DNA from: Candidatus Kapaibacterium sp.
GTDB taxonomy: Bacteria; Bacteroidota; Ignavibacteria; Kapaibacteriales; WFXC01
Length of the DNA stretch: 44,198 bases
Direction: 5' to 3'
Assembly (NCBI GenBank): GCA_026996895.1
Contig: JALWJX010000086.1
Coordinates: 1 to 44,198 of the forward strand
The translations under genes and the position numbers were made by a program. Positions 1 through 44,198 of the stretch are shown piece by piece. Positions within the stretch are counted from its first letter, which is position 1. Each line of letters opens with the position of its first letter. The notes beneath the pieces are model-generated. The model was not told where the DNA came from. It did no database searches and saw only the letters and a program-made list of their open reading frames with translations.

Positions 1-2
1 AT

Positions 3-2102
3 CAGATTGTGGAGCAGGGGTGGAGTGATCAGTTTGAGGAATTGGAGCAGTGGCAGGCGTGGACGGGGCAGGACAATGAGAGTGTGGAAGGGAACTTCTG
101 GCAGGAGCACGAGCTGGCAGGAGATGCGCCGTATCGGTTGCGGATCAAGAGCAATCCGACGCCGCTGGGGGCGAAGTTGAACAACCGAGGGGAGCCGATC
201 AGTGCGGTCAGCAAAGATATTGATGGTGAGGAGCGCGGGGTAGCAGGGAATCGACCGGACATTGGAGCGGATGAGTTTGCGGGGCGGTTGCATCTGCGGG
301 ATATGAGTGTGGAATGGACGTTGTGGCCACGGTCGTACAAGCCGACGCGGGGGCAATGGAGTGAGGCGCATTATGTGGTGGTAGATGGACTGGCAGGGCA
401 GACAGCGAAGAAGGGAAGTGGAGCAGAGATCAGCGGGTTGCCGTATGGTGGTCGAGTGGTACGGGCATTGATCCGGAACACCGGAGCGATGCCGATGTAT
501 GGGATCACGGCGTGGTGTCGGGTGTATCGGCAGTTGCCGGATGGCAGTTGGCAGAAGGAAGTGGAGCAGTCGCGGGTGATCGGCGCTGATGATGGAGAGA
601 GTGTGGAAGTGGTGTTTGATTTTGACGGTCGGTTTATACCGAAGACCTACAGTGAGTTGAGTGGGTATGAGGTGCCGGCAGAATTTGGGCGGATGACACG
701 GAATGTGACGCCGCTGTATAAGATCGAAGTGGAAGTGGAGTCGGACAATGATTATGGGAACAATCGGCTGGAGAAGGTGGTGAGGTATTATGTGAGGAAG
801 GCAGAGAATGGGTGGCTGGTGTCCATTCGAGGCGGGTGGTATACAGATGATGAGCTGACGGATGGGCAGCGGATAGCGGGGCGGTTGAATGTGGACAGTC
901 TGGAAGTGGGATTGGAGTGGATGGGAGCGATGCGGTATGAGGAAGGGGATTATGATGTGCTGGATCGAGGCGGGTGGTCACCGTACGGGTTGGATTTGCG
1001 GTACTGGCGGATGATCTGGTGGAGTGGGGATGAGAGTGGATTGAATCGGCGGGAGCGAGAGGCGATCCGGCGGTATTTAGCAGGTGGGAGTGTGAGGAAT
1101 CAGAAGAACATCGTGATGGCGGGACAGCAGACGGTGAAGGACGATGATAGCAGAGAGTTTTTGAAGAAGGTGCTGCGGGTAGAAGAAGTGGCGCCGGGGA
1201 CACCGGTAGCAGGTGGGTATGATGGGAAGCGGGTGAAGCGAGAAGGGATGAAGATTCGGGAGATCGTAAAGGCAACGGGTTATAATGGGGATAGTGACCC
1301 GATGCCGGCGCTGTTGGGGATTTATTCGGATGCAGAGACCGAGGGAGTGGCGAGTGTGATCTGGCGGTATGAGGAAGTGGATCAAGGTGTTGGGAGTGAT
1401 GTAATGGGAGTGGGCGTTGATGGGTTGAAGTGGAACGGGGCGTATTTAGGAGTGGAGTGGCGGCATTTTGGGAAGGATGCAAGGGATAAGCGAAGTGGGA
1501 TAGAGCGAGTGTTGCGGTCGCTGGTGGATTACTTTGATCAGGTTGGAGGGAATGTGTCGCCGGTGGAGATTGTGAAGTTTGAGGGATGGCAGGAAGGAGA
1601 GGAAGTGGTGTTGCGATGGGAGGTAGCGGAGGAAGAAGGGATTGTGCGGTATGAGGTAGAGCGGGTTGGAGAAGGGAAGGTGGTAGGAGAGGTGATAGCG
1701 GATGGGCGGACGGCGTATGAGGTGAGGGATGAAGTGGAAGGAAGCGGGGTGTATCGGTATCGGCTGCGGGTAGTGGAGTCGGATGGGAGCTGGTGGAATG
1801 GTGGGGAAGTAGAGGTAGAGGTTGGCGGAGTGGAAGCAGGGAGTGGGATTGAGGTGGTGAGAGTGGAGCCGCTGCCGGTGAGAGGAGAAGGAGCGGTAGT
1901 GTATCGGGTAGTAGGAAGCGGGGAGGTAGAGGTGGCGGTGTATGATCTGAGCGGGAAGGTAGTGAAGCGGTGGAGTGAAGGAGAGGTAGGAAGCGGGGAG
2001 CATCGGGTGAGGATTGGGGATGGATTGAGCAGTGGGGTGTATGTGGTGGTATTGCGGCAGGGGCAGGCGGAAGCGCGGGTGAGGATAGAGGTAGTGAAGT
2101 AA
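3..2102 (+). CDS. Secreted surface protein, C-terminal part, with T9SS sorting domain (5' end outside window)
   Basis: The frame is open to the left edge, so the GTG at 9 is probably not the real start. The visible 699 residues begin near the end of what looks like a parallel beta-helix: RPDIGADEF at about residue 82 resembles the DIGAxE closing motif of such domains. Next comes a domain with IWWSGDES...GLNRREREAI (about 335-365) and a C-terminal helix like those of ThuA/amidotransferase-like modules, then a fibronectin-III-like module (about 515-605). The last 75 residues read as a type A T9SS C-terminal domain: VAVYDLSGKVV, then SSGVYVVVLRQG, ending in VVK. T9SS cargo crosses the outer membrane and is anchored or released after this domain is cleaved. 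Codon choice is extremely G-rich and the product is rich in V, E, G and R. The stop is followed by a strong terminator. The sorting domain is the surest part; the other domain calls are tentative. Confidence 0.8.
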   Translation, partial: QIVEQGWSDQFEELEQWQAWTGQDNESVEGNFWQEHELAGDAPYRLRIKSNPTPLGAKLNNRGEPISAVSKDIDGEERGVAGNRPDIGADEFAGRLHLRDMSVEWTLWPRSYKPTRGQWSEAHYVVVDGLAGQTAKKGSGAEISGLPYGGRVVRALIRNTGAMPMYGITAWCRVYRQLPDGSWQKEVEQSRVIGADDGESVEVVFDFDGRFIPKTYSELSGYEVPAEFGRMTRNVTPLYKIEVEVESDNDYGNNRLEKVVRYYVRKAENGWLVSIRGGWYTDDELTDGQRIAGRLNVDSLEVGLEWMGAMRYEEGDYDVLDRGGWSPYGLDLRYWRMIWWSGDESGLNRREREAIRRYLAGGSVRNQKNIVMAGQQTVKDDDSREFLKKVLRVEEVAPGTPVAGGYDGKRVKREGMKIREIVKATGYNGDSDPMPALLGIYSDAETEGVASVIWRYEEVDQGVGSDVMGVGVDGLKWNGAYLGVEWRHFGKDARDKRSGIERVLRSLVDYFDQVGGNVSPVEIVKFEGWQEGEEVVLRWEVAEEEGIVRYEVERVGEGKVVGEVIADGRTAYEVRDEVEGSGVYRYRLRVVESDGSWWNGGEVEVEVGGVEAGSGIEVVRVEPLPVRGEGAVVYRVVGSGEVEVAVYDLSGKVVKRWSEGEVGSGEHRVRIGDGLSSGVYVVVLRQGQAEARVRIEVVK

Positions 2103-2129
2103 GGGAGTAAGGCAGGTGTGGATAGAGCG

Positions 2130-2159
2130 AAAGGGGTGCCATCTGGCACCCCTTTTTTG
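2130..2159 (+). terminator. Rho-independent terminator of the surface-protein gene
   Basis: A perfect GGGGTGCC/GGCACCCC stem (2133-2140 and 2145-2152), extended by A-T pairs, has an ATCT loop and is followed by a run of six T. It lies 27 nt after the stop codon at 2102. Confidence 0.92.
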
Positions 2160-2243
2160 TTTGTAATGTGGGGGCAGAGCCAGCTTTTTGGGAGGTTCGT
2201 CGTGGTGTTGATCGCCTTTTTGGTTGTAATGTGGGTGACAGAG
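2151..2243 (+). repeat. Imperfect 29-nt direct repeat in the intergenic region
   Basis: The 29 nt at 2151-2179 recur at 2215-2243. Both begin CCTTTTT and share TTGTAATGTGGG followed by CAGAG, with a one-base shift between halves. The first copy starts in the terminator T-tract; the second has no hairpin before it. Confidence 0.6.
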
Positions 2244-2438
2244 AGAAACATTGGGTTGCGTGCTGGCATCCGATTCGGCAAAACGGGCGGACCAGGAGGG
2301 AAGCGATGTGCAGAATGATGCAATGACGCAATGGGGGTTCCCTGGATCGAGGTAAGTAGCCGGGGTGGCAAAATAAACCGGGGAAGTCATCGATTAAACA
2401 ATCATTTGGGGTAACGGAAATGGATAGGAAGGGCAGCA
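2244..2438. other. Non-coding stretch upstream of the DoxX-like gene
   Basis: I see no convincing gene, RNA or Bacteroidota-type promoter here. GCCGGGG/ACCGGGG occur as direct, not inverted, copies near 2352-2380. I compared it by eye with SAM, SAH and cobalamin riboswitch signatures because a methionine-related gene lies downstream, and found no match. Confidence 0.4.
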
Positions 2439-2879
2439 ATGACTGTACGGGATATAATGACGAAGGTTGGTGTTGTTGCGCGGTGGATCATTGGGATTGT
2501 GTTTGTTTTTGCCGCGGTCGGCAAGATCGTTGAGCCAGAGCTTTTTGCACGCTCGATTCTGCGGTATCAATTAGTTCCTGAGTCGGTAGTGAATCTCTTA
2601 GCCATTTTTCTACCGTGGATTGAATTGTTTGCTGGAATGGCGCTACTACTGGGAATTCGGGCAAAAGCGGCGGCATTGATTGCTGGTGGATTGTTAGTTG
2701 TTTTTACTATGGCTGTTGGCAGTGCCTGGGCGCGTGGGCTGGATATTGAGTGTGGGTGTTTTACGCAGTCAGCAGCGGCTGCGGCAGTTTCTCTCCAGAA
2801 GATTCTGGAAAATGTTGGGTTGTTGATCATCACAGCTATTGCCTACTTGACGGTACCCTCATCACGGGAGGAAGAGTGA
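2439..2879 (+). CDS. DoxX/MauE-family membrane protein
   Basis: A 146-residue protein with four predicted membrane helices (about residues 11-31, 50-72, 75-97 and 118-138). The pattern VGKIxEPELF after helix 1 and the motif DIECGCF (about 101-107) before the last helix are typical of the MauE/DoxX-like redox-associated family. The paired Cys-Gly-Cys suggests disulfide chemistry or a link to envelope redox proteins, but no substrate can be read from sequence. The ATG at 2439 follows AGGAAGGGCAGCA, a usable ribosome site; an in-frame ATG at 2457 is the alternative. It ends 7 nt before the methyltransferase/reductase gene, so the two are probably co-transcribed, although nothing else links their functions. 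Confidence 0.75.
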   Translation: MTVRDIMTKVGVVARWIIGIVFVFAAVGKIVEPELFARSILRYQLVPESVVNLLAIFLPWIELFAGMALLLGIRAKAAALIAGGLLVVFTMAVGSAWARGLDIECGCFTQSAAAAAVSLQKILENVGLLIITAIAYLTVPSSREEE

Positions 2880-2886
2880 GATACCG

Positions 2887-4743
2887 ATGTCGGGACGGGA
2901 AGCATTTGCGCAATTGCTGGAAGATTCGCGACCGATCGTTGTTGAAGGATCGCTGGCAGCGGAGTTGCGACGTCGGGGATACAAAGAGCAGCCGACGGCA
3001 CTGTATACCCTCAAGGAGCCGCTACTGGTAGAAACGATCCACCGGGCTTTTGTACAGGCAGGGGTACGGATCATTCTGGCGAATACTTTTCAGGCAAACG
3101 CTTTGACCTTAGAGCGATATGGGCTGGCAGATAAAGTTTATGAGATCAACCGCAAAGGAGTGTGGATCGCCCGATGTGCCGCCGTTCGACGAGCCTTAGT
3201 AGCCGGTGTTGTTGGGCCGGTTGGGAAATTTCTCAAACCGATTGGACCGTATTCGGCTGAAAAAGTGCGGCAGGCGTTTATTGATCAGATCATTGCGTTG
3301 CTGGATGGCGGTGCCGATCTGCTGGTGTTGAAGTCCTTTATCGATCTGGAAGAGTTGCTCATTGCCATTGAGGCGGCGCAGTTTGTGGATAGCGATGTGC
3401 CGATCATTGCTCAGAAAACATTCCCCGAAGATGGCGCTGTGCTGGCAACAGAATATCCGGTGCAGGTGGCACGTGCCTTAAAGAGCGCTAAGGTGACAGT
3501 CGTGGGAGCCAATGGAGCGGTGGGTCCGCAGCGAATGCTGGGTATTATGGAGCGGATGGCGGCTGCGGGCTGTGCGCTTTCAGCGCAGCCAGATATTGGC
3601 ATCCCGATCATTCGGGATGGGCAGATGGAATACAATGCGGATCCGGTGTACGTGGCACAATCGATTCGGCGGCTGGCGCAAGGAGGAGTCCAGATTGTGG
3701 GGGCGGATGGTGGCGCATCGCTGGAATTTGTCCAGGCAATTGTTCAGCATCTGGAAGATGTTACCGTGGGCTCTGTTCCGTTCGGACAGCCGAAGATTAA
3801 GCAAAAAATGCCGATGCCGAAAGCAGCGCCCCAACGGTCGAGGCTCTGGCAGAAATTGCAGGCAGGAGAATTTGTCACCACTGTTGAATTGGATATTCCA
3901 CGAGGTTTCGATATGAGTGCCGTGCTGGAAGGCGCTCGCTACCTGGCGCAGCAGGGGGTGGATGCTGTCAACATTTCCGATGGTGCCCGTGCCCGACTCC
4001 GGATGAATCCGATTGCTATTTCCGTTCTGGTGCAGCAAACAGTAGGGATTGAGACCGTGACGCATTACGCCTGCCGCGACCGCAATATGGTCGGGTTGCA
4101 GGCGGATATGCTGGGCGCGTGGCAACTGGGGATTAAGAATATCTTAGCGGTGACCGGTGATCCTACGCACATCGGTGACTATCCGTATGCGACCACGGTC
4201 CGGGATCTGGATTCTATTGGCTTGATCCGGGCGCTTCATCTGCTCAATCAGGGGAAAGATCTGGCAGGGAATGACGTTGCAGCCGCTTCTAACTTTACCA
4301 TTTGCTGTGCCTGCAATCCTGCTGCGTATAATCTGGACGAAGAAGTAGATCGCCTTTTTCGCAAGGTGGATCAAGGAGCAGAGGTCGTGTTTACGCAGCC
4401 ACTCTACGATTTCCAATTACTGGAACAGTTTCTGGAGAAGATCCACTCGTTGCAGATTTACCTGATCGTCGGCATTTTGCCCATCCGTTCTTTGCGTCAC
4501 GCAACGTTCCTCCACTATGAAGTGCCGGGCATTGAGATTCCAGAATGGGTGCGGAAGCGAATCGAGACGGCAGCGCGCCGGGGAAAAGAAGCAGAACGGC
4601 GGGCAGGGCAGCAGATCGCGGTGGAATTTGCCCAAGCTGCTCGTCCGCTTGTCCACGGATTCTATTTTATGCCACCGTTTAAAAAGTACGAGATGGCGGT
4701 GGAGATTATTCGCCGATTATCCCCGGAACGCTCCGCTCTGTGA
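2887..4743 (+). CDS. Homocysteine S-methyltransferase-like / methylenetetrahydrofolate reductase two-domain protein
   Basis: The 618 residues match the length of bifunctional YitJ-type proteins. The N-terminal 300 or so form a homocysteine-methyltransferase-like TIM barrel (IILANTFQANALTLERYGL at about 58-76). The C-terminal half, from about 325, is a methylenetetrahydrofolate reductase barrel (AVTGDPTHIGDYPYATTVRD at about 420-439, the FAD/folate region). The reductase half should make 5-methyltetrahydrofolate from methylene-tetrahydrofolate. The N-terminal half is odd: the family's zinc cysteines are absent. Where GxNC..GP is expected it reads GANGAVGP (Gly210), and where GGCCGT is expected it reads GADGGAS (Asp274-Gly275). 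The N-terminal DGAMGT loop reads EGSLAA (20-25). I am confident of the reductase domain; the first domain is unlikely to be an ordinary zinc-dependent homocysteine methyltransferase. The following gene, fliL, starts 73 nt downstream. Confidence 0.88.
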   Translation: MSGREAFAQLLEDSRPIVVEGSLAAELRRRGYKEQPTALYTLKEPLLVETIHRAFVQAGVRIILANTFQANALTLERYGLADKVYEINRKGVWIARCAAVRRALVAGVVGPVGKFLKPIGPYSAEKVRQAFIDQIIALLDGGADLLVLKSFIDLEELLIAIEAAQFVDSDVPIIAQKTFPEDGAVLATEYPVQVARALKSAKVTVVGANGAVGPQRMLGIMERMAAAGCALSAQPDIGIPIIRDGQMEYNADPVYVAQSIRRLAQGGVQIVGADGGASLEFVQAIVQHLEDVTVGSVPFGQPKIKQKMPMPKAAPQRSRLWQKLQAGEFVTTVELDIPRGFDMSAVLEGARYLAQQGVDAVNISDGARARLRMNPIAISVLVQQTVGIETVTHYACRDRNMVGLQADMLGAWQLGIKNILAVTGDPTHIGDYPYATTVRDLDSIGLIRALHLLNQGKDLAGNDVAAASNFTICCACNPAAYNLDEEVDRLFRKVDQGAEVVFTQPLYDFQLLEQFLEKIHSLQIYLIVGILPIRSLRHATFLHYEVPGIEIPEWVRKRIETAARRGKEAERRAGQQIAVEFAQAARPLVHGFYFMPPFKKYEMAVEIIRRLSPERSAL

Positions 4744-4816
4744 GCAGGCACGATTTTTTTAATCTTTTCGTTTCAGATACCGACAATCACGGTGTGTGGA
4801 TCAATCGAGTAGAGCG

Positions 4817-5389
4817 ATGGCTGACGAAGAAAAGGAACAAGCGGAAGAGAAACCGAAGAAAGAAAAGGGTAAGCTGGGAGTACCAGCTATTATCGGGCTG
4901 GTGCTGGGAGTGTTGGTGGTGCAAGCTGCTATTGTCTTTGCAATTTTTAAGTTTTTCCTCGCACCGCAGCATACCAATGCGGAAGAAGAAGGCAAGAGCA
5001 AAGAGAAACGAACTCGGGTGATAGAGGAGGAACAGCCAGAAGAAGATGAAGAAGAGGTGGTGATGTTTAAAGTTGGGAAATTGATCCCTGTAGGGGAGGA
5101 AGATATTATTGTCAATGCTCGCAGTCGTTCCCCCGAGCCACGTTATGTGGTGCTGCGGATTGCGCTGGAGGTAGATAGCGAGGAAGAAATTGATGAGAAG
5201 CATCTGGAGGAGATTTTGATCCCGGTAAAAGATGAAATTATCGATGTGGTGAGCTCTCACTGGATTGAGGAATTTCTCCAGCCGGATTTTAAAGAGAAGC
5301 TGAAGAAAGAAATCAAAAAGAGGATTCAACCATACTTTGGGGAAATTCGGGTTCGGAAAGTCCGTTTCACAAAATTCCTTGTGCAGTAG
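4817..5389 (+). CDS. fliL: Flagellar basal-body-associated protein FliL
   Basis: A membrane protein of 190 residues: a highly charged Lys/Glu-rich N-terminus, one transmembrane helix (about 23-47), an acidic linker, then the periplasmic FliL domain (about 75-190) with GKLIPVGEEDIIVNA and a C-terminal IRVRKVRFTKFLVQ. FliL surrounds the stator at the basal body and affects torque and stator engagement. I chose the ATG at 4817; a GTG at 4796 would add seven residues without a better ribosome site. It is the first of four consecutive flagellar genes, with 6 nt before fliM. Confidence 0.9.
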   Translation: MADEEKEQAEEKPKKEKGKLGVPAIIGLVLGVLVVQAAIVFAIFKFFLAPQHTNAEEEGKSKEKRTRVIEEEQPEEDEEEVVMFKVGKLIPVGEEDIIVNARSRSPEPRYVVLRIALEVDSEEEIDEKHLEEILIPVKDEIIDVVSSHWIEEFLQPDFKEKLKKEIKKRIQPYFGEIRVRKVRFTKFLVQ

Positions 5390-5395
5390 CCAGAG

Positions 5396-6403
5396 ATGAA
5401 AGATGTTTTATCACAGCAGGAAATCGACCAACTACTGGCGAGCATTCAGAGCGGGGAGGTGCCGGTTGATCAACTGATCCAGCAGGGAACGCAGAAGCAT
5501 AAGGAGGTGCAGTTATACGATTTCCGCCGACCGAATCGCTTATCCAAGAATCAGCTCCGAACGATCCAGACGCTGCACGAGAATTTCTCCGAATCCCTGT
5601 CCTACTATCTGGTTTCGCAATTGCAAACGGTGGTAACGATCAATGTGATTTCCGTCGATCAGCTTTTTTACTCCGAATACATTTTGTCTGTTTCAAGTCC
5701 CAGTTGCCTGTATGTCTTTGATGTGGTTGGTACAGAGGGCAGTGGTATTTTAGAGCTCAGTCCGCAGTTGGCTTTAGCCATTATCGCACGGTTGTTAGGA
5801 GGAGATATCGAAATTACCCGTTCGCCGCGTGTACTGAGTGCCATTGAACAGACGATTCTGCGAAATGTCGTAGATCAGATTATGCGACAATTGTCGGAAA
5901 CCTGGCAGGTGATCTATCCATTGAAATTCCGGCTGGATCGGTATGAGAGCGAAGCGGATTTTGTCCAGATTGCTCCTTCTTCGGAAATCGTGATCGTCGT
6001 TGTGTTTGACGTTACCTTAGGCACGCATACTTTCTCGATGAGTTTATGCTATCCGACTTTTACTCTGGAAAATGTACTGGCACAAATCGGATGGCGCCAC
6101 TTAACCGCTGGCATTCGGGTGTCTCCGGAGAAACAGAAAGAAGATCGGGAATTGATTCGCCGCCGAATCGAGAAAACCCAGTTGCCGGTCGTGGCGGAGC
6201 TGGGGCATGCGTATATTACGGTCAAAGAACTGCTGGAGCTCAAAGAAGGGGATGTGATCAAATTGGATACCCGCATTGATGATGAACTTCGTCTCATCGT
6301 CGGTGAGCGACCGAAATTTGCAGTGCGTCCAGGAGTGCTCGATGGCAAGCGGGCAGTCCGAATCCTGCGCGAGCTAACAAGTGAAGATTTGATGGAGGAA
6401 TAA
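5396..6403 (+). CDS. fliM: Flagellar motor switch protein FliM
   Basis: The 335 residues match the family length. The N-terminal LSQQEIDQLLASI (about 5-17) is the conserved CheY-P binding peptide. LYDFRRPNRLSKNQL (about 40-54) opens the middle CheC-like domain, and the C-terminal 80 residues form the SpoA domain (IEKTQLPVVAELGHAYITV at about 258-276). FliM forms the C-ring with FliN and FliG and reverses or modulates rotation when CheY-P binds. The gene starts 6 nt after fliL and is followed 24 nt later by fliN, so it is within one operon. No defect is seen. Confidence 0.96.
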   Translation: MKDVLSQQEIDQLLASIQSGEVPVDQLIQQGTQKHKEVQLYDFRRPNRLSKNQLRTIQTLHENFSESLSYYLVSQLQTVVTINVISVDQLFYSEYILSVSSPSCLYVFDVVGTEGSGILELSPQLALAIIARLLGGDIEITRSPRVLSAIEQTILRNVVDQIMRQLSETWQVIYPLKFRLDRYESEADFVQIAPSSEIVIVVVFDVTLGTHTFSMSLCYPTFTLENVLAQIGWRHLTAGIRVSPEKQKEDRELIRRRIEKTQLPVVAELGHAYITVKELLELKEGDVIKLDTRIDDELRLIVGERPKFAVRPGVLDGKRAVRILRELTSEDLMEE

Positions 6404-6427
6404 AGTGGAACAACGGAGGGTAAAGCC

Positions 6428-6844
6428 ATGACGCAAGAGGAAATTGATGCCCTAATTGAAAGCGGAGCGGCGGAAAAGTTAGCCGAAATGGCAGAGCAGC
6501 AGGCGGAGGAAGTACAACCTGCTGAGGTGGAGAAAGCAGAGTTTCCGGAGTTGTCAGAGAAGCCGCCAGAGCCCACAGAGCTTAGTCCGAAGTTACAATT
6601 GCTGCTGGACATTCAACTACCTGTCTCCATTGAGTTGGGACGGACAAAAATGTATATTCGGGACATCTTACAGCTTACTCGAGGGTCAGTGGTCGAATTT
6701 GAAAAGCTGGCAAGTGAGCCGGTCGATCTGCTGGTGAATGGGAAGAAAGTTGCTGAGGGGGAAATTGTGGTCATCGATAAACACTTCGGTATCCGGATTA
6801 CTTCACTGGTCGATGCGGCTGAGCGAGTCAAAGCCTTGCGCTAA
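6428..6844 (+). CDS. fliN: Flagellar motor switch protein FliN, with FliM-like N-terminal peptide
   Basis: The 138-residue protein ends in a SpoA domain (about 58-137): LLLDIQLPVSIELGRTKM, then RDILQLTRGSVVEFEKL and VDLLVNGKKVAEGEIVVID, which is classic FliN. It forms the lower C-ring with FliM. The N-terminus MTQEEIDALIES resembles the CheY-binding peptide of FliM (here LSQQEIDQLL) and of FliY-type proteins, and is joined to the SpoA domain by a Glu-rich linker of about 45 residues. The ATG at 6428 has GGAGGGT 9 nt upstream. The stop codon overlaps the ribosome-binding region of fliO. Confidence 0.95.
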   Translation: MTQEEIDALIESGAAEKLAEMAEQQAEEVQPAEVEKAEFPELSEKPPEPTELSPKLQLLLDIQLPVSIELGRTKMYIRDILQLTRGSVVEFEKLASEPVDLLVNGKKVAEGEIVVIDKHFGIRITSLVDAAERVKALR

Positions 6845-6850
6845 GGATTG

Positions 6851-7198
6851 ATGGAAACTTCGCTAATTCAAAGTGTGGCAATTTTGATTGGGGCCATTGG
6901 GGCACTCCTGATCGTGTGGCTTGTGGTCAAGCGGTGGAGCGCACGGGCGTTGCAAATGCCCCGAGGACGCGTTCGGATCCGGGTACTCCAGCGACTGCCA
7001 CTTGGACAGCGCCGAGAGATTATGGTCTTCCAAATAGACACAACGATTTTCGTTGTCGGCGTCACCGATCATCAATTCACCGTTCTCCAGCGCCTTTCGG
7101 TCGATCAGGAAACGTTCGCAAACGAGCCTCCTTCCTCCTCCGGTGATTATTCCATCAAAGCGTTCCTCCATTCCCTTCGAACGCCGGTGCCAAAGTAA
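6851..7198 (+). CDS. fliO: Flagellar biosynthesis protein FliO
   Basis: A 115-residue protein with one N-terminal membrane helix (about residues 5-26) and a short basic cytoplasmic domain with RVRIRVLQRLPLGQRREIMV and TTIFVVGVTDHQFTVLQRL, the usual FliO/MopB pattern. FliO helps assemble the FliP ring of the flagellar export apparatus. The ATG at 6851 follows AAGGATTG next to the fliN stop; a TTG at 6848 would add one residue. Position after fliN is conserved in many genomes, but fliP, which usually follows, is not in this window; the flagellar run stops here. Confidence 0.85.
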   Translation: METSLIQSVAILIGAIGALLIVWLVVKRWSARALQMPRGRVRIRVLQRLPLGQRREIMVFQIDTTIFVVGVTDHQFTVLQRLSVDQETFANEPPSSSGDYSIKAFLHSLRTPVPK

Positions 7199-7344
7199 AT
7201 CCTGGCTTTCTGGATCTGAGGGATAATCCGAAGGCGCAAGCTCGGAAGTCATTCAACGGGCGGGACGGCAAGCAGAGATAAAGGGGCTTTGTACCAATGA
7301 CATAAGGGAAAGGAGCAGGCACAGGAGGAATTTCCTTCCGCAGT

Positions 7345-7373
7345 AAAAAAGCGGTGCAGCGGTGCTGCACCGC
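7345..7373 (-). terminator. Strong minus-strand hairpin with T-run, no gene upstream of it
   Basis: Ten perfect base pairs (GCGGTGCAGC at 7351-7360 with GCTGCACCGC at 7364-7373) close a 3-nt loop. On the plus strand the hairpin is preceded by AAAAAA, so on the minus strand it is followed by TTTTTT: a textbook terminator in that direction. There is no T-run on the plus side, and no minus-strand protein gene lies upstream of it. Confidence 0.6.
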
Positions 7374-7446
7374 TCGAGGGCGCACCGTGATAGTAGGGAG
7401 GGAGCGTATTCATTTTGCAAATATCGGCTTTGAGATGACACGGCAC

Positions 7447-7470
7447 AATACGTAATTTTACGTATTTTTG
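7447..7470 (+). promoter_or_regulatory. Palindromic operator-like site overlapping a TAttTTTG promoter core
   Basis: AATACGTAA (7447-7455) and TTACGTATT (7458-7466) are perfect inverted 9-mers. The right arm runs into TATTTTTG (7463-7470), which matches the Bacteroidota -7 element TAnnTTTG. No good TTTG -33 box lies at the right distance; the nearest is at 7429-7432. It sits just upstream of the HAD phosphatase gene and could be a repressor site. A weak plus-strand terminator for fliO is the alternative. Confidence 0.4.
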
Positions 7471-7508
7471 CTGCCTGCTGTGGCAAAGTGGTGAACAATG
7501 AGGTAATA

Positions 7509-8297
7509 ATGATGCGGATCCGGGGGTTTTTGATCGACATCAATGGCGTGTTGTATGTGGGATCGCAGGTGATTCCAGGAGCCGCCCAGGTTGTGGAATA
7601 TTTGCAGGTGGAGAAAATTCCCCATCGGTTTGTCACGAATAACACTACAACACCGGTATGGCAGTTGGCGCAAAAGTTGCAATCGCTTGGTCTGGCAATA
7701 CCGGAGTCGGTGATTTTTAGCACTATTACGGCGACGAAAGGATATTTGAAGATGCAGGGGATTCAGCGGATCTACCCGGTGTTGCGACGAGAAGTGCAGG
7801 CAGAGTTTGCGGCTGAGTTTGAATTTGATGCGGACAAACCGCAAGCAGTGGTGATTGGCGATATTGGGGAAGCGTGGGACTATCAACTGATGAATCAATT
7901 GTTCCATTATGTGATCCAGGGTGCACGAATTGTTGCGTTGCATAAAGGGAAATACTGGCAGACAGAAGAGGGATTAAAGATTGACATCGGGGCTTTCGTG
8001 GCTGGCTTAGAGTATGTGACCGGTGAAGAAGCTGTTGTCATTGGCAAACCATCACCGGAATTTTTCAAGATGGCGCTGCGAAGCCTGAACCTGGAAGCGA
8101 ACGAAGTCGCAATGGTGGGGGATGATATTGAGAGCGACGTGGGTGGTGCAAAGCAGTTGGGAATGTATGGTATTTTGGTTCGCACCGGTAAATATCGGGA
8201 AGAAATAGCGTACCAGAGCGCTGTGTTGCCGGATATGATTCTGGATTCGATAGCGGCATTGCCAGAAGTATGGGAGAAATATGGGGTGCGTTCATAA
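7509..8297 (+). CDS. HAD-IIA phosphatase of the LHPP type
   Basis: About 262 residues. Motif I is FLIDINGVLY (nucleophile Asp10; D-x-N rather than D-x-D, as LHPP enzymes have D-x-S), followed by the substrate-binding turn FVTNNTT. VIGKPSPEFF and the acidic motif MVGDDIESDVGGAKQLGM complete a HAD class IIA fold. Overall layout, including AGESFSYQ-like GEAWDYQLMN and LHKGKYWQTEEGL, follows mammalian and bacterial LHPP (phospholysine/phosphohistidine/pyrophosphate phosphatase); the true substrate here is unknown. ATGs at 7509 and 7512 both follow GAGGT; a GTG at 7488 is less likely. The end overlaps the cupin gene by 17 nt. Confidence 0.85.
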   Translation: MMRIRGFLIDINGVLYVGSQVIPGAAQVVEYLQVEKIPHRFVTNNTTTPVWQLAQKLQSLGLAIPESVIFSTITATKGYLKMQGIQRIYPVLRREVQAEFAAEFEFDADKPQAVVIGDIGEAWDYQLMNQLFHYVIQGARIVALHKGKYWQTEEGLKIDIGAFVAGLEYVTGEEAVVIGKPSPEFFKMALRSLNLEANEVAMVGDDIESDVGGAKQLGMYGILVRTGKYREEIAYQSAVLPDMILDSIAALPEVWEKYGVRS

Positions 8298-8625
8298 GTA
8301 TCGGAGCAATTGCTGGGAAGTCCCAGCACAGCCGCTTGACCAGGAACTCTTTGAGCCGTTGTTGCACCGGCAGGCGGTGCGGATCGAGCGCATCGTGTCA
8401 ATGGGTTCGGAGACTTTGTCATTCCAGTGGGATGAACAATCGTGGGATGAATGGGTGGTTTTGCTCCAGGGAGAAGCAGTTCTGGAGCAAGAATCGGGCA
8501 AAAAGATTGCGTTGCGGCCCGGAGAAATGGTATGGATTCCCGCAGGATGTCGGCACCGGGTGATCGATGTCAGTGCTGAGCCTCCTGCGATCTGGCTGGC
8601 GGTACATATCCGACCAGAGGAATAG
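8281..8625 (+). CDS. Small cupin-domain protein
   Basis: A 114-residue single-domain cupin. After ELFEPLLHRQAVRIERIVSM come the two cupin strands' motifs, WDEWVVLLQGEAVLEQ and LRPGEMVWIPAGCRHRV, then AIWLAVHI. This is the short 'cupin with HRV' group found in many bacteria, usually with a metal site but no assigned reaction; several expected metal-binding histidines are not obvious here. The ATG at 8281 lies within the end of the HAD gene (17-nt overlap), indicating translational coupling. The lipoprotein gene follows after 6 nt. Confidence 0.8.
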   Translation: MGCVHKYRSNCWEVPAQPLDQELFEPLLHRQAVRIERIVSMGSETLSFQWDEQSWDEWVVLLQGEAVLEQESGKKIALRPGEMVWIPAGCRHRVIDVSAEPPAIWLAVHIRPEE

Positions 8626-8631
8626 TACAAA

Positions 8632-9126
8632 ATGAAGCAGCGCATTGGGCAGTGGGTCATAGGGGGAGTGCTGGGAGGGATGCTGCTGGTGGGGTGTCAG
8701 TCGGCAGCGTCGGTTTCCCGTTCCTCTTCAAACATTGAACCAGAACGGCTGTGGGAAGTTGCGCAGCAGTGGGTAGGTGTCCCGTATCGGTATGGAGGAG
8801 AAAGTGAAGCAGGCATTGATTGTTCTGCTTTGGCGCAACGAATTCTGCAAGCGTTTGGCATTCGGGTGCCGCGAACCGTCGCACAGCAGTTTGCTGCGGG
8901 AAAGCCAATTCCAAAGGATGCAGTTCAGCCGGGAGATTTGCTCTTCTTCGCTTTCCGCCGTAAACCCAGCCACGTTGGAGTGTATCTGGACAACGGGTTT
9001 TTTGTCCACGCTTCCAGCTCCGCTGGAGTGATTATATCCTCTTTGCGCAATTCCTATTACTTTCGTCATTGGGTTGCTGTGCGACGGTTTTATCCTGCAA
9101 TTGTGGAGTACAGACCGGAGGAATGA
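8632..9126 (+). CDS. NlpC/P60-family lipoprotein, predicted cell-wall peptidase
   Basis: 164 residues with a lipoprotein signal ending in LLVGC (Cys22), a short Ser-rich linker and one NlpC/P60 domain. Catalytic residues are visible: Cys64 in DCSALAQ, His114 in SHVGVYL and a third polar residue, His126 in FVHASSS. VPYRYGGESEAGIDC and QPGDLLFF are standard for the fold. It should cut peptidoglycan stem peptides (gamma-D-Glu to diamino acid bonds) from the inner face of the outer membrane or periplasm. The stop codon overlaps the next gene's first ATG as ATGA, so the two are translationally coupled. Confidence 0.9.
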   Translation: MKQRIGQWVIGGVLGGMLLVGCQSAASVSRSSSNIEPERLWEVAQQWVGVPYRYGGESEAGIDCSALAQRILQAFGIRVPRTVAQQFAAGKPIPKDAVQPGDLLFFAFRRKPSHVGVYLDNGFFVHASSSAGVIISSLRNSYYFRHWVAVRRFYPAIVEYRPEE

Positions 9127-10349
9127 TGGAGATTGCGTGGCATCAGCAGTTCATTGGGCAGTGGTTTTCGGCTGATCGTCGCCGTCGAATGTTGCAGCTT
9201 CTGGAAGCACGGGTGGGGAGTCGCGTGGAGTTTCCCGTTTTTGAAAGTCCTGTTTTTCTGTCGCAAACGATGCGACAGCAACTGGCACAATTTGCCGTTG
9301 AAATTGCGCAGGAAGCGGTGCAGCCTGCGAACCGGGAACGAGCTGATCAAGGATTGCCATCTGTTTACCGGGTGCCCGGTGCAACCCGCTATCCTCTGTT
9401 TTTAGTCATTGACTTTGCCATTGCTCAGGATAATGGCACACCTGCATTGAAGCTGGTAGAATTGCAGGGATTCCCTTCCCTGTACGGTTACCAGTATGAG
9501 GTGGCGTATGCCTATATGGAAGGGTATGGGATGCCACTTGACAGTCTGGATGTGTTTTACATCGACATTACCGACGAGATGTACTGGGATATGCTTCGCC
9601 AGGCCATTGTTCGAGATCACGATCCGAAAGAGGTGGCATTGGTAGAACTTCATCCGTGGGAGCAAAAGACGCTTCCGGATTTTACAGCATTGCGAAAGCA
9701 TCTGGGTATAGCAATTGTTGACATTGTCGATGTGATCGAGCGATCAGGAAAGTTGTATTATCGGGATCCAGAGGGGAAGCTGGTCCGGATTCGTCGCATA
9801 ATGAATCGTGCTATTGTTGATGAGATGGAGTCTGCTGGTGTAGGCGTGCCTTCGTGGTGGACGAAGGAAGTGGATGTGGAATGGGCTGGGCATCCGAATT
9901 GGTATTTCTGGATGAGTAAATCCTTGCTTCCTTTCTTACGTCATCCAGCAGTTCCGAGGACGGTATTTCTGAGTGATCTGGAGGAGATTCCGGAAGATCT
10001 TTCACGCTACGTGCTCAAACCCCTCTATGCTTTTGCCGGCAAAGGGGTCAAGGTCAATGTTACCCCTGAAGACATCCGGGCGATTCCGCAGCAGCAGCGA
10101 TCCCACTACGTGCTGCAGGAAAAAATTGCGTACCTACCGTGGGTGCCGACACCGTATGGACACAACAAAACAGAGATCCGGGTGCTGCTGCTCTGGGAGG
10201 AACACTGGAAAACCCCGAAACCATTGATTCCATTAGTCCGAACGGGGCGAGCGCCGATGTTGGGTACCGGTTACCTGCGAGGTCCGTGGGAAGGAGCATC
10301 GACAGCTTTATTTCCACGCGTCAGCTTAAGCGTTGCGGAAGATCAGTAA
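9126..10349 (+). CDS. ATP-grasp-like protein of unknown function
   Basis: 407 residues from the ATG at 9126 (GGAGGA ends at 9122; an ATG at 9123 overlaps the preceding stop). There is no signal peptide. The C-terminal half carries ATP-grasp hallmarks: YVLKPLYAFAGKGV (about 295-308, a lysine before a Gly-rich turn), then HYVLQEKI (about 327-334) and a late KTEIRVLLLW strand. The N-terminal half has LVELQGFPSLYGYQ (about 111-124), reminiscent of the acidic site in glutathionylspermidine-synthase-like proteins. Such enzymes join a carboxylate to an amine or thiol using ATP, but the substrate cannot be told. Coupling to a peptidoglycan peptidase and an LHPP-like phosphatase suggests envelope or peptide metabolism; this is inference. 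Confidence 0.6.
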   Translation: MEIAWHQQFIGQWFSADRRRRMLQLLEARVGSRVEFPVFESPVFLSQTMRQQLAQFAVEIAQEAVQPANRERADQGLPSVYRVPGATRYPLFLVIDFAIAQDNGTPALKLVELQGFPSLYGYQYEVAYAYMEGYGMPLDSLDVFYIDITDEMYWDMLRQAIVRDHDPKEVALVELHPWEQKTLPDFTALRKHLGIAIVDIVDVIERSGKLYYRDPEGKLVRIRRIMNRAIVDEMESAGVGVPSWWTKEVDVEWAGHPNWYFWMSKSLLPFLRHPAVPRTVFLSDLEEIPEDLSRYVLKPLYAFAGKGVKVNVTPEDIRAIPQQQRSHYVLQEKIAYLPWVPTPYGHNKTEIRVLLLWEEHWKTPKPLIPLVRTGRAPMLGTGYLRGPWEGASTALFPRVSLSVAEDQ

Positions 10350-10803
10350 GGTTCTTGAATTCTTTGTCTTTCCGAATTTCTCGATTGGAAGGACGTCCTT
10401 CAATCAGAGCACTTATGGTAAGAGCTTTCAGGCGAGTTTTTTACTGATGCAACGTCGATGGAGTATTCTCTGTCCCGGATAGAGTATGCTCTGTCCCGGC
10501 ATTGCTATCAAGAAAGGCAGTCCATAACTTCAGGACCTGGCAGAAAGCAGGCTAAACCCTCGTTGATGTAGCGGACTTTCATTACGGCACCCAGTACCGA
10601 TGAGGCGTTTTATTCTTACGCCGTCAAGGAGACATCGTTTTTTCCTCCATTACAGTACCCAATACCGAAGCACATACCTCTGGATTCAACATTGAAGGAA
10701 TCGGACACAGTTGTTGAATATTTTCCAAATTTTCATTATTTTTGCACTCCGGAATTTTCAGATATTCTGATCGTATTTTGTTGAACAAGCAGTGGGATGA
10801 GGA
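10350..10803. other. Intergenic region with several small repeats, no gene seen
   Basis: The near-palindrome at 10383-10405 (GATTGGAAGGAC/GTCCTTCAATC) is followed about 30 nt later by TTTTTT and may act as a weak terminator for the ATP-grasp operon. At 10461-10500 a 19-nt unit GAGTAT[T/G]CTCTGTCCCGG is tandemly repeated with 21-nt period. ATTAC..ACCCA.TACCGA occurs at 10581-10600 and 10649-10668 (17 of 20 identical). Confidence 0.5.
10714..10744 (+). promoter_or_regulatory. Bacteroidota-type promoter of the respiratory operon
   Basis: TTGA (10714-10717, weak match to TTTG) is followed after 19 nt by TATTTTTG (10737-10744), an exact TAnnTTTG. It lies 60 nt before the first gene of the heme-copper operon and is the best promoter candidate there. 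Confidence 0.5.
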
Positions 10804-10992
10804 ATGGCAGAAGAGCGGCAGCAATCTGAGCGCTTTTCGATGTTGCAAACCATTCTGGATGAACCGATTGTGTTGTTATTCCTGGGCGTTGCGATCTTTG
10901 TCATCTTCTATCTAACGTGGGGCTTGATCGAGGTTTCGAACGTTCCGCAGTTTCCGGAAGAATTGAAGTCGGTGATAATGGGAGGGCAATAG
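10804..10992 (+). CDS. Small one-helix protein, subunit IIa-like
   Basis: 62 residues with a polar N-terminus, one transmembrane helix (about residues 23-43, IVLLFLGVAIFVIFYLTWGL) and a short tail. Its size, single helix and place directly before a CuA subunit II fit the small subunit IIa of B-family (ba3-type) heme-copper enzymes, which packs against subunit I and replaces the first helix of the long form of subunit II. The stop is 2 nt before subunit II. There are no catalytic residues to check, so the call rests mainly on context. Confidence 0.65.
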   Translation: MAEERQQSERFSMLQTILDEPIVLLFLGVAIFVIFYLTWGLIEVSNVPQFPEELKSVIMGGQ

Positions 10993-10994
10993 CC

Positions 10995-11618
10995 ATGACA
11001 CTGATTCCGCCGAAAGAAGGATGGGTGTGGCAGAAGGTAGCGACCGATGAAAAAGGATGGGTTGCGGTAGCAACCTTTGTGTGCTTCTTTCTCTTTTTCT
11101 GGATGATTGGATGGCATTCTTTTGGGCGGCAGAATCCGTCGAACATTACGTATCGGGCATCCGTGCCAGAATATCTGGAGTTGTACAATGCATATCTGGA
11201 GAACAATCAGGTTGGTGAAGACAATGGATTACCAGTCGTTGCGCCGGAGCCCGGTTCACACGTATTCTTTACCGCGCGTATGTGGCAATGGGCACCGGTG
11301 GTGCTACTGAAGAAGGGCGAGACATACACGTTTCATCTGTATTCTCTGGATTTGCTCCACGGTTTTTCCCTCCAGCCGGTGAATATGAACTTTATGGTGT
11401 ATCCCGGTTATGATTACGTTCTGCGGTTTACGCCGACGGAAGCGGGAGAGTATAAGATTGTTTGCAACGAATTCTGCGGTATCGGTCACCATATGATGAT
11501 CGGTAAGATCATCGTAGCAGCCAATGATCAGGAGTATCAGAAAATCCTGCAAGCGTATGAAAGCGAGTATTTTGAAGATGAAGATGGAGAAGTTGTTGAA
11601 CAAGAAGGAGAAAAATAA
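10995..11618 (+). CDS. Heme-copper reductase subunit II with CuA site
   Basis: 207 residues: one membrane helix (about 21-40) and a periplasmic cupredoxin domain. The CuA ligands are complete: His122 in LLHGFS and CNEFCGIGHHMM, giving Cys157, Glu159, Cys161, His165 and Met168. It should receive electrons from a cytochrome c or another periplasmic donor and pass them to the hemes of subunit I. The single helix and short domain are typical of ba3-type subunit II. The ATG at 10995 follows GGAGGGCAATAGCC; the frame is open further upstream, but that would overlap the IIa gene. The C-terminus is a 20-residue acidic tail. Confidence 0.92.
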   Translation: MTLIPPKEGWVWQKVATDEKGWVAVATFVCFFLFFWMIGWHSFGRQNPSNITYRASVPEYLELYNAYLENNQVGEDNGLPVVAPEPGSHVFFTARMWQWAPVVLLKKGETYTFHLYSLDLLHGFSLQPVNMNFMVYPGYDYVLRFTPTEAGEYKIVCNEFCGIGHHMMIGKIIVAANDQEYQKILQAYESEYFEDEDGEVVEQEGEK

Positions 11619-13298
11619 ATGGCAGAATTTCGTACGTGTGACATTACGGGTTTCAAAGTCGATCGATTAGCAGAAAAGTTGATCCGTTCTCACGCTGTGT
11701 GGGCGGTGGTGTCATTGTTGATTGGAATTACCGCTGCTTTGCTGCTGGTCTTTACCCGGTGGCAGTCGGTGCACTTGCTCAGCGCCGATTGGTATTACCG
11801 GATTCTTACCCTTCACGGCACCAATGCGTTGATTTTCTGGATCATCTTTTTTGAAATTGCCGGCTTGTATTTCGGTTCCACAGTCGTGCTCAACGCCAGA
11901 GTGGTGACGCCGCGGATGGCAAAGCTTGGATTCTGGCTGATGTTCGCCGGCTTTCTGTTAACTGACATTATGATTTTTGCTGGAGAAGCTGATGTGCTGA
12001 TGACTTCGTACGTACCGCTGAAAGCACATCCGCTCTTTTACCTGGGAATTATTCTGTTCGCCGTTGGGGCATTGATTGGTGTGATTGTGTTTTTCCTCAA
12101 CATCATTGTCGCGCGGCGGGAACAGAATCTGCGATCTTTGCCACTCTTTACATTTGGATTAGTTGCAGCGGCTATCATTGCGGTGATTAGTATTGCCAGT
12201 GGCGCGATGATTTACATCCCCACCTTTTTCTGGTCCTTAGATATCGGCGTGTTTAAAAATCTGGACCCCGCGACGTACAAACTGATCTGGTGGGGATTGG
12301 GACACGGCTCGCAGCAGATTAATGTCACGGCGATGGTATCCATCTGGTACTTAGTCGCATTTCTGACCGTTGGTGGATTTTCGATCAACGAGAAAGTATC
12401 CCGCGTGGCATTTTTGTTTTATATCCTGTTCATCTGTCTGGCATCGGCACACCATATTCTGGTGGATCCTGCAGTCAGCTCCTCGTGGAAAGTGTGGAAT
12501 ACCAGCTATGCAATGTATCTGGCAGTGCTGGCATCGATGATCCACGCGTTCGCTGTTCCTGCAACGATCGAAGTTGCACAGCGGCAGCGAGGGTATATCC
12601 GGGGATTGTTTGAGTGGTTGGCTAAAGCACCCTGGGGCAATCCAGCGTTTTCAGCCATTGTACTGGCAATTATTGGATTTGGGTTTATCGGAGGAATTAC
12701 CGGCGTGATTTATGGGATGGAACAAACCAACATCATTGTCCACAATACGCTGGCAATTCCGGGACACTTTAAGGGAACAGTGGTCTTTGGGACAACGCTG
12801 ACTTTTATGGGCGTGACCTATTACCTGATCCCGCTGATCTTTCGCCGAAAGATTGTGGGATTTAAGTGGGCACAGATTCAACCCTGGCTCTTTGCTATTG
12901 GCATTGGTATTGTGGCAATTTCAATGATTGTTCTGGGCGTCTTTGGTGTTCCCCGCCGACATTGGGATATTACCTTTTCTGGTGGTCCCTTTACCCATGC
13001 CTTTAATCCCGTTGCAGATTTCTTCTGGGTGACTTTTGCCATTGGGGGAACTTTGGCATTTACTGGTGCGCTCATCTGGGTCCTCATTGTTGTCATCTCC
13101 GTGTTCTTCGGACCGAAGGTTAACGGACCAGAAGATATGCAACTGCCAATTGCATCGCCAGTGGCATTGCCCGCAGAGTCCGGTAAGAAGTTCCTGGCGC
13201 CCGGAACCTTTACGTTAACGTTGGTCTTTTTAGCTGTTTTCATCCTTCTGTTCTTCCTGAACTGGAAGTGGCTGGCAGCGACATGGTACGTCGGATAA
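11619..13298 (+). CDS. B-family heme-copper reductase subunit I, atypical active site (oxidase or NO reductase)
   Basis: 559 residues with about 13 membrane helices. It aligns with ba3-type subunit I: LTLHG (His66, low-spin heme ligand, helix II), YVPLKAHPLFYLG (131-143), CuB ligands His229 and His278-His279 (ASAHHILVDP), and IPGHFK (His383, high-spin heme ligand). Two normally invariant positions differ. The residue four after His229, the Tyr cross-linked to His in oxygen reductases, is Gln233 (GHGSQQIN). The second His of the helix X HxH pair, the other low-spin heme ligand, is Lys385. Loss of the Tyr is a hallmark of NO reductases, several families of which evolved from oxygen reductases and kept a CuA subunit. 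The enzyme therefore reduces O2 or NO; I lean to an eNOR/sNOR-like NO reductase or an uncharacterised relative, but a tree is needed. The SCO gene overlaps the end by 16 nt. Confidence 0.85.
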   Translation: MAEFRTCDITGFKVDRLAEKLIRSHAVWAVVSLLIGITAALLLVFTRWQSVHLLSADWYYRILTLHGTNALIFWIIFFEIAGLYFGSTVVLNARVVTPRMAKLGFWLMFAGFLLTDIMIFAGEADVLMTSYVPLKAHPLFYLGIILFAVGALIGVIVFFLNIIVARREQNLRSLPLFTFGLVAAAIIAVISIASGAMIYIPTFFWSLDIGVFKNLDPATYKLIWWGLGHGSQQINVTAMVSIWYLVAFLTVGGFSINEKVSRVAFLFYILFICLASAHHILVDPAVSSSWKVWNTSYAMYLAVLASMIHAFAVPATIEVAQRQRGYIRGLFEWLAKAPWGNPAFSAIVLAIIGFGFIGGITGVIYGMEQTNIIVHNTLAIPGHFKGTVVFGTTLTFMGVTYYLIPLIFRRKIVGFKWAQIQPWLFAIGIGIVAISMIVLGVFGVPRRHWDITFSGGPFTHAFNPVADFFWVTFAIGGTLAFTGALIWVLIVVISVFFGPKVNGPEDMQLPIASPVALPAESGKKFLAPGTFTLTLVFLAVFILLFFLNWKWLAATWYVG

Positions 13299-14032
13299 TA
13301 GTGCTTGCTGTATGGTGGATACTCTGCCAAATTGCAGGGTGGAGTGATACAGCGAAGCCGTATACCGATCATTCTGGAGCCGTGCTACCCCCTATCGCGG
13401 TTTTCGACGAGCAGGGAGATTCCTTCTCCCTGCTGTCTCTTTTTAACACGCAGCCAGTTTTATTGCTCCCGATTTATACTTCGTGTCCTCATTCCTGTTC
13501 CGCTATTACCGAAGGGTGGAAAGAAGCGCTGGAAACACTGGGAGAGCCAGGAAAGAGCCTCACCGTGATCACCTTCTCATTTGATCATCGGGACACTCCG
13601 GCAGACCTGAAGCGTTTCCGCCGGCGGTGGAAACTGCCAGTGGATAGCTGGTATGTGGTTTCCGCAGATTCCGCAGCGATCGATACGCTGCTGGCAGCGA
13701 TTGGGATGCCGGTGCGCTGGGATGATCGACTGCAAATCTATACCCACCCGAATTTAGCGGTTTTTTTGACAGCAGGTGCTCGAATTTCCAGTTACTATGT
13801 TGGGGTGAGCCCGGATCCCGGATCAATTCGTAAGGCGATTACAGCAGCGTCTCAGAACCTCCAGGGAATATCCTGGTGGGATCGGGCGTGGACCCAGTGT
13901 TTTGTCTATGATCCAGTGACTGGAGAGATTCAGTTTGATGTTTCAATCCTTATTCACCTGGCTGCTGGAATCATTGTTCTGAGCTCCCTGATCTTCTTTT
14001 TCCTTCGCAATCGGGTCAGAGCAGCGCGGTAA
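13283..14032 (+). CDS. SCO1/SenC-family copper chaperone, membrane-anchored
   Basis: 249 residues from the ATG at 13283, inside the end of subunit I. A signal sequence or N-terminal helix (1-20) is followed by a thioredoxin-fold SCO domain with copper ligands Cys68 and Cys72 (YTSCPHSC) and His155 (YTHPNLAVFL). A C-terminal transmembrane helix (about 219-241) with a basic tail anchors it, which is less common than N-terminal anchoring. SCO proteins load copper into the CuA site, and in some B-family systems help CuB. Overlap with subunit I and 1 nt spacing to the next gene show it is part of the operon. Confidence 0.92.
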   Translation: MVRRIIVLAVWWILCQIAGWSDTAKPYTDHSGAVLPPIAVFDEQGDSFSLLSLFNTQPVLLLPIYTSCPHSCSAITEGWKEALETLGEPGKSLTVITFSFDHRDTPADLKRFRRRWKLPVDSWYVVSADSAAIDTLLAAIGMPVRWDDRLQIYTHPNLAVFLTAGARISSYYVGVSPDPGSIRKAITAASQNLQGISWWDRAWTQCFVYDPVTGEIQFDVSILIHLAAGIIVLSSLIFFFLRNRVRAAR

Positions 14033-14033
14033 A

Positions 14034-15527
14034 GTGCAAGTAACAACGGTGCTGAGAATGCAGAGTTTTCTTGTGAAAGGACATCGTTTGTATTTGCGTG
14101 TTGCAGCGAAACTCAATTGGATTACCGGAACCGATGAGAATCCACTGTATTTTTCCGGACAGCTTTCCTTTGTCACTTTTTTGATCGCCGCTCTGTCGGG
14201 AATTTATCTGTTCATTTTCTTCCAGATCGATCCGGCAGTAGCATATCAATCCGTTGAGGAGATTTCATCGACCCTTCTGGGAAGTTTGATGCGGGGAGTA
14301 CATCGGTACAGTTCCGATGCCTTTATTGTTTTTAGCCTGATTCATTTTCTCCATACGTTGCTGCTGCGGAAATACCACCTGAAAATTGCGTGGTTTTCTG
14401 GTATCGTGATGATCTTTGTAATGGGATTGATTGGATTGTCGGGCTTTATCCTGGTGTGGGATGCAAAAGCAAAGTTGCTGGGGCTGTTGTCTGCTCAGTT
14501 GTTGACAACGTTACCAATTTTTGAACCAACGTTGCCCATTGCTTTTGTGCTCAAAGATCCGCATTTGTTGGGAGGCTTCTTTCGCGTGATGCTATTTGCC
14601 CACTTGTTCTTCTCCCTGGGGGTGCTGATTCTCTTCTGGATTCACGTGATGCGGATGAACGCTGTGCGGTTGTTGCCACCGCGGAACATTACGCTGGGTC
14701 TTCTGGCGCTGTTTGGTATCCTGGCGCTGATTGTCCCCGTCCGCAGTGATCCACCAGCGACCAGTTTATTTTTGCCGCTGCATACCACGTGGGATTGGTA
14801 TTACTTTGCTGGCTATCAACTGTTGCGCTGGTTCTCACCAACACTGGTCTGGATTCTCTGGGTCGCTGCTGGTATTGTATTGTTTGCCTTACCGTTTCTA
14901 CCGAAAGTACAGGAGCGATTAGCGCTTTCGGTTCCAGAGATTGATGTTGAGCAATGCGATGGATGCCGACAGTGTTATCTGGATTGCCCCTATTCTGCCA
15001 TTACGATGCGTCCCACAACGTCGGAATTTCTGGGACAGTCGCAACGACCCGTTTTCAAAGCTTCGATCGATCCAGCGCTGTGCGTTCGATGTGGCATTTG
15101 CATTGCTTCCTGTCATCTTCAGGTGATTTCTGCACCGATGCCGGAACCACTGCCTGCGCAAGAAGCAGAAGCATCGCTGGTGATTTATGCCTGTGGCTCA
15201 TCCCTGACGGTAGAGGAACTGCACGAGCTGCGCAAATATGGGACGGTCCAGCCACTGGCGTGCATTGGCGATCTGCATCCAGCAATGGTGGCTGAGCAAT
15301 GGAGAACAGGGCAATACAGTGGGGTGATGTTATTGCATTGTGAGCGATGCTACTATCGGCTGGGACCTCAGTGGACGCAATTGCGGCTGAGCCGGTACCG
15401 CCGTCCTCAGTTGCCGAAGGACGTTCCAACAGAGAGCATTGCAATGTGTCCAACGTCAGCTTCCGTAGCTGAATGTCTGGCAGCGTTTCAGCAACAAAGC
15501 GAGCAGATAAATGAGCCTGTTCAGTGA
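14034..15527 (+). CDS. Cytochrome b - 2x[4Fe-4S] ferredoxin - MvhD/FlpD-like fusion protein
   Basis: 497 residues (GTG at 14034; an ATG at 14058 would remove eight residues). Residues 1-215 are a bc/b6f-type cytochrome b: heme ligand pairs His90/His104 and His190/His204, each 14 apart, on helices B and D. A short subunit IV-like part follows, with WDWYYFAGYQLLR (253-265) where cytochrome b has PEWYF..Y..LR. Then come two [4Fe-4S] motifs (Cys308, 311, 314, 318 and Cys350, 353, 356, 360). The last 110 residues resemble the iron-sulfur protein MvhD/FlpD, with four cysteines at 387, 410, 436 and 439. It could move electrons between quinone and a soluble Fe-S or flavin partner at the membrane. No Rieske protein is nearby. 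The next gene overlaps its end by 17 nt. Confidence 0.85.
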   Translation: MQVTTVLRMQSFLVKGHRLYLRVAAKLNWITGTDENPLYFSGQLSFVTFLIAALSGIYLFIFFQIDPAVAYQSVEEISSTLLGSLMRGVHRYSSDAFIVFSLIHFLHTLLLRKYHLKIAWFSGIVMIFVMGLIGLSGFILVWDAKAKLLGLLSAQLLTTLPIFEPTLPIAFVLKDPHLLGGFFRVMLFAHLFFSLGVLILFWIHVMRMNAVRLLPPRNITLGLLALFGILALIVPVRSDPPATSLFLPLHTTWDWYYFAGYQLLRWFSPTLVWILWVAAGIVLFALPFLPKVQERLALSVPEIDVEQCDGCRQCYLDCPYSAITMRPTTSEFLGQSQRPVFKASIDPALCVRCGICIASCHLQVISAPMPEPLPAQEAEASLVIYACGSSLTVEELHELRKYGTVQPLACIGDLHPAMVAEQWRTGQYSGVMLLHCERCYYRLGPQWTQLRLSRYRRPQLPKDVPTESIAMCPTSASVAECLAAFQQQSEQINEPVQ

Positions 15528-16104
15528 TATTCGAGCAGTTCTCAGTACTAAACGGCAGCAGAAACAGCGGCAGGAAGAGAAGCTCCATCATCCGAAGATT
15601 CAGGTGCTGGGGCATTATCCGACAAATTTTTTCCTCCTGACTGGGTCCATCGCGATTCTGGGCGTACTTCTGTGGGTTGGCAGCACGTGGGAGTATCACT
15701 GGTACCGAACAGATACCGGGTATTTGGTGTTTGCCATTTCGTATGTTTCCACTACGGTAGAGCAATACCACCCAAAAGCGAAGCTAAAGCATATGACGCA
15801 GAAAGTGGTCATTTCCCAGCGCCGTTCACCGATCCGATTGACAGTTTATGATGAGGACAGGGACACCGTCTTGTACGATGCGATCCATCGCCCGCGCGGA
15901 ATTCGGGAAGATGCTGCCATTATGTTCTACGAAGAAATTCCGTGGGTGGGAAAAGTATCGGTCACGCTGGAGGAAACAGCTTTTCCAGAAAAGCGACAGC
16001 AGTTGCAACATATCATTGTTTCCCCAGGGGAAACGGTTGTGGTATTGACAGAAGACAACGCTTTGAAGGTTGTGGGAAGCGCATTTCCGGAGAGCACAAG
16101 ATAG
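15511..16104 (+). CDS. Unknown one-helix membrane protein, last gene of the respiratory operon
   Basis: I do not recognise this 197-residue protein. A basic, Gln-rich N-terminus (1-35) precedes one transmembrane helix (about 40-60); the remaining 135 residues are probably extracytoplasmic and beta-rich, with SPIRLTVYDEDRDTVLYDAI and VSPGETVVVLTEDN. No cysteines or heme motifs occur in the soluble part, so it is not obviously an electron carrier. The ATG lies within the end of the cytochrome b fusion gene (17-nt overlap), so it is almost surely co-translated and may be an accessory or assembly subunit. The last six codons and stop are imperfectly duplicated 67 nt downstream. Confidence 0.7.
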   Translation: MSLFSDIRAVLSTKRQQKQRQEEKLHHPKIQVLGHYPTNFFLLTGSIAILGVLLWVGSTWEYHWYRTDTGYLVFAISYVSTTVEQYHPKAKLKHMTQKVVISQRRSPIRLTVYDEDRDTVLYDAIHRPRGIREDAAIMFYEEIPWVGKVSVTLEETAFPEKRQQLQHIIVSPGETVVVLTEDNALKVVGSAFPESTR

Positions 16105-16177
16105 CGGAGGAGGGGGATAGCAGAAAAGTGCGCTGTCCCGGATCGGCAAGTTTCCGGGGAGTACAAGATAGGAGAGG
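16084..16177 (+). repeat. 27-nt direct repeat containing the duplicated 3' end of the preceding gene
   Basis: 16084-16110 and 16151-16177 match at 23 of 27 positions. The first copy encodes FPESTR-stop; the second would encode FPGSTR-stop in its own frame. This suggests a small tandem duplication between the two convergent operons. Confidence 0.6.
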
Positions 16178-16184
16178 AGAAAAA

Positions 16185-17354
16185 TTACGCAACTTCTGTT
16201 ATCGTAGCGTGTGCAAAGGGAGCAAGGGAGGGAGTTTCCATCAGCCGCAGGAATTCTGCAAAGAGATAGTCTGCGTCGTGAGGTCCTGGCGCTGCTTCCG
16301 GGTGATACTGGACGCAAAAGATTGGCAATTCGCGGTGGCGGAATCCTTCGACCGTTTGGTCGTAAAGACTCAGGTGGGTGATTTCCAGTTCGCTGGGAAG
16401 GGAATCGGGATCGACAGCGAATCCGTGGTTGTGGGAGGTGATTTCAATGCTGCCAGTGAGGAGGTTTTTGACCGGGTGATTGATCCCACGATGTCCAAAT
16501 TTCAGTTTGTACGTTCGAGCACCAAAGGCTAAGGCAATCAGTTGATGTCCCAGGCAAATGCCGAAAACGGGTGTGCCGCTGTGACAAAGCTCCTGGATTA
16601 AGCGAATGCCATCGTGCACTGCTGCTGGATCGCCGGGTCCATTGGAAAGAAAGATCCCGTCCGGTTGTGCTTCCAGAATCTCAGCAGCCGTCGCTGTTTG
16701 TGGGAAAACGGTAAGCTGGCATCCGTAGAGTGCAAGACGGCGGAGAATATTCTTTTTAACACCGAAGTCAATCACCGCCACTTTGAAAGGGCGAGAGGCT
16801 TTGTGCTGGGGTGGGGGAAGCAGGGTGTCATTGTCCAATTGCCAGTAGTAGGTGGTCCGTGTCCCGACAAGGCGTGCTAAGTTTTGTCCTTCCATCGCGG
16901 GGATTTCCTGAGCACGACGCACCAGCTTCTGGGGATCTGTTTCTTTCGCAGAGATGATACCCCGCATCACGCCAACGGAGCGGAGATGGCGGACCAAAAA
17001 CCGGGTATCGATTCCTTCAATCCCGATTTTCCGATGCTCCTGCATCCATTGTTCCAGTGATTGCCGCGCTCTCCAGTTCGAATAGCTTCGAGAATATTCC
17101 CGGACGATAACGCCTTCTGCCTGGAATTGATCCGATTCCCAGTCGTCGGGGTTAATGCCGTAGTTGCCGATGTGCGGATACGTGAATGTCAGGATTTGTC
17201 CCCGATAGCTGGGATCGGTAAGCACTTCCTGATATCCCGTCATCCCGGTGTTGAAAACAACTTCACCTGCCGCTTCTGCTTCTGGATCACCGAAAGCATA
17301 ACCAGAAAGGATTGTCCCATCTTCTAAGGCTAACATCGCCGGGATCTTTGCCAT
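16185..17354 (-). CDS. carA: Carbamoyl-phosphate synthase small (glutaminase) subunit
   Basis: 389 residues from the ATG at 17354 (MAKIPAMLALEDG); the open frame continues upstream but that stretch overlaps the next gene and does not look like CarA. N-terminal domain: GEVVFNTGMTGYQEVLTDPS and GNYGIN. Class I amidotransferase domain: FLSNGPGDP, the nucleophile Cys in GICLGHQLIALA, and the HPEAAPGPHD His/Glu pair. It releases ammonia from glutamine and tunnels it to CarB, for carbamoyl phosphate in arginine and pyrimidine synthesis. carB is not in the window. No clear ribosome site is visible. It lies 107 nt downstream of a membrane protein gene on the same strand. Confidence 0.96.
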   Translation of the reverse strand: MAKIPAMLALEDGTILSGYAFGDPEAEAAGEVVFNTGMTGYQEVLTDPSYRGQILTFTYPHIGNYGINPDDWESDQFQAEGVIVREYSRSYSNWRARQSLEQWMQEHRKIGIEGIDTRFLVRHLRSVGVMRGIISAKETDPQKLVRRAQEIPAMEGQNLARLVGTRTTYYWQLDNDTLLPPPQHKASRPFKVAVIDFGVKKNILRRLALYGCQLTVFPQTATAAEILEAQPDGIFLSNGPGDPAAVHDGIRLIQELCHSGTPVFGICLGHQLIALAFGARTYKLKFGHRGINHPVKNLLTGSIEITSHNHGFAVDPDSLPSELEITHLSLYDQTVEGFRHRELPIFCVQYHPEAAPGPHDADYLFAEFLRLMETPSLAPFAHATITEVA

Positions 17355-17461
17355 TGCGCCCGTGCATTCTTGCCCAACTTCCAGCGCTACAACGTTTGCA
17401 AGGATTGGAAATTTTAGGCTTCCACACCGGGCTGGGAAACACAAAATTTTCCATCCAGAGG

Positions 17462-18034
17462 TCAAGGGGGCGAGTGAAGAATGGATAGGGAAGCAAACAC
17501 GATAGCGGCAATGCAGAGGAGCAGCAAGATGATCCAAAAGAGAAAGCGGTGGCGCTTCAGCGCTTGTGGTATTCCATGCTGCAACGGCGCATCGGCAACA
17601 GGAGCGGTTCTGGAGATGTAAGTAAGTCTCAGGGAAATGAAAATGGCAATTCCACTGAGATCCAGAATAAGGAGCACAAAACCCCATAGCAGAGGGCTCT
17701 TTGGTGTCGGGGATGATGGGAAGATATGGAGTAAGTCTAAAAGATCAACGACTGCAAATGAAAGCCCAATTCCGAATGCAGCTTTGAAAGCCCATCGTAC
17801 TTGTTTCCAAACGAAGTATGCGACAATTAAAGCGCTGAATCCCAGCAACGTAAGGAAGCTGTTGAAAATCCACACTGTTGCGGGAGCTAAATGGGAGAAG
17901 TCTCGGTTTTCAATTGGTCCGCCGGGGATCAAGAGGGCTAAGCAGCAGAAGAGGGTGACCAATACTACCGAAAGCCATCGAGCAAGAAGCCGAACGGAAG
18001 AGCGTTCTGACATTCCGCTATTTTCTTTTGGCAT
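17462..18034 (-). CDS. Unknown polytopic membrane protein
   Basis: 190 residues that I do not recognise. Five hydrophobic segments are visible (about 16-37, 52-73, 80-104, 114-134 and 163-184), with a basic loop before the last. No conserved catalytic motif is seen, and it is not an obvious transporter half. An ATG at 18013 (seven residues in) is an equal start candidate. It stands between the fibre-protein gene and carA on the same strand, without evident functional link to either. Confidence 0.6.
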   Translation of the reverse strand: MPKENSGMSERSSVRLLARWLSVVLVTLFCCLALLIPGGPIENRDFSHLAPATVWIFNSFLTLLGFSALIVAYFVWKQVRWAFKAAFGIGLSFAVVDLLDLLHIFPSSPTPKSPLLWGFVLLILDLSGIAIFISLRLTYISRTAPVADAPLQHGIPQALKRHRFLFWIILLLLCIAAIVFASLSILHSPP

Positions 18035-18152
18035 TCATTGATTGTGTTTTGTGCTTCTTTGAGCTGCGCACTGTCTTGCCCAGGGTATTAGAAAAAAGCA
18101 GAGCAGCCTGCCCGCCTCCAAAGGGGGTACAGGGCACAGCACGTACGATGGA
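18035..18152. other. Intergenic region downstream of the fibre gene
   Basis: On the minus strand a GC-rich stretch ends in TTTTTT (plus AAAAAA at 18092-18097), which may terminate the fibre-protein transcript. The stem I can draw is only four or five pairs, so the terminator is doubtful. Confidence 0.3.
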
Positions 18153-21100
18153 TTACCGTTGCGATCCTACTGCACCATACTGAACGCGTTGGCTTGGGCG
18201 CACGATTGAGAGGATGTACTGCTGCATGGTAACAAGGCGGACAAGCTGCTCTTGCAGACGGAAAATTTTTTGCTGGAGTTGCTCAATGGTTGCCTGCTGT
18301 TGTTCGATGATGCTGTGCTGTTGCTGGAGTGCCGCCGTCAAAATGGGAATGAGCTGTAGGTAGCTGATACTCCACAGATCCGATGCATTCTGCGGTGCTT
18401 CCACCGCTTCAGGTACCACCTGTGCCAGTTGTTGTGCTAAAAATCCGTAGCGGTCTTCACCCGTCGGCGATACCATCAATTTGCCGTTTTCCCAGCGGGT
18501 ACTATGCTGATAGTAGTGTACCGGTTGCATTCGGAGAACGACCGCCAGCGCACTGTCAATAGGACGGATACGGCTTTTGATCCGATCGTCTGAATACGTG
18601 ACCCAGTCATTTGCTCGCGCCTTGCCAATGGTATTGGTCGTATTATTGGGAAGTTCCAGTGCATAGGTTGGCGAAGAGACGTTGATTCCGACAACAAAGG
18701 TTTGTCCGTAGGGGGCGATCAGGAAAGCATTGGCAGTCGTAATTGCTGATGTGGCTAAGGCATATCCCCATACGAAGGTATGGGTTGCGGAAGTTGAGAG
18801 ACACATACTCTTGCCGCCGACCCAACTGTAGGCTCCGGCAGCAGTGTTCGATTGTCCATTGGCAACGGCGCTGTAAGCTCCAGCAGCGTTGTTCGATGCT
18901 CCACCGCCCACGGCACTATAGTTTCCAGTCGCCTGATTGGCGAATCCACCGAGCACACCGCTGTAATTGCCGGCAGTACGATTGGAGTCCCCACCGGCAA
19001 TAGCAGATCGTTCTCCGGACGCAACATTGTGGATGCCACCAGCAATGGCAGCGTAGGCGCCAGAAGCAGTGTTGGATGCACCGCCACCAATTGCCGAAGC
19101 ATTGCCCGAAGCAGCATTACTCAGCCCACCGCCAATAGTGCTATGACTTCCTGAGGCAGTATTATCCGCTCCACCGCTGACAACTGTGTAGGCACCAGAA
19201 GCGGTGTCGCGGTATCCACCGCCTACCGTTGCGTACAGAGCAGACGCAAGATTTTCCTTGCCGCCACCAATGGTCCCATAGGAATTGGATATCCGGTTTG
19301 AACGTCCCCCACTAATCGTGGCGTAGCGGGCAGAGACTGTATTACTGAATCCACCGCTGATAGTACTTGCTGAATCTGAAACTTTATTGACCGATCCACC
19401 GCCAACGAAGGCGAAGGGAGCGGAGGCAGCGTTGTAAGCACCGCCACCGACAAAGGCATAATCAGTGGAGGCGGTATCGCGATATCCACCGACTGCAGTG
19501 CTGTACTGTCCACCAGCTTTGTTGTAAGCACCGCCACCGGTGAGACTATAGCTTCCGGTTGCCTGATTTCTGTACCCACCTACAACGGCGCTATAGCTTC
19601 CCGTTGCTTCGTTGGTCGATCCGGCACTCACGCCACTATAGTTGCCAGTGGCTTTGTTGGAATATCCTCCGGTAACACTGCTGTAACTTCCCGTACTTTC
19701 ATTAGAAGCCCCACCAGCGATAGCAGCATATTGACCCGATGCTGTGTTGCGGTTTCCACCGCCAATGAAACTGTAGTTTGCTGAAGCCTTGTTGGAGTTT
19801 CCACCGCTGATGACTGCGTACGAACCGGAGACCGTGTCCTTATATCCGCCGCCGATGTGAGCATAGTTGCCAGCAACCAGATTACCATCGCCTCCGACGA
19901 TACTCCCTGCGGTGCCGGATACTTTGTTGTGCTGTCCGCCCAGAATTGCACCCCAGTCGGCAACGACGGCATTGGAATCTCGAAAGCTGGGACCACCACC
20001 GCCACCGACCACACCGTATTTTGCAAAGACGACATTATGGTGACCACCGCCGACGAAACTCCAGGGTGAGTTGTTCCCAATGATGTTATAGTCTCCGCCA
20101 GCAATTGTCGAGGAAGTACTGTGGGAAAAGATAATGTGATATTGCCCGCCGCCGATTGTGCTATAGGGGCTGGAGATAGAATTGTTATATCCGCCCCCGA
20201 TAACGTCGCTTGCAGCATAGGTTTCATTAGCGAATCCGCCACCGACAAAGCACCCATAATCCCCTCGATTGAAACTACCACCCCCAATCGTTGCAGCGAA
20301 TGCAACCGCTTGGTTGTAATATCCGCCACCAATAAAGGCAAATTCGGCGAGAGGACTGATTGAATTGCTGTATCCACCAGCAATAGTTGCACCTGGACTG
20401 CTAAATCCAATGGTGTTAATATTTCCACCACCGATGAAACTGTAATTGGAGTTTTCCTGAATGGTGTTGTATTTGCCGCCGACCAGGGTGCTGTACGAAG
20501 CGGAGGCTCTGATGGTATTCTCATAACCTCCCCCAATAGTACTCAACTGAGCACTGGTAACAATCGTATTGTTTTCTCCGCCACCGATCGTTGCAGCAGT
20601 TGCAGAGGGGTAAATAAGGTTGCGCTTGCCCCCGCCGATGCTGGCGTACGGTGACTGAATGCGGTGTTGCTTGCCACCCAGAATTGCACCCCAATCAGCA
20701 GCGATGGAGTTGGAGTCCGCTGCGCTGCTTCCGCCGCCGCCGGCGATGACAGCGAAATTCCCCCGTGCTTTGTTGTAGCCACCACCGCCAATTCTTGCCC
20801 CTTGCTGCTGCGCGAGGTTTTTGTATCCACCGCCAATACTGGCATAGGTTTCCCCAACAGTGTTGCTATCGCCGCCGCTGATGCTTCCGTAGCTACCCGT
20901 GATGGTGTTCAAGCGACCACCTCCAACGGCAGCGTAGGAAGCGGAAGAGCGAATGGCGTTACGATCGCCACCACCAATCACTCCATACGATGCGTTGGCT
21001 TGAATCTCATTCGCATTGCCGCCGCCGATTACACTATATTGAGAACCCGTGGCAACGAGATTTGTTTGTCCGCCTGTAATGGTAGCAGCCGTTGCGTTGC

Positions 21101-23123
21101 CGTAGATGGTGTTTTGCAGTCCGCCGATGATTGTGCCATAAGGAGCCTGAATACGGTGCCGCTTGCCGCCCAGGATGGCGCCCCAGTCGGCAGTGATCGA
21201 ATTAGAGTCGGTAATGCTGCTCCCACCGCCGCCGGCAATGACAGCAAAATCGCCGTAGATCCGGTTGAAGTTTCCACCGCCGATAGTGCCGTAATCGCTG
21301 GAAATAATATTGTGTTCGCCACCGCTAATGGTAGAAAATTGGGTGTTGGCTTTGATCGTGTTTGAGGCGCCACCACCGATCGTTGCGCCTCTGGCGTTGG
21401 ATAAGATTTCATTGACACTTCCGCCGCCGATCGTTGACCATTGCGCAAGGTTCCCAATGTTGTTATATTCGCCGCCGCTGATGGATGCGCCACCAGCAGA
21501 ATTGCCAATGTCATTGCCCAAACCACCACTGACTGTAGCGCCGGGAGAGAGCATTCCGATGTCATTTCCTTCACCACCGCTGATCGTTGCGGATGTGGAA
21601 TGTTTGCCAATGTCGTTGTTGTCTCCACCGCCAATGGTTGCTGTGACAGCAGAACTGTCGATGTCGTTGTAGTATCCACCGCTAATCGTTGCATAATCAC
21701 TCTCAGCCAGAATATCATTGTTGTAGCCGCCGCCAATGGTTGCGCCATCGGCGTCTTCTCCAACATCATTACGTTCGCCACCGCTGATTGTTGACCGTGG
21801 AGCGAAGTCTGCAATACTATTGTAGTAACCACCTGAAATGGTGCTGTTCCAACTGTAAGTGCCGATGTCATTGTATTTGCCGCCACTGATGGTGCTGTGT
21901 TCAGATTCTGACTGTATGGCGTTGCCCCATCCACCACCAATGACGGTGTACGGCGAACGAAGTTCGTTACTTCGTCCTCCGCCGATCGTTCCGTAATCCG
22001 CATTGTAGAAAATATCGTGTGAGTAGCCACCTCCAATGGTACCGCGGTTGCTCTCGATAGTGTTGAAATATCCACCGCTAATTGTCGAGTAATCTCCGGA
22101 AACCTCGTTGCGCCGTCCGCCGCCAATGACGCTATAGTCTCCGCTGGCAACATCGTTGTTGCTGGTTCGCACCATTTGCAGGTCGATTGCATACTTTCCG
22201 CGAGCATTGCCACCAGTGTCTCGCTGAATGCTTCCGTTCGTGTTCCACTGAAATACCTGCTGGTTATTGACCCGAATGCGAAGAGGCGCGTTGTTCAACG
22301 TACCCAGAAATTCATTGCTGGAAATCAGATTGCCGCTGGTTGTCCATCCGGCTGTTCCACTGGTTCCACCGCCTCCGCTGACCGTTGCCGGTTGCCATTG
22401 GGAGCCATTCCATTGCAAAACCTGTCCGGTGCTGGGCGCCGTGTTAGCTACCGGATAGCCTCGAAGGGCAATTACCGTAGCGTTGGTCACTGGTCCAGTT
22501 AAGTCCCCGCCGGCGTTCTGGGTCGCACCTCCACCGATCGTTGCTGGCTGCCATTGCAAACCGCTCCACTGAAGCACCTGTCCAGTGCTGGGTGCAGCCG
22601 TTGCAATAGGACGTCCCTGCAATTGAGCAGCATTCCATAATGGTTGATCAGCCTGTGCTGAGATCGTCAGGTTTGTTGCTGAAGCACTGAGCGTGATTCC
22701 CGTTCCAGCCGTAAAGAGCGGGAATATGTTGCCAGTGGTCACGGTTTCTACCCATTGAGAGCGGAAGCTGTAGGGAGTAACGCCCAGCGGAATACGCGGG
22801 GATAGTTCGTTGCCGTTCCCAATTGTAATGCCCAGGTAGTATTGCTGCCGGAAGTCTAAGTTGAGCGCCGTATTCGAGCCCAACAGGACGGAAAACAGAC
22901 CGTTCTGAACCGTTACATTTTGCGTTTCACTCCAGAGCGCAGTACCACCGGAACTGGTGGTGTACAGTTTGAAGGTCAGTTGATAGGTGCCGTCTGGAAC
23001 AGCGACGTTGCCGCTTGTCGTGAGCATTCCTTGAAAGGGAATTTTCGAAGGAAAACTTTGCGACCACAGAGAAACAGTGCCCAGAATCAGCAGCAAAAAC
23101 GTGTACCGTATCGTTCCTTTCAT
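18153..23123 (-). CDS. Giant secreted beta-roll fibre protein with C-terminal S74 intramolecular chaperone
   Basis: 1656 residues. A signal peptide (about 1-22, cleavage near LWSQ) is followed by an N-terminal domain common in Bacteroidota fibre proteins (IPFQGMLTTSGNVAVPDGTY, later SPRIPLGVTPYSFRS). Two linker repeats APSTGQVLQW.G.QWQPAT come next. Residues about 320-1437 consist of roughly 70 repeats of 14-19 residues with core TIGGGxxN, like the YadA-head left-handed beta-roll. The last 150 residues are an S74/endosialidase-type chaperone: SDDRIKSRI at about 1510 holds the Ser and Lys expected for self-cleavage, LAQQLAQVVPEAV follows, and a terminal coiled coil of Gln-rich heptads ends it. 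Such chaperones trimerise the fibre and then cut themselves off. No other phage gene is near, so this is probably a cell-surface fibre rather than a tail fibre. The ATG at 23123 follows GAGGGACGCG. Confidence 0.88.
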   Translation of the reverse strand: MKGTIRYTFLLLILGTVSLWSQSFPSKIPFQGMLTTSGNVAVPDGTYQLTFKLYTTSSGGTALWSETQNVTVQNGLFSVLLGSNTALNLDFRQQYYLGITIGNGNELSPRIPLGVTPYSFRSQWVETVTTGNIFPLFTAGTGITLSASATNLTISAQADQPLWNAAQLQGRPIATAAPSTGQVLQWSGLQWQPATIGGGATQNAGGDLTGPVTNATVIALRGYPVANTAPSTGQVLQWNGSQWQPATVSGGGGTSGTAGWTTSGNLISSNEFLGTLNNAPLRIRVNNQQVFQWNTNGSIQRDTGGNARGKYAIDLQMVRTSNNDVASGDYSVIGGGRRNEVSGDYSTISGGYFNTIESNRGTIGGGYSHDIFYNADYGTIGGGRSNELRSPYTVIGGGWGNAIQSESEHSTISGGKYNDIGTYSWNSTISGGYYNSIADFAPRSTISGGERNDVGEDADGATIGGGYNNDILAESDYATISGGYYNDIDSSAVTATIGGGDNNDIGKHSTSATISGGEGNDIGMLSPGATVSGGLGNDIGNSAGGASISGGEYNNIGNLAQWSTIGGGSVNEILSNARGATIGGGASNTIKANTQFSTISGGEHNIISSDYGTIGGGNFNRIYGDFAVIAGGGGSSITDSNSITADWGAILGGKRHRIQAPYGTIIGGLQNTIYGNATAATITGGQTNLVATGSQYSVIGGGNANEIQANASYGVIGGGDRNAIRSSASYAAVGGGRLNTITGSYGSISGGDSNTVGETYASIGGGYKNLAQQQGARIGGGGYNKARGNFAVIAGGGGSSAADSNSIAADWGAILGGKQHRIQSPYASIGGGKRNLIYPSATAATIGGGENNTIVTSAQLSTIGGGYENTIRASASYSTLVGGKYNTIQENSNYSFIGGGNINTIGFSSPGATIAGGYSNSISPLAEFAFIGGGYYNQAVAFAATIGGGSFNRGDYGCFVGGGFANETYAASDVIGGGYNNSISSPYSTIGGGQYHIIFSHSTSSTIAGGDYNIIGNNSPWSFVGGGHHNVVFAKYGVVGGGGGPSFRDSNAVVADWGAILGGQHNKVSGTAGSIVGGDGNLVAGNYAHIGGGYKDTVSGSYAVISGGNSNKASANYSFIGGGNRNTASGQYAAIAGGASNESTGSYSSVTGGYSNKATGNYSGVSAGSTNEATGSYSAVVGGYRNQATGSYSLTGGGAYNKAGGQYSTAVGGYRDTASTDYAFVGGGAYNAASAPFAFVGGGSVNKVSDSASTISGGFSNTVSARYATISGGRSNRISNSYGTIGGGKENLASALYATVGGGYRDTASGAYTVVSGGADNTASGSHSTIGGGLSNAASGNASAIGGGASNTASGAYAAIAGGIHNVASGERSAIAGGDSNRTAGNYSGVLGGFANQATGNYSAVGGGASNNAAGAYSAVANGQSNTAAGAYSWVGGKSMCLSTSATHTFVWGYALATSAITTANAFLIAPYGQTFVVGINVSSPTYALELPNNTTNTIGKARANDWVTYSDDRIKSRIRPIDSALAVVLRMQPVHYYQHSTRWENGKLMVSPTGEDRYGFLAQQLAQVVPEAVEAPQNASDLWSISYLQLIPILTAALQQQHSIIEQQQATIEQLQQKIFRLQEQLVRLVTMQQYILSIVRPSQRVQYGAVGSQR
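18810..22160 (-). repeat. About 70 tandem beta-roll repeat units inside the fibre gene
   Basis: Counting the cores xIGGGxxN, xISGGxxN and close variants gives about 70 units of 42-57 nt. Units in the N-terminal part are longer and contain DI/NDI spacers; those in the C-terminal third are a regular 15 residues of the form NxASGxYSxIGGGxS. A larger module (SNSx..ADWGAILGG) is inserted three times. Confidence 0.9.
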
Positions 23124-23168
23124 CGCGTCCCTCTTTGATTTGCATCACTTCCCTTTTTCATCCAACTG

Positions 23169-23176
23169 CAAAAATA
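23169..23176 (-). promoter_or_regulatory. Possible -7 element of the fibre gene
   Basis: On the minus strand TATTTTTG matches TAnnTTTG, 45 nt upstream of the ATG. No TTTG box lies 19-21 nt further upstream; CAAA at 23204-23207 is too far. Confidence 0.35.
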
Positions 23177-23698
23177 GGTCGGGACAGAAGGCAGAGGTTG
23201 AGTCAAATCGGGCAATTTGTTGAACTCAACTGCGGGTGATCGCTGCAAGGTGCAGGAGCAGAGATGGAGAAGTCCCCACAAGTTCGCTGCGGCGTAGCGA
23301 AGCAGAAGATGAAAACAGCCGTTGACTTCTGGACACACCGTGCCAGGCGTGCTGGTTGCCGCGTTTGAGCGCGCCGACTGGGAGCGCCGACTTTCGTCGG
23401 TATCGTTACGAATGTGTAGGGGCGAAGCGGTGCTTTGCCCGATAGGCGACCACACCGGGTTGCCCCTACGGGTGTGCGTGGATAACAGGGCAATGCGCGC
23501 TGCAAAGCGTGCGTCCCCGGTAAATGCACGCTGAAGCGCGCGCTCCCGGCGAACCGGGAACGTCCACTGGGAGCGCCGAGCTTCGTCGGCAAAAATGCAC
23601 ACTGAAGTGTGTGCTCCCAGACACGCTTATGAGCGTGCGATCTCAATTGCTACGCTGGCGTTATTGCCACTTTGTGATGAAAAATGAGAGTGTAAAAG
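23177..23698. repeat. Intergenic cluster of hairpin repeats
   Basis: I see no gene in this 520-nt stretch. It holds at least six members of one hairpin family: plus strand 23380-23401 and 23569-23590; minus strand about 23496-23522, 23525-23548, 23596-23619 and 23621-23644. Each has a GGGAGC-like head (GGGGAC and GAGATC in two), a stem of about six pairs whose sequence varies between copies with compensating changes, and a short loop such as TTCA or TTTC. A second inverted repeat, GTAGGGGC (23416-23423) with GCCCCTAC (23462-23469), lies among them. Confidence 0.75.
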
Positions 23699-25051
23699 TC
23701 ACTCTACAGGAAGTGTTGTCTCAAATCGCTCCATTTCAAAAGTCACCAGTTTCGGAACCAGTGATTCCAGTCCGATTTTTCGGAGGAGATAGGGAGGAAA
23801 GCTGCGGAACAGGAGGCGTATGCGGAGTTTGCAGGGTCCTTGCACGGTGGATGCAATGGGAATGCGGAAGTGGACCATACGAGTTTCAAAGGGTGGAATA
23901 GTCCGGTCATAGATCGCGTCTGCTTCCCAGAAAAAGGGAATTTCTTTGCCGTTCCGCAACGGAATTCCCCGGAAGACAATCAACTGAGAATCAAGCGGTA
24001 GAAGTCCTTGCTGAACGTACTCACTGTGATGAGTTCGAAGATCCCCGTGGGGGTCGGTATCTCCTGACAGGAAGATGGTGTCCCCAGTTGCCTGATCGAT
24101 GAGCAAACATTCAAGCCACATCTGGCGCTCAAAAATGGATCCTGTTGGAATATTGTGGCCCGTGATGGTATTACTGAGCTCCACTCGCACAGAAAGGGTG
24201 GTGTTGCGTTGAATGAATTCGGGTGCAAAGACTGTCATTTTCAGAGCATACTGCAACAAATAGGACACGCGCTGGATCATTTCATCCCGTCCAGGGAAAT
24301 CCACCAATGGTATGTCCACGCCTTCCATAATATGACTATGCACTCGTTCCCGCTCCGGACCATTGACAGCGACTTTTCCCGGTGAAGATTTCATATGGCA
24401 CGTCTGACACTGGATGTTCCGTCCCGGATACACACTGTTCTGCCATTCAGTGAATGTCCGCTCAATAAAAAATCCTGCGGGAGTATGGAAGTCGTGACAC
24501 GATTTGCATACGATGCTCTGATTATAGCGTTCGTCGTAGCGAGATTGGTGAAAATCATTGGGGACCGGATCGGGAATCGGTCCTCGATAGACAGAGTCAG
24601 CATAAAGGGCGATAACCCCCCGGGATGGTTTTGCATCGATGACCATTTTGTGGCAGGCGTCACACGTAATTCCTTCGTGAGCAATTGGCGGAAGCATAGC
24701 TTTGCCGCCTACCTCCATTTTTTCACCTAAAAGTGGTAAAAGTGGGCTATGGCATTCAATGCAGAATTGATCTAACAGTCCGGACGATCGTTGCCGACCG
24801 ATGCTGTCCAGAGCAAAAAAGACTGGATCGACGAAAGCATAAGCGTGCATTGACATTTGCCACTCTCGATAGTGTTTCGGGTGGCATTCCTTGCACTGTT
24901 CGGCTGAAAGCAGCGTTCGGCGGTAGAGCGCAATGGAATCCTGGAATGATGGAGAGGATGGCGCCATCATTTGGTGGTCACACTGCGCAAGCAGCAGTCC
25001 CAGAATCAGAATGGCGGGAAGTCCAAGAATATACAAGATCTTATTCCGCAT
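23699..25051 (-). CDS. Pentaheme c-type cytochrome lipoprotein (cytochrome c554-like)
   Basis: 450 residues from the ATG at 25051. A lipoprotein signal ends in LLLAQC (Cys24). Five CxxCH heme sites follow in the first half: CKECH (with HxxxW nearby), CIECH, CDACH, CKSCH and CQTCH. The arrangement, with ITCDACHK and NIQCQTCHMK, is that of the cytochrome c554/multiheme family. The C-terminal 200 residues lack hemes and look like a beta-sandwich (GHNIPTGSIFERQMWLEC), probably structural. It is likely a periplasmic or surface electron carrier; its donor and acceptor are not evident. The start codon lies inside the end of the FGE-like gene (11-nt overlap), so the two are translationally coupled. 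Confidence 0.9.
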   Translation of the reverse strand: MRNKILYILGLPAILILGLLLAQCDHQMMAPSSPSFQDSIALYRRTLLSAEQCKECHPKHYREWQMSMHAYAFVDPVFFALDSIGRQRSSGLLDQFCIECHSPLLPLLGEKMEVGGKAMLPPIAHEGITCDACHKMVIDAKPSRGVIALYADSVYRGPIPDPVPNDFHQSRYDERYNQSIVCKSCHDFHTPAGFFIERTFTEWQNSVYPGRNIQCQTCHMKSSPGKVAVNGPERERVHSHIMEGVDIPLVDFPGRDEMIQRVSYLLQYALKMTVFAPEFIQRNTTLSVRVELSNTITGHNIPTGSIFERQMWLECLLIDQATGDTIFLSGDTDPHGDLRTHHSEYVQQGLLPLDSQLIVFRGIPLRNGKEIPFFWEADAIYDRTIPPFETRMVHFRIPIASTVQGPCKLRIRLLFRSFPPYLLRKIGLESLVPKLVTFEMERFETTLPVE

Positions 25052-26153
25052 TGCGAACCAGGCGAAATCCAACATTAAATGTTTTCCGGAAAGGAGGTAA
25101 TTTGAAAAAACGAGCAGACGCACGTAAGTAGTGGATCGGATCGGACCAGGAACCACCGCGAATAGTACGTGGAAGATCTTTCAGCGAGAGCGGTCCAGTC
25201 GGATCTGTGTCCGGAGATCGTTGATAGTAGGTTGCATCAGCAACATCCCACACCCATTCGGCAACATTGCCGTGCATATCATACAGTCCCCACGGGTTCG
25301 GGGCCTTCTGTCCAACAGGATGAGTCTGGAAGTCGGCGTTACCGCAGTACCACGCAATGGAATCCACCAGGGAAATATTTTCGCATTGGAGATAGGGATT
25401 ATCCAGCGAGCCATTGGCAAAGTCTCCCATCCTACCAGCCCGGCACGCATATTCCCATTCTGCTTCGGTTGGGAGGCGATATCCATTGGCAGAAAAGTCG
25501 CACAGAATAGTATCACCACTGAAGCGATAGCACGGCGTTAAACCAGCGCGTAGACTGAGGCGATTGCAGAAATCGATCACTTCATACCAGCTTACCTGTT
25601 CCACCGGGCGATGGTCACCCTGGAACCACGACGGGTTGTATCCCATCAGTTGTTGCCATTGTTGCTGAGTAACTTCCGTTGTGGTGATCCAGAAGGGACG
25701 GGAAATGGTGACACGGTGAACTGGACGTTCTTCATATCGAAGGTCTGAGCCCATCCAGAAGCTGCCGGCAGGAATTCGCACCATTGAGAATTGCGGTAGT
25801 GTGCGGCGGATGTTTACATCGCGTGCTGCCGAGCCTAAAAGATCCTGGCTCCGATTGTCATAGACTCCGACCCATACCGTGAAGCTACCTTCCGCGGTAA
25901 ATTGGTGGTATACGGTATCGGGTTGGCTCTGGATAGAAAATGTCCCGTCGCCAAAATCCCAGTAGATCCGAACGTTTGCCAGCCGACGGTTGCTATGCAG
26001 GACAAAAGCGTACAGGGTATCGGGAAAACCTTCGGTTCCGCCCAAAAGAGAGGTTCGAATTTCAAGTTGCAGGGGGATCTGGTCCGAGGGTGGAAGTGCG
26101 GTGTCTGTACACTGCAGGAGGAACACCAGCCCAAGAGGAAAAAAGATCCGCAA
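25041..26153 (-). CDS. FGE/SUMF-domain lipoprotein with PKD-like N-terminal domain
   Basis: About 370 residues. The start is uncertain: upstream codons in this frame belong to tRNA-Ala, and the first start that leaves a lipoprotein signal is the TTG at 26153 (RIFFPLGLVFLLQC). A PKD-like domain (YWDFGDGTFSIQ) precedes a formylglycine-generating-enzyme-type domain: MVRIPAGSFWMGS, VSWYEVIDFCNRLS, GYRLPTEAEWEYACRAG, WGLYDMHGNVAEWVWD, TIRGGSWSD and VGFRLVR. Many secreted relatives are not formylglycine enzymes but sugar- or peptide-binding or oxidising domains (as in gliding protein GldJ). Overlap with the pentaheme cytochrome suggests the two lipoproteins act together. Confidence 0.85.
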   Translation of the reverse strand: MRIFFPLGLVFLLQCTDTALPPSDQIPLQLEIRTSLLGGTEGFPDTLYAFVLHSNRRLANVRIYWDFGDGTFSIQSQPDTVYHQFTAEGSFTVWVGVYDNRSQDLLGSAARDVNIRRTLPQFSMVRIPAGSFWMGSDLRYEERPVHRVTISRPFWITTTEVTQQQWQQLMGYNPSWFQGDHRPVEQVSWYEVIDFCNRLSLRAGLTPCYRFSGDTILCDFSANGYRLPTEAEWEYACRAGRMGDFANGSLDNPYLQCENISLVDSIAWYCGNADFQTHPVGQKAPNPWGLYDMHGNVAEWVWDVADATYYQRSPDTDPTGPLSLKDLPRTIRGGSWSDPIHYLRASARFFKLPPFRKTFNVGFRLVRNAE

Positions 26154-26184
26154 CCAGCGCTGGCGAAATTGTCGCGTTGGAAAG

Positions 26185-26257
26185 TGGACTCGAGGGGAGT
26201 CGAACCCCCGACCTCCAGAGTGCGATTCTGGCGCTCTCCCAGCTGAGCTACGAGCCC
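26185..26257 (-). tRNA. tRNA-Ala (anticodon CGC)
   Basis: A 73-nt cloverleaf: acceptor GGGCTCG/CGAGTCC with the alanine identity pair G3-U70, D stem GCTC/GAGC, anticodon stem CCAGA/TCTGG with loop ATCGCAC (anticodon CGC, codon GCG), T stem GGGGG/CCCCT with TTCGACT, and discriminator A73. CCA is not encoded. Confidence 0.95.
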
Positions 26258-26271
26258 ACATTGAGAAAATA

Positions 26272-26279
26272 CAAAGTTA
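26272..26279 (-). promoter_or_regulatory. -7 element upstream of tRNA-Ala
   Basis: On the minus strand TAACTTTG matches TAnnTTTG and ends 14 nt before the tRNA 5' end. A TTTTTG directly precedes it, but no TTTG box sits at the ideal 19-20 nt distance. Confidence 0.5.
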
Positions 26280-26360
26280 CAAAAAGTTGCCAAAATAACG
26301 GCATTCAATAAACGCCTTAGAAGTTCCCTTTATTTTACCGCACAAAGAGGGTCATTGAGG

Positions 26361-27608
26361 ATGCCGATGCGACAGCGCGAGCTTTTTCGCCTTCTGGATC
26401 AGTTGACTGCAACCTCCGTACGGTCACCGGAAGATTTGCTCCGGTTCCTGGTGCAGCAAATTGTTGATCATCCCGATTTGCAGATTACAGGAGGGCGCAT
26501 CTGGAAATTAGATCCTCCCAATCGACAGTATGTGTTGCTGTATCAATACGGCAATGTTCAGAAAATCCCCGAAGATTACGTACTGCCGCTGGCGCACTCC
26601 CGGAGCTTTCGAGAAATTGTGCAGCATCGAGTTGTGGTTCGCAAAGAAACCCATCAAACTCTCCGTCGTTCCGGTATTCATCTTTATTCAGCCGCTGGCG
26701 TTGGAAAATTGATCCGAATCGGAAAAGAAAAATTCTTTGAATATGTTCTGGCGTTTAACGCGCCGAAAATTGATCAGGAGTTTTACTTTTTGCTCAATGT
26801 CATTCGGAACATTGCCAATGTGCGATTGCGCGAACTGGAGGCACAGCAGGAACAGGAAATTATTGAGAAAGACCTGCGACAGGCACGGGAAATTCAAAAG
26901 AAGTTGCTGCCCGATCACGAAGCAACGTTTGCAGATTATGAAGTTTTTGGCATCTCTGTGCCTGATCGAGTCGTTGGTGGCGACTATTTTGACTATTTCC
27001 ATCCTTCGGAAGATCCAGAAGATCGAATTGGCATTGTCATCAGCGATGCAGCCAGTAAGGGTTTGCCAGCAGCAATTCAGGCTCTTTATGTCGCCGGAGC
27101 GCTCCGGATGGGAGTTGCGTTTTATGCGAAAATGAGTGCCTTGATTGGCCGGCTGAATGATCTGCTCTGCCGAATGTTCCCTGATGAACGATTTGTCGCA
27201 TTGTTTTACTGCGAGTTAACAGCTTCCAAAACAGGATTGGTTTTGTATGTCAATGCTGGACATACGCAACCGATTCACTACCGGGCACAGCATCGGAGGA
27301 CAGAGTTGCTGGAAGTTACCGGTGGTGTTCTGGGAGTGGTGCCGAAGCAGCGATTCCAGGTGGAAAATATTAATATGCAGCCCGGCGATTTTCTGGTGAT
27401 GTACACTGATGGGATCTCTGAAGCCCGGGATGCCCAGGGAAATTTTTTTGGAGAGGAGCGCATTCGGCAACTGGTGGAGCAGCATTCGCATCTTTCTGCC
27501 CGTGAAATGGCATACAGGATTCTGGAAGCAGTCCAGCAGTTTTCTGCTGGTGCTCGCTATACCGATGACCGTACGGTAGTGGTTGTGAAGCGAAAATTGA
27601 GGCAGTAG
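26361..27608 (+). CDS. PP2C-type (SpoIIE/RsbU) serine phosphatase with GAF-like sensor
   Basis: 415 residues from the ATG at 26361; the ATG at 26367 has better spacing from GAGG, and a TTG at 26355 is also in frame. The N-terminal 170 residues form a GAF-like domain (LLRFLVQQIVDHPDLQITGG onward), then a helical linker (EIIEKDLRQAREIQKKLLPD at about 177-196), then the phosphatase. Metal-binding acidic residues are in VVGGDYFDYF, IVISDAASKGLPAA, VMYTDGISEARD and YTDDRTVVVV. RsbU-like proteins dephosphorylate anti-anti-sigma factors in partner-switching cascades; the ligand sensed by the GAF domain and the target protein are unknown. The gene stands alone, divergent from tRNA-Ala. Confidence 0.9.
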   Translation: MPMRQRELFRLLDQLTATSVRSPEDLLRFLVQQIVDHPDLQITGGRIWKLDPPNRQYVLLYQYGNVQKIPEDYVLPLAHSRSFREIVQHRVVVRKETHQTLRRSGIHLYSAAGVGKLIRIGKEKFFEYVLAFNAPKIDQEFYFLLNVIRNIANVRLRELEAQQEQEIIEKDLRQAREIQKKLLPDHEATFADYEVFGISVPDRVVGGDYFDYFHPSEDPEDRIGIVISDAASKGLPAAIQALYVAGALRMGVAFYAKMSALIGRLNDLLCRMFPDERFVALFYCELTASKTGLVLYVNAGHTQPIHYRAQHRRTELLEVTGGVLGVVPKQRFQVENINMQPGDFLVMYTDGISEARDAQGNFFGEERIRQLVEQHSHLSAREMAYRILEAVQQFSAGARYTDDRTVVVVKRKLRQ

Positions 27609-28003
27609 CAGAAGGGAGGATCTGCTTGGCTGCCCGTGGGAGGAGGTTGACTTGCTGACCCTTTATACTGGGAGCCTGTACTTTTGGATATACCTGAAGA
27701 GTGTATGTTTCAGCGTGTATTGCTGGGATCAGATGCTTCCGTGTGGATCATAATCTCCACAATGCCAACTAAGGTTGGCGCTCTCAGGTAACGCTCCCGC
27801 CTGGCAGCCATATGTATTTCCGGTAGTTGCTTGACCTTCAAACAAGGAAACACTCGAACACGGGTTCGGGTACGAACTTTGAGGGGATTGCTTTTACGCA
27901 AGGAAAAATGCTGAGAATTTTGTGCTTTTGAGAGAGGAGAGAGAGAAAAATAGCGAGTCCGGCTCCATTTCCTCGAACGTAAACGGACCTTGCACTTTTG
28001 AGA
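27609..28003. other. Intergenic region between convergent genes
   Basis: I see no gene here. It holds one hairpin repeat (27761-27788) and a purine-rich GAGAGAGGAGAGAGAG stretch near 27928-27945, next to the terminator of the aminotransferase. No clear terminator is visible for the phosphatase gene. Confidence 0.4.
27761..27788 (-). repeat. Hairpin-family copy (GAGAGC + GCCAAC/GTTGGC)
   Basis: On the minus strand: GAGAGC, GCCAAC, loop CTTA, GTTGGC, ATT. A perfect 6-bp stem in the same layout as the 23.4-23.6 kb elements. Confidence 0.65.
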
Positions 28004-28050
28004 AGAAAAAGGAGCCTTCCTCCGCCAGAGCGGAGGCAGAGGAAAGCCCC
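28004..28050 (-). terminator. Terminator of the lysine aminotransferase gene
   Basis: On the minus strand GGGGCTTT pairs with AAGGCTCC (outer stem; plus 28043-28050 and 28011-28018) and CCTCCGC with GCGGAGG (inner stem; 28030-28036 and 28019-28025), followed by TTTTT. It starts 22 nt after the stop codon at 28072. Confidence 0.85.
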
Positions 28051-28071
28051 CAGGTGGAGCAATGAAGCAAT

Positions 28072-29433
28072 TTAAAATGTTTTCAATACGCTCCGGATGC
28101 GATCAAAGCCCTGGTCAATGGTGTCTCTGGTTACGTTGAGCGGAGGACGGAAGCGCATCGAGATTTCGCCGCACGGAAGCATCAGGACGTGATGGTCGAA
28201 AAGTTTCTGGCGGAACTGATCGCGTAGCTCTGTTGAGGGCAGATCAAAAGCGCAGAATAGACCCCGTCCCCGAACATTGCTGATCAGATGGGGAAACTCC
28301 TGTTGCAATGTCTCTAATTGCTTCAAGAGATACCGTCCCATTTTCCGGGCGTTTTGAACATATTTCTGTTCGGCAATGACTTCCAGGTATCGCGTTGCTC
28401 GGACCATATCGATCAGATTGCCGCCCCACGTGGAATTGATCCGGCTGGAAGTGTGGAAAACATTGGTTTCTATGTCATCGATTCGCTGTGTGGCTAAGAT
28501 CCCACAGACCTGCATTTTTTTGCCAAAAACTAAAATGTCCGGGGTAACGCCCAACTGCTGGTATGCCCACCAGGTTCCGGTGATGCCAACACCCGTTTGA
28601 ACCTCGTCAAAAATTAACAATGCCTCGTTTTCATCAGCCAGAGATCGGAGCTGTTGCAGGAATTCGGGGCGAAAATGATTGTCGCCACCTTCTCCCTGAA
28701 TAGGTTCAATGATGATAGCAGCGATGTCATCTTTGTACTTGTGAAAAGCTTTTTTGATCTGTTCAATTGCTCGCTGTTCTTCTTTCTCTACCTGTGCAAG
28801 ATTTTGGGGTGTCAGAGGAAATCGCACCGCAGGATTATGAATGCGGGGCCATTTGAATTTTGGAAAGTATTTCGTCTTTGTAGGATCAGTGTTCGTGAGC
28901 GATAAGGTGTATCCGGAACGGCCGTGGAAGGCACGCCGGAAATGGATCACCCGATGCCCTTTTTCCGTGCGATACCCTTTCTGGAAATTTTTCTGCACCT
29001 TCCAGTCAAATGCCGTTTTGAGAGCATTTTCTACCGCTAAGGCTCCACCTTCGATAAAAAAGGCATAGTGGAATGGCTTACGAACAGCAATGCGAAACAG
29101 CGTCTTGACAAAAGTTGCCATTGCTTCGGTGTACAGGTCCGAATTCGACGGTTTGTTCAGGGCTAATTCACCAATGTAGCGGATGAAATCATCCTCCAGA
29201 AGCTCCGGTGGGTTGAAACCTAACGGCATAGAGGCAAAACAGGTGAAGAAATCCAGGTATTCCGCACCAGTGAGGGCATCTACAATCGCATCCGGGCGAC
29301 TGGCATAGAGATCGACCACGATTGGAAAACCATCGACCAGAATGTGTTTGCGGAGTTCTGGCAAAACCTTCGAGGCGGGTACCGCAAAACGTGAGTGATA
29401 GGAACTTTTTGTTTGAAATTTTTTCTTTTTCAT
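28072..29433 (-). CDS. lat: L-lysine 6-transaminase
   Basis: 453 residues, the usual size for the LAT family of class III aminotransferases. Visible signatures: YLDFFTCFASMPLGFNPP, FIEGGALAVENALKTAFDW (cofactor phosphate region), HFRRAFHGRSGYTLSLT, IIEPIQGEGGDNHF, FDEVQTGVGITG, and FGKKMQVCGI with the cofactor lysine. Those spacings and GEISMRFRPPLNV near the end fit lysine 6-transaminase rather than ornithine or GABA enzymes. It transfers the epsilon-amino group of lysine to 2-oxoglutarate, giving aminoadipate semialdehyde (cyclising to piperideine carboxylate). It is probably a single-gene unit with its own terminator. No other lysine-degradation gene is near. Confidence 0.9.
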   Translation of the reverse strand: MKKKKFQTKSSYHSRFAVPASKVLPELRKHILVDGFPIVVDLYASRPDAIVDALTGAEYLDFFTCFASMPLGFNPPELLEDDFIRYIGELALNKPSNSDLYTEAMATFVKTLFRIAVRKPFHYAFFIEGGALAVENALKTAFDWKVQKNFQKGYRTEKGHRVIHFRRAFHGRSGYTLSLTNTDPTKTKYFPKFKWPRIHNPAVRFPLTPQNLAQVEKEEQRAIEQIKKAFHKYKDDIAAIIIEPIQGEGGDNHFRPEFLQQLRSLADENEALLIFDEVQTGVGITGTWWAYQQLGVTPDILVFGKKMQVCGILATQRIDDIETNVFHTSSRINSTWGGNLIDMVRATRYLEVIAEQKYVQNARKMGRYLLKQLETLQQEFPHLISNVRGRGLFCAFDLPSTELRDQFRQKLFDHHVLMLPCGEISMRFRPPLNVTRDTIDQGFDRIRSVLKTF

Positions 29434-29740
29434 TTTCTTAAGCCCTTTGTGAGACAGAATGTTCGAAGTCCAGATGAGAAAAATGAGAAAAAGATACAGA
29501 TCCTCACGGGCAGAACCAGCGAGGATCGGAATTCAGCAAAACGGGTTGTCGTTCAGGAAAGGTCCGTTGTGTGGTAGAGATATGCTAGGAATTTTGCCAG
29601 CAGTAGCCGACAGGAAAGGAAAGCGCCGCCGCGAATAGTTCCTTTGTCGCTCAGCGCTATAGATGGTTTGATAGTTTGTACCCGCATCAGTTGCTTTGCT
29701 GTTGCTGTCTGTGCGAACAGAAAACGAGTAACCGAAAAGA
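29434..29740. other. Intergenic region between lat and glyS
   Basis: I see nothing definite in this 307-nt stretch. A TATCTTTT on the minus strand near 29490, one base from TAnnTTTG, could belong to the lat promoter. No terminator for glyS is clear. Confidence 0.3.
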
Positions 29741-31189
29741 CTATTGAGTTGCGATATTTTGCTCCAGCTTTGCTGCAAGGAATGATTCGACGGCATCCAG
29801 AGCGATGCGTTCCTGCTGCGTTGTGTCTCGATCCCGAATCGTGACGGTCTGATCGTCAAGCGTTTGCCCGTCGATCGTGATGCAGAACGGAGTTCCAATT
29901 TCATCCTGTCGGCGGTATCGCTTTCCGATCGCTCCGCTTTCGTCATAGAACACTTTGAACCGGCGCTTCAGTTGCCGATAAAGGGACTGGGCAACTTCCG
30001 GCATCCCTTCTTTTTTGACCAGTGGAAATACAGCAGCTTTGATTGGAGCTAACCGCGGGTGGAGTCGAAGAACGACCCGCTTTTCCAGCTTCCCTTCGCT
30101 GGATGGTACTTCATCTTCATCGTAGGCGGCACAGAGGAACGCCATAAAAGAGCGAGTAGCTCCGGCAGAGGTTTCGACCACGTAAGGGATGTACCGTTCT
30201 CTGGTCACTGTATCGACGTATTCGAATTTTTTGCCGGAATATTCCTGGTGCCTGCGCAGGTCGTAATCGGTTCGGGAATGGATTCCTTCAATTTCACCCC
30301 AGCCGAAAGGGAAGTGGAATTCAATGTCCACGGCTGCTGCAGCATAATGGGCTAATTTTTGATGGGGCGTAATGCGGAGAAGCGATTCCGGCATTCCCAG
30401 GGACAAAAACCACTGGTATCGCTGTTCCTTCCAGTATTCAAACCATTCCATCTCAGTACCGGGCTTTACGAAGTACTGCATTTCCATCTGCTCGAACTCT
30501 CGAACCCGGTAGAGGAAATGCTTGGTGTTGATTTCGTTGCGAAAGGCTTTCCCGATTTGAGCAATTCCAAAAGGAATTTTTTGTCTCGTTGTGTCCAGCA
30601 CGTTTTTGAAGTTCACATAAATTCCCTGGGCTGTTTCGGGACGAAGGTATACGATGCTGCTATCGTCTTCCACCGGACCGATGTAAGTTTTGAACATAAG
30701 GTTGAAGTGGCGGACCGGCGTCCAGTCGGTACTACCGCTAACAGGATCCGGGATCTGTTCCTGAACAATGATGGCATAGTAATCTTCGGGAGTTTCTGCT
30801 TGCGCCAGTTGTTGCTCAATGCGTTCTGCTTGATCGGTTTTTCCTTTTTTTCGAAGGCGTTCGATGTATTCTTCGATCAGCGTATCCGCACGATACCGCA
30901 TTTTGCTTTGTCGATTGTCGATCATTGGGTCTGAAAAATGAGCCACGTGTCCGCTGGCTTCCCAGACGCGAGGATGCATCAGAATGGCGGCATCTAATCC
31001 CTCGATGTCTTCGCGGGAGACCATCGCCTCCCACCACGCATTTTTCAGATTGTTCAGCATCAGCACACCCATAGGACCAAAATCCCAGCACCCATTTAAG
31101 CCGCCATATACTTCAGAGGACTGAAAAACAAACCCTCGCCGCTTTGCTAAAGCCACAATCTGGTCTAAGGAAGCCATTCTGCTTGTCAT
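29741..31189 (-). CDS. glyS: Glycyl-tRNA synthetase, dimeric (alpha2) type
   Basis: 482 residues. Class II signatures: motif 1 region RRGFVFQSSEVYGGLNGCWD, insertion HPRVWEASGHVAHFSDPM, YLRPETAQGIYVNFKN, motif 2 GKAFRNEINTKHFLYRVREF, and the C-terminal anticodon-binding domain (PIKAAVFPLV through IGKRYRRQDEIGTPFCITID). It charges tRNA-Gly with glycine. Start: ATG at 31189 after GGAAGGG; an ATG at 31177 (MASLDQ) is the alternative and may be better, since the first ribosome site is very close to the ATG. It lies on the same strand as, and 91 nt after, tRNA-Val and tRNA-Gly. Confidence 0.96.
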   Translation of the reverse strand: MTSRMASLDQIVALAKRRGFVFQSSEVYGGLNGCWDFGPMGVLMLNNLKNAWWEAMVSREDIEGLDAAILMHPRVWEASGHVAHFSDPMIDNRQSKMRYRADTLIEEYIERLRKKGKTDQAERIEQQLAQAETPEDYYAIIVQEQIPDPVSGSTDWTPVRHFNLMFKTYIGPVEDDSSIVYLRPETAQGIYVNFKNVLDTTRQKIPFGIAQIGKAFRNEINTKHFLYRVREFEQMEMQYFVKPGTEMEWFEYWKEQRYQWFLSLGMPESLLRITPHQKLAHYAAAAVDIEFHFPFGWGEIEGIHSRTDYDLRRHQEYSGKKFEYVDTVTRERYIPYVVETSAGATRSFMAFLCAAYDEDEVPSSEGKLEKRVVLRLHPRLAPIKAAVFPLVKKEGMPEVAQSLYRQLKRRFKVFYDESGAIGKRYRRQDEIGTPFCITIDGQTLDDQTVTIRDRDTTQQERIALDAVESFLAAKLEQNIATQ

Positions 31190-31214
31190 CCCTTCCGTTC
31201 AACAAATCGTTTTG

Positions 31215-31222
31215 CAAATTTA
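31215..31222 (-). promoter_or_regulatory. Possible -7 element for glyS
   Basis: On the minus strand TAAATTTG matches TAnnTTTG, 25 nt before the glyS ATG. No TTTG -33 box is at the expected distance, so read-through from the tRNA promoter is an alternative. Confidence 0.4.
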
Positions 31223-31280
31223 CAGCGCACAGGAAAAAGAGAGGCATAGTGGCAGGAGGTGGAGAACGTTCTGGAGATTG

Positions 31281-31355
31281 TGGGCACTAGTGGATTCGAA
31301 CCACCGACCTCCCGCGTGTGAGGCGGGCGCTCTGGACCAACTGAGCTAAGTGCCC
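31281..31355 (-). tRNA. tRNA-Val (anticodon CAC)
   Basis: 75 nt: acceptor GGGCACT/AGTGCCC, D stem GCTC/GAGC, anticodon stem CCCGC/GCGGG with loop CTCACAC (anticodon CAC, codon GTG), T arm GGTGG-TTCGAAT-CCACT, discriminator A73. CCA is not encoded. Confidence 0.95.
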
Positions 31356-31367
31356 ATCACTGAGAAG

Positions 31368-31439
31368 AGCGGGAGACGGGACTCGAACCCGCGACCCCAA
31401 CCTTGGCAAGGTTGTGCTCTACCACTGAGCTACTCCCGC
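31368..31439 (-). tRNA. tRNA-Gly (anticodon GCC)
   Basis: 72 nt: acceptor GCGGGAG/CTCCCGC, anticodon stem CAACC/GGTTG with loop TTGCCAA (anticodon GCC, codons GGC and GGU), T arm GCGGG-TTCGAGT-CCCGT, discriminator U73 as usual for bacterial tRNA-Gly. It is 12 nt upstream of tRNA-Val in the same orientation. Confidence 0.95.
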
Positions 31440-31602
31440 CTGATAAAGACAAATGGTTGTGACGTAAAACTTTGGCAGGGTATTGTGTAACCGTGTGCTG
31501 TGCTGGAAGCTCAGCGGGATGTCCGGCAAACGGGTCCCGGTTTAAACTGGCAGTTGCTGAAAGCGTTTTGCTGGAAGCACTGAGTTGCACTGGCTCCGTA
31601 CC

Positions 31603-31624
31603 GGGAGCGCCGGCTCCAGTCGGT
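31603..31624 (+). repeat. Hairpin-family copy (GGGAGC + GCCGGC/GTCGGT)
   Basis: GGGAGC, GCCGGC, loop TCCA, GTCGGT: a six-pair stem with two G-U pairs, in the same layout as the copies at 23.4-23.6 kb and 27.8 kb. Confidence 0.65.
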
Positions 31625-31757
31625 AAAGATGCGCGTAGGAAAACACCCCTGTTTTGCTCTGGGCAACTTGAAGGATTGTCTTGCCGAAATTAATCTTGTC
31701 AGATGGATGCTTATGGCAGGTACTGCTGTAAAGCGATGGTGTTCTCAAAAATTCTCG

Positions 31758-31765
31758 TATATTTG
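31758..31765 (+). promoter_or_regulatory. -7 element upstream of the oxoamine synthase gene
   Basis: TATATTTG is an exact TAnnTTTG, 41 nt before the GTG start. No clear -33 TTTG is seen. Confidence 0.4.
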
Positions 31766-31806
31766 CCAACTGAAAGAACGTAGGAACAAATCAGAAAGGA
31801 AGAAAC

Positions 31807-33018
31807 GTGGCAGATTTGTTTGAAAAATGTTACGCGTTTCGCCGGGCAGATGAAGTGAAAGCCATTGGGCTCTATCCATACTTTCACGTTGTTCAGGGTA
31901 ATGAAGGACCGGTCGTCCAGATGGAAGGACGCAAGGTCGTTATGGCAGGGTCGAATAACTATCTGGGATTGACGACCCATCCGTATGTGCAGGAGAAAGC
32001 CATCGAGGCAATCAAAAAGTATGGTACCAGTTGCACTGGATCGCGGTATCTGACCGGAACAATTGATCTACACGTGGAATTGGAGGAGCGGTTAGCAAAG
32101 TTTATGGGATATGAAGCAGTGCTGCTCTTTAGCACGGGCTATCAGACGTCCTTAGGCACAATTTCGGGATTGGTGCAAAAAGGGGACTATGTGATTTCCG
32201 ATAAAGAAAACCACGCCAGTATTATTAACGGGTGTATGCTGGCAAAAGGGGGATTTGCAGAGTTTGTCCGTTATAAGCACAACGATCCGGAGGATCTGGA
32301 AAAAGTCCTGTCACGGATTCCTGACAATGCTGGCAAGCTGGTCGTTACCGATGGCGTGTTTTCTGTCACAGGAGAAATTGTGGCATTGCCGGAAATTCTG
32401 GAAGTGACCAAAAAATATGGGGCGCGCATTCTGGTGGATGATGCCCACGCCGTGGGAGTCATTGGTGAGGGGGGACGAGGTACCGCCAGCCATTTTGGAT
32501 TGACCAGTGAGCAGGTGGATATGACAATGGGGACTTTTTCCAAAACCTTTGCGTCGCTGGGAGGATTTGTCTGTGGACCGGAACGGGTGATCAACTACTT
32601 GAAGCACCATTCTCCAGCGTTGATTTTTAGCGCCAGTCCTACGCCTCCAAGTGTCGCCGCAGCTTTGGCGGCTCTGGACATCTTAGAACAACATCCAGAG
32701 TTGGTAGAAAAATTGCGTTCCAATGCGGAGTATGTTCGGCAGGGATTGAAGGCAATTGGCCTTCGCACTCTGGACTATCCAACGGCGATTGTGCCGGTCA
32801 TTATTGGGGATGTTGAAAAAACCCTGGTAATGTGGAGAAAACTGTTTGATCACGGTGTTTTTGTCAATGCTTTTATTCCACCGGGTGTGCCACCGAATAT
32901 GAGTATGTTGCGAACCAGTTATATGGCGACGCACGAAAAAGAACATCTGGATGCTATTATCGAAGCGTTCGAAGTCGTTGCGAAGGAAATGCATCTGGTA
33001 CCTGCAACAGAATCATAA
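31807..33018 (+). CDS. Alpha-oxoamine synthase, likely serine palmitoyltransferase type
   Basis: 403 residues starting at GTG 31807 with GAAAGGA upstream. It belongs to the fold type I PLP family of serine palmitoyltransferase, glycine C-acetyltransferase (Kbl) and BioF. Key features: [42 protein letters not shown] (His stacking on PLP), [16 protein letters not shown], and the PLP lysine in [14 protein letters not shown]. The N-terminus [17 protein letters not shown] and the segment [20 protein letters not shown] follow the Bacteroides serine palmitoyltransferase much more than Kbl or BioF. It would condense serine with a fatty acyl-CoA to 3-ketosphinganine, the first step to sphingolipids, but acyl specificity is not provable from sequence. 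No sphingolipid gene is adjacent. Confidence 0.88.
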
Positions 33019-33041
33019 TGGTGATGAGCCAGAGAAAAAGT

Positions 33042-33073
33042 TTTGGATATTTGCTGAAGAATGCGTAACTTTG
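33042..33073 (+). promoter_or_regulatory. Bacteroidota-type promoter, distal copy
   Basis: TTTG (33042-33045), 20 nt, TAACTTTG (33066-33073). The 31-nt module beginning TTGGATATTTG (33043) recurs 75 nt downstream at 33118-33148 with TAAATTTG, forming a second, weaker core. Confidence 0.5.
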
Positions 33074-33325
33074 GAAAACTGGAAAGTAGCAGTGACGATT
33101 GAGCAAGTTGTTGGGTATTGGATATTTGGCAAAAAAATTGTAAATTTGCTTTTCGCTCAGGTCGGCAGCAGCCTGAGCGGAAACAAATCCCCATCAGCAC
33201 TGCACACCAAAGGTAAAAGTATCAAGAACGGTGGTTCTTTTTAGAGCCTTTGGTATAACTTTTGCATATTTTGAGTAACGCTTCCAGCAGAAACAGCAGA
33301 AAGCTGGAGAAGCGAAAGTAATGTT

Positions 33326-33356
33326 TTGTTATCTGCGACTTTTGTTATAAATTTGC
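33326..33356 (+). promoter_or_regulatory. Bacteroidota-type promoter of the giant surface-protein gene
   Basis: TTTG (33326-33329), 19 nt, TAAATTTG (33349-33356): both boxes and spacing fit the consensus exactly. It is the closest core to the gene, 70 nt before the ATG at 33427 and 241 nt before the one at 33598. Confidence 0.7.
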
Positions 33357-33426
33357 AACTTCGGATTAGAAAAGAGTGGCAGGATGCAACAGCAGACAAG
33401 TCGAACAAACGGTGAAGGATGGGGTT

Positions 33427-36400
33427 ATGGGAATTGATACGGCTTCTGTATCAAATCAATTAGCTTTTCGACCTGAGCAACCTTCCAGTCGAAACCAATC
33501 CGTGCTGCATGCAACCCCATTCCGGCACCAGGGGACTGTTCATTCCAGAACCTCGAAAAAAAATACAGAAATAGAAACAAAGGGAGTACAGGGTAAGATG
33601 ACCGTATTGCAACGACTATGGGCACAATTGCTGAGAATCGTGGTCCAGGTATGGCAAGTCGTTGGTCGTGCCGCAGATGCTGTTGATCTCCGGATTATCG
33701 GGCGAGTTGCCACGGTAGCCTGTCTTGCGGGCGTGCTGTTGTATCCACAGGAGGGGTATGCTCAGACGATGATTCAGTGGATTGGTGGGGGAGGTGTAAA
33801 GAGTTGGACCGATCCTGCAAACTGGCAGGGTGGTAATGTGCCTGATAATGTGTCAGAAGGAGCATTGTTCCCGGCGGGATCTCCGGTTACAGTAATAAAT
33901 GTTCCAACAACAACTATTGGGAAGTTACTTGTCGATGTAGGTGCCCAGGTGACCCTGGTTTCTACAGGAACGCTGACAGTAGGGAATGGTGGCTCAGGTG
34001 TGGATGTGATTGTAGCAGGCGGAGGAGAGTTAACGCTGAATATGGATATTCAGGTCAATAGTCCTGACCAGTTCCAGGTTCTGGCTTCTGGGGTGTTAAA
34101 GTTTGCTGGTTCGAAACAGGTGACAGGAACGGGAACCTTTATTCTGGACCCAGGAGGACATCTCTACATTTCGGCTACACAGGTGACAGGAGCTGCAGGG
34201 AATATCAATACCAATACTATTACGCTGGCGTCGGATGGACATTACTATTTCACTGGTACTGGGCAGAATACTACAGGATTGCCAGCAACAATTCAGGGAA
34301 GTATGACCGTACAAAGCGGATCGGATGTAACTTTGGCAACTTCGTATAATGTCAATGGTGGTATTATTCACGTGTATGGAACGATCATTTTTGATGCAAG
34401 CAATATTTTCAGTGGTGCTGGAGGTACCTTTAATCTGTACTCCGGAGCAACATTGGAAACAGCAAATCTTCAGGGAATCAGCAGTAGTGGTAGTACTGGG
34501 AGTGTGCAAACAGGAGCACGGAATTTTGATGGAGCTGCTCATTATGTCTACAATGGGGCTGCAGGACAGATCAGCGGGGATGGTCTGCCAACAACCATCA
34601 GTGGGAGTTTGACTGTTGATGTCAACGGAGTATGGCATTTGAGTACCTCACCAACCATTACGGGAGATTTCATAGTAACCAACGCCAATGCTGATATTGA
34701 CGTGGATGATGAGACACTTACATTGTCCGGAGATGTTACCATTACTTCAGGTGCGGAGTTTACCGCCAGTACGCCAGATGCAGGAAGCATTATTGTAAAT
34801 GGTAGCGGGGCGATTACAGGACAGATTGATTTTGTAGCTGGATCTATTCTCAATACGTTCCAATTGGACCGAAACGTGAATATTGCTGCATCGAACCTGA
34901 CAATTGGTACTACTGGTACCTTGGCGCTTAATCAGGGAACCTTGGCGATTGGTTCGCCGCTAACGCTCTATGGGACAACGCTGACCTGCTCGGCAGGCGG
35001 TAAGTTGCGGGGATCTGCATCAGCGTGGGTTGAAGTTTTGCCCGGCGCTGCTGGCGATGTCTATTTGAATTTTGATGCAGGATATCAGACGCTCCACCAT
35101 ATTACGGTGAATCGGGCGGGACAGACCGTCTATTTGTGCAGTGATTTAACCTTGGCGAGTTCGGCAACGCAATTTGTGGCCGGAACATTTGATTTGAATG
35201 GCAATCATTTGACGATTAACAATAGTACTAACGCTTTTGATTTCACCGTTACCACTGCTACCTTTGCAGGAGATGCCAATTCGAATTTGACAATTAACTT
35301 TGCCAATGTCAATGATAATGTCAGCGTAAGCTTTGCAAATGCGGCTGCTACTATTGGTACGTTGACCCTTAATCTCAGTGGTGGTGCTGGTGCTTTGACG
35401 ATTACGGGGGCAGCATTGTCCGTAACCAATTGTAATGTGACGGCAAATACTTATCAATTTGCCCTGGGAGATGGACTCAACTGGACGCTCCACAATACGT
35501 GGACAATCTGGGATAACGCTAACATTGCCACCAACGCCTCGCAAATCACCTATGGTCCAACATCGACGCTATGGTATGCAGGAAGTACTCAGCGTTTGAC
35601 GACGCCGGAACTTGAGAATGCCGCTACGAATGCACCACACAATCTCTTTGTGGGCAATAGTGGAGGCGTGGTGCTGACTGCCGATTTGACTGGAGCAAAA
35701 GCCATTGATGGTAGCTTTACCGTTTCCGCTGGATATCTGGATCTGAATAGCTACGATCTGACGTTAAATGGTCCAATCACGCTGAGCGTGGCACAGCCAT
35801 TTATAGGTGATCCGGCGTCGGATCTGACCATTGCCAATGCGGGTGCCATTTCGGGAACCTTTGCATTCCAGAGCAATCAGAACCTTGGAAACTTCACAAT
35901 GAATCGTGCGGGGGAAATAGCGACCGTTGCTACTGTGACGGTCAACGGAACGTTGCTCAATGCGGCTGGAACGATCCATATCGCACCGAATCACTCGCTC
36001 GCAGTTGCAACCGGTGGAACTATTACGAATAGCGGTGGAAACTATAAAGGATCGGAAACGTCATCACTTTATATCTATGCCGCAACCATCAGCGGCGACT
36101 TTAACTTCATTGGACAGCATCTACTCAATTTGACAGTGAGCTCTGCATCACAGATTGTGACGGTCAATACGTTGACGTTGGCAACCAGCGGTACGCTCAC
36201 TTTGAACGATGGAACGCTGAAGATCAAAGGAGGTGAAACTCTGCACATCTATGGTACTATTGCTACTTCAGGTACCGGATTTTTTGGTGGAACGTCCACT
36301 TCGACATTGATTTATTACCTTGGTGGATCTGCTTCTTTTGGTTTCAATCCTACGCTCAATGATTTGGAGGCGTTGGAGTTTCGTAATCACTTTAGTAATG

Positions 36401-39400
36401 TTGTGACTGTTACCTTGGATAATACGGTCAATATCTATGCGCAAGTGGTTGTAGAAGAAACAGGAAGCGGAAATGTAACATTAAATGGTGCGAACAATCT
36501 CAACTTCCAGAATAACACGGATTTCTACATCATCAATGATCCCACGATTAATGGAACGCCGACCTACGGTAGTGGCGTAGATCTGTGGTACCAGGGAACA
36601 GTGGCGCATACTACCGGTGGCGAGTGGGGTGCCGATCCGAATGGTAATGTGTATGTTGCGAATACTGGTGGCGTAACCCTGGGAGGTAATGCAACGTTGA
36701 TCAGTGGGACGGTGTTTGTTACCAGTGGAACCGGGAACTTAGATCTCAACAATAATAATCTGGAACTGGGTGTCGGCGGTACGCTGGCGGAGACAACAGG
36801 ATCGGTCGTTGTGAACACCGGTGGAAGTACCACCGCTACAGTGCATGCCGGTCCGTTGACCACGAATGCCACGCTTGATACACCGGGTCCAGCAGGATTA
36901 GGGATTGATTTTGGCAATAGTGGCTTGATCGGTCCCATCGAAATAGACCTGATTCCGGTATCAACAACCCTGAGTACATCGCCGTTGACAACCAGTATTG
37001 TTCGGATTTACAAGGTCAGTACAACTCAAACTAATGTGACGGCAAAGGTACGGATTAGCTATCTTTCTGATCACTTGAATGGACTGGATCCAAATACCTT
37101 AGTATTCTACACCAGTTCCGATGGGATTAACTGGACTGAGCGGCATTCGATAGATCTTGTTCGCGGAAGTTCCGGTGCCTACAGCTATGTAGAGGGGACG
37201 CTGACAGGATTGTTTGCCTCTCCGATGTACTTTACCTTAGGAACACCAGGTCCTGCCCATTCCTTAGCGTACTCGGTAACTTCTGCAACGGCAATCGAAG
37301 GCTTTAATGGCGGTGTGACAACCGGCATTGTGTCCGGGCAGCCGGTTACGGTTACCGTTGGAACCTTCAGCGTGGGTGGAAACCTTGTGGCGACCAATGC
37401 AACGACGACGTTGACGTTTTCTTACAGCGGTCCGGAAGCTCCGAATTTCCGGTTCAGAGTTGGGTCAAGCTTGCAGGCAACGCAAGATGTTACGTTGTAC
37501 GCCGGTGCTTCTTCGACTACCAACTCTATCATCTTTGAGTACATTGGTACATCTGCACAGGCAACAACCGTGACGGTCGTAGTGTCCAATCCCTCCTTAG
37601 TGGCGACCTCCATCACGATCCAGGTTACGCCGACGCCAGCACGACATCTGGCATTTTCGACGACGGCATCAACAGCAACTAATGGATTTAACGGTGGAAA
37701 CTTAACAGTTAATGAGAATTCTCCTGTTTCGGTAACCATTGGAACGTTTAGTGCTGAAGGATACCTACGCTCTACCAACGCGGATGTTACCATAACACTG
37801 ACAAGTTCTGATCCTGCGGTAACGCTTAGAGCCAATGGCGGAGTGTTTGGCTCTACCACCACGATGACGATCGTAGCGAATACGTTCTCCAGTACGGCAA
37901 ATATTGAATTTGATTACACTGGGGTTGCACCATCGGTTGTTATTACCCTTACGGCTTCGGCGGCCAGCAATGTGCTAACAGCAACTTCAATCAATGTGAC
38001 CGTTGTTGGCAAGCCCGCTTCGATTATTGCCTATAGTACAACCAGCACAACAGGAACTGATGGAGTCCCATCGGGAACGGTGAATTCGGGCGTTGCCTTT
38101 ACGGTGACGAATGGAACGTTCTCGGTCGATGGAGACCTGCGTGAAACGACAGCGAATTTGACGGTGAATTACAGTGTCACCGGACCGTTTATGATCTATG
38201 CAGGAGCGGTCGGGACGATTTATGCCAATACGGCAGTTACGAATCATTCCATCACGGTGGTCTATACAGGAACCGGAACGACAGCGGTCGTGACAACTCT
38301 GATAGCGACGGGTGCAAGTATTGGATCCACGACGCAAGCAACGATCACCGTCCAGCCGGATCCGGCAGTCCGGTTGGCATATTCGACCACCAGTTCTACG
38401 GGAATCAATGGATTCAACGGTGGATCACTCAGTGCGGACGAAGGTGTTGCCTTCCCGGTGACGGTCGGTTCGTGGAGCGCCTTTGGTCACCTGCGTGCTA
38501 CAACAGCAAATACAACAGTAAATCTCACGGTGAGCAGCACGCTCTCGGGCGTGTCAATTGTGCCCAATACAACAACGTTGAATGCAGGTGCAACTCATAC
38601 GACTGGCAACTTTACGCTCAATTATAGCGGTGCTGAAAATGATCCGTTCAATGTGATTGTCACAGCCGCCAGTGCTGTCTATCCATACAGCACCAGTGTC
38701 ACGGTAAACTTTGATCCGAAGGAGCCAACGAAGCTGGCATTCAGTGTGAATAACGGGAATACCAGCGCTACCTCTGGATTTAACGGTGGAAACCTGACGG
38801 TGACCGAAGGAACTCCTGTACCAGTGACGGTCAGCTCCTTCAGCCCGGATGACTGGTTCCGTGAAACCTCGGCCAGTGTTAATGTAACAATCAGTGTCAA
38901 TGCCGGGGTTCAGGTGCGACAATCGGGTGGTGTATGGGGAAGTAGTACTACCGCCCAGCTTGCAATCAACACGTATCAGGTGAGCTCCAATCTGGAATTC
39001 CGTTACTTCGGAACGCCTGCTAATACGGTTGCAACGGTTACGGCGTCGGCACCGGGATATCCTGTATCGACAACCATTTCGATTACGATTACTGGTCCGG
39101 CAGTGCGTCTGGCGTATAGTTCAACTTCCTCATTCGGTACGGATGGATTCGATACCTATCCAAACCCGATTATGGAAGATCAGCCGTTTACGGTGACCAC
39201 TGGATCGTTCAGTATGTTTGGTGAGTTGCGCTCCACAACTGCCGATGCGGTCATTGCCTTTACCTATGGACCATCCGCAGTAATTAGTGCTGGATTCAGC
39301 GCAACGCCAGCGTCGACGACGCTGACCGCAGGCAATAACTATGTTGAAACGACAATGACCTTCGGTTACACTGGTCCAGCAACGATGGGAACCGTTACAG

Positions 39401-42400
39401 TAACAGCTTCTTCCGTAGGGAATTATCCATACGCTACAACATTAACAGTGCCTTTCTATGCGAAACCGGCAAGTGATCTGGCATGGGATGATACCAGTCC
39501 GAATGAGCGGGATGGGTTACCAGCAACTGCTATTTCCGGTACGCCATTTACCATTACCGCTGCTACCTTTAGTCCCGATGGTGATCTGCGGGCAACCAGT
39601 GCTAATACGACTGTAAATATTACTTCCAGCTATCCGGGCGTGACGGTATCGCCCAATTCCTTTGTCTTCCAGAAAGATGATCCCGACGCGATCACGACAT
39701 TGAGCGTAACGTTGATCTATACAGAGTCTGCTTCCACAACGGTGACCCTCACATTGACAGGAGGAGGATTATCAACGCAGGCAACAATTACGGTGTACTC
39801 GTATCCATCCAAGCTGAAGGTTACCAGTGTGACACCGGCAACCATTTATAATCGTCAAACTTTCAATGTGAATGTTATTTCGGTGAACTCGGCTGATGTA
39901 CAGGTTCCAGTGCCGGTGGATACGGATATTGAGTTGAGCTGGAATCATCCGGCGCTGACTAAGTTCAGTGGAAGTACCGTAGCAACGATTGCTGCGAATA
40001 CGTCTGCCGCGACGATTACCCTGGCATTGGATAATGCCTGGTCTACCGATGTGACGACAACCTTTACCGTGTCGACCACCAGTGGACATAGTCTCAACTC
40101 AACCACAACGACGATTACTATCAAGGCAGCACCAATCAAGCTGGCATTTACCTCTATTACAACGCAGGTCATTCGCAATCAAACATTTAGTTTCGATTTC
40201 CAAACGTGGAATAGTGCTGATCTTCCAACCGGCGTAACGGCGGCAACGGTCGTTGGTGTCACTTCCAATACGGGAGTTACCATTGTGGGAGTTACAACAG
40301 CAAATCTGGCTGTTGGTAATCATAGCGGATCGATTACAAATATTAAGTTGACCTATGTCGGCAATTCTAATACTGTTGCAACACTTACGCTGGCAGTGCA
40401 GAGTGGCCCCGTATTAACGGCAACCAGTATCAACATTACAGTGCTGCCGTATGATCCGAATGCGCTGGCTAATGGAGTGGCACGATATGGATTCAAGACG
40501 GCATCACCGTCAGTCACCAATGCAACAGCGGGAGCAGTGCTGACGCGAAATGGTGTAGATCCGGTAGAAGTGCAATGTCTGGATACGTTCGGCAACGTGA
40601 TCTTGACGTATAATGGCGATGTGTATATCACCATCGGCAGTGACGGAAGTGCATGTCCGGGTGATCCGAACACAGTACTGAAAGATTATTCGACAACCGC
40701 TACAGGTACTATTATCAAGTCGGCGGTGAACGGTGTTGCGACCTTTGCGACATTGCATATCGATGTTGGAGATATCGATGGAGTGCCGTATACTCTGTAT
40801 GCATATCATCCCAGTAATCTGATTGCGCCAACGACCTCGACGCAGTTCCTGATCTTCTCGTCGACTGCTACCAGTATTGCTTTCTGGTCGCAACCACCAG
40901 CATCGACATCGGCAGGATTGGTATTCTCCGGAATGAAAGCGACCTGTGCAACCGGTGCAACTATTGAAAATACGGGTACCAACCTGGTGGTGCAGTTAGT
41001 GGATCAATATGGGAATCCAACCAGTGGTGTAACAACGGTTGTACAGTTGAGTATCTACTCGCAAAATGCAACACCGGGTAATCCTGATAATGTGCCTGGA
41101 TACTTTGTCACTACCGGGACTGCCACACAGGCAACCTTGAGTGTGATAATGGATGCCGGAAGTGGACGAGCGACCTTTGCGAACGTCCGAATCAATCGAG
41201 CAGGAATCTATCGATTGAAAGCAGATGCAGGCTTGACCTATGGATCGGCGATTTCGAATGCCTTTGAGATTACGCCGACCACGGCGTCGACGCTGCGCTT
41301 TGTGTCGCAGCCAACAACTTCTGCTATTGGAAATGTGGTGCAGGGAACCAGTGCCTCGTATGGCAATGTCGTTGCGGTCGAAGCGCTGGATCAATGGGGG
41401 AACCGCGTAACAAATCAAAATATTGTGGTGAATCTGACCACAACGGCTGCACTGACGATCATCAACAATTCCGTTGGTACGGGTACCAGTGGCATTGCCA
41501 TCTTTAGTGCAATGCGCATAACCAGCGGAGCCCCGGGCACTTATCAGCTCAAGGCAACCAGTAATTCTACTACGCTTCTTGCTGGATTCTCCGTCCATTC
41601 CGATCCGTTCGTTCTGCAAGGGGCTGCTGATCGGCTGGCGTTTAGTACGACCAGCTCAACAGGTATTGATGGCTTTAACGGTGGCAATACCACGGTCACT
41701 GGTCAGGTGCCATTCCCGGTGGACTTTGGCTTGTTCAATAATGCAGGGACGCTGACAGCAACAACCGCCAATACGACGGTCGCGCTATCGCTAACGATCA
41801 CCGATCCCGGACTGAGTCTCTATGGCACTGGTGGACCGGGTAGTTCAACGGCAACAGTGGTGGCACAATATACTGCTACCGGCGCGACGCAGGCAACGAT
41901 AAGCTGGACAGGCAGTACGAACACGACGGCGACCTTGACGTTGAGCGTCATTAGTGCTGGTACGGCATTGCAATCGACGTCGGTAACGTTGACGATCGAA
42001 CCGAATAAGCCCGCCGATCGGCTGGCATTTAGTACATCGGCTGTCGGAACGGTGAATCCGTATGATCAGAGTGGTGTGAAAGCGTCGACGCCGCAGATTA
42101 GCCGGCAACCGTTTGTGGTGTACTTCCAGACGTTGAATCCAGATCTGTATCCGACAGCGACGACAGCAACGGGTACACAGGTGCAATTCAGCGTTGTCGG
42201 TAGCGGTGGCAATCCTGTGGCAGGGTTGACACTTGTTTCCCCAACCTCGCCAATTACTTTGAGCAATACAAACACCTTGTACAGTACGACGGTCACTATT
42301 GCGTGGGATCCGTCTGTTTGTAATCAAAATACGACTGCGACGTTGATTCTGTCGGTTTCCTCCGGTGGTTCGCTCCTTGAAACTCGAGCGACGATAACAT

Positions 42401-44198
42401 TGAAGCCGTTTGATAATGTTGCAACGCAGCTTGACTTTATCCAGGATCCAAACAATATTACGGCTGGTGGTAATCTTGGTACGGTTAAGGTTGCAGTGAA
42501 GGATGCGTACGGGAATATTCGATGTGACTTTGTTGGAACGGTCAATATCAGCGTTGTAACCAGCTCCAGTCTGCTGGCAGCGTGTAATGATGGAATTCTG
42601 AGCGGAACGCTGAGCCAGCCGGTTGTAAATGGTGTTGCAACCTTTAATGATCTTTCGATGACTCGAGCGGGAACGTATTATCTGCGAGCAGAAGATAACG
42701 CGGCTGTGCTGACGCCTGCCACGTCGGCACTGTTTACGGTGTCGCCAGCGTCGGCAGTGAAGTTGGCATTCTATTCGCAGCCGCCATCGGTAACGACGGC
42801 AGGATATGTCTTCTCCAATATGGAAGCACGGTGTACCAATAACAATGCACTGATTGAGAATACTGGTACGAATTTGGTCGTTCAGTTCCAGGATCAGTAT
42901 GGGAACCTGAATCCAGCGATCAATGGTAATGTGACGTTGAGTATCAATACCTACACACCAAATGTGGCAGGACTGTATAGTTCCAGCGGGACGATTAGTA
43001 CCGTTCTGTCGCAGGGTGGAATTGCAACCTTTGCTAATGTCCGCTTGCTCAAAGCGGGAGTCTACACGTTGAGAGCTTCTGTTGGTGGATTGATCAGTGA
43101 TGCGATTTCCAATAGCTTTACGGTGGTGCCAGATGTGCCAGCATACCTGAGCTTTATCCAGCAGCCGACGGATAATTACTGTGAAGGTGTCTTCTCCCCG
43201 GCACCGGTCGTGGCAGTGTGGGATCAGTGGGATAACCGTGCAACGAATGCGAATATCACGGAAGTTTATATCTACTCCACGACACCAGCGATGACAATTC
43301 TCCCGCCAACAACGGCGAGCTTCAATACGGGTGATGCAACCGCAACCTTTACCAATCTGCGGGTGAATGCGCCGTGGGGTTACTATCAACTCGAAGCACG
43401 AATTACGAATCCGTCATTGTTCGTCACGTCTGCTTCCTTCTTGCTGAGCACTTCGCCGATTGTTAGTGCGGCAAGCTTTACGGTGCAGCCGACAACCAGT
43501 TGTACGGGCGAAACAATGGCGCCGTTTGAGGTGACACTGTATGATAATTGCACGAACGTTTCGACAACAAACGGAACGGTGTACGCCGCTGCCAGTGGTG
43601 GAGCATTGCTCAATGGTAGTAGCCAGATAAGTGTGAATGCTGTCAATGGTGTAGCAGTCTTTAGCGGTGTGACCTTCACGGCTCCATTGGCAGGATATTA
43701 TACCATTACTGCAACACATGCAAACATCTTAGGTGCAACCATCAGCACAACATCGGCGCCATTCCTGGTTGATGTGGCCCGTATTGCCTATACCAGTGCC
43801 CCGATCAGTTCCTGTACAATGGATAATCTTGTCTTTGAAGTGAGCTTCTATGATGCGTGCGATAATCCACTGGCATCGAGCGGAACTGTATATATCACTG
43901 TCACTGGGGCGGGTGGATATGGACCAGTAGTGTTTAGTGGAAGTACCGTTGCTTCGGTCAATGCGAAAGTGGACGTTTCTCTGATGGCAAGTACGTCGGG
44001 ATGGTACACAGCAGTTGCAACCTTTGCGAACGTTGCTGGAACAGTCCTGACAACAACAGCAACCTTCTACATCAACGTTGAGCAGATAGCCTACAATGCG
44101 GCGCCGTCGACCAGTTGTGTTGGACCGGCGACGTTGAACTTTGGCGTGGACTTTCTGGATGCGTGTGGGATGCCGATTAATACGAGCGGGACGGTGAC
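33427..44198 (+). CDS. Giant repeat-rich surface protein (3' end outside window)
   Basis: One frame stays open from 33370 to the window end: at least 3,590 residues from the ATG at 33427 (ribosome site AAGGA), or 3,533 from the ATG at 33598. The signal-like helix RVATVACLAGVLLYPQEGYAQ lies about 35 residues after the second ATG, preceded by an amphipathic stretch. WIGGGGVKSWTDPANWQGGN opens a long region rich in Thr, Ser, Asn and Gly that reads as beta-helix/filamentous adhesin (to about 36.9 kb). Then follow about 123-residue repeats beginning (A/P)xxLA(F/Y)STTSSTGxDGFNGG (37.25-39.8 kb), resuming at 41.63 and 42.02 kb. From 40.5 kb on, Big/invasin-like Ig units with VxVxDQYGN occur. It is surely exported; a T9SS or other anchor would lie beyond the window. 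I see no enzyme domain. Confidence 0.85.
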   Translation, partial: MGIDTASVSNQLAFRPEQPSSRNQSVLHATPFRHQGTVHSRTSKKNTEIETKGVQGKMTVLQRLWAQLLRIVVQVWQVVGRAADAVDLRIIGRVATVACLAGVLLYPQEGYAQTMIQWIGGGGVKSWTDPANWQGGNVPDNVSEGALFPAGSPVTVINVPTTTIGKLLVDVGAQVTLVSTGTLTVGNGGSGVDVIVAGGGELTLNMDIQVNSPDQFQVLASGVLKFAGSKQVTGTGTFILDPGGHLYISATQVTGAAGNINTNTITLASDGHYYFTGTGQNTTGLPATIQGSMTVQSGSDVTLATSYNVNGGIIHVYGTIIFDASNIFSGAGGTFNLYSGATLETANLQGISSSGSTGSVQTGARNFDGAAHYVYNGAAGQISGDGLPTTISGSLTVDVNGVWHLSTSPTITGDFIVTNANADIDVDDETLTLSGDVTITSGAEFTASTPDAGSIIVNGSGAITGQIDFVAGSILNTFQLDRNVNIAASNLTIGTTGTLALNQGTLAIGSPLTLYGTTLTCSAGGKLRGSASAWVEVLPGAAGDVYLNFDAGYQTLHHITVNRAGQTVYLCSDLTLASSATQFVAGTFDLNGNHLTINNSTNAFDFTVTTATFAGDANSNLTINFANVNDNVSVSFANAAATIGTLTLNLSGGAGALTITGAALSVTNCNVTANTYQFALGDGLNWTLHNTWTIWDNANIATNASQITYGPTSTLWYAGSTQRLTTPELENAATNAPHNLFVGNSGGVVLTADLTGAKAIDGSFTVSAGYLDLNSYDLTLNGPITLSVAQPFIGDPASDLTIANAGAISGTFAFQSNQNLGNFTMNRAGEIATVATVTVNGTLLNAAGTIHIAPNHSLAVATGGTITNSGGNYKGSETSSLYIYAATISGDFNFIGQHLLNLTVSSASQIVTVNTLTLATSGTLTLNDGTLKIKGGETLHIYGTIATSGTGFFGGTSTSTLIYYLGGSASFGFNPTLNDLEALEFRNHFSNVVTVTLDNTVNIYAQVVVEETGSGNVTLNGANNLNFQNNTDFYIINDPTINGTPTYGSGVDLWYQGTVAHTTGGEWGADPNGNVYVANTGGVTLGGNATLISGTVFVTSGTGNLDLNNNNLELGVGGTLAETTGSVVVNTGGSTTATVHAGPLTTNATLDTPGPAGLGIDFGNSGLIGPIEIDLIPVSTTLSTSPLTTSIVRIYKVSTTQTNVTAKVRISYLSDHLNGLDPNTLVFYTSSDGINWTERHSIDLVRGSSGAYSYVEGTLTGLFASPMYFTLGTPGPAHSLAYSVTSATAIEGFNGGVTTGIVSGQPVTVTVGTFSVGGNLVATNATTTLTFSYSGPEAPNFRFRVGSSLQATQDVTLYAGASSTTNSIIFEYIGTSAQATTVTVVVSNPSLVATSITIQVTPTPARHLAFSTTASTATNGFNGGNLTVNENSPVSVTIGTFSAEGYLRSTNADVTITLTSSDPAVTLRANGGVFGSTTTMTIVANTFSSTANIEFDYTGVAPSVVITLTASAASNVLTATSINVTVVGKPASIIAYSTTSTTGTDGVPSGTVNSGVAFTVTNGTFSVDGDLRETTANLTVNYSVTGPFMIYAGAVGTIYANTAVTNHSITVVYTGTGTTAVVTTLIATGASIGSTTQATITVQPDPAVRLAYSTTSSTGINGFNGGSLSADEGVAFPVTVGSWSAFGHLRATTANTTVNLTVSSTLSGVSIVPNTTTLNAGATHTTGNFTLNYSGAENDPFNVIVTAASAVYPYSTSVTVNFDPKEPTKLAFSVNNGNTSATSGFNGGNLTVTEGTPVPVTVSSFSPDDWFRETSASVNVTISVNAGVQVRQSGGVWGSSTTAQLAINTYQVSSNLEFRYFGTPANTVATVTASAPGYPVSTTISITITGPAVRLAYSSTSSFGTDGFDTYPNPIMEDQPFTVTTGSFSMFGELRSTTADAVIAFTYGPSAVISAGFSATPASTTLTAGNNYVETTMTFGYTGPATMGTVTVTASSVGNYPYATTLTVPFYAKPASDLAWDDTSPNERDGLPATAISGTPFTITAATFSPDGDLRATSANTTVNITSSYPGVTVSPNSFVFQKDDPDAITTLSVTLIYTESASTTVTLTLTGGGLSTQATITVYSYPSKLKVTSVTPATIYNRQTFNVNVISVNSADVQVPVPVDTDIELSWNHPALTKFSGSTVATIAANTSAATITLALDNAWSTDVTTTFTVSTTSGHSLNSTTTTITIKAAPIKLAFTSITTQVIRNQTFSFDFQTWNSADLPTGVTAATVVGVTSNTGVTIVGVTTANLAVGNHSGSITNIKLTYVGNSNTVATLTLAVQSGPVLTATSINITVLPYDPNALANGVARYGFKTASPSVTNATAGAVLTRNGVDPVEVQCLDTFGNVILTYNGDVYITIGSDGSACPGDPNTVLKDYSTTATGTIIKSAVNGVATFATLHIDVGDIDGVPYTLYAYHPSNLIAPTTSTQFLIFSSTATSIAFWSQPPASTSAGLVFSGMKATCATGATIENTGTNLVVQLVDQYGNPTSGVTTVVQLSIYSQNATPGNPDNVPGYFVTTGTATQATLSVIMDAGSGRATFANVRINRAGIYRLKADAGLTYGSAISNAFEITPTTASTLRFVSQPTTSAIGNVVQGTSASYGNVVAVEALDQWGNRVTNQNIVVNLTTTAALTIINNSVGTGTSGIAIFSAMRITSGAPGTYQLKATSNSTTLLAGFSVHSDPFVLQGAADRLAFSTTSSTGIDGFNGGNTTVTGQVPFPVDFGLFNNAGTLTATTANTTVALSLTITDPGLSLYGTGGPGSSTATVVAQYTATGATQATISWTGSTNTTATLTLSVISAGTALQSTSVTLTIEPNKPADRLAFSTSAVGTVNPYDQSGVKASTPQISRQPFVVYFQTLNPDLYPTATTATGTQVQFSVVGSGGNPVAGLTLVSPTSPITLSNTNTLYSTTVTIAWDPSVCNQNTTATLILSVSSGGSLLETRATITLKPFDNVATQLDFIQDPNNITAGGNLGTVKVAVKDAYGNIRCDFVGTVNISVVTSSSLLAACNDGILSGTLSQPVVNGVATFNDLSMTRAGTYYLRAEDNAAVLTPATSALFTVSPASAVKLAFYSQPPSVTTAGYVFSNMEARCTNNNALIENTGTNLVVQFQDQYGNLNPAINGNVTLSINTYTPNVAGLYSSSGTISTVLSQGGIATFANVRLLKAGVYTLRASVGGLISDAISNSFTVVPDVPAYLSFIQQPTDNYCEGVFSPAPVVAVWDQWDNRATNANITEVYIYSTTPAMTILPPTTASFNTGDATATFTNLRVNAPWGYYQLEARITNPSLFVTSASFLLSTSPIVSAASFTVQPTTSCTGETMAPFEVTLYDNCTNVSTTNGTVYAAASGGALLNGSSQISVNAVNGVAVFSGVTFTAPLAGYYTITATHANILGATISTTSAPFLVDVARIAYTSAPISSCTMDNLVFEVSFYDACDNPLASSGTVYITVTGAGGYGPVVFSGSTVASVNAKVDVSLMASTSGWYTAVATFANVAGTVLTTTATFYINVEQIAYNAAPSTSCVGPATLNFGVDFLDACGMPINTSGTV
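37249..39850 (+). repeat. Tandem ~370-nt Ig-like repeats in the giant gene
   Basis: Units start near 37249, 37640, 38011, 38365, 38719, 39094 and 39469 (spacing 354-391 nt). Each has LA[F/Y]S..S.T...GFNGG, then P..VT.G.FS..G.LR.TTA, then a TVTASA-like strand before the next unit. Related units recur near 41630 and 42015. Confidence 0.75.
40520..44198 (+). repeat. Invasin/Big-like Ig repeats in the giant gene
   Basis: At least nine units carry a strand-turn motif such as VQLVDQYGNPTSG, VEALDQWGNRVTN, VKDAYGNIR, VQFQDQYGNLNPA, VAVWDQWDNRATN, VTLYDNCTNVSTT, VSFYDACDNPLAS and VDFLDACGMPINT, each followed by VxLS/VYI strands. The last three carry a Cys within the turn and a Ser/Thr-Cys (SSC or TSC) pair before it, a probable disulfide subfamily. 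Confidence 0.7.

Follow-up and report, generated by a model that had tools for sequence, protein, structure and literature searches.

Heme-copper enzymes differ in one residue of the active site, which is a tyrosine in oxygen reductases, a glutamate in cNOR and qNOR, an asparagine in sNOR and CuANOR, and an aspartate in gNOR (Table A4 of PMC8756737). That paper identifies eNOR by a glutamine at the tyrosine site and describes it, citing Hemp & Gennis 2008, as a glutamine-type NO reductase with a cupredoxin subunit. PMC11388526 refers to Murali et al. 2024 for the biochemical characterisation of eNOR.

We analysed a stretch of 44,198 nucleotides from Candidatus Kapaibacterium sp. (hereafter the window), in which the gene at 11619-13298 is predicted to encode subunit I of this known eNOR-type NO reductase family, a protein that would reduce NO. 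It has in common with eNOR the glutamine at the tyrosine site (Gln233), the CuB and high-spin heme ligand positions and the cupredoxin subunit II. It differs from the His-type members, which have His385 in 42 of 42 sampled sequences including the locus L093 discussed below, by a lysine at this position (Lys385). Gln233 is already explained in print, and the novelty rests with Lys385. A low-spin heme held by two histidines is generally regarded as a fixed trait of heme-copper enzymes.

Subunit I and its diagnostic residues

The reading frame is open throughout and encodes 559 amino acids of the B-family heme-copper type (Table 1). Its best relatives in the PDB are the subunit I chains of the T. 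thermophilus ba3 oxidase (phmmer, E ~6e-44), with which it shares the fold and the other metal ligand positions (1XME and others). The phmmer alignment pairs H66, H229, Q233, H278, H279, H383 and K385 with H72, H233, Y237, H282, H283, H384 and H386 of ba3, whose numbering and roles we assume here. The ba3 tyrosine is cross-linked and its low-spin heme bis-His, unlike the window protein. The preliminary description of this gene had listed the CuB histidines (229, 278 and 279), His383 and His66 as retained, Gln233 as standing at the site of the cross-linked tyrosine and Lys385 as replacing the second low-spin histidine. The ba3 alignment confirms each of these, as do, for the two substitutions, the 82 of 84 aligned rows with glutamine, the AAG codon and the presence of the lysine in 53 public loci.

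An AlphaFold2 model, made with 47 natural sequences, has a mean pLDDT of 89.4 and a pTM of 0.90. It has the heme-copper fold, and most of the chain aligns with ba3 and other oxidases (E 4.7e-21 in Foldseek against 3s8f_A; VIA Z-scores of ~36 with ba3 chains and as high as 37.7 with an aa3 chain). His66, Arg446 and Arg447 are invariant in a 47-row alignment; we take the role of the two arginines from the arginine pair of ba3.

The combination of features is that of eNOR: glutamine for tyrosine, three CuB histidines and the high-spin heme histidine, and an adjoining CuA subunit II. The cross-linked tyrosine of ba3 and other B-family oxygen reductases is replaced by Q233, and the protein lies outside the Tyr clade. 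Q233 also differs from the residues of sNOR, gNOR and CuANOR (bNOR), which have Asn, Asp and Asn, respectively. Of the two low-spin heme histidines typical of the superfamily, a trait that the eNOR marker in PMC8756737 does not include, H66 is kept and the second is replaced by K385. cNOR and qNOR, to our knowledge, lack CuA. They have glutamate where the window protein has glutamine (PMC8756737), and the reaction would be common to both.

Table 1. Respiratory operon of the window and diagnostic positions of subunit I
Feature	Coordinates	Strand	Evidence
Membrane protein of 62 aa with one helix, probably a minor subunit of the enzyme	10804..10992	+	Translation; similar ORF in relatives
Subunit II, CuA cupredoxin	10995..11618	+	NCBIfam CoxB E 4e-13, below curated cut-off; motif LLHGF ... 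CNEFCGIGHHMM
Predicted eNOR catalytic subunit I	11619..13298	+	Pfam COX1 E 1e-63; Gln clade in tree, 100/100
His66 (helix II), first ligand position of the low-spin heme	11814..11816	+	Aligned to ba3 H72; invariant in 47-row alignment
His229, CuB ligand position	12303..12305	+	ba3 alignment; relatives
Gln233 replacing cross-linked Tyr, eNOR hallmark	12315..12317	+	ba3 alignment; relatives; PMC8756737
His278-His279, CuB ligand positions	12450..12455	+	ba3 alignment; relatives
His383, high-spin heme ligand position	12765..12767	+	ba3 alignment; relatives
Lys385 (AAG), second low-spin-heme ligand position	12771..12773	+	ba3 alignment; codon read; relatives
SCO/SenC copper chaperone, CxxxC	13283..14032	+	Pfam SCO1-SenC E 2e-7
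Cytochrome b6-like, two-[4Fe-4S] ferredoxin domain and C-terminal cysteine-containing domain, fused	14034..15527	+	Pfam Cytochrome_B, Fer4 families
Family-less protein, operon end	15511..16104	+	No Pfam match; similar ORFs in L003, L022 and L054

Placement in the eNOR family

A scan of species genomes returned 508 stretches with a relative. Keeping the best 80 of these biases the sampling towards sequences close to the window. The closest relative among these 80 is from a Candidatus Kapaibacterium MAG (99%). Glutamine occupies position 233 in 82 of the 84 rows aligned from this set, the other two being paralogues. For the tree, 118 rows were cut to 66 by dropping rows at least 90% identical to a kept row, rows shorter than 480 aa, one masked row and one paralogue, and columns 379, 385 and 386 were excluded.

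In the 66-row tree, a branch with 100/100 support separates 58 Gln rows from 8 Tyr rows. The window protein groups with known eNOR, in a clade that includes L091-L092 and the near copy L093, which belongs to genome G008. This genome carries the exact 6f0k_C sequence, and we take 6F0K to be from Rhodothermus marinus. The eNOR that was purified and characterised is reportedly the R. marinus enzyme.

The loss of the tyrosine had been read in the preliminary description as a mark of NO reductases, and glutamine at this site is indeed the published hallmark of eNOR (PMC8756737). The preliminary description offered two options, a family of NO reductases that is little known and a terminal reductase whose chemistry is altered. 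The former agrees best with the glutamine, the tree and the genome context described below (NirS, NosZ and two other oxidases with the Tyr motif). The outcomes that it named as contrary, namely another tyrosine in the active site, another low-spin histidine and placement within the ba3 oxidases, appear in neither the alignment nor the tree.

Distribution of the lysine

At position 385, the first 84 aligned rows (from the best 80 of 508) have lysine in 55, histidine in 28 and a masked residue in one. The 55 lysine rows are the window's own gene, present twice, and 53 public loci, which are named as Bacteroidota or its groups, Kapaibacterium, Aquificota/Aquificaceae and Bacterium HR21. Thermus and other extra sequences were taken from plasmid records. 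The resulting 118 distinct rows have, at positions 233 and 385, Gln/Lys (66), Gln/His (42), Gln/masked (1), Tyr/His (8) and Phe/His (1). Position 385 can thus be read in 108 distinct sequences of the Gln type, where it is lysine in 66, histidine in 42 and never another residue.

Two of the 66 lysine sequences are from T. thermophilus plasmids; the other 64, from Bacteroidota, Kapabacteria-like bacteria and Aquificota, belong to a single clade with 100/100 support. All of these Lys-type eNORs combine Gln233 and Lys385 as in the window, with no difference in diagnostic residues. Lysine sequences outside Thermus are 66-100% identical to the window protein and histidine sequences 43-64%. The T. 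thermophilus plasmid records label the Lys-type eNOR 'cytochrome c oxidase subunit I'. Genome G826, which encodes a Lys-type eNOR (L130), contains the PDB chain 4ij5_A exactly, and we take 4IJ5 to be from Hydrogenobacter thermophilus.

Lys385 is not general within eNOR. The eNOR of the R. marinus-identified genome (L093) has histidine at this position and is 45% identical to the window protein. In the GTDB phylum of the window, 395 genomes were searched, and the 16 matches comprise the window, one 99% relative and 14 of the His-type. The 136 genomes of the Aquificota phylum gave 21 matches, 20 of them with lysine and the remaining one a fragment that ends before the site. Sampling of eNOR was thin in Chloroflexota (one Thermomicrobium, L146, with histidine) and Pseudomonadota (one Defluviimonas, L145, with histidine, and two Bdellovibrionota-type loci); none of the Halobacteria sequences read has the glutamine. 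Given that the eNORs of Chloroflexota, Pseudomonadota and Halobacteria are sparsely sampled, Lys385 could be more widely distributed.

A search of the open literature, the coverage of which extended to papers other than the main eNOR paper (Murali et al. 2024), gave, among the papers listed, no lysine at the low-spin site of eNOR or other heme-copper enzymes. The word 'lysine' is likewise absent from the main text of PMC8756737. The eNOR family is known and the lysine variant is the new point, which may be mentioned in the main eNOR paper. In one paper that the search returned, the lysine is the K-pathway residue. One survey included eNOR in its reference set, and that Lys-type eNORs were among those it dropped is a guess on our part.

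Gene neighbourhood

The operon runs from the small membrane protein through subunit II, subunit I, SCO and the cytochrome b/ferredoxin fusion to the protein at 15511-16104. The small conserved protein of about 60 aa at 10804-10992 was missed by the 80-aa ORF list; its stop lies 2 bases before the start of subunit II, for which comparison with relatives favours ATG 10995 over GTG 10917. We take its product to be comparable to subunit IIa of ba3. Of 65 eNOR loci from outside Thermus, 64 have a small hydrophobic ORF where subunit II begins, as do 50 of 50 Lys-type loci; the ORF was chosen by a hydrophobicity rule, and homology is argued from a common motif. The SCO start at ATG 13283 was chosen by eye, the listed ORF beginning at GTG 13268. 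The cytochrome b6/ferredoxin fusion is a possible electron module for eNOR; a PDB search with its C-terminal part returned nothing better than E 0.64.

Across 54 Lys-type loci (including L048, where position 385 is masked), the neighbours are subunit II in 50, SCO in 52, the fusion in 53 and a Crp/Fnr-like regulator, recognised by eye, in 32. Three of the seven cases in which subunit II, SCO or the fusion was missed were recovered by a six-frame search (subunit II in L046 and L049, SCO in L049), and the remaining four sit at contig ends. These counts are given for Lys-type loci only because the ORF picker missed subunit I in 6 of 26 His-type loci. The same gene order, with the addition of a heme O synthase, is found in the His-type Defluviimonas plasmid record.

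Elsewhere in the window, FliM-, FliN- and FliO-like flagellar genes were recognised by eye upstream of the respiratory operon (5396-7198). The reverse strand at 18153-23123 encodes a protein of 1656 aa in which, again by eye, 'IGGGxxN'-like units are numerous and one end resembles an endosialidase chaperone.

Denitrification context

Three heme-copper oxidase matches were found in the genome of the window, which is 2.7 Mb in size and 97.5% complete: this eNOR and two proteins with the GHP..Y motif, the tyrosine motif of oxygen reductases. The eNOR is therefore the sole candidate NO reductase of the heme-copper superfamily found in this genome. The same genome encodes NirS (PF02239, 412 bits, with a CAGCH motif and near an iron-sulfur repair protein) and a clade-II NosZ (982 bits, with NosD- and NosF-like neighbours recognised by eye), both on contigs other than that of the window. 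NirK was not detected above the cut-off in this genome.

We surveyed the pathway in 51 genomes with a Lys-clade eNOR, in one of which (G404) the site is masked. NosZ is above the cut-off in 43 of the 51 genomes, NirK in 22 and PF02239 in 16 (12 of them above 260 bits); NirK above the cut-off and PF02239 NirS above 260 bits occur together in none of the 51. Neither strong nitrite reductase is found in 17 of these genomes, one of which (G967) has a NirK fragment under the cut-off. Among 14 control genomes, the counts above the cut-off are 0 for NosZ, 1 for NirK and 1 for PF02239. The co-occurrence of nosZ and nir with the Lys-type eNOR is pathway context and not a test.

In a hand-picked set of 12 Lys-type genomes, 9 have a nir gene on the contig of the eNOR and within ~7 kb of it, 2 have nir on a different contig, and none was found in the remaining genome. 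Six of the 12 are related Aquificota, all of them among the 9 with linkage. eNOR is also near a nitrite reductase gene in two of three T. thermophilus plasmid stretches. In the H. thermophilus-identified genome (G826), nirS is 2.5 kb and nosZ 7 kb from eNOR. This genome also encodes a cNOR-like pair, an HLWVE protein (Pfam COX1, no NCBIfam match) with a c-type neighbour. The HLWVE motif and a NorC-like neighbour are, we assume, marks of cNOR. Given this pair in the same genome, we dropped the idea of crediting H. thermophilus denitrification to the Lys-type eNOR.

Proposed ligation of the low-spin heme

The window protein is probably a working eNOR that retains its low-spin heme between His66 and Lys385 and reduces NO. 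Electrons would be taken up by CuA in subunit II and relayed by the low-spin heme (His66/Lys385) to the high-spin heme (His383) and CuB (His229, His278 and His279), where the reaction 2 NO + 2 e- + 2 H+ -> N2O + H2O would take place beside Gln233. The position of Lys385, the exclusive use of lysine or histidine at this site and the lack of a clear substitute ligand all suggest that the lysine serves as the sixth ligand of the low-spin heme. A change from histidine (CAY) to lysine (AAR) takes at least two base changes, and that only these two residues occur despite this is expected if the site must furnish a ligand. The invariance of His66, Arg446 and Arg447 supports retention of the heme.

His/Lys-ligated hemes, with lysine as the sixth ligand, are found in the thiosulfate dehydrogenase TsdA and the algal truncated hemoglobin THB1, which are soluble and unrelated to heme-copper enzymes. 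The judgement in the preliminary description that a His/Lys or single-His low-spin heme would be unusual still stands, with His/Lys ligation as our proposal. Speculatively, lysine ligation might shift the potential of the heme or provide a ligand that responds to pH or redox state.

The alignment of relatives has no histidine or cysteine conserved in the Lys clade alone. Met367 is the one methionine in the membrane part whose conservation is peculiar to the main Lys clade, and it is serine in the Thermus Lys-type; Met507, in the C-terminal tail, is present in 46 of 55 lysine rows. H375 was considered as a replacement ligand and rejected, because this conserved histidine is common to eNOR and the ba3-type paralogue in the window's genome. 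As candidates for residues coupled to the lysine, we examined A70, M367, Gly386 and Ala379. Only columns 385, 432 and 508 pass a filter of more than 85% in the Lys clade, a majority in the 2 Thermus sequences and less than 20% in both His groups.

An unlikely alternative, which still deserves attention, is an eNOR that reduces NO without Lys385 as a steady ligand, the heme being five-coordinate through His66 or the lysine binding in one redox or pH state. Lysine is mostly protonated at neutral pH, and a protonated lysine would leave a five-coordinate heme; the Lys clade also has other residues around position 385 (Gly386, Ala/Ser379). However, Gly386 and Ala379 occur in His-type Rhodothermus-like eNORs and are thus not tied to the lysine, and the restriction to lysine and histidine in 108 distinct sequences is hard to square with a needless ligand.

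That the protein is a terminal oxygen reductase with a lost tyrosine and altered heme ligation is very unlikely. The B-family fold and relatives would suit such an enzyme, and CuA and SCO genes are common to oxidases, but the site has glutamine and the protein groups with the Gln-type sequences, apart from the Tyr-type. Moreover, two Tyr-motif oxidases are already present in the genome, and this protein is the only heme-copper candidate found there for the step from NirS to NosZ. Loss of the low-spin heme, with electrons passing directly from CuA to the active site, might be suspected from the substitution of one ligand and seems more improbable still, since His66 would then be expected to drift, whereas it is invariant together with Arg446 and Arg447 in the 47 rows. 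An artefact of sequencing or assembly, or decay of the gene, was conceivable for a contig from a draft assembly of 138, but is refuted by the lysine in 53 public loci, on T. thermophilus plasmids and in 20 of 21 Aquificota matches, of which the remaining one is a fragment.

Origin of the lysine

The tree bears on how often the lysine arose. The 100/100 clade of the window has lysine in 23 of 23 rows of the 66-row tree; its nearest neighbour is the His-type row L062 (85/88), and the outgroup has histidine. The two Thermus lysine rows join four Rhodothermus-like histidine rows (90/76), so the best tree requires two changes. The tree program warns that long branches meet at this Thermus/Rhodothermus-like node. 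Forcing all 25 lysine rows together costs 25.4 log units with an AU p of 0.089, and a single origin is therefore not rejected at 5%, which weakens the argument from convergence.

We propose, tentatively and with slightly more doubt than belief, a lineage of respiratory heme-copper enzymes with a His/Lys low-spin heme. The trait would have been adopted independently at least twice (Bacteroidota/Kapabacteria/Aquificota and Thermus), in NO reductases and not in the sampled oxygen reductases, and would tune electron delivery to NO chemistry. The lysine lineage, which spans Thermus, Aquificota and many Bacteroidota genomes, would then be a natural experiment on heme potential in relation to NO and O2 chemistry.

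Other heme-copper-like genes near eNOR

A second heme-copper-like gene lies beside eNOR in six Aquificota genomes and one Cyclobacteriaceae genome and was not found in the genome of the window. Counted by locus, such a protein is encoded near eNOR at 1 of the 53 Lys-type loci and at 6 of the 27 others. Examples are L204:1595-2893 (reverse strand), L209:2448-3725 and L218:4506-6515 (reverse strand, fused to SCO), as well as L055:6367-7854, L057:3192-4670, L059:11713-13224, L063:10692-12083 (reverse strand), L076 and L077. Those that were aligned keep the low-spin and high-spin histidines and one CuB histidine, and are without the His-His pair.

Three further proteins were noted by eye. Two of about 445 aa from Bacteroidota, L212:358-1689 (G399) and L215:397-1737 (G404), are oxidase-like and seemingly without the first CuB histidine (QWKSYGS...), with the HH pair kept. 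The third, the 493-aa product of L214:347-1828 (G404), is heme-copper-like and of the B type; it has GRTLVN at the expected place of the GH motif, perhaps with arginine for the first CuB histidine, and retains HH and AHFH.

Follow-up and report, generated by a model that had tools for sequence, protein, structure and literature searches.

The window, by which we mean the whole 44,198-nucleotide stretch of Candidatus Kapaibacterium DNA analysed here, carries an operon in which a CuA-type subunit II gene is followed by genes for a heme-copper subunit I, an SCO-type copper chaperone, a fusion of cytochrome b with iron-sulfur domains, and a small protein with one transmembrane (TM) helix. The features assigned from the sequence are listed below, all on the forward (+) strand.

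10917..11618, +: eNOR subunit II, one TM helix plus a CuA cupredoxin domain, motif CNEFCGIGHHMM (NCBIfam CoxB, 4e-13)
11619..13298, +: eNOR subunit I, a heme-copper reductase related to the B family that carries Gln in place of the catalytic Tyr (GHGSQQINV; Pfam COX1, 1e-63)
13268..14032, +: copper chaperone of the SCO1/SenC family, with a C-terminal CxxYDPxTG segment and a TM helix at residues 227-245 (Pfam SCO1-SenC, 2.2e-7)
14034-15527, +: triple-fusion open reading frame (ORF), GTG start, 497 aa, no internal stops
14034..14921, +: diheme cytochrome b, residues 1-296, b6-like helices A-D plus two subunit-IV-like helices (profile, Foldseek)
14301..14345, +: heme ligands His90 and His104 on helix B, invariant in 18 fusions and aligned with RSVHRWSASM...H of b6
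14601..14645, +: heme ligands His190 and His204 on helix D, invariant in 18 fusions
14793..14795, +: Asp254 in the ef loop, apparent counterpart of the PEWY acidic residue, invariant in 18 fusions while the loop around it drifts
14931..15131, +: two-[4Fe-4S] ferredoxin domain, residues 300-366, Cys308/311/314/318 and Cys350/353/356/360 (Pfam Fer4_6, Fer4_7)
15174..15437, +: MvhD/FlpD-like domain, residues 381-468, Cys387, 410, 436 and 439 (profile matches, conserved Cys)
15511..16104, +: small protein with one TM helix and a domain that is probably periplasmic, matched by an HMM built from the C-terminal module of the relatives (24 bits, E=1e-6 for a search space of 1000)

An intact single-copy gene

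The fusion ORF begins just past the stop of its 5' neighbor, the SCO gene, and its 3' end overlaps the downstream ORF (15511..16104) by 17 bases. There is one copy in its own genome, and a scan of genome contigs returned a single fusion match, a full-length copy with 96% identity on another Kapaibacterium MAG contig (L031). Between these two copies dN/dS is 0.079 across the full ORF, and the three parts taken singly give 0.04-0.13, which indicates purifying selection. Beyond the window and L031, the domain order is identical in 18 further genomes or records, and even distant fusions, at 27-34% identity, keep that order; the redox residues are conserved at 27-31% identity. An earlier note on this DNA had described one polypeptide uniting three modules and had named a frameshift artefact as the danger to that description; the L031 copy, the dN/dS values and the 18 further loci rule out a frameshift or a chimeric-assembly join of two genes, and the single polypeptide stands.

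In most relatives the one-TM module is joined to the cytochrome b-ferredoxin-MvhD polypeptide, but in the window it is detached as the ORF at 15511..16104; the last module is also its own ORF in G211. A stand-alone copy of this module occurs at L098:9181-9588 (G296), with no eNOR operon in the surrounding 18 kb.

Elsewhere in the window, a 1656-aa secreted protein with dozens of 'ISGGxxNxI'-type repeats is encoded at 18153-23123 (-) and is probably a surface fibre. An open frame of more than 3600 residues, rich in Thr/Ser repeats, runs off the contig end at 33370-44198 (+) and would encode a giant surface or secreted protein, and a multiheme c-type cytochrome matching the cytochrome c554 family lies at 23699-25156 (-).

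Redox domains and topology of the fusion

The N-terminal part is recognizable as a cytochrome b at several levels of comparison. Pfam Cytochrome_B matches residues 38-206 with 39.6 bits (cutoff 27.2), and the cytb6_f_IV model matches residues 219-293 (2.4e-4), where helices E and F correspond to subunit IV of b6f. A profile of nine relatives searched against solved chains found cytochrome b6 (4e-30) and bc-type cytochrome b (5e-16). Foldseek, run with an AlphaFold model of moderate confidence (18-row alignment, pLDDT 71, pTM 0.60; an earlier model from 9 rows, pLDDT 52, was set aside), returned complex III cytochrome b among its matches, and the cytochrome b part was the only part matched among the 50 matches listed. 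The heme pairs 90/104 and 190/204, which had been read from the window's letters alone, proved invariant in 10/10 aligned fusions and again in the 18-row alignment. The degenerate PEWY motif reported with them (WDWY) narrows to a single residue: the PEWY position reads WDWY, LDYF, GDWW or GDHW among the fusions, the aromatics after the acid vary, and of the motif itself the acid (D254) alone is retained. The GxxLVWD part of the cd-helix motif is also kept in the 18-row alignment, and these two retentions together fit a quinone site on the periplasmic side. The cytochrome b part is probably quinone-linked. Moreover, the fusion was the sole match when four fusion genomes (G000, G171, G135, and G092) were searched with Pfam Cytochrome_B, and no bc1 complex was recognized in them by that search; the fusion is therefore not a spare bc1 subunit.

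All eight ferredoxin cysteines (8/8) are invariant over 18 rows. In the MvhD-like domain three cysteines are invariant over the same rows, and the fourth, C439 in the Kapabacteria and Defluviimonas, is mostly another Cys in the remaining relatives; their domains hold at least four Cys, one placed elsewhere than in the window. The window's domain contains the four Cys presumed to bind a putative [2Fe-2S] cluster. Its FlpD (PF02662) score of 16.7 bits (E=0.0076) falls below the cutoff of 22.3, which three relatives pass (39.4, 37.5, and 33.6 bits) at 31-37% identity to the window in this domain. Furthermore, a 10-sequence profile of the C-terminal domain finds the solved MvhD chains 9sw2_D (9.6e-9), 7bkb_F (2.3e-7), and 5odc_D (1.1e-6). 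The MvhD/FlpD relationship was among the claims of the earlier note, which would have abandoned it had profile similarity been lacking; the similarity is there, in the relatives' scores and in the chains found by the domain profile. As for topology, which the same note had left to prediction, the loops after helices D and F are Arg/Lys-rich and positively charged in most rows, and in the relatives a seventh TM helix follows the MvhD domain and leads into another module. The charged loops and the extra helix place the Fe-S part on the cytoplasmic side, which it is predicted to face.

The neighboring reductase and the distribution of the fusion

The genes upstream had been recognized only as part of a terminal reductase operon, and the reductase can now be assigned to a family. 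The closest PDB relative of subunit I is the ba3 oxidase, whose GHPIVYFWL is replaced by GHGSQQINV, with Gln in place of the catalytic cross-linked Tyr. Gln occupies this site in 27/27 eNOR rows, and Tyr (GHPEVY) does so in the A-family oxidase that the genome also encodes. The active-site residue is characteristic of family, being Gln in eNOR, Asn in sNOR, and Asp in gNOR (PMC8756737 Table A4). An sNOR (norSY-senC), first considered from gene order, was rejected on this residue, Asn in sNOR versus Gln here. Directly upstream of subunit I lies subunit II, which is CuA-type with a C-x3-C-x3-H-x2-M motif; it shares 43-49% identity with its counterparts in other fusion clusters, and since those alignments begin at residue 27 (Met27), its true start is probably at about 10995. 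The window's genome has only three heme-copper enzymes; it also encodes a nitrite reductase of the cytochrome cd1 type (NirS, E 5e-124) that carries a c-type heme motif, and NirK lies less than 10 kb from the fusion cluster in G274 and G242. On the combined strength of the Gln site, the CuA subunit II, and the nitrite reductase context, the operon is read as an eNOR operon and the reductase beside the fusion is an eNOR-family nitric oxide reductase, expected by this assignment to reduce NO to N2O. The NirS of the window's genome (L060:9502-11217, G000:C105) is fused to a c-type cytochrome, and a RIC/YtfE-like protein is encoded two genes off.

The association between fusion and reductase is strict in one direction. 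All 20 fusion loci (20/20) have subunit II, subunit I, and an SCO-type protein directly upstream, some of the last being SCO-like as judged from the protein start alone. These loci comprise the window, L031, 17 other genomes of the phylum (class of G274), and a Defluviimonas plasmid; a sample of 296 genomes of the phylum yielded seven of the further copies and 245 genomes of one class another 10, and the locus in G459 is split over two contigs. Distribution beyond the window's phylum is represented by that one complete plasmid and one published ORF. On the sequences, the bc-type diheme cytochrome b and the 'C-terminal ferredoxin + MvhD' wire, known otherwise from HdrA/MvhD, are combined in one protein that is always encoded with eNOR II, eNOR I, and SCO, which is how the proposed survey of domain order and neighbors turned out. 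There is no case of a fusion without eNOR (G296 has a lone C-terminal module).

In the other direction the association is partial. Within the same sample of the phylum, eNOR (44-46% identity) is present without a full-length fusion in five genomes; in three annotated neighborhoods (G008, G050, and G085) the fusion is absent beside eNOR, as it is from the neighborhoods of eNOR on Thermomicrobium and Thermus plasmids. The fusion consequently marks a subset of eNOR operons, and the chemistry of eNOR can as such do without it. In a tree of eNOR subunit I the fusion carriers cluster, with a deep order that leaves the number of origins unsettled. A divergent Rrf2-family regulator lies upstream in most of the phylum's other fusion clusters, and G211 encodes a hemerythrin-domain protein in the same region as its fusion cluster; both add to the NO-related context.

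Two peculiarities of gene content deserve mention. Some of the related clusters encode, upstream of the eNOR genes, a second heme-copper-like protein of divergent sequence and ~470-500 aa that matches Pfam COX1 (L033:4357-5811, with equivalents in L032, L034, L036, L037, and L087-L092; absent from the window). By eye it is missing the paired helix VII His that bind CuB, and it may be a heme-only paralog. The CxxYDPxTG segment and TM helix of SCO are C-terminal in the window (13268-14032) and in Defluviimonas and near the N-terminus in L033:8378-9349, as if permuted.

The constancy of SCO brings in the main rival to an electron-supply role, namely that the fusion is a maturation reductase in which cytoplasmic electrons would cross the membrane in a CcoG-like manner and keep Cu(I), or the cysteines of SCO or CuA, reduced during eNOR assembly. 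CcoG, with its two [4Fe-4S] clusters, has a comparable part in the assembly of cbb3 oxidase. We give this reading a modest minority probability. It draws on the adjacency of SCO in 20/20 loci, on the heme O synthase and SCO beside the fusion in Defluviimonas, on the fact that fusion-less eNOR clusters are also without SCO where annotated, on the fused or adjacent one-TM module, and on the precedent of CcoG, for which cupric reductase activity and ferredoxin-type motifs have been published (PMC8267372). SCO co-occurrence is as strict as that of eNOR, and a maturation role fits it too; SCO shares its operon with the catalytic subunits, and so this link cannot separate electron supply from maturation. 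What weighs against a pure copper reductase is the retention of the Qo-type acid and most of the cd-helix motif, which would be superfluous to it.

Electron partners, proposed role and known systems

The earlier note had looked to a cytoplasmic Hdr-like or flavin partner, possibly with HdrA-type flavin bifurcation, and this part of it found no support. An HdrA2 model search of 13 genomes found no HdrA core; within the fusions it matches the ferredoxin and MvhD part (model ~570-770, up to 78 bits), and its remaining matches are short generic Rossmann or ferredoxin sequences. HdrA as partner is rejected on its absence from these 13 genomes, and no flavoprotein or NAD(P) module was recognized within the fusion clusters. 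Nor was an electron donor gene found in the fusion cluster, and no cytoplasmic reductase travels with the fusion across the 20 loci. The absence of a Rieske gene nearby, on the other hand, was rightly noted: there is none in the fusion clusters and none anywhere in G171 and G135, and the three Rieske-fold proteins of the window's genome, which has no other cytochrome b, are all on other contigs. Rieske as partner is rejected on the same grounds, and because G171 and G135 are without any Rieske protein, Rieske-assisted bifurcation is unlikely as a general mechanism. Together these absences remove an Hdr partner and canonical Rieske bifurcation as general explanations.

A variant of quinol bifurcation would do without the mobile Rieske head. 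Here quinol would be oxidized at a Qo-like site, one electron going to eNOR, with CuA in the Rieske role, and the other passing along the b hemes into the cytoplasmic clusters and on to a low-potential acceptor. The invariant Qo-side acidic residue accords with this, as do the n-side Fe-S wire, which would replace the Qi reaction, and the very strong oxidant (NO) at hand; bifurcation with NAD(P) has also been proposed for the anammox Rieske/b complexes (PMC12954380). The absence of Rieske from the cluster and from G171 and G135 counts against it, as does that of an HdrA core from the genomes tested and of a recognizable NAD(P) module from the cluster. We know of no case in which a fixed CuA domain takes the place of a mobile Rieske head, and we consider the reading improbable. 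The full form of the claim, in which a bc-type cytochrome b without Rieske would split quinol electrons between eNOR CuA and the ferredoxin-MvhD wire and NO reduction would drive the formation of low-potential reductant, we hold to be slightly less probable again.

Similarly remote is a quinol dehydrogenase feeding a cytoplasmic enzyme, in the direction of Qmo or Nar, and merely co-regulated with eNOR. Quinol dehydrogenases that pair cytochrome b with n-side Fe-S clusters pass electrons inward, and MvhD-like domains dock partners; the fusion recalls such enzymes and has such a docking unit. Its association with eNOR is nevertheless complete, 20/20, and a cytoplasmic reductase companion is absent.

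The reading we prefer, to which we assign an even chance, is that the fusion serves eNOR specifically, as a transmembrane subunit or partner for electron transfer, linking a cytoplasmic donor to quinone and/or a periplasmic acceptor. In the arrangement envisaged, the ferredoxin/MvhD part would lie in the cytoplasm, the heme pairs would span the membrane, and the acidic Qo-type residue would lie on the periplasmic side. A cytoplasmic carrier or dehydrogenase, neither HdrA nor encoded in the cluster, would dock on the MvhD-like domain; for comparison, electrons from the hydrogenase of HdrABC-MvhADG reach the C-terminal ferredoxin of HdrA by way of MvhD (PMC9012536). Electrons would then pass from the presumed [2Fe-2S] cluster by way of the two [4Fe-4S] clusters into the n-side heme and across to the p-side heme. 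They would leave either for quinone or straight for a periplasmic acceptor serving eNOR CuA, so that eNOR could turn 2 NO into N2O. This eNOR subgroup would thereby gain its own link to the cytoplasm and quinone pool in cells without a bc1 complex. The least certain step is the direction, for which we lean slightly toward entry from the cytoplasm into the membrane over a flow from quinol into the cytoplasm. The published ORF RME88945.1, which adds a cytochrome c domain, fits an exchange with periplasmic carriers, or a periplasmic exit.

Little has been described of how eNOR-type NO reductases, which produce the greenhouse gas N2O, receive their electrons. A fusion so strictly encoded alongside them in cells without bc1 points to an unrecognized electron-entry (or maturation) module, and shows that the HdrA/MvhD wire has been put to use outside flavin bifurcation. 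Each part of the fusion and the eNOR family were known already, and one related ORF is listed uncommented in a paper's appendix. In the open-access papers searched, which do not take in subscription eNOR papers or the work on the Rhodothermus enzyme (itself an eNOR-family member), we came across no account of the fusion as a regular component of eNOR operons.

With cytochrome b6/subunit IV and bc1 cytochrome b, the fusion shares the four-helix diheme core, the His pairs on helices B and D, the cd-helix motif, and the ef-loop acid; it differs in having no Rieske or cytochrome c1/f, in the Fe-S/MvhD part at its n-side C-terminus, and in a PEWY motif cut to the acid. The CcoG/FixG cupric reductase is likewise a membrane protein with two [4Fe-4S] clusters encoded with a heme-copper enzyme, and its family is absent among the Pfam/NCBIfam matches listed for the fusion. 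To our knowledge, CcoG/FixG proteins have no b hemes, no cytochrome b and no MvhD domain, which also speaks against the maturation reading. HdrA2 (an HdrA-MvhD fusion) and MvhD/FlpD have the same succession of ferredoxin and MvhD-like domain (model ~570-770), but the window fusion is without the flavin HdrA core of HdrA2, and its wire is attached to a membrane cytochrome b. The anammox Rieske/cytochrome b complexes with NAD(P) oxidoreductase (PMC12954380) also wire a b6-like cytochrome b to cytoplasmic Fe-S, whereas they are multi-subunit, with Rieske, c-type hemes, and a flavin NAD(P) module. ORF RME88945.1 (PMC8756737 Table A3), compared by its domain list and not discussed in that paper, has cytochrome b6, Fe-S, and FlpD domains in one ORF, yet carries an extra C1 cytochrome c domain. 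Finally, the window operon has in common with the eNOR family (PMC8756737, PMC4653789) the active-site Gln of subunit I, the CuA subunit II, and denitrification genes in the genome, and it differs from the fusion-less clusters of G008/G050/G085, Thermus, and Thermomicrobium in adding SCO and the fusion.
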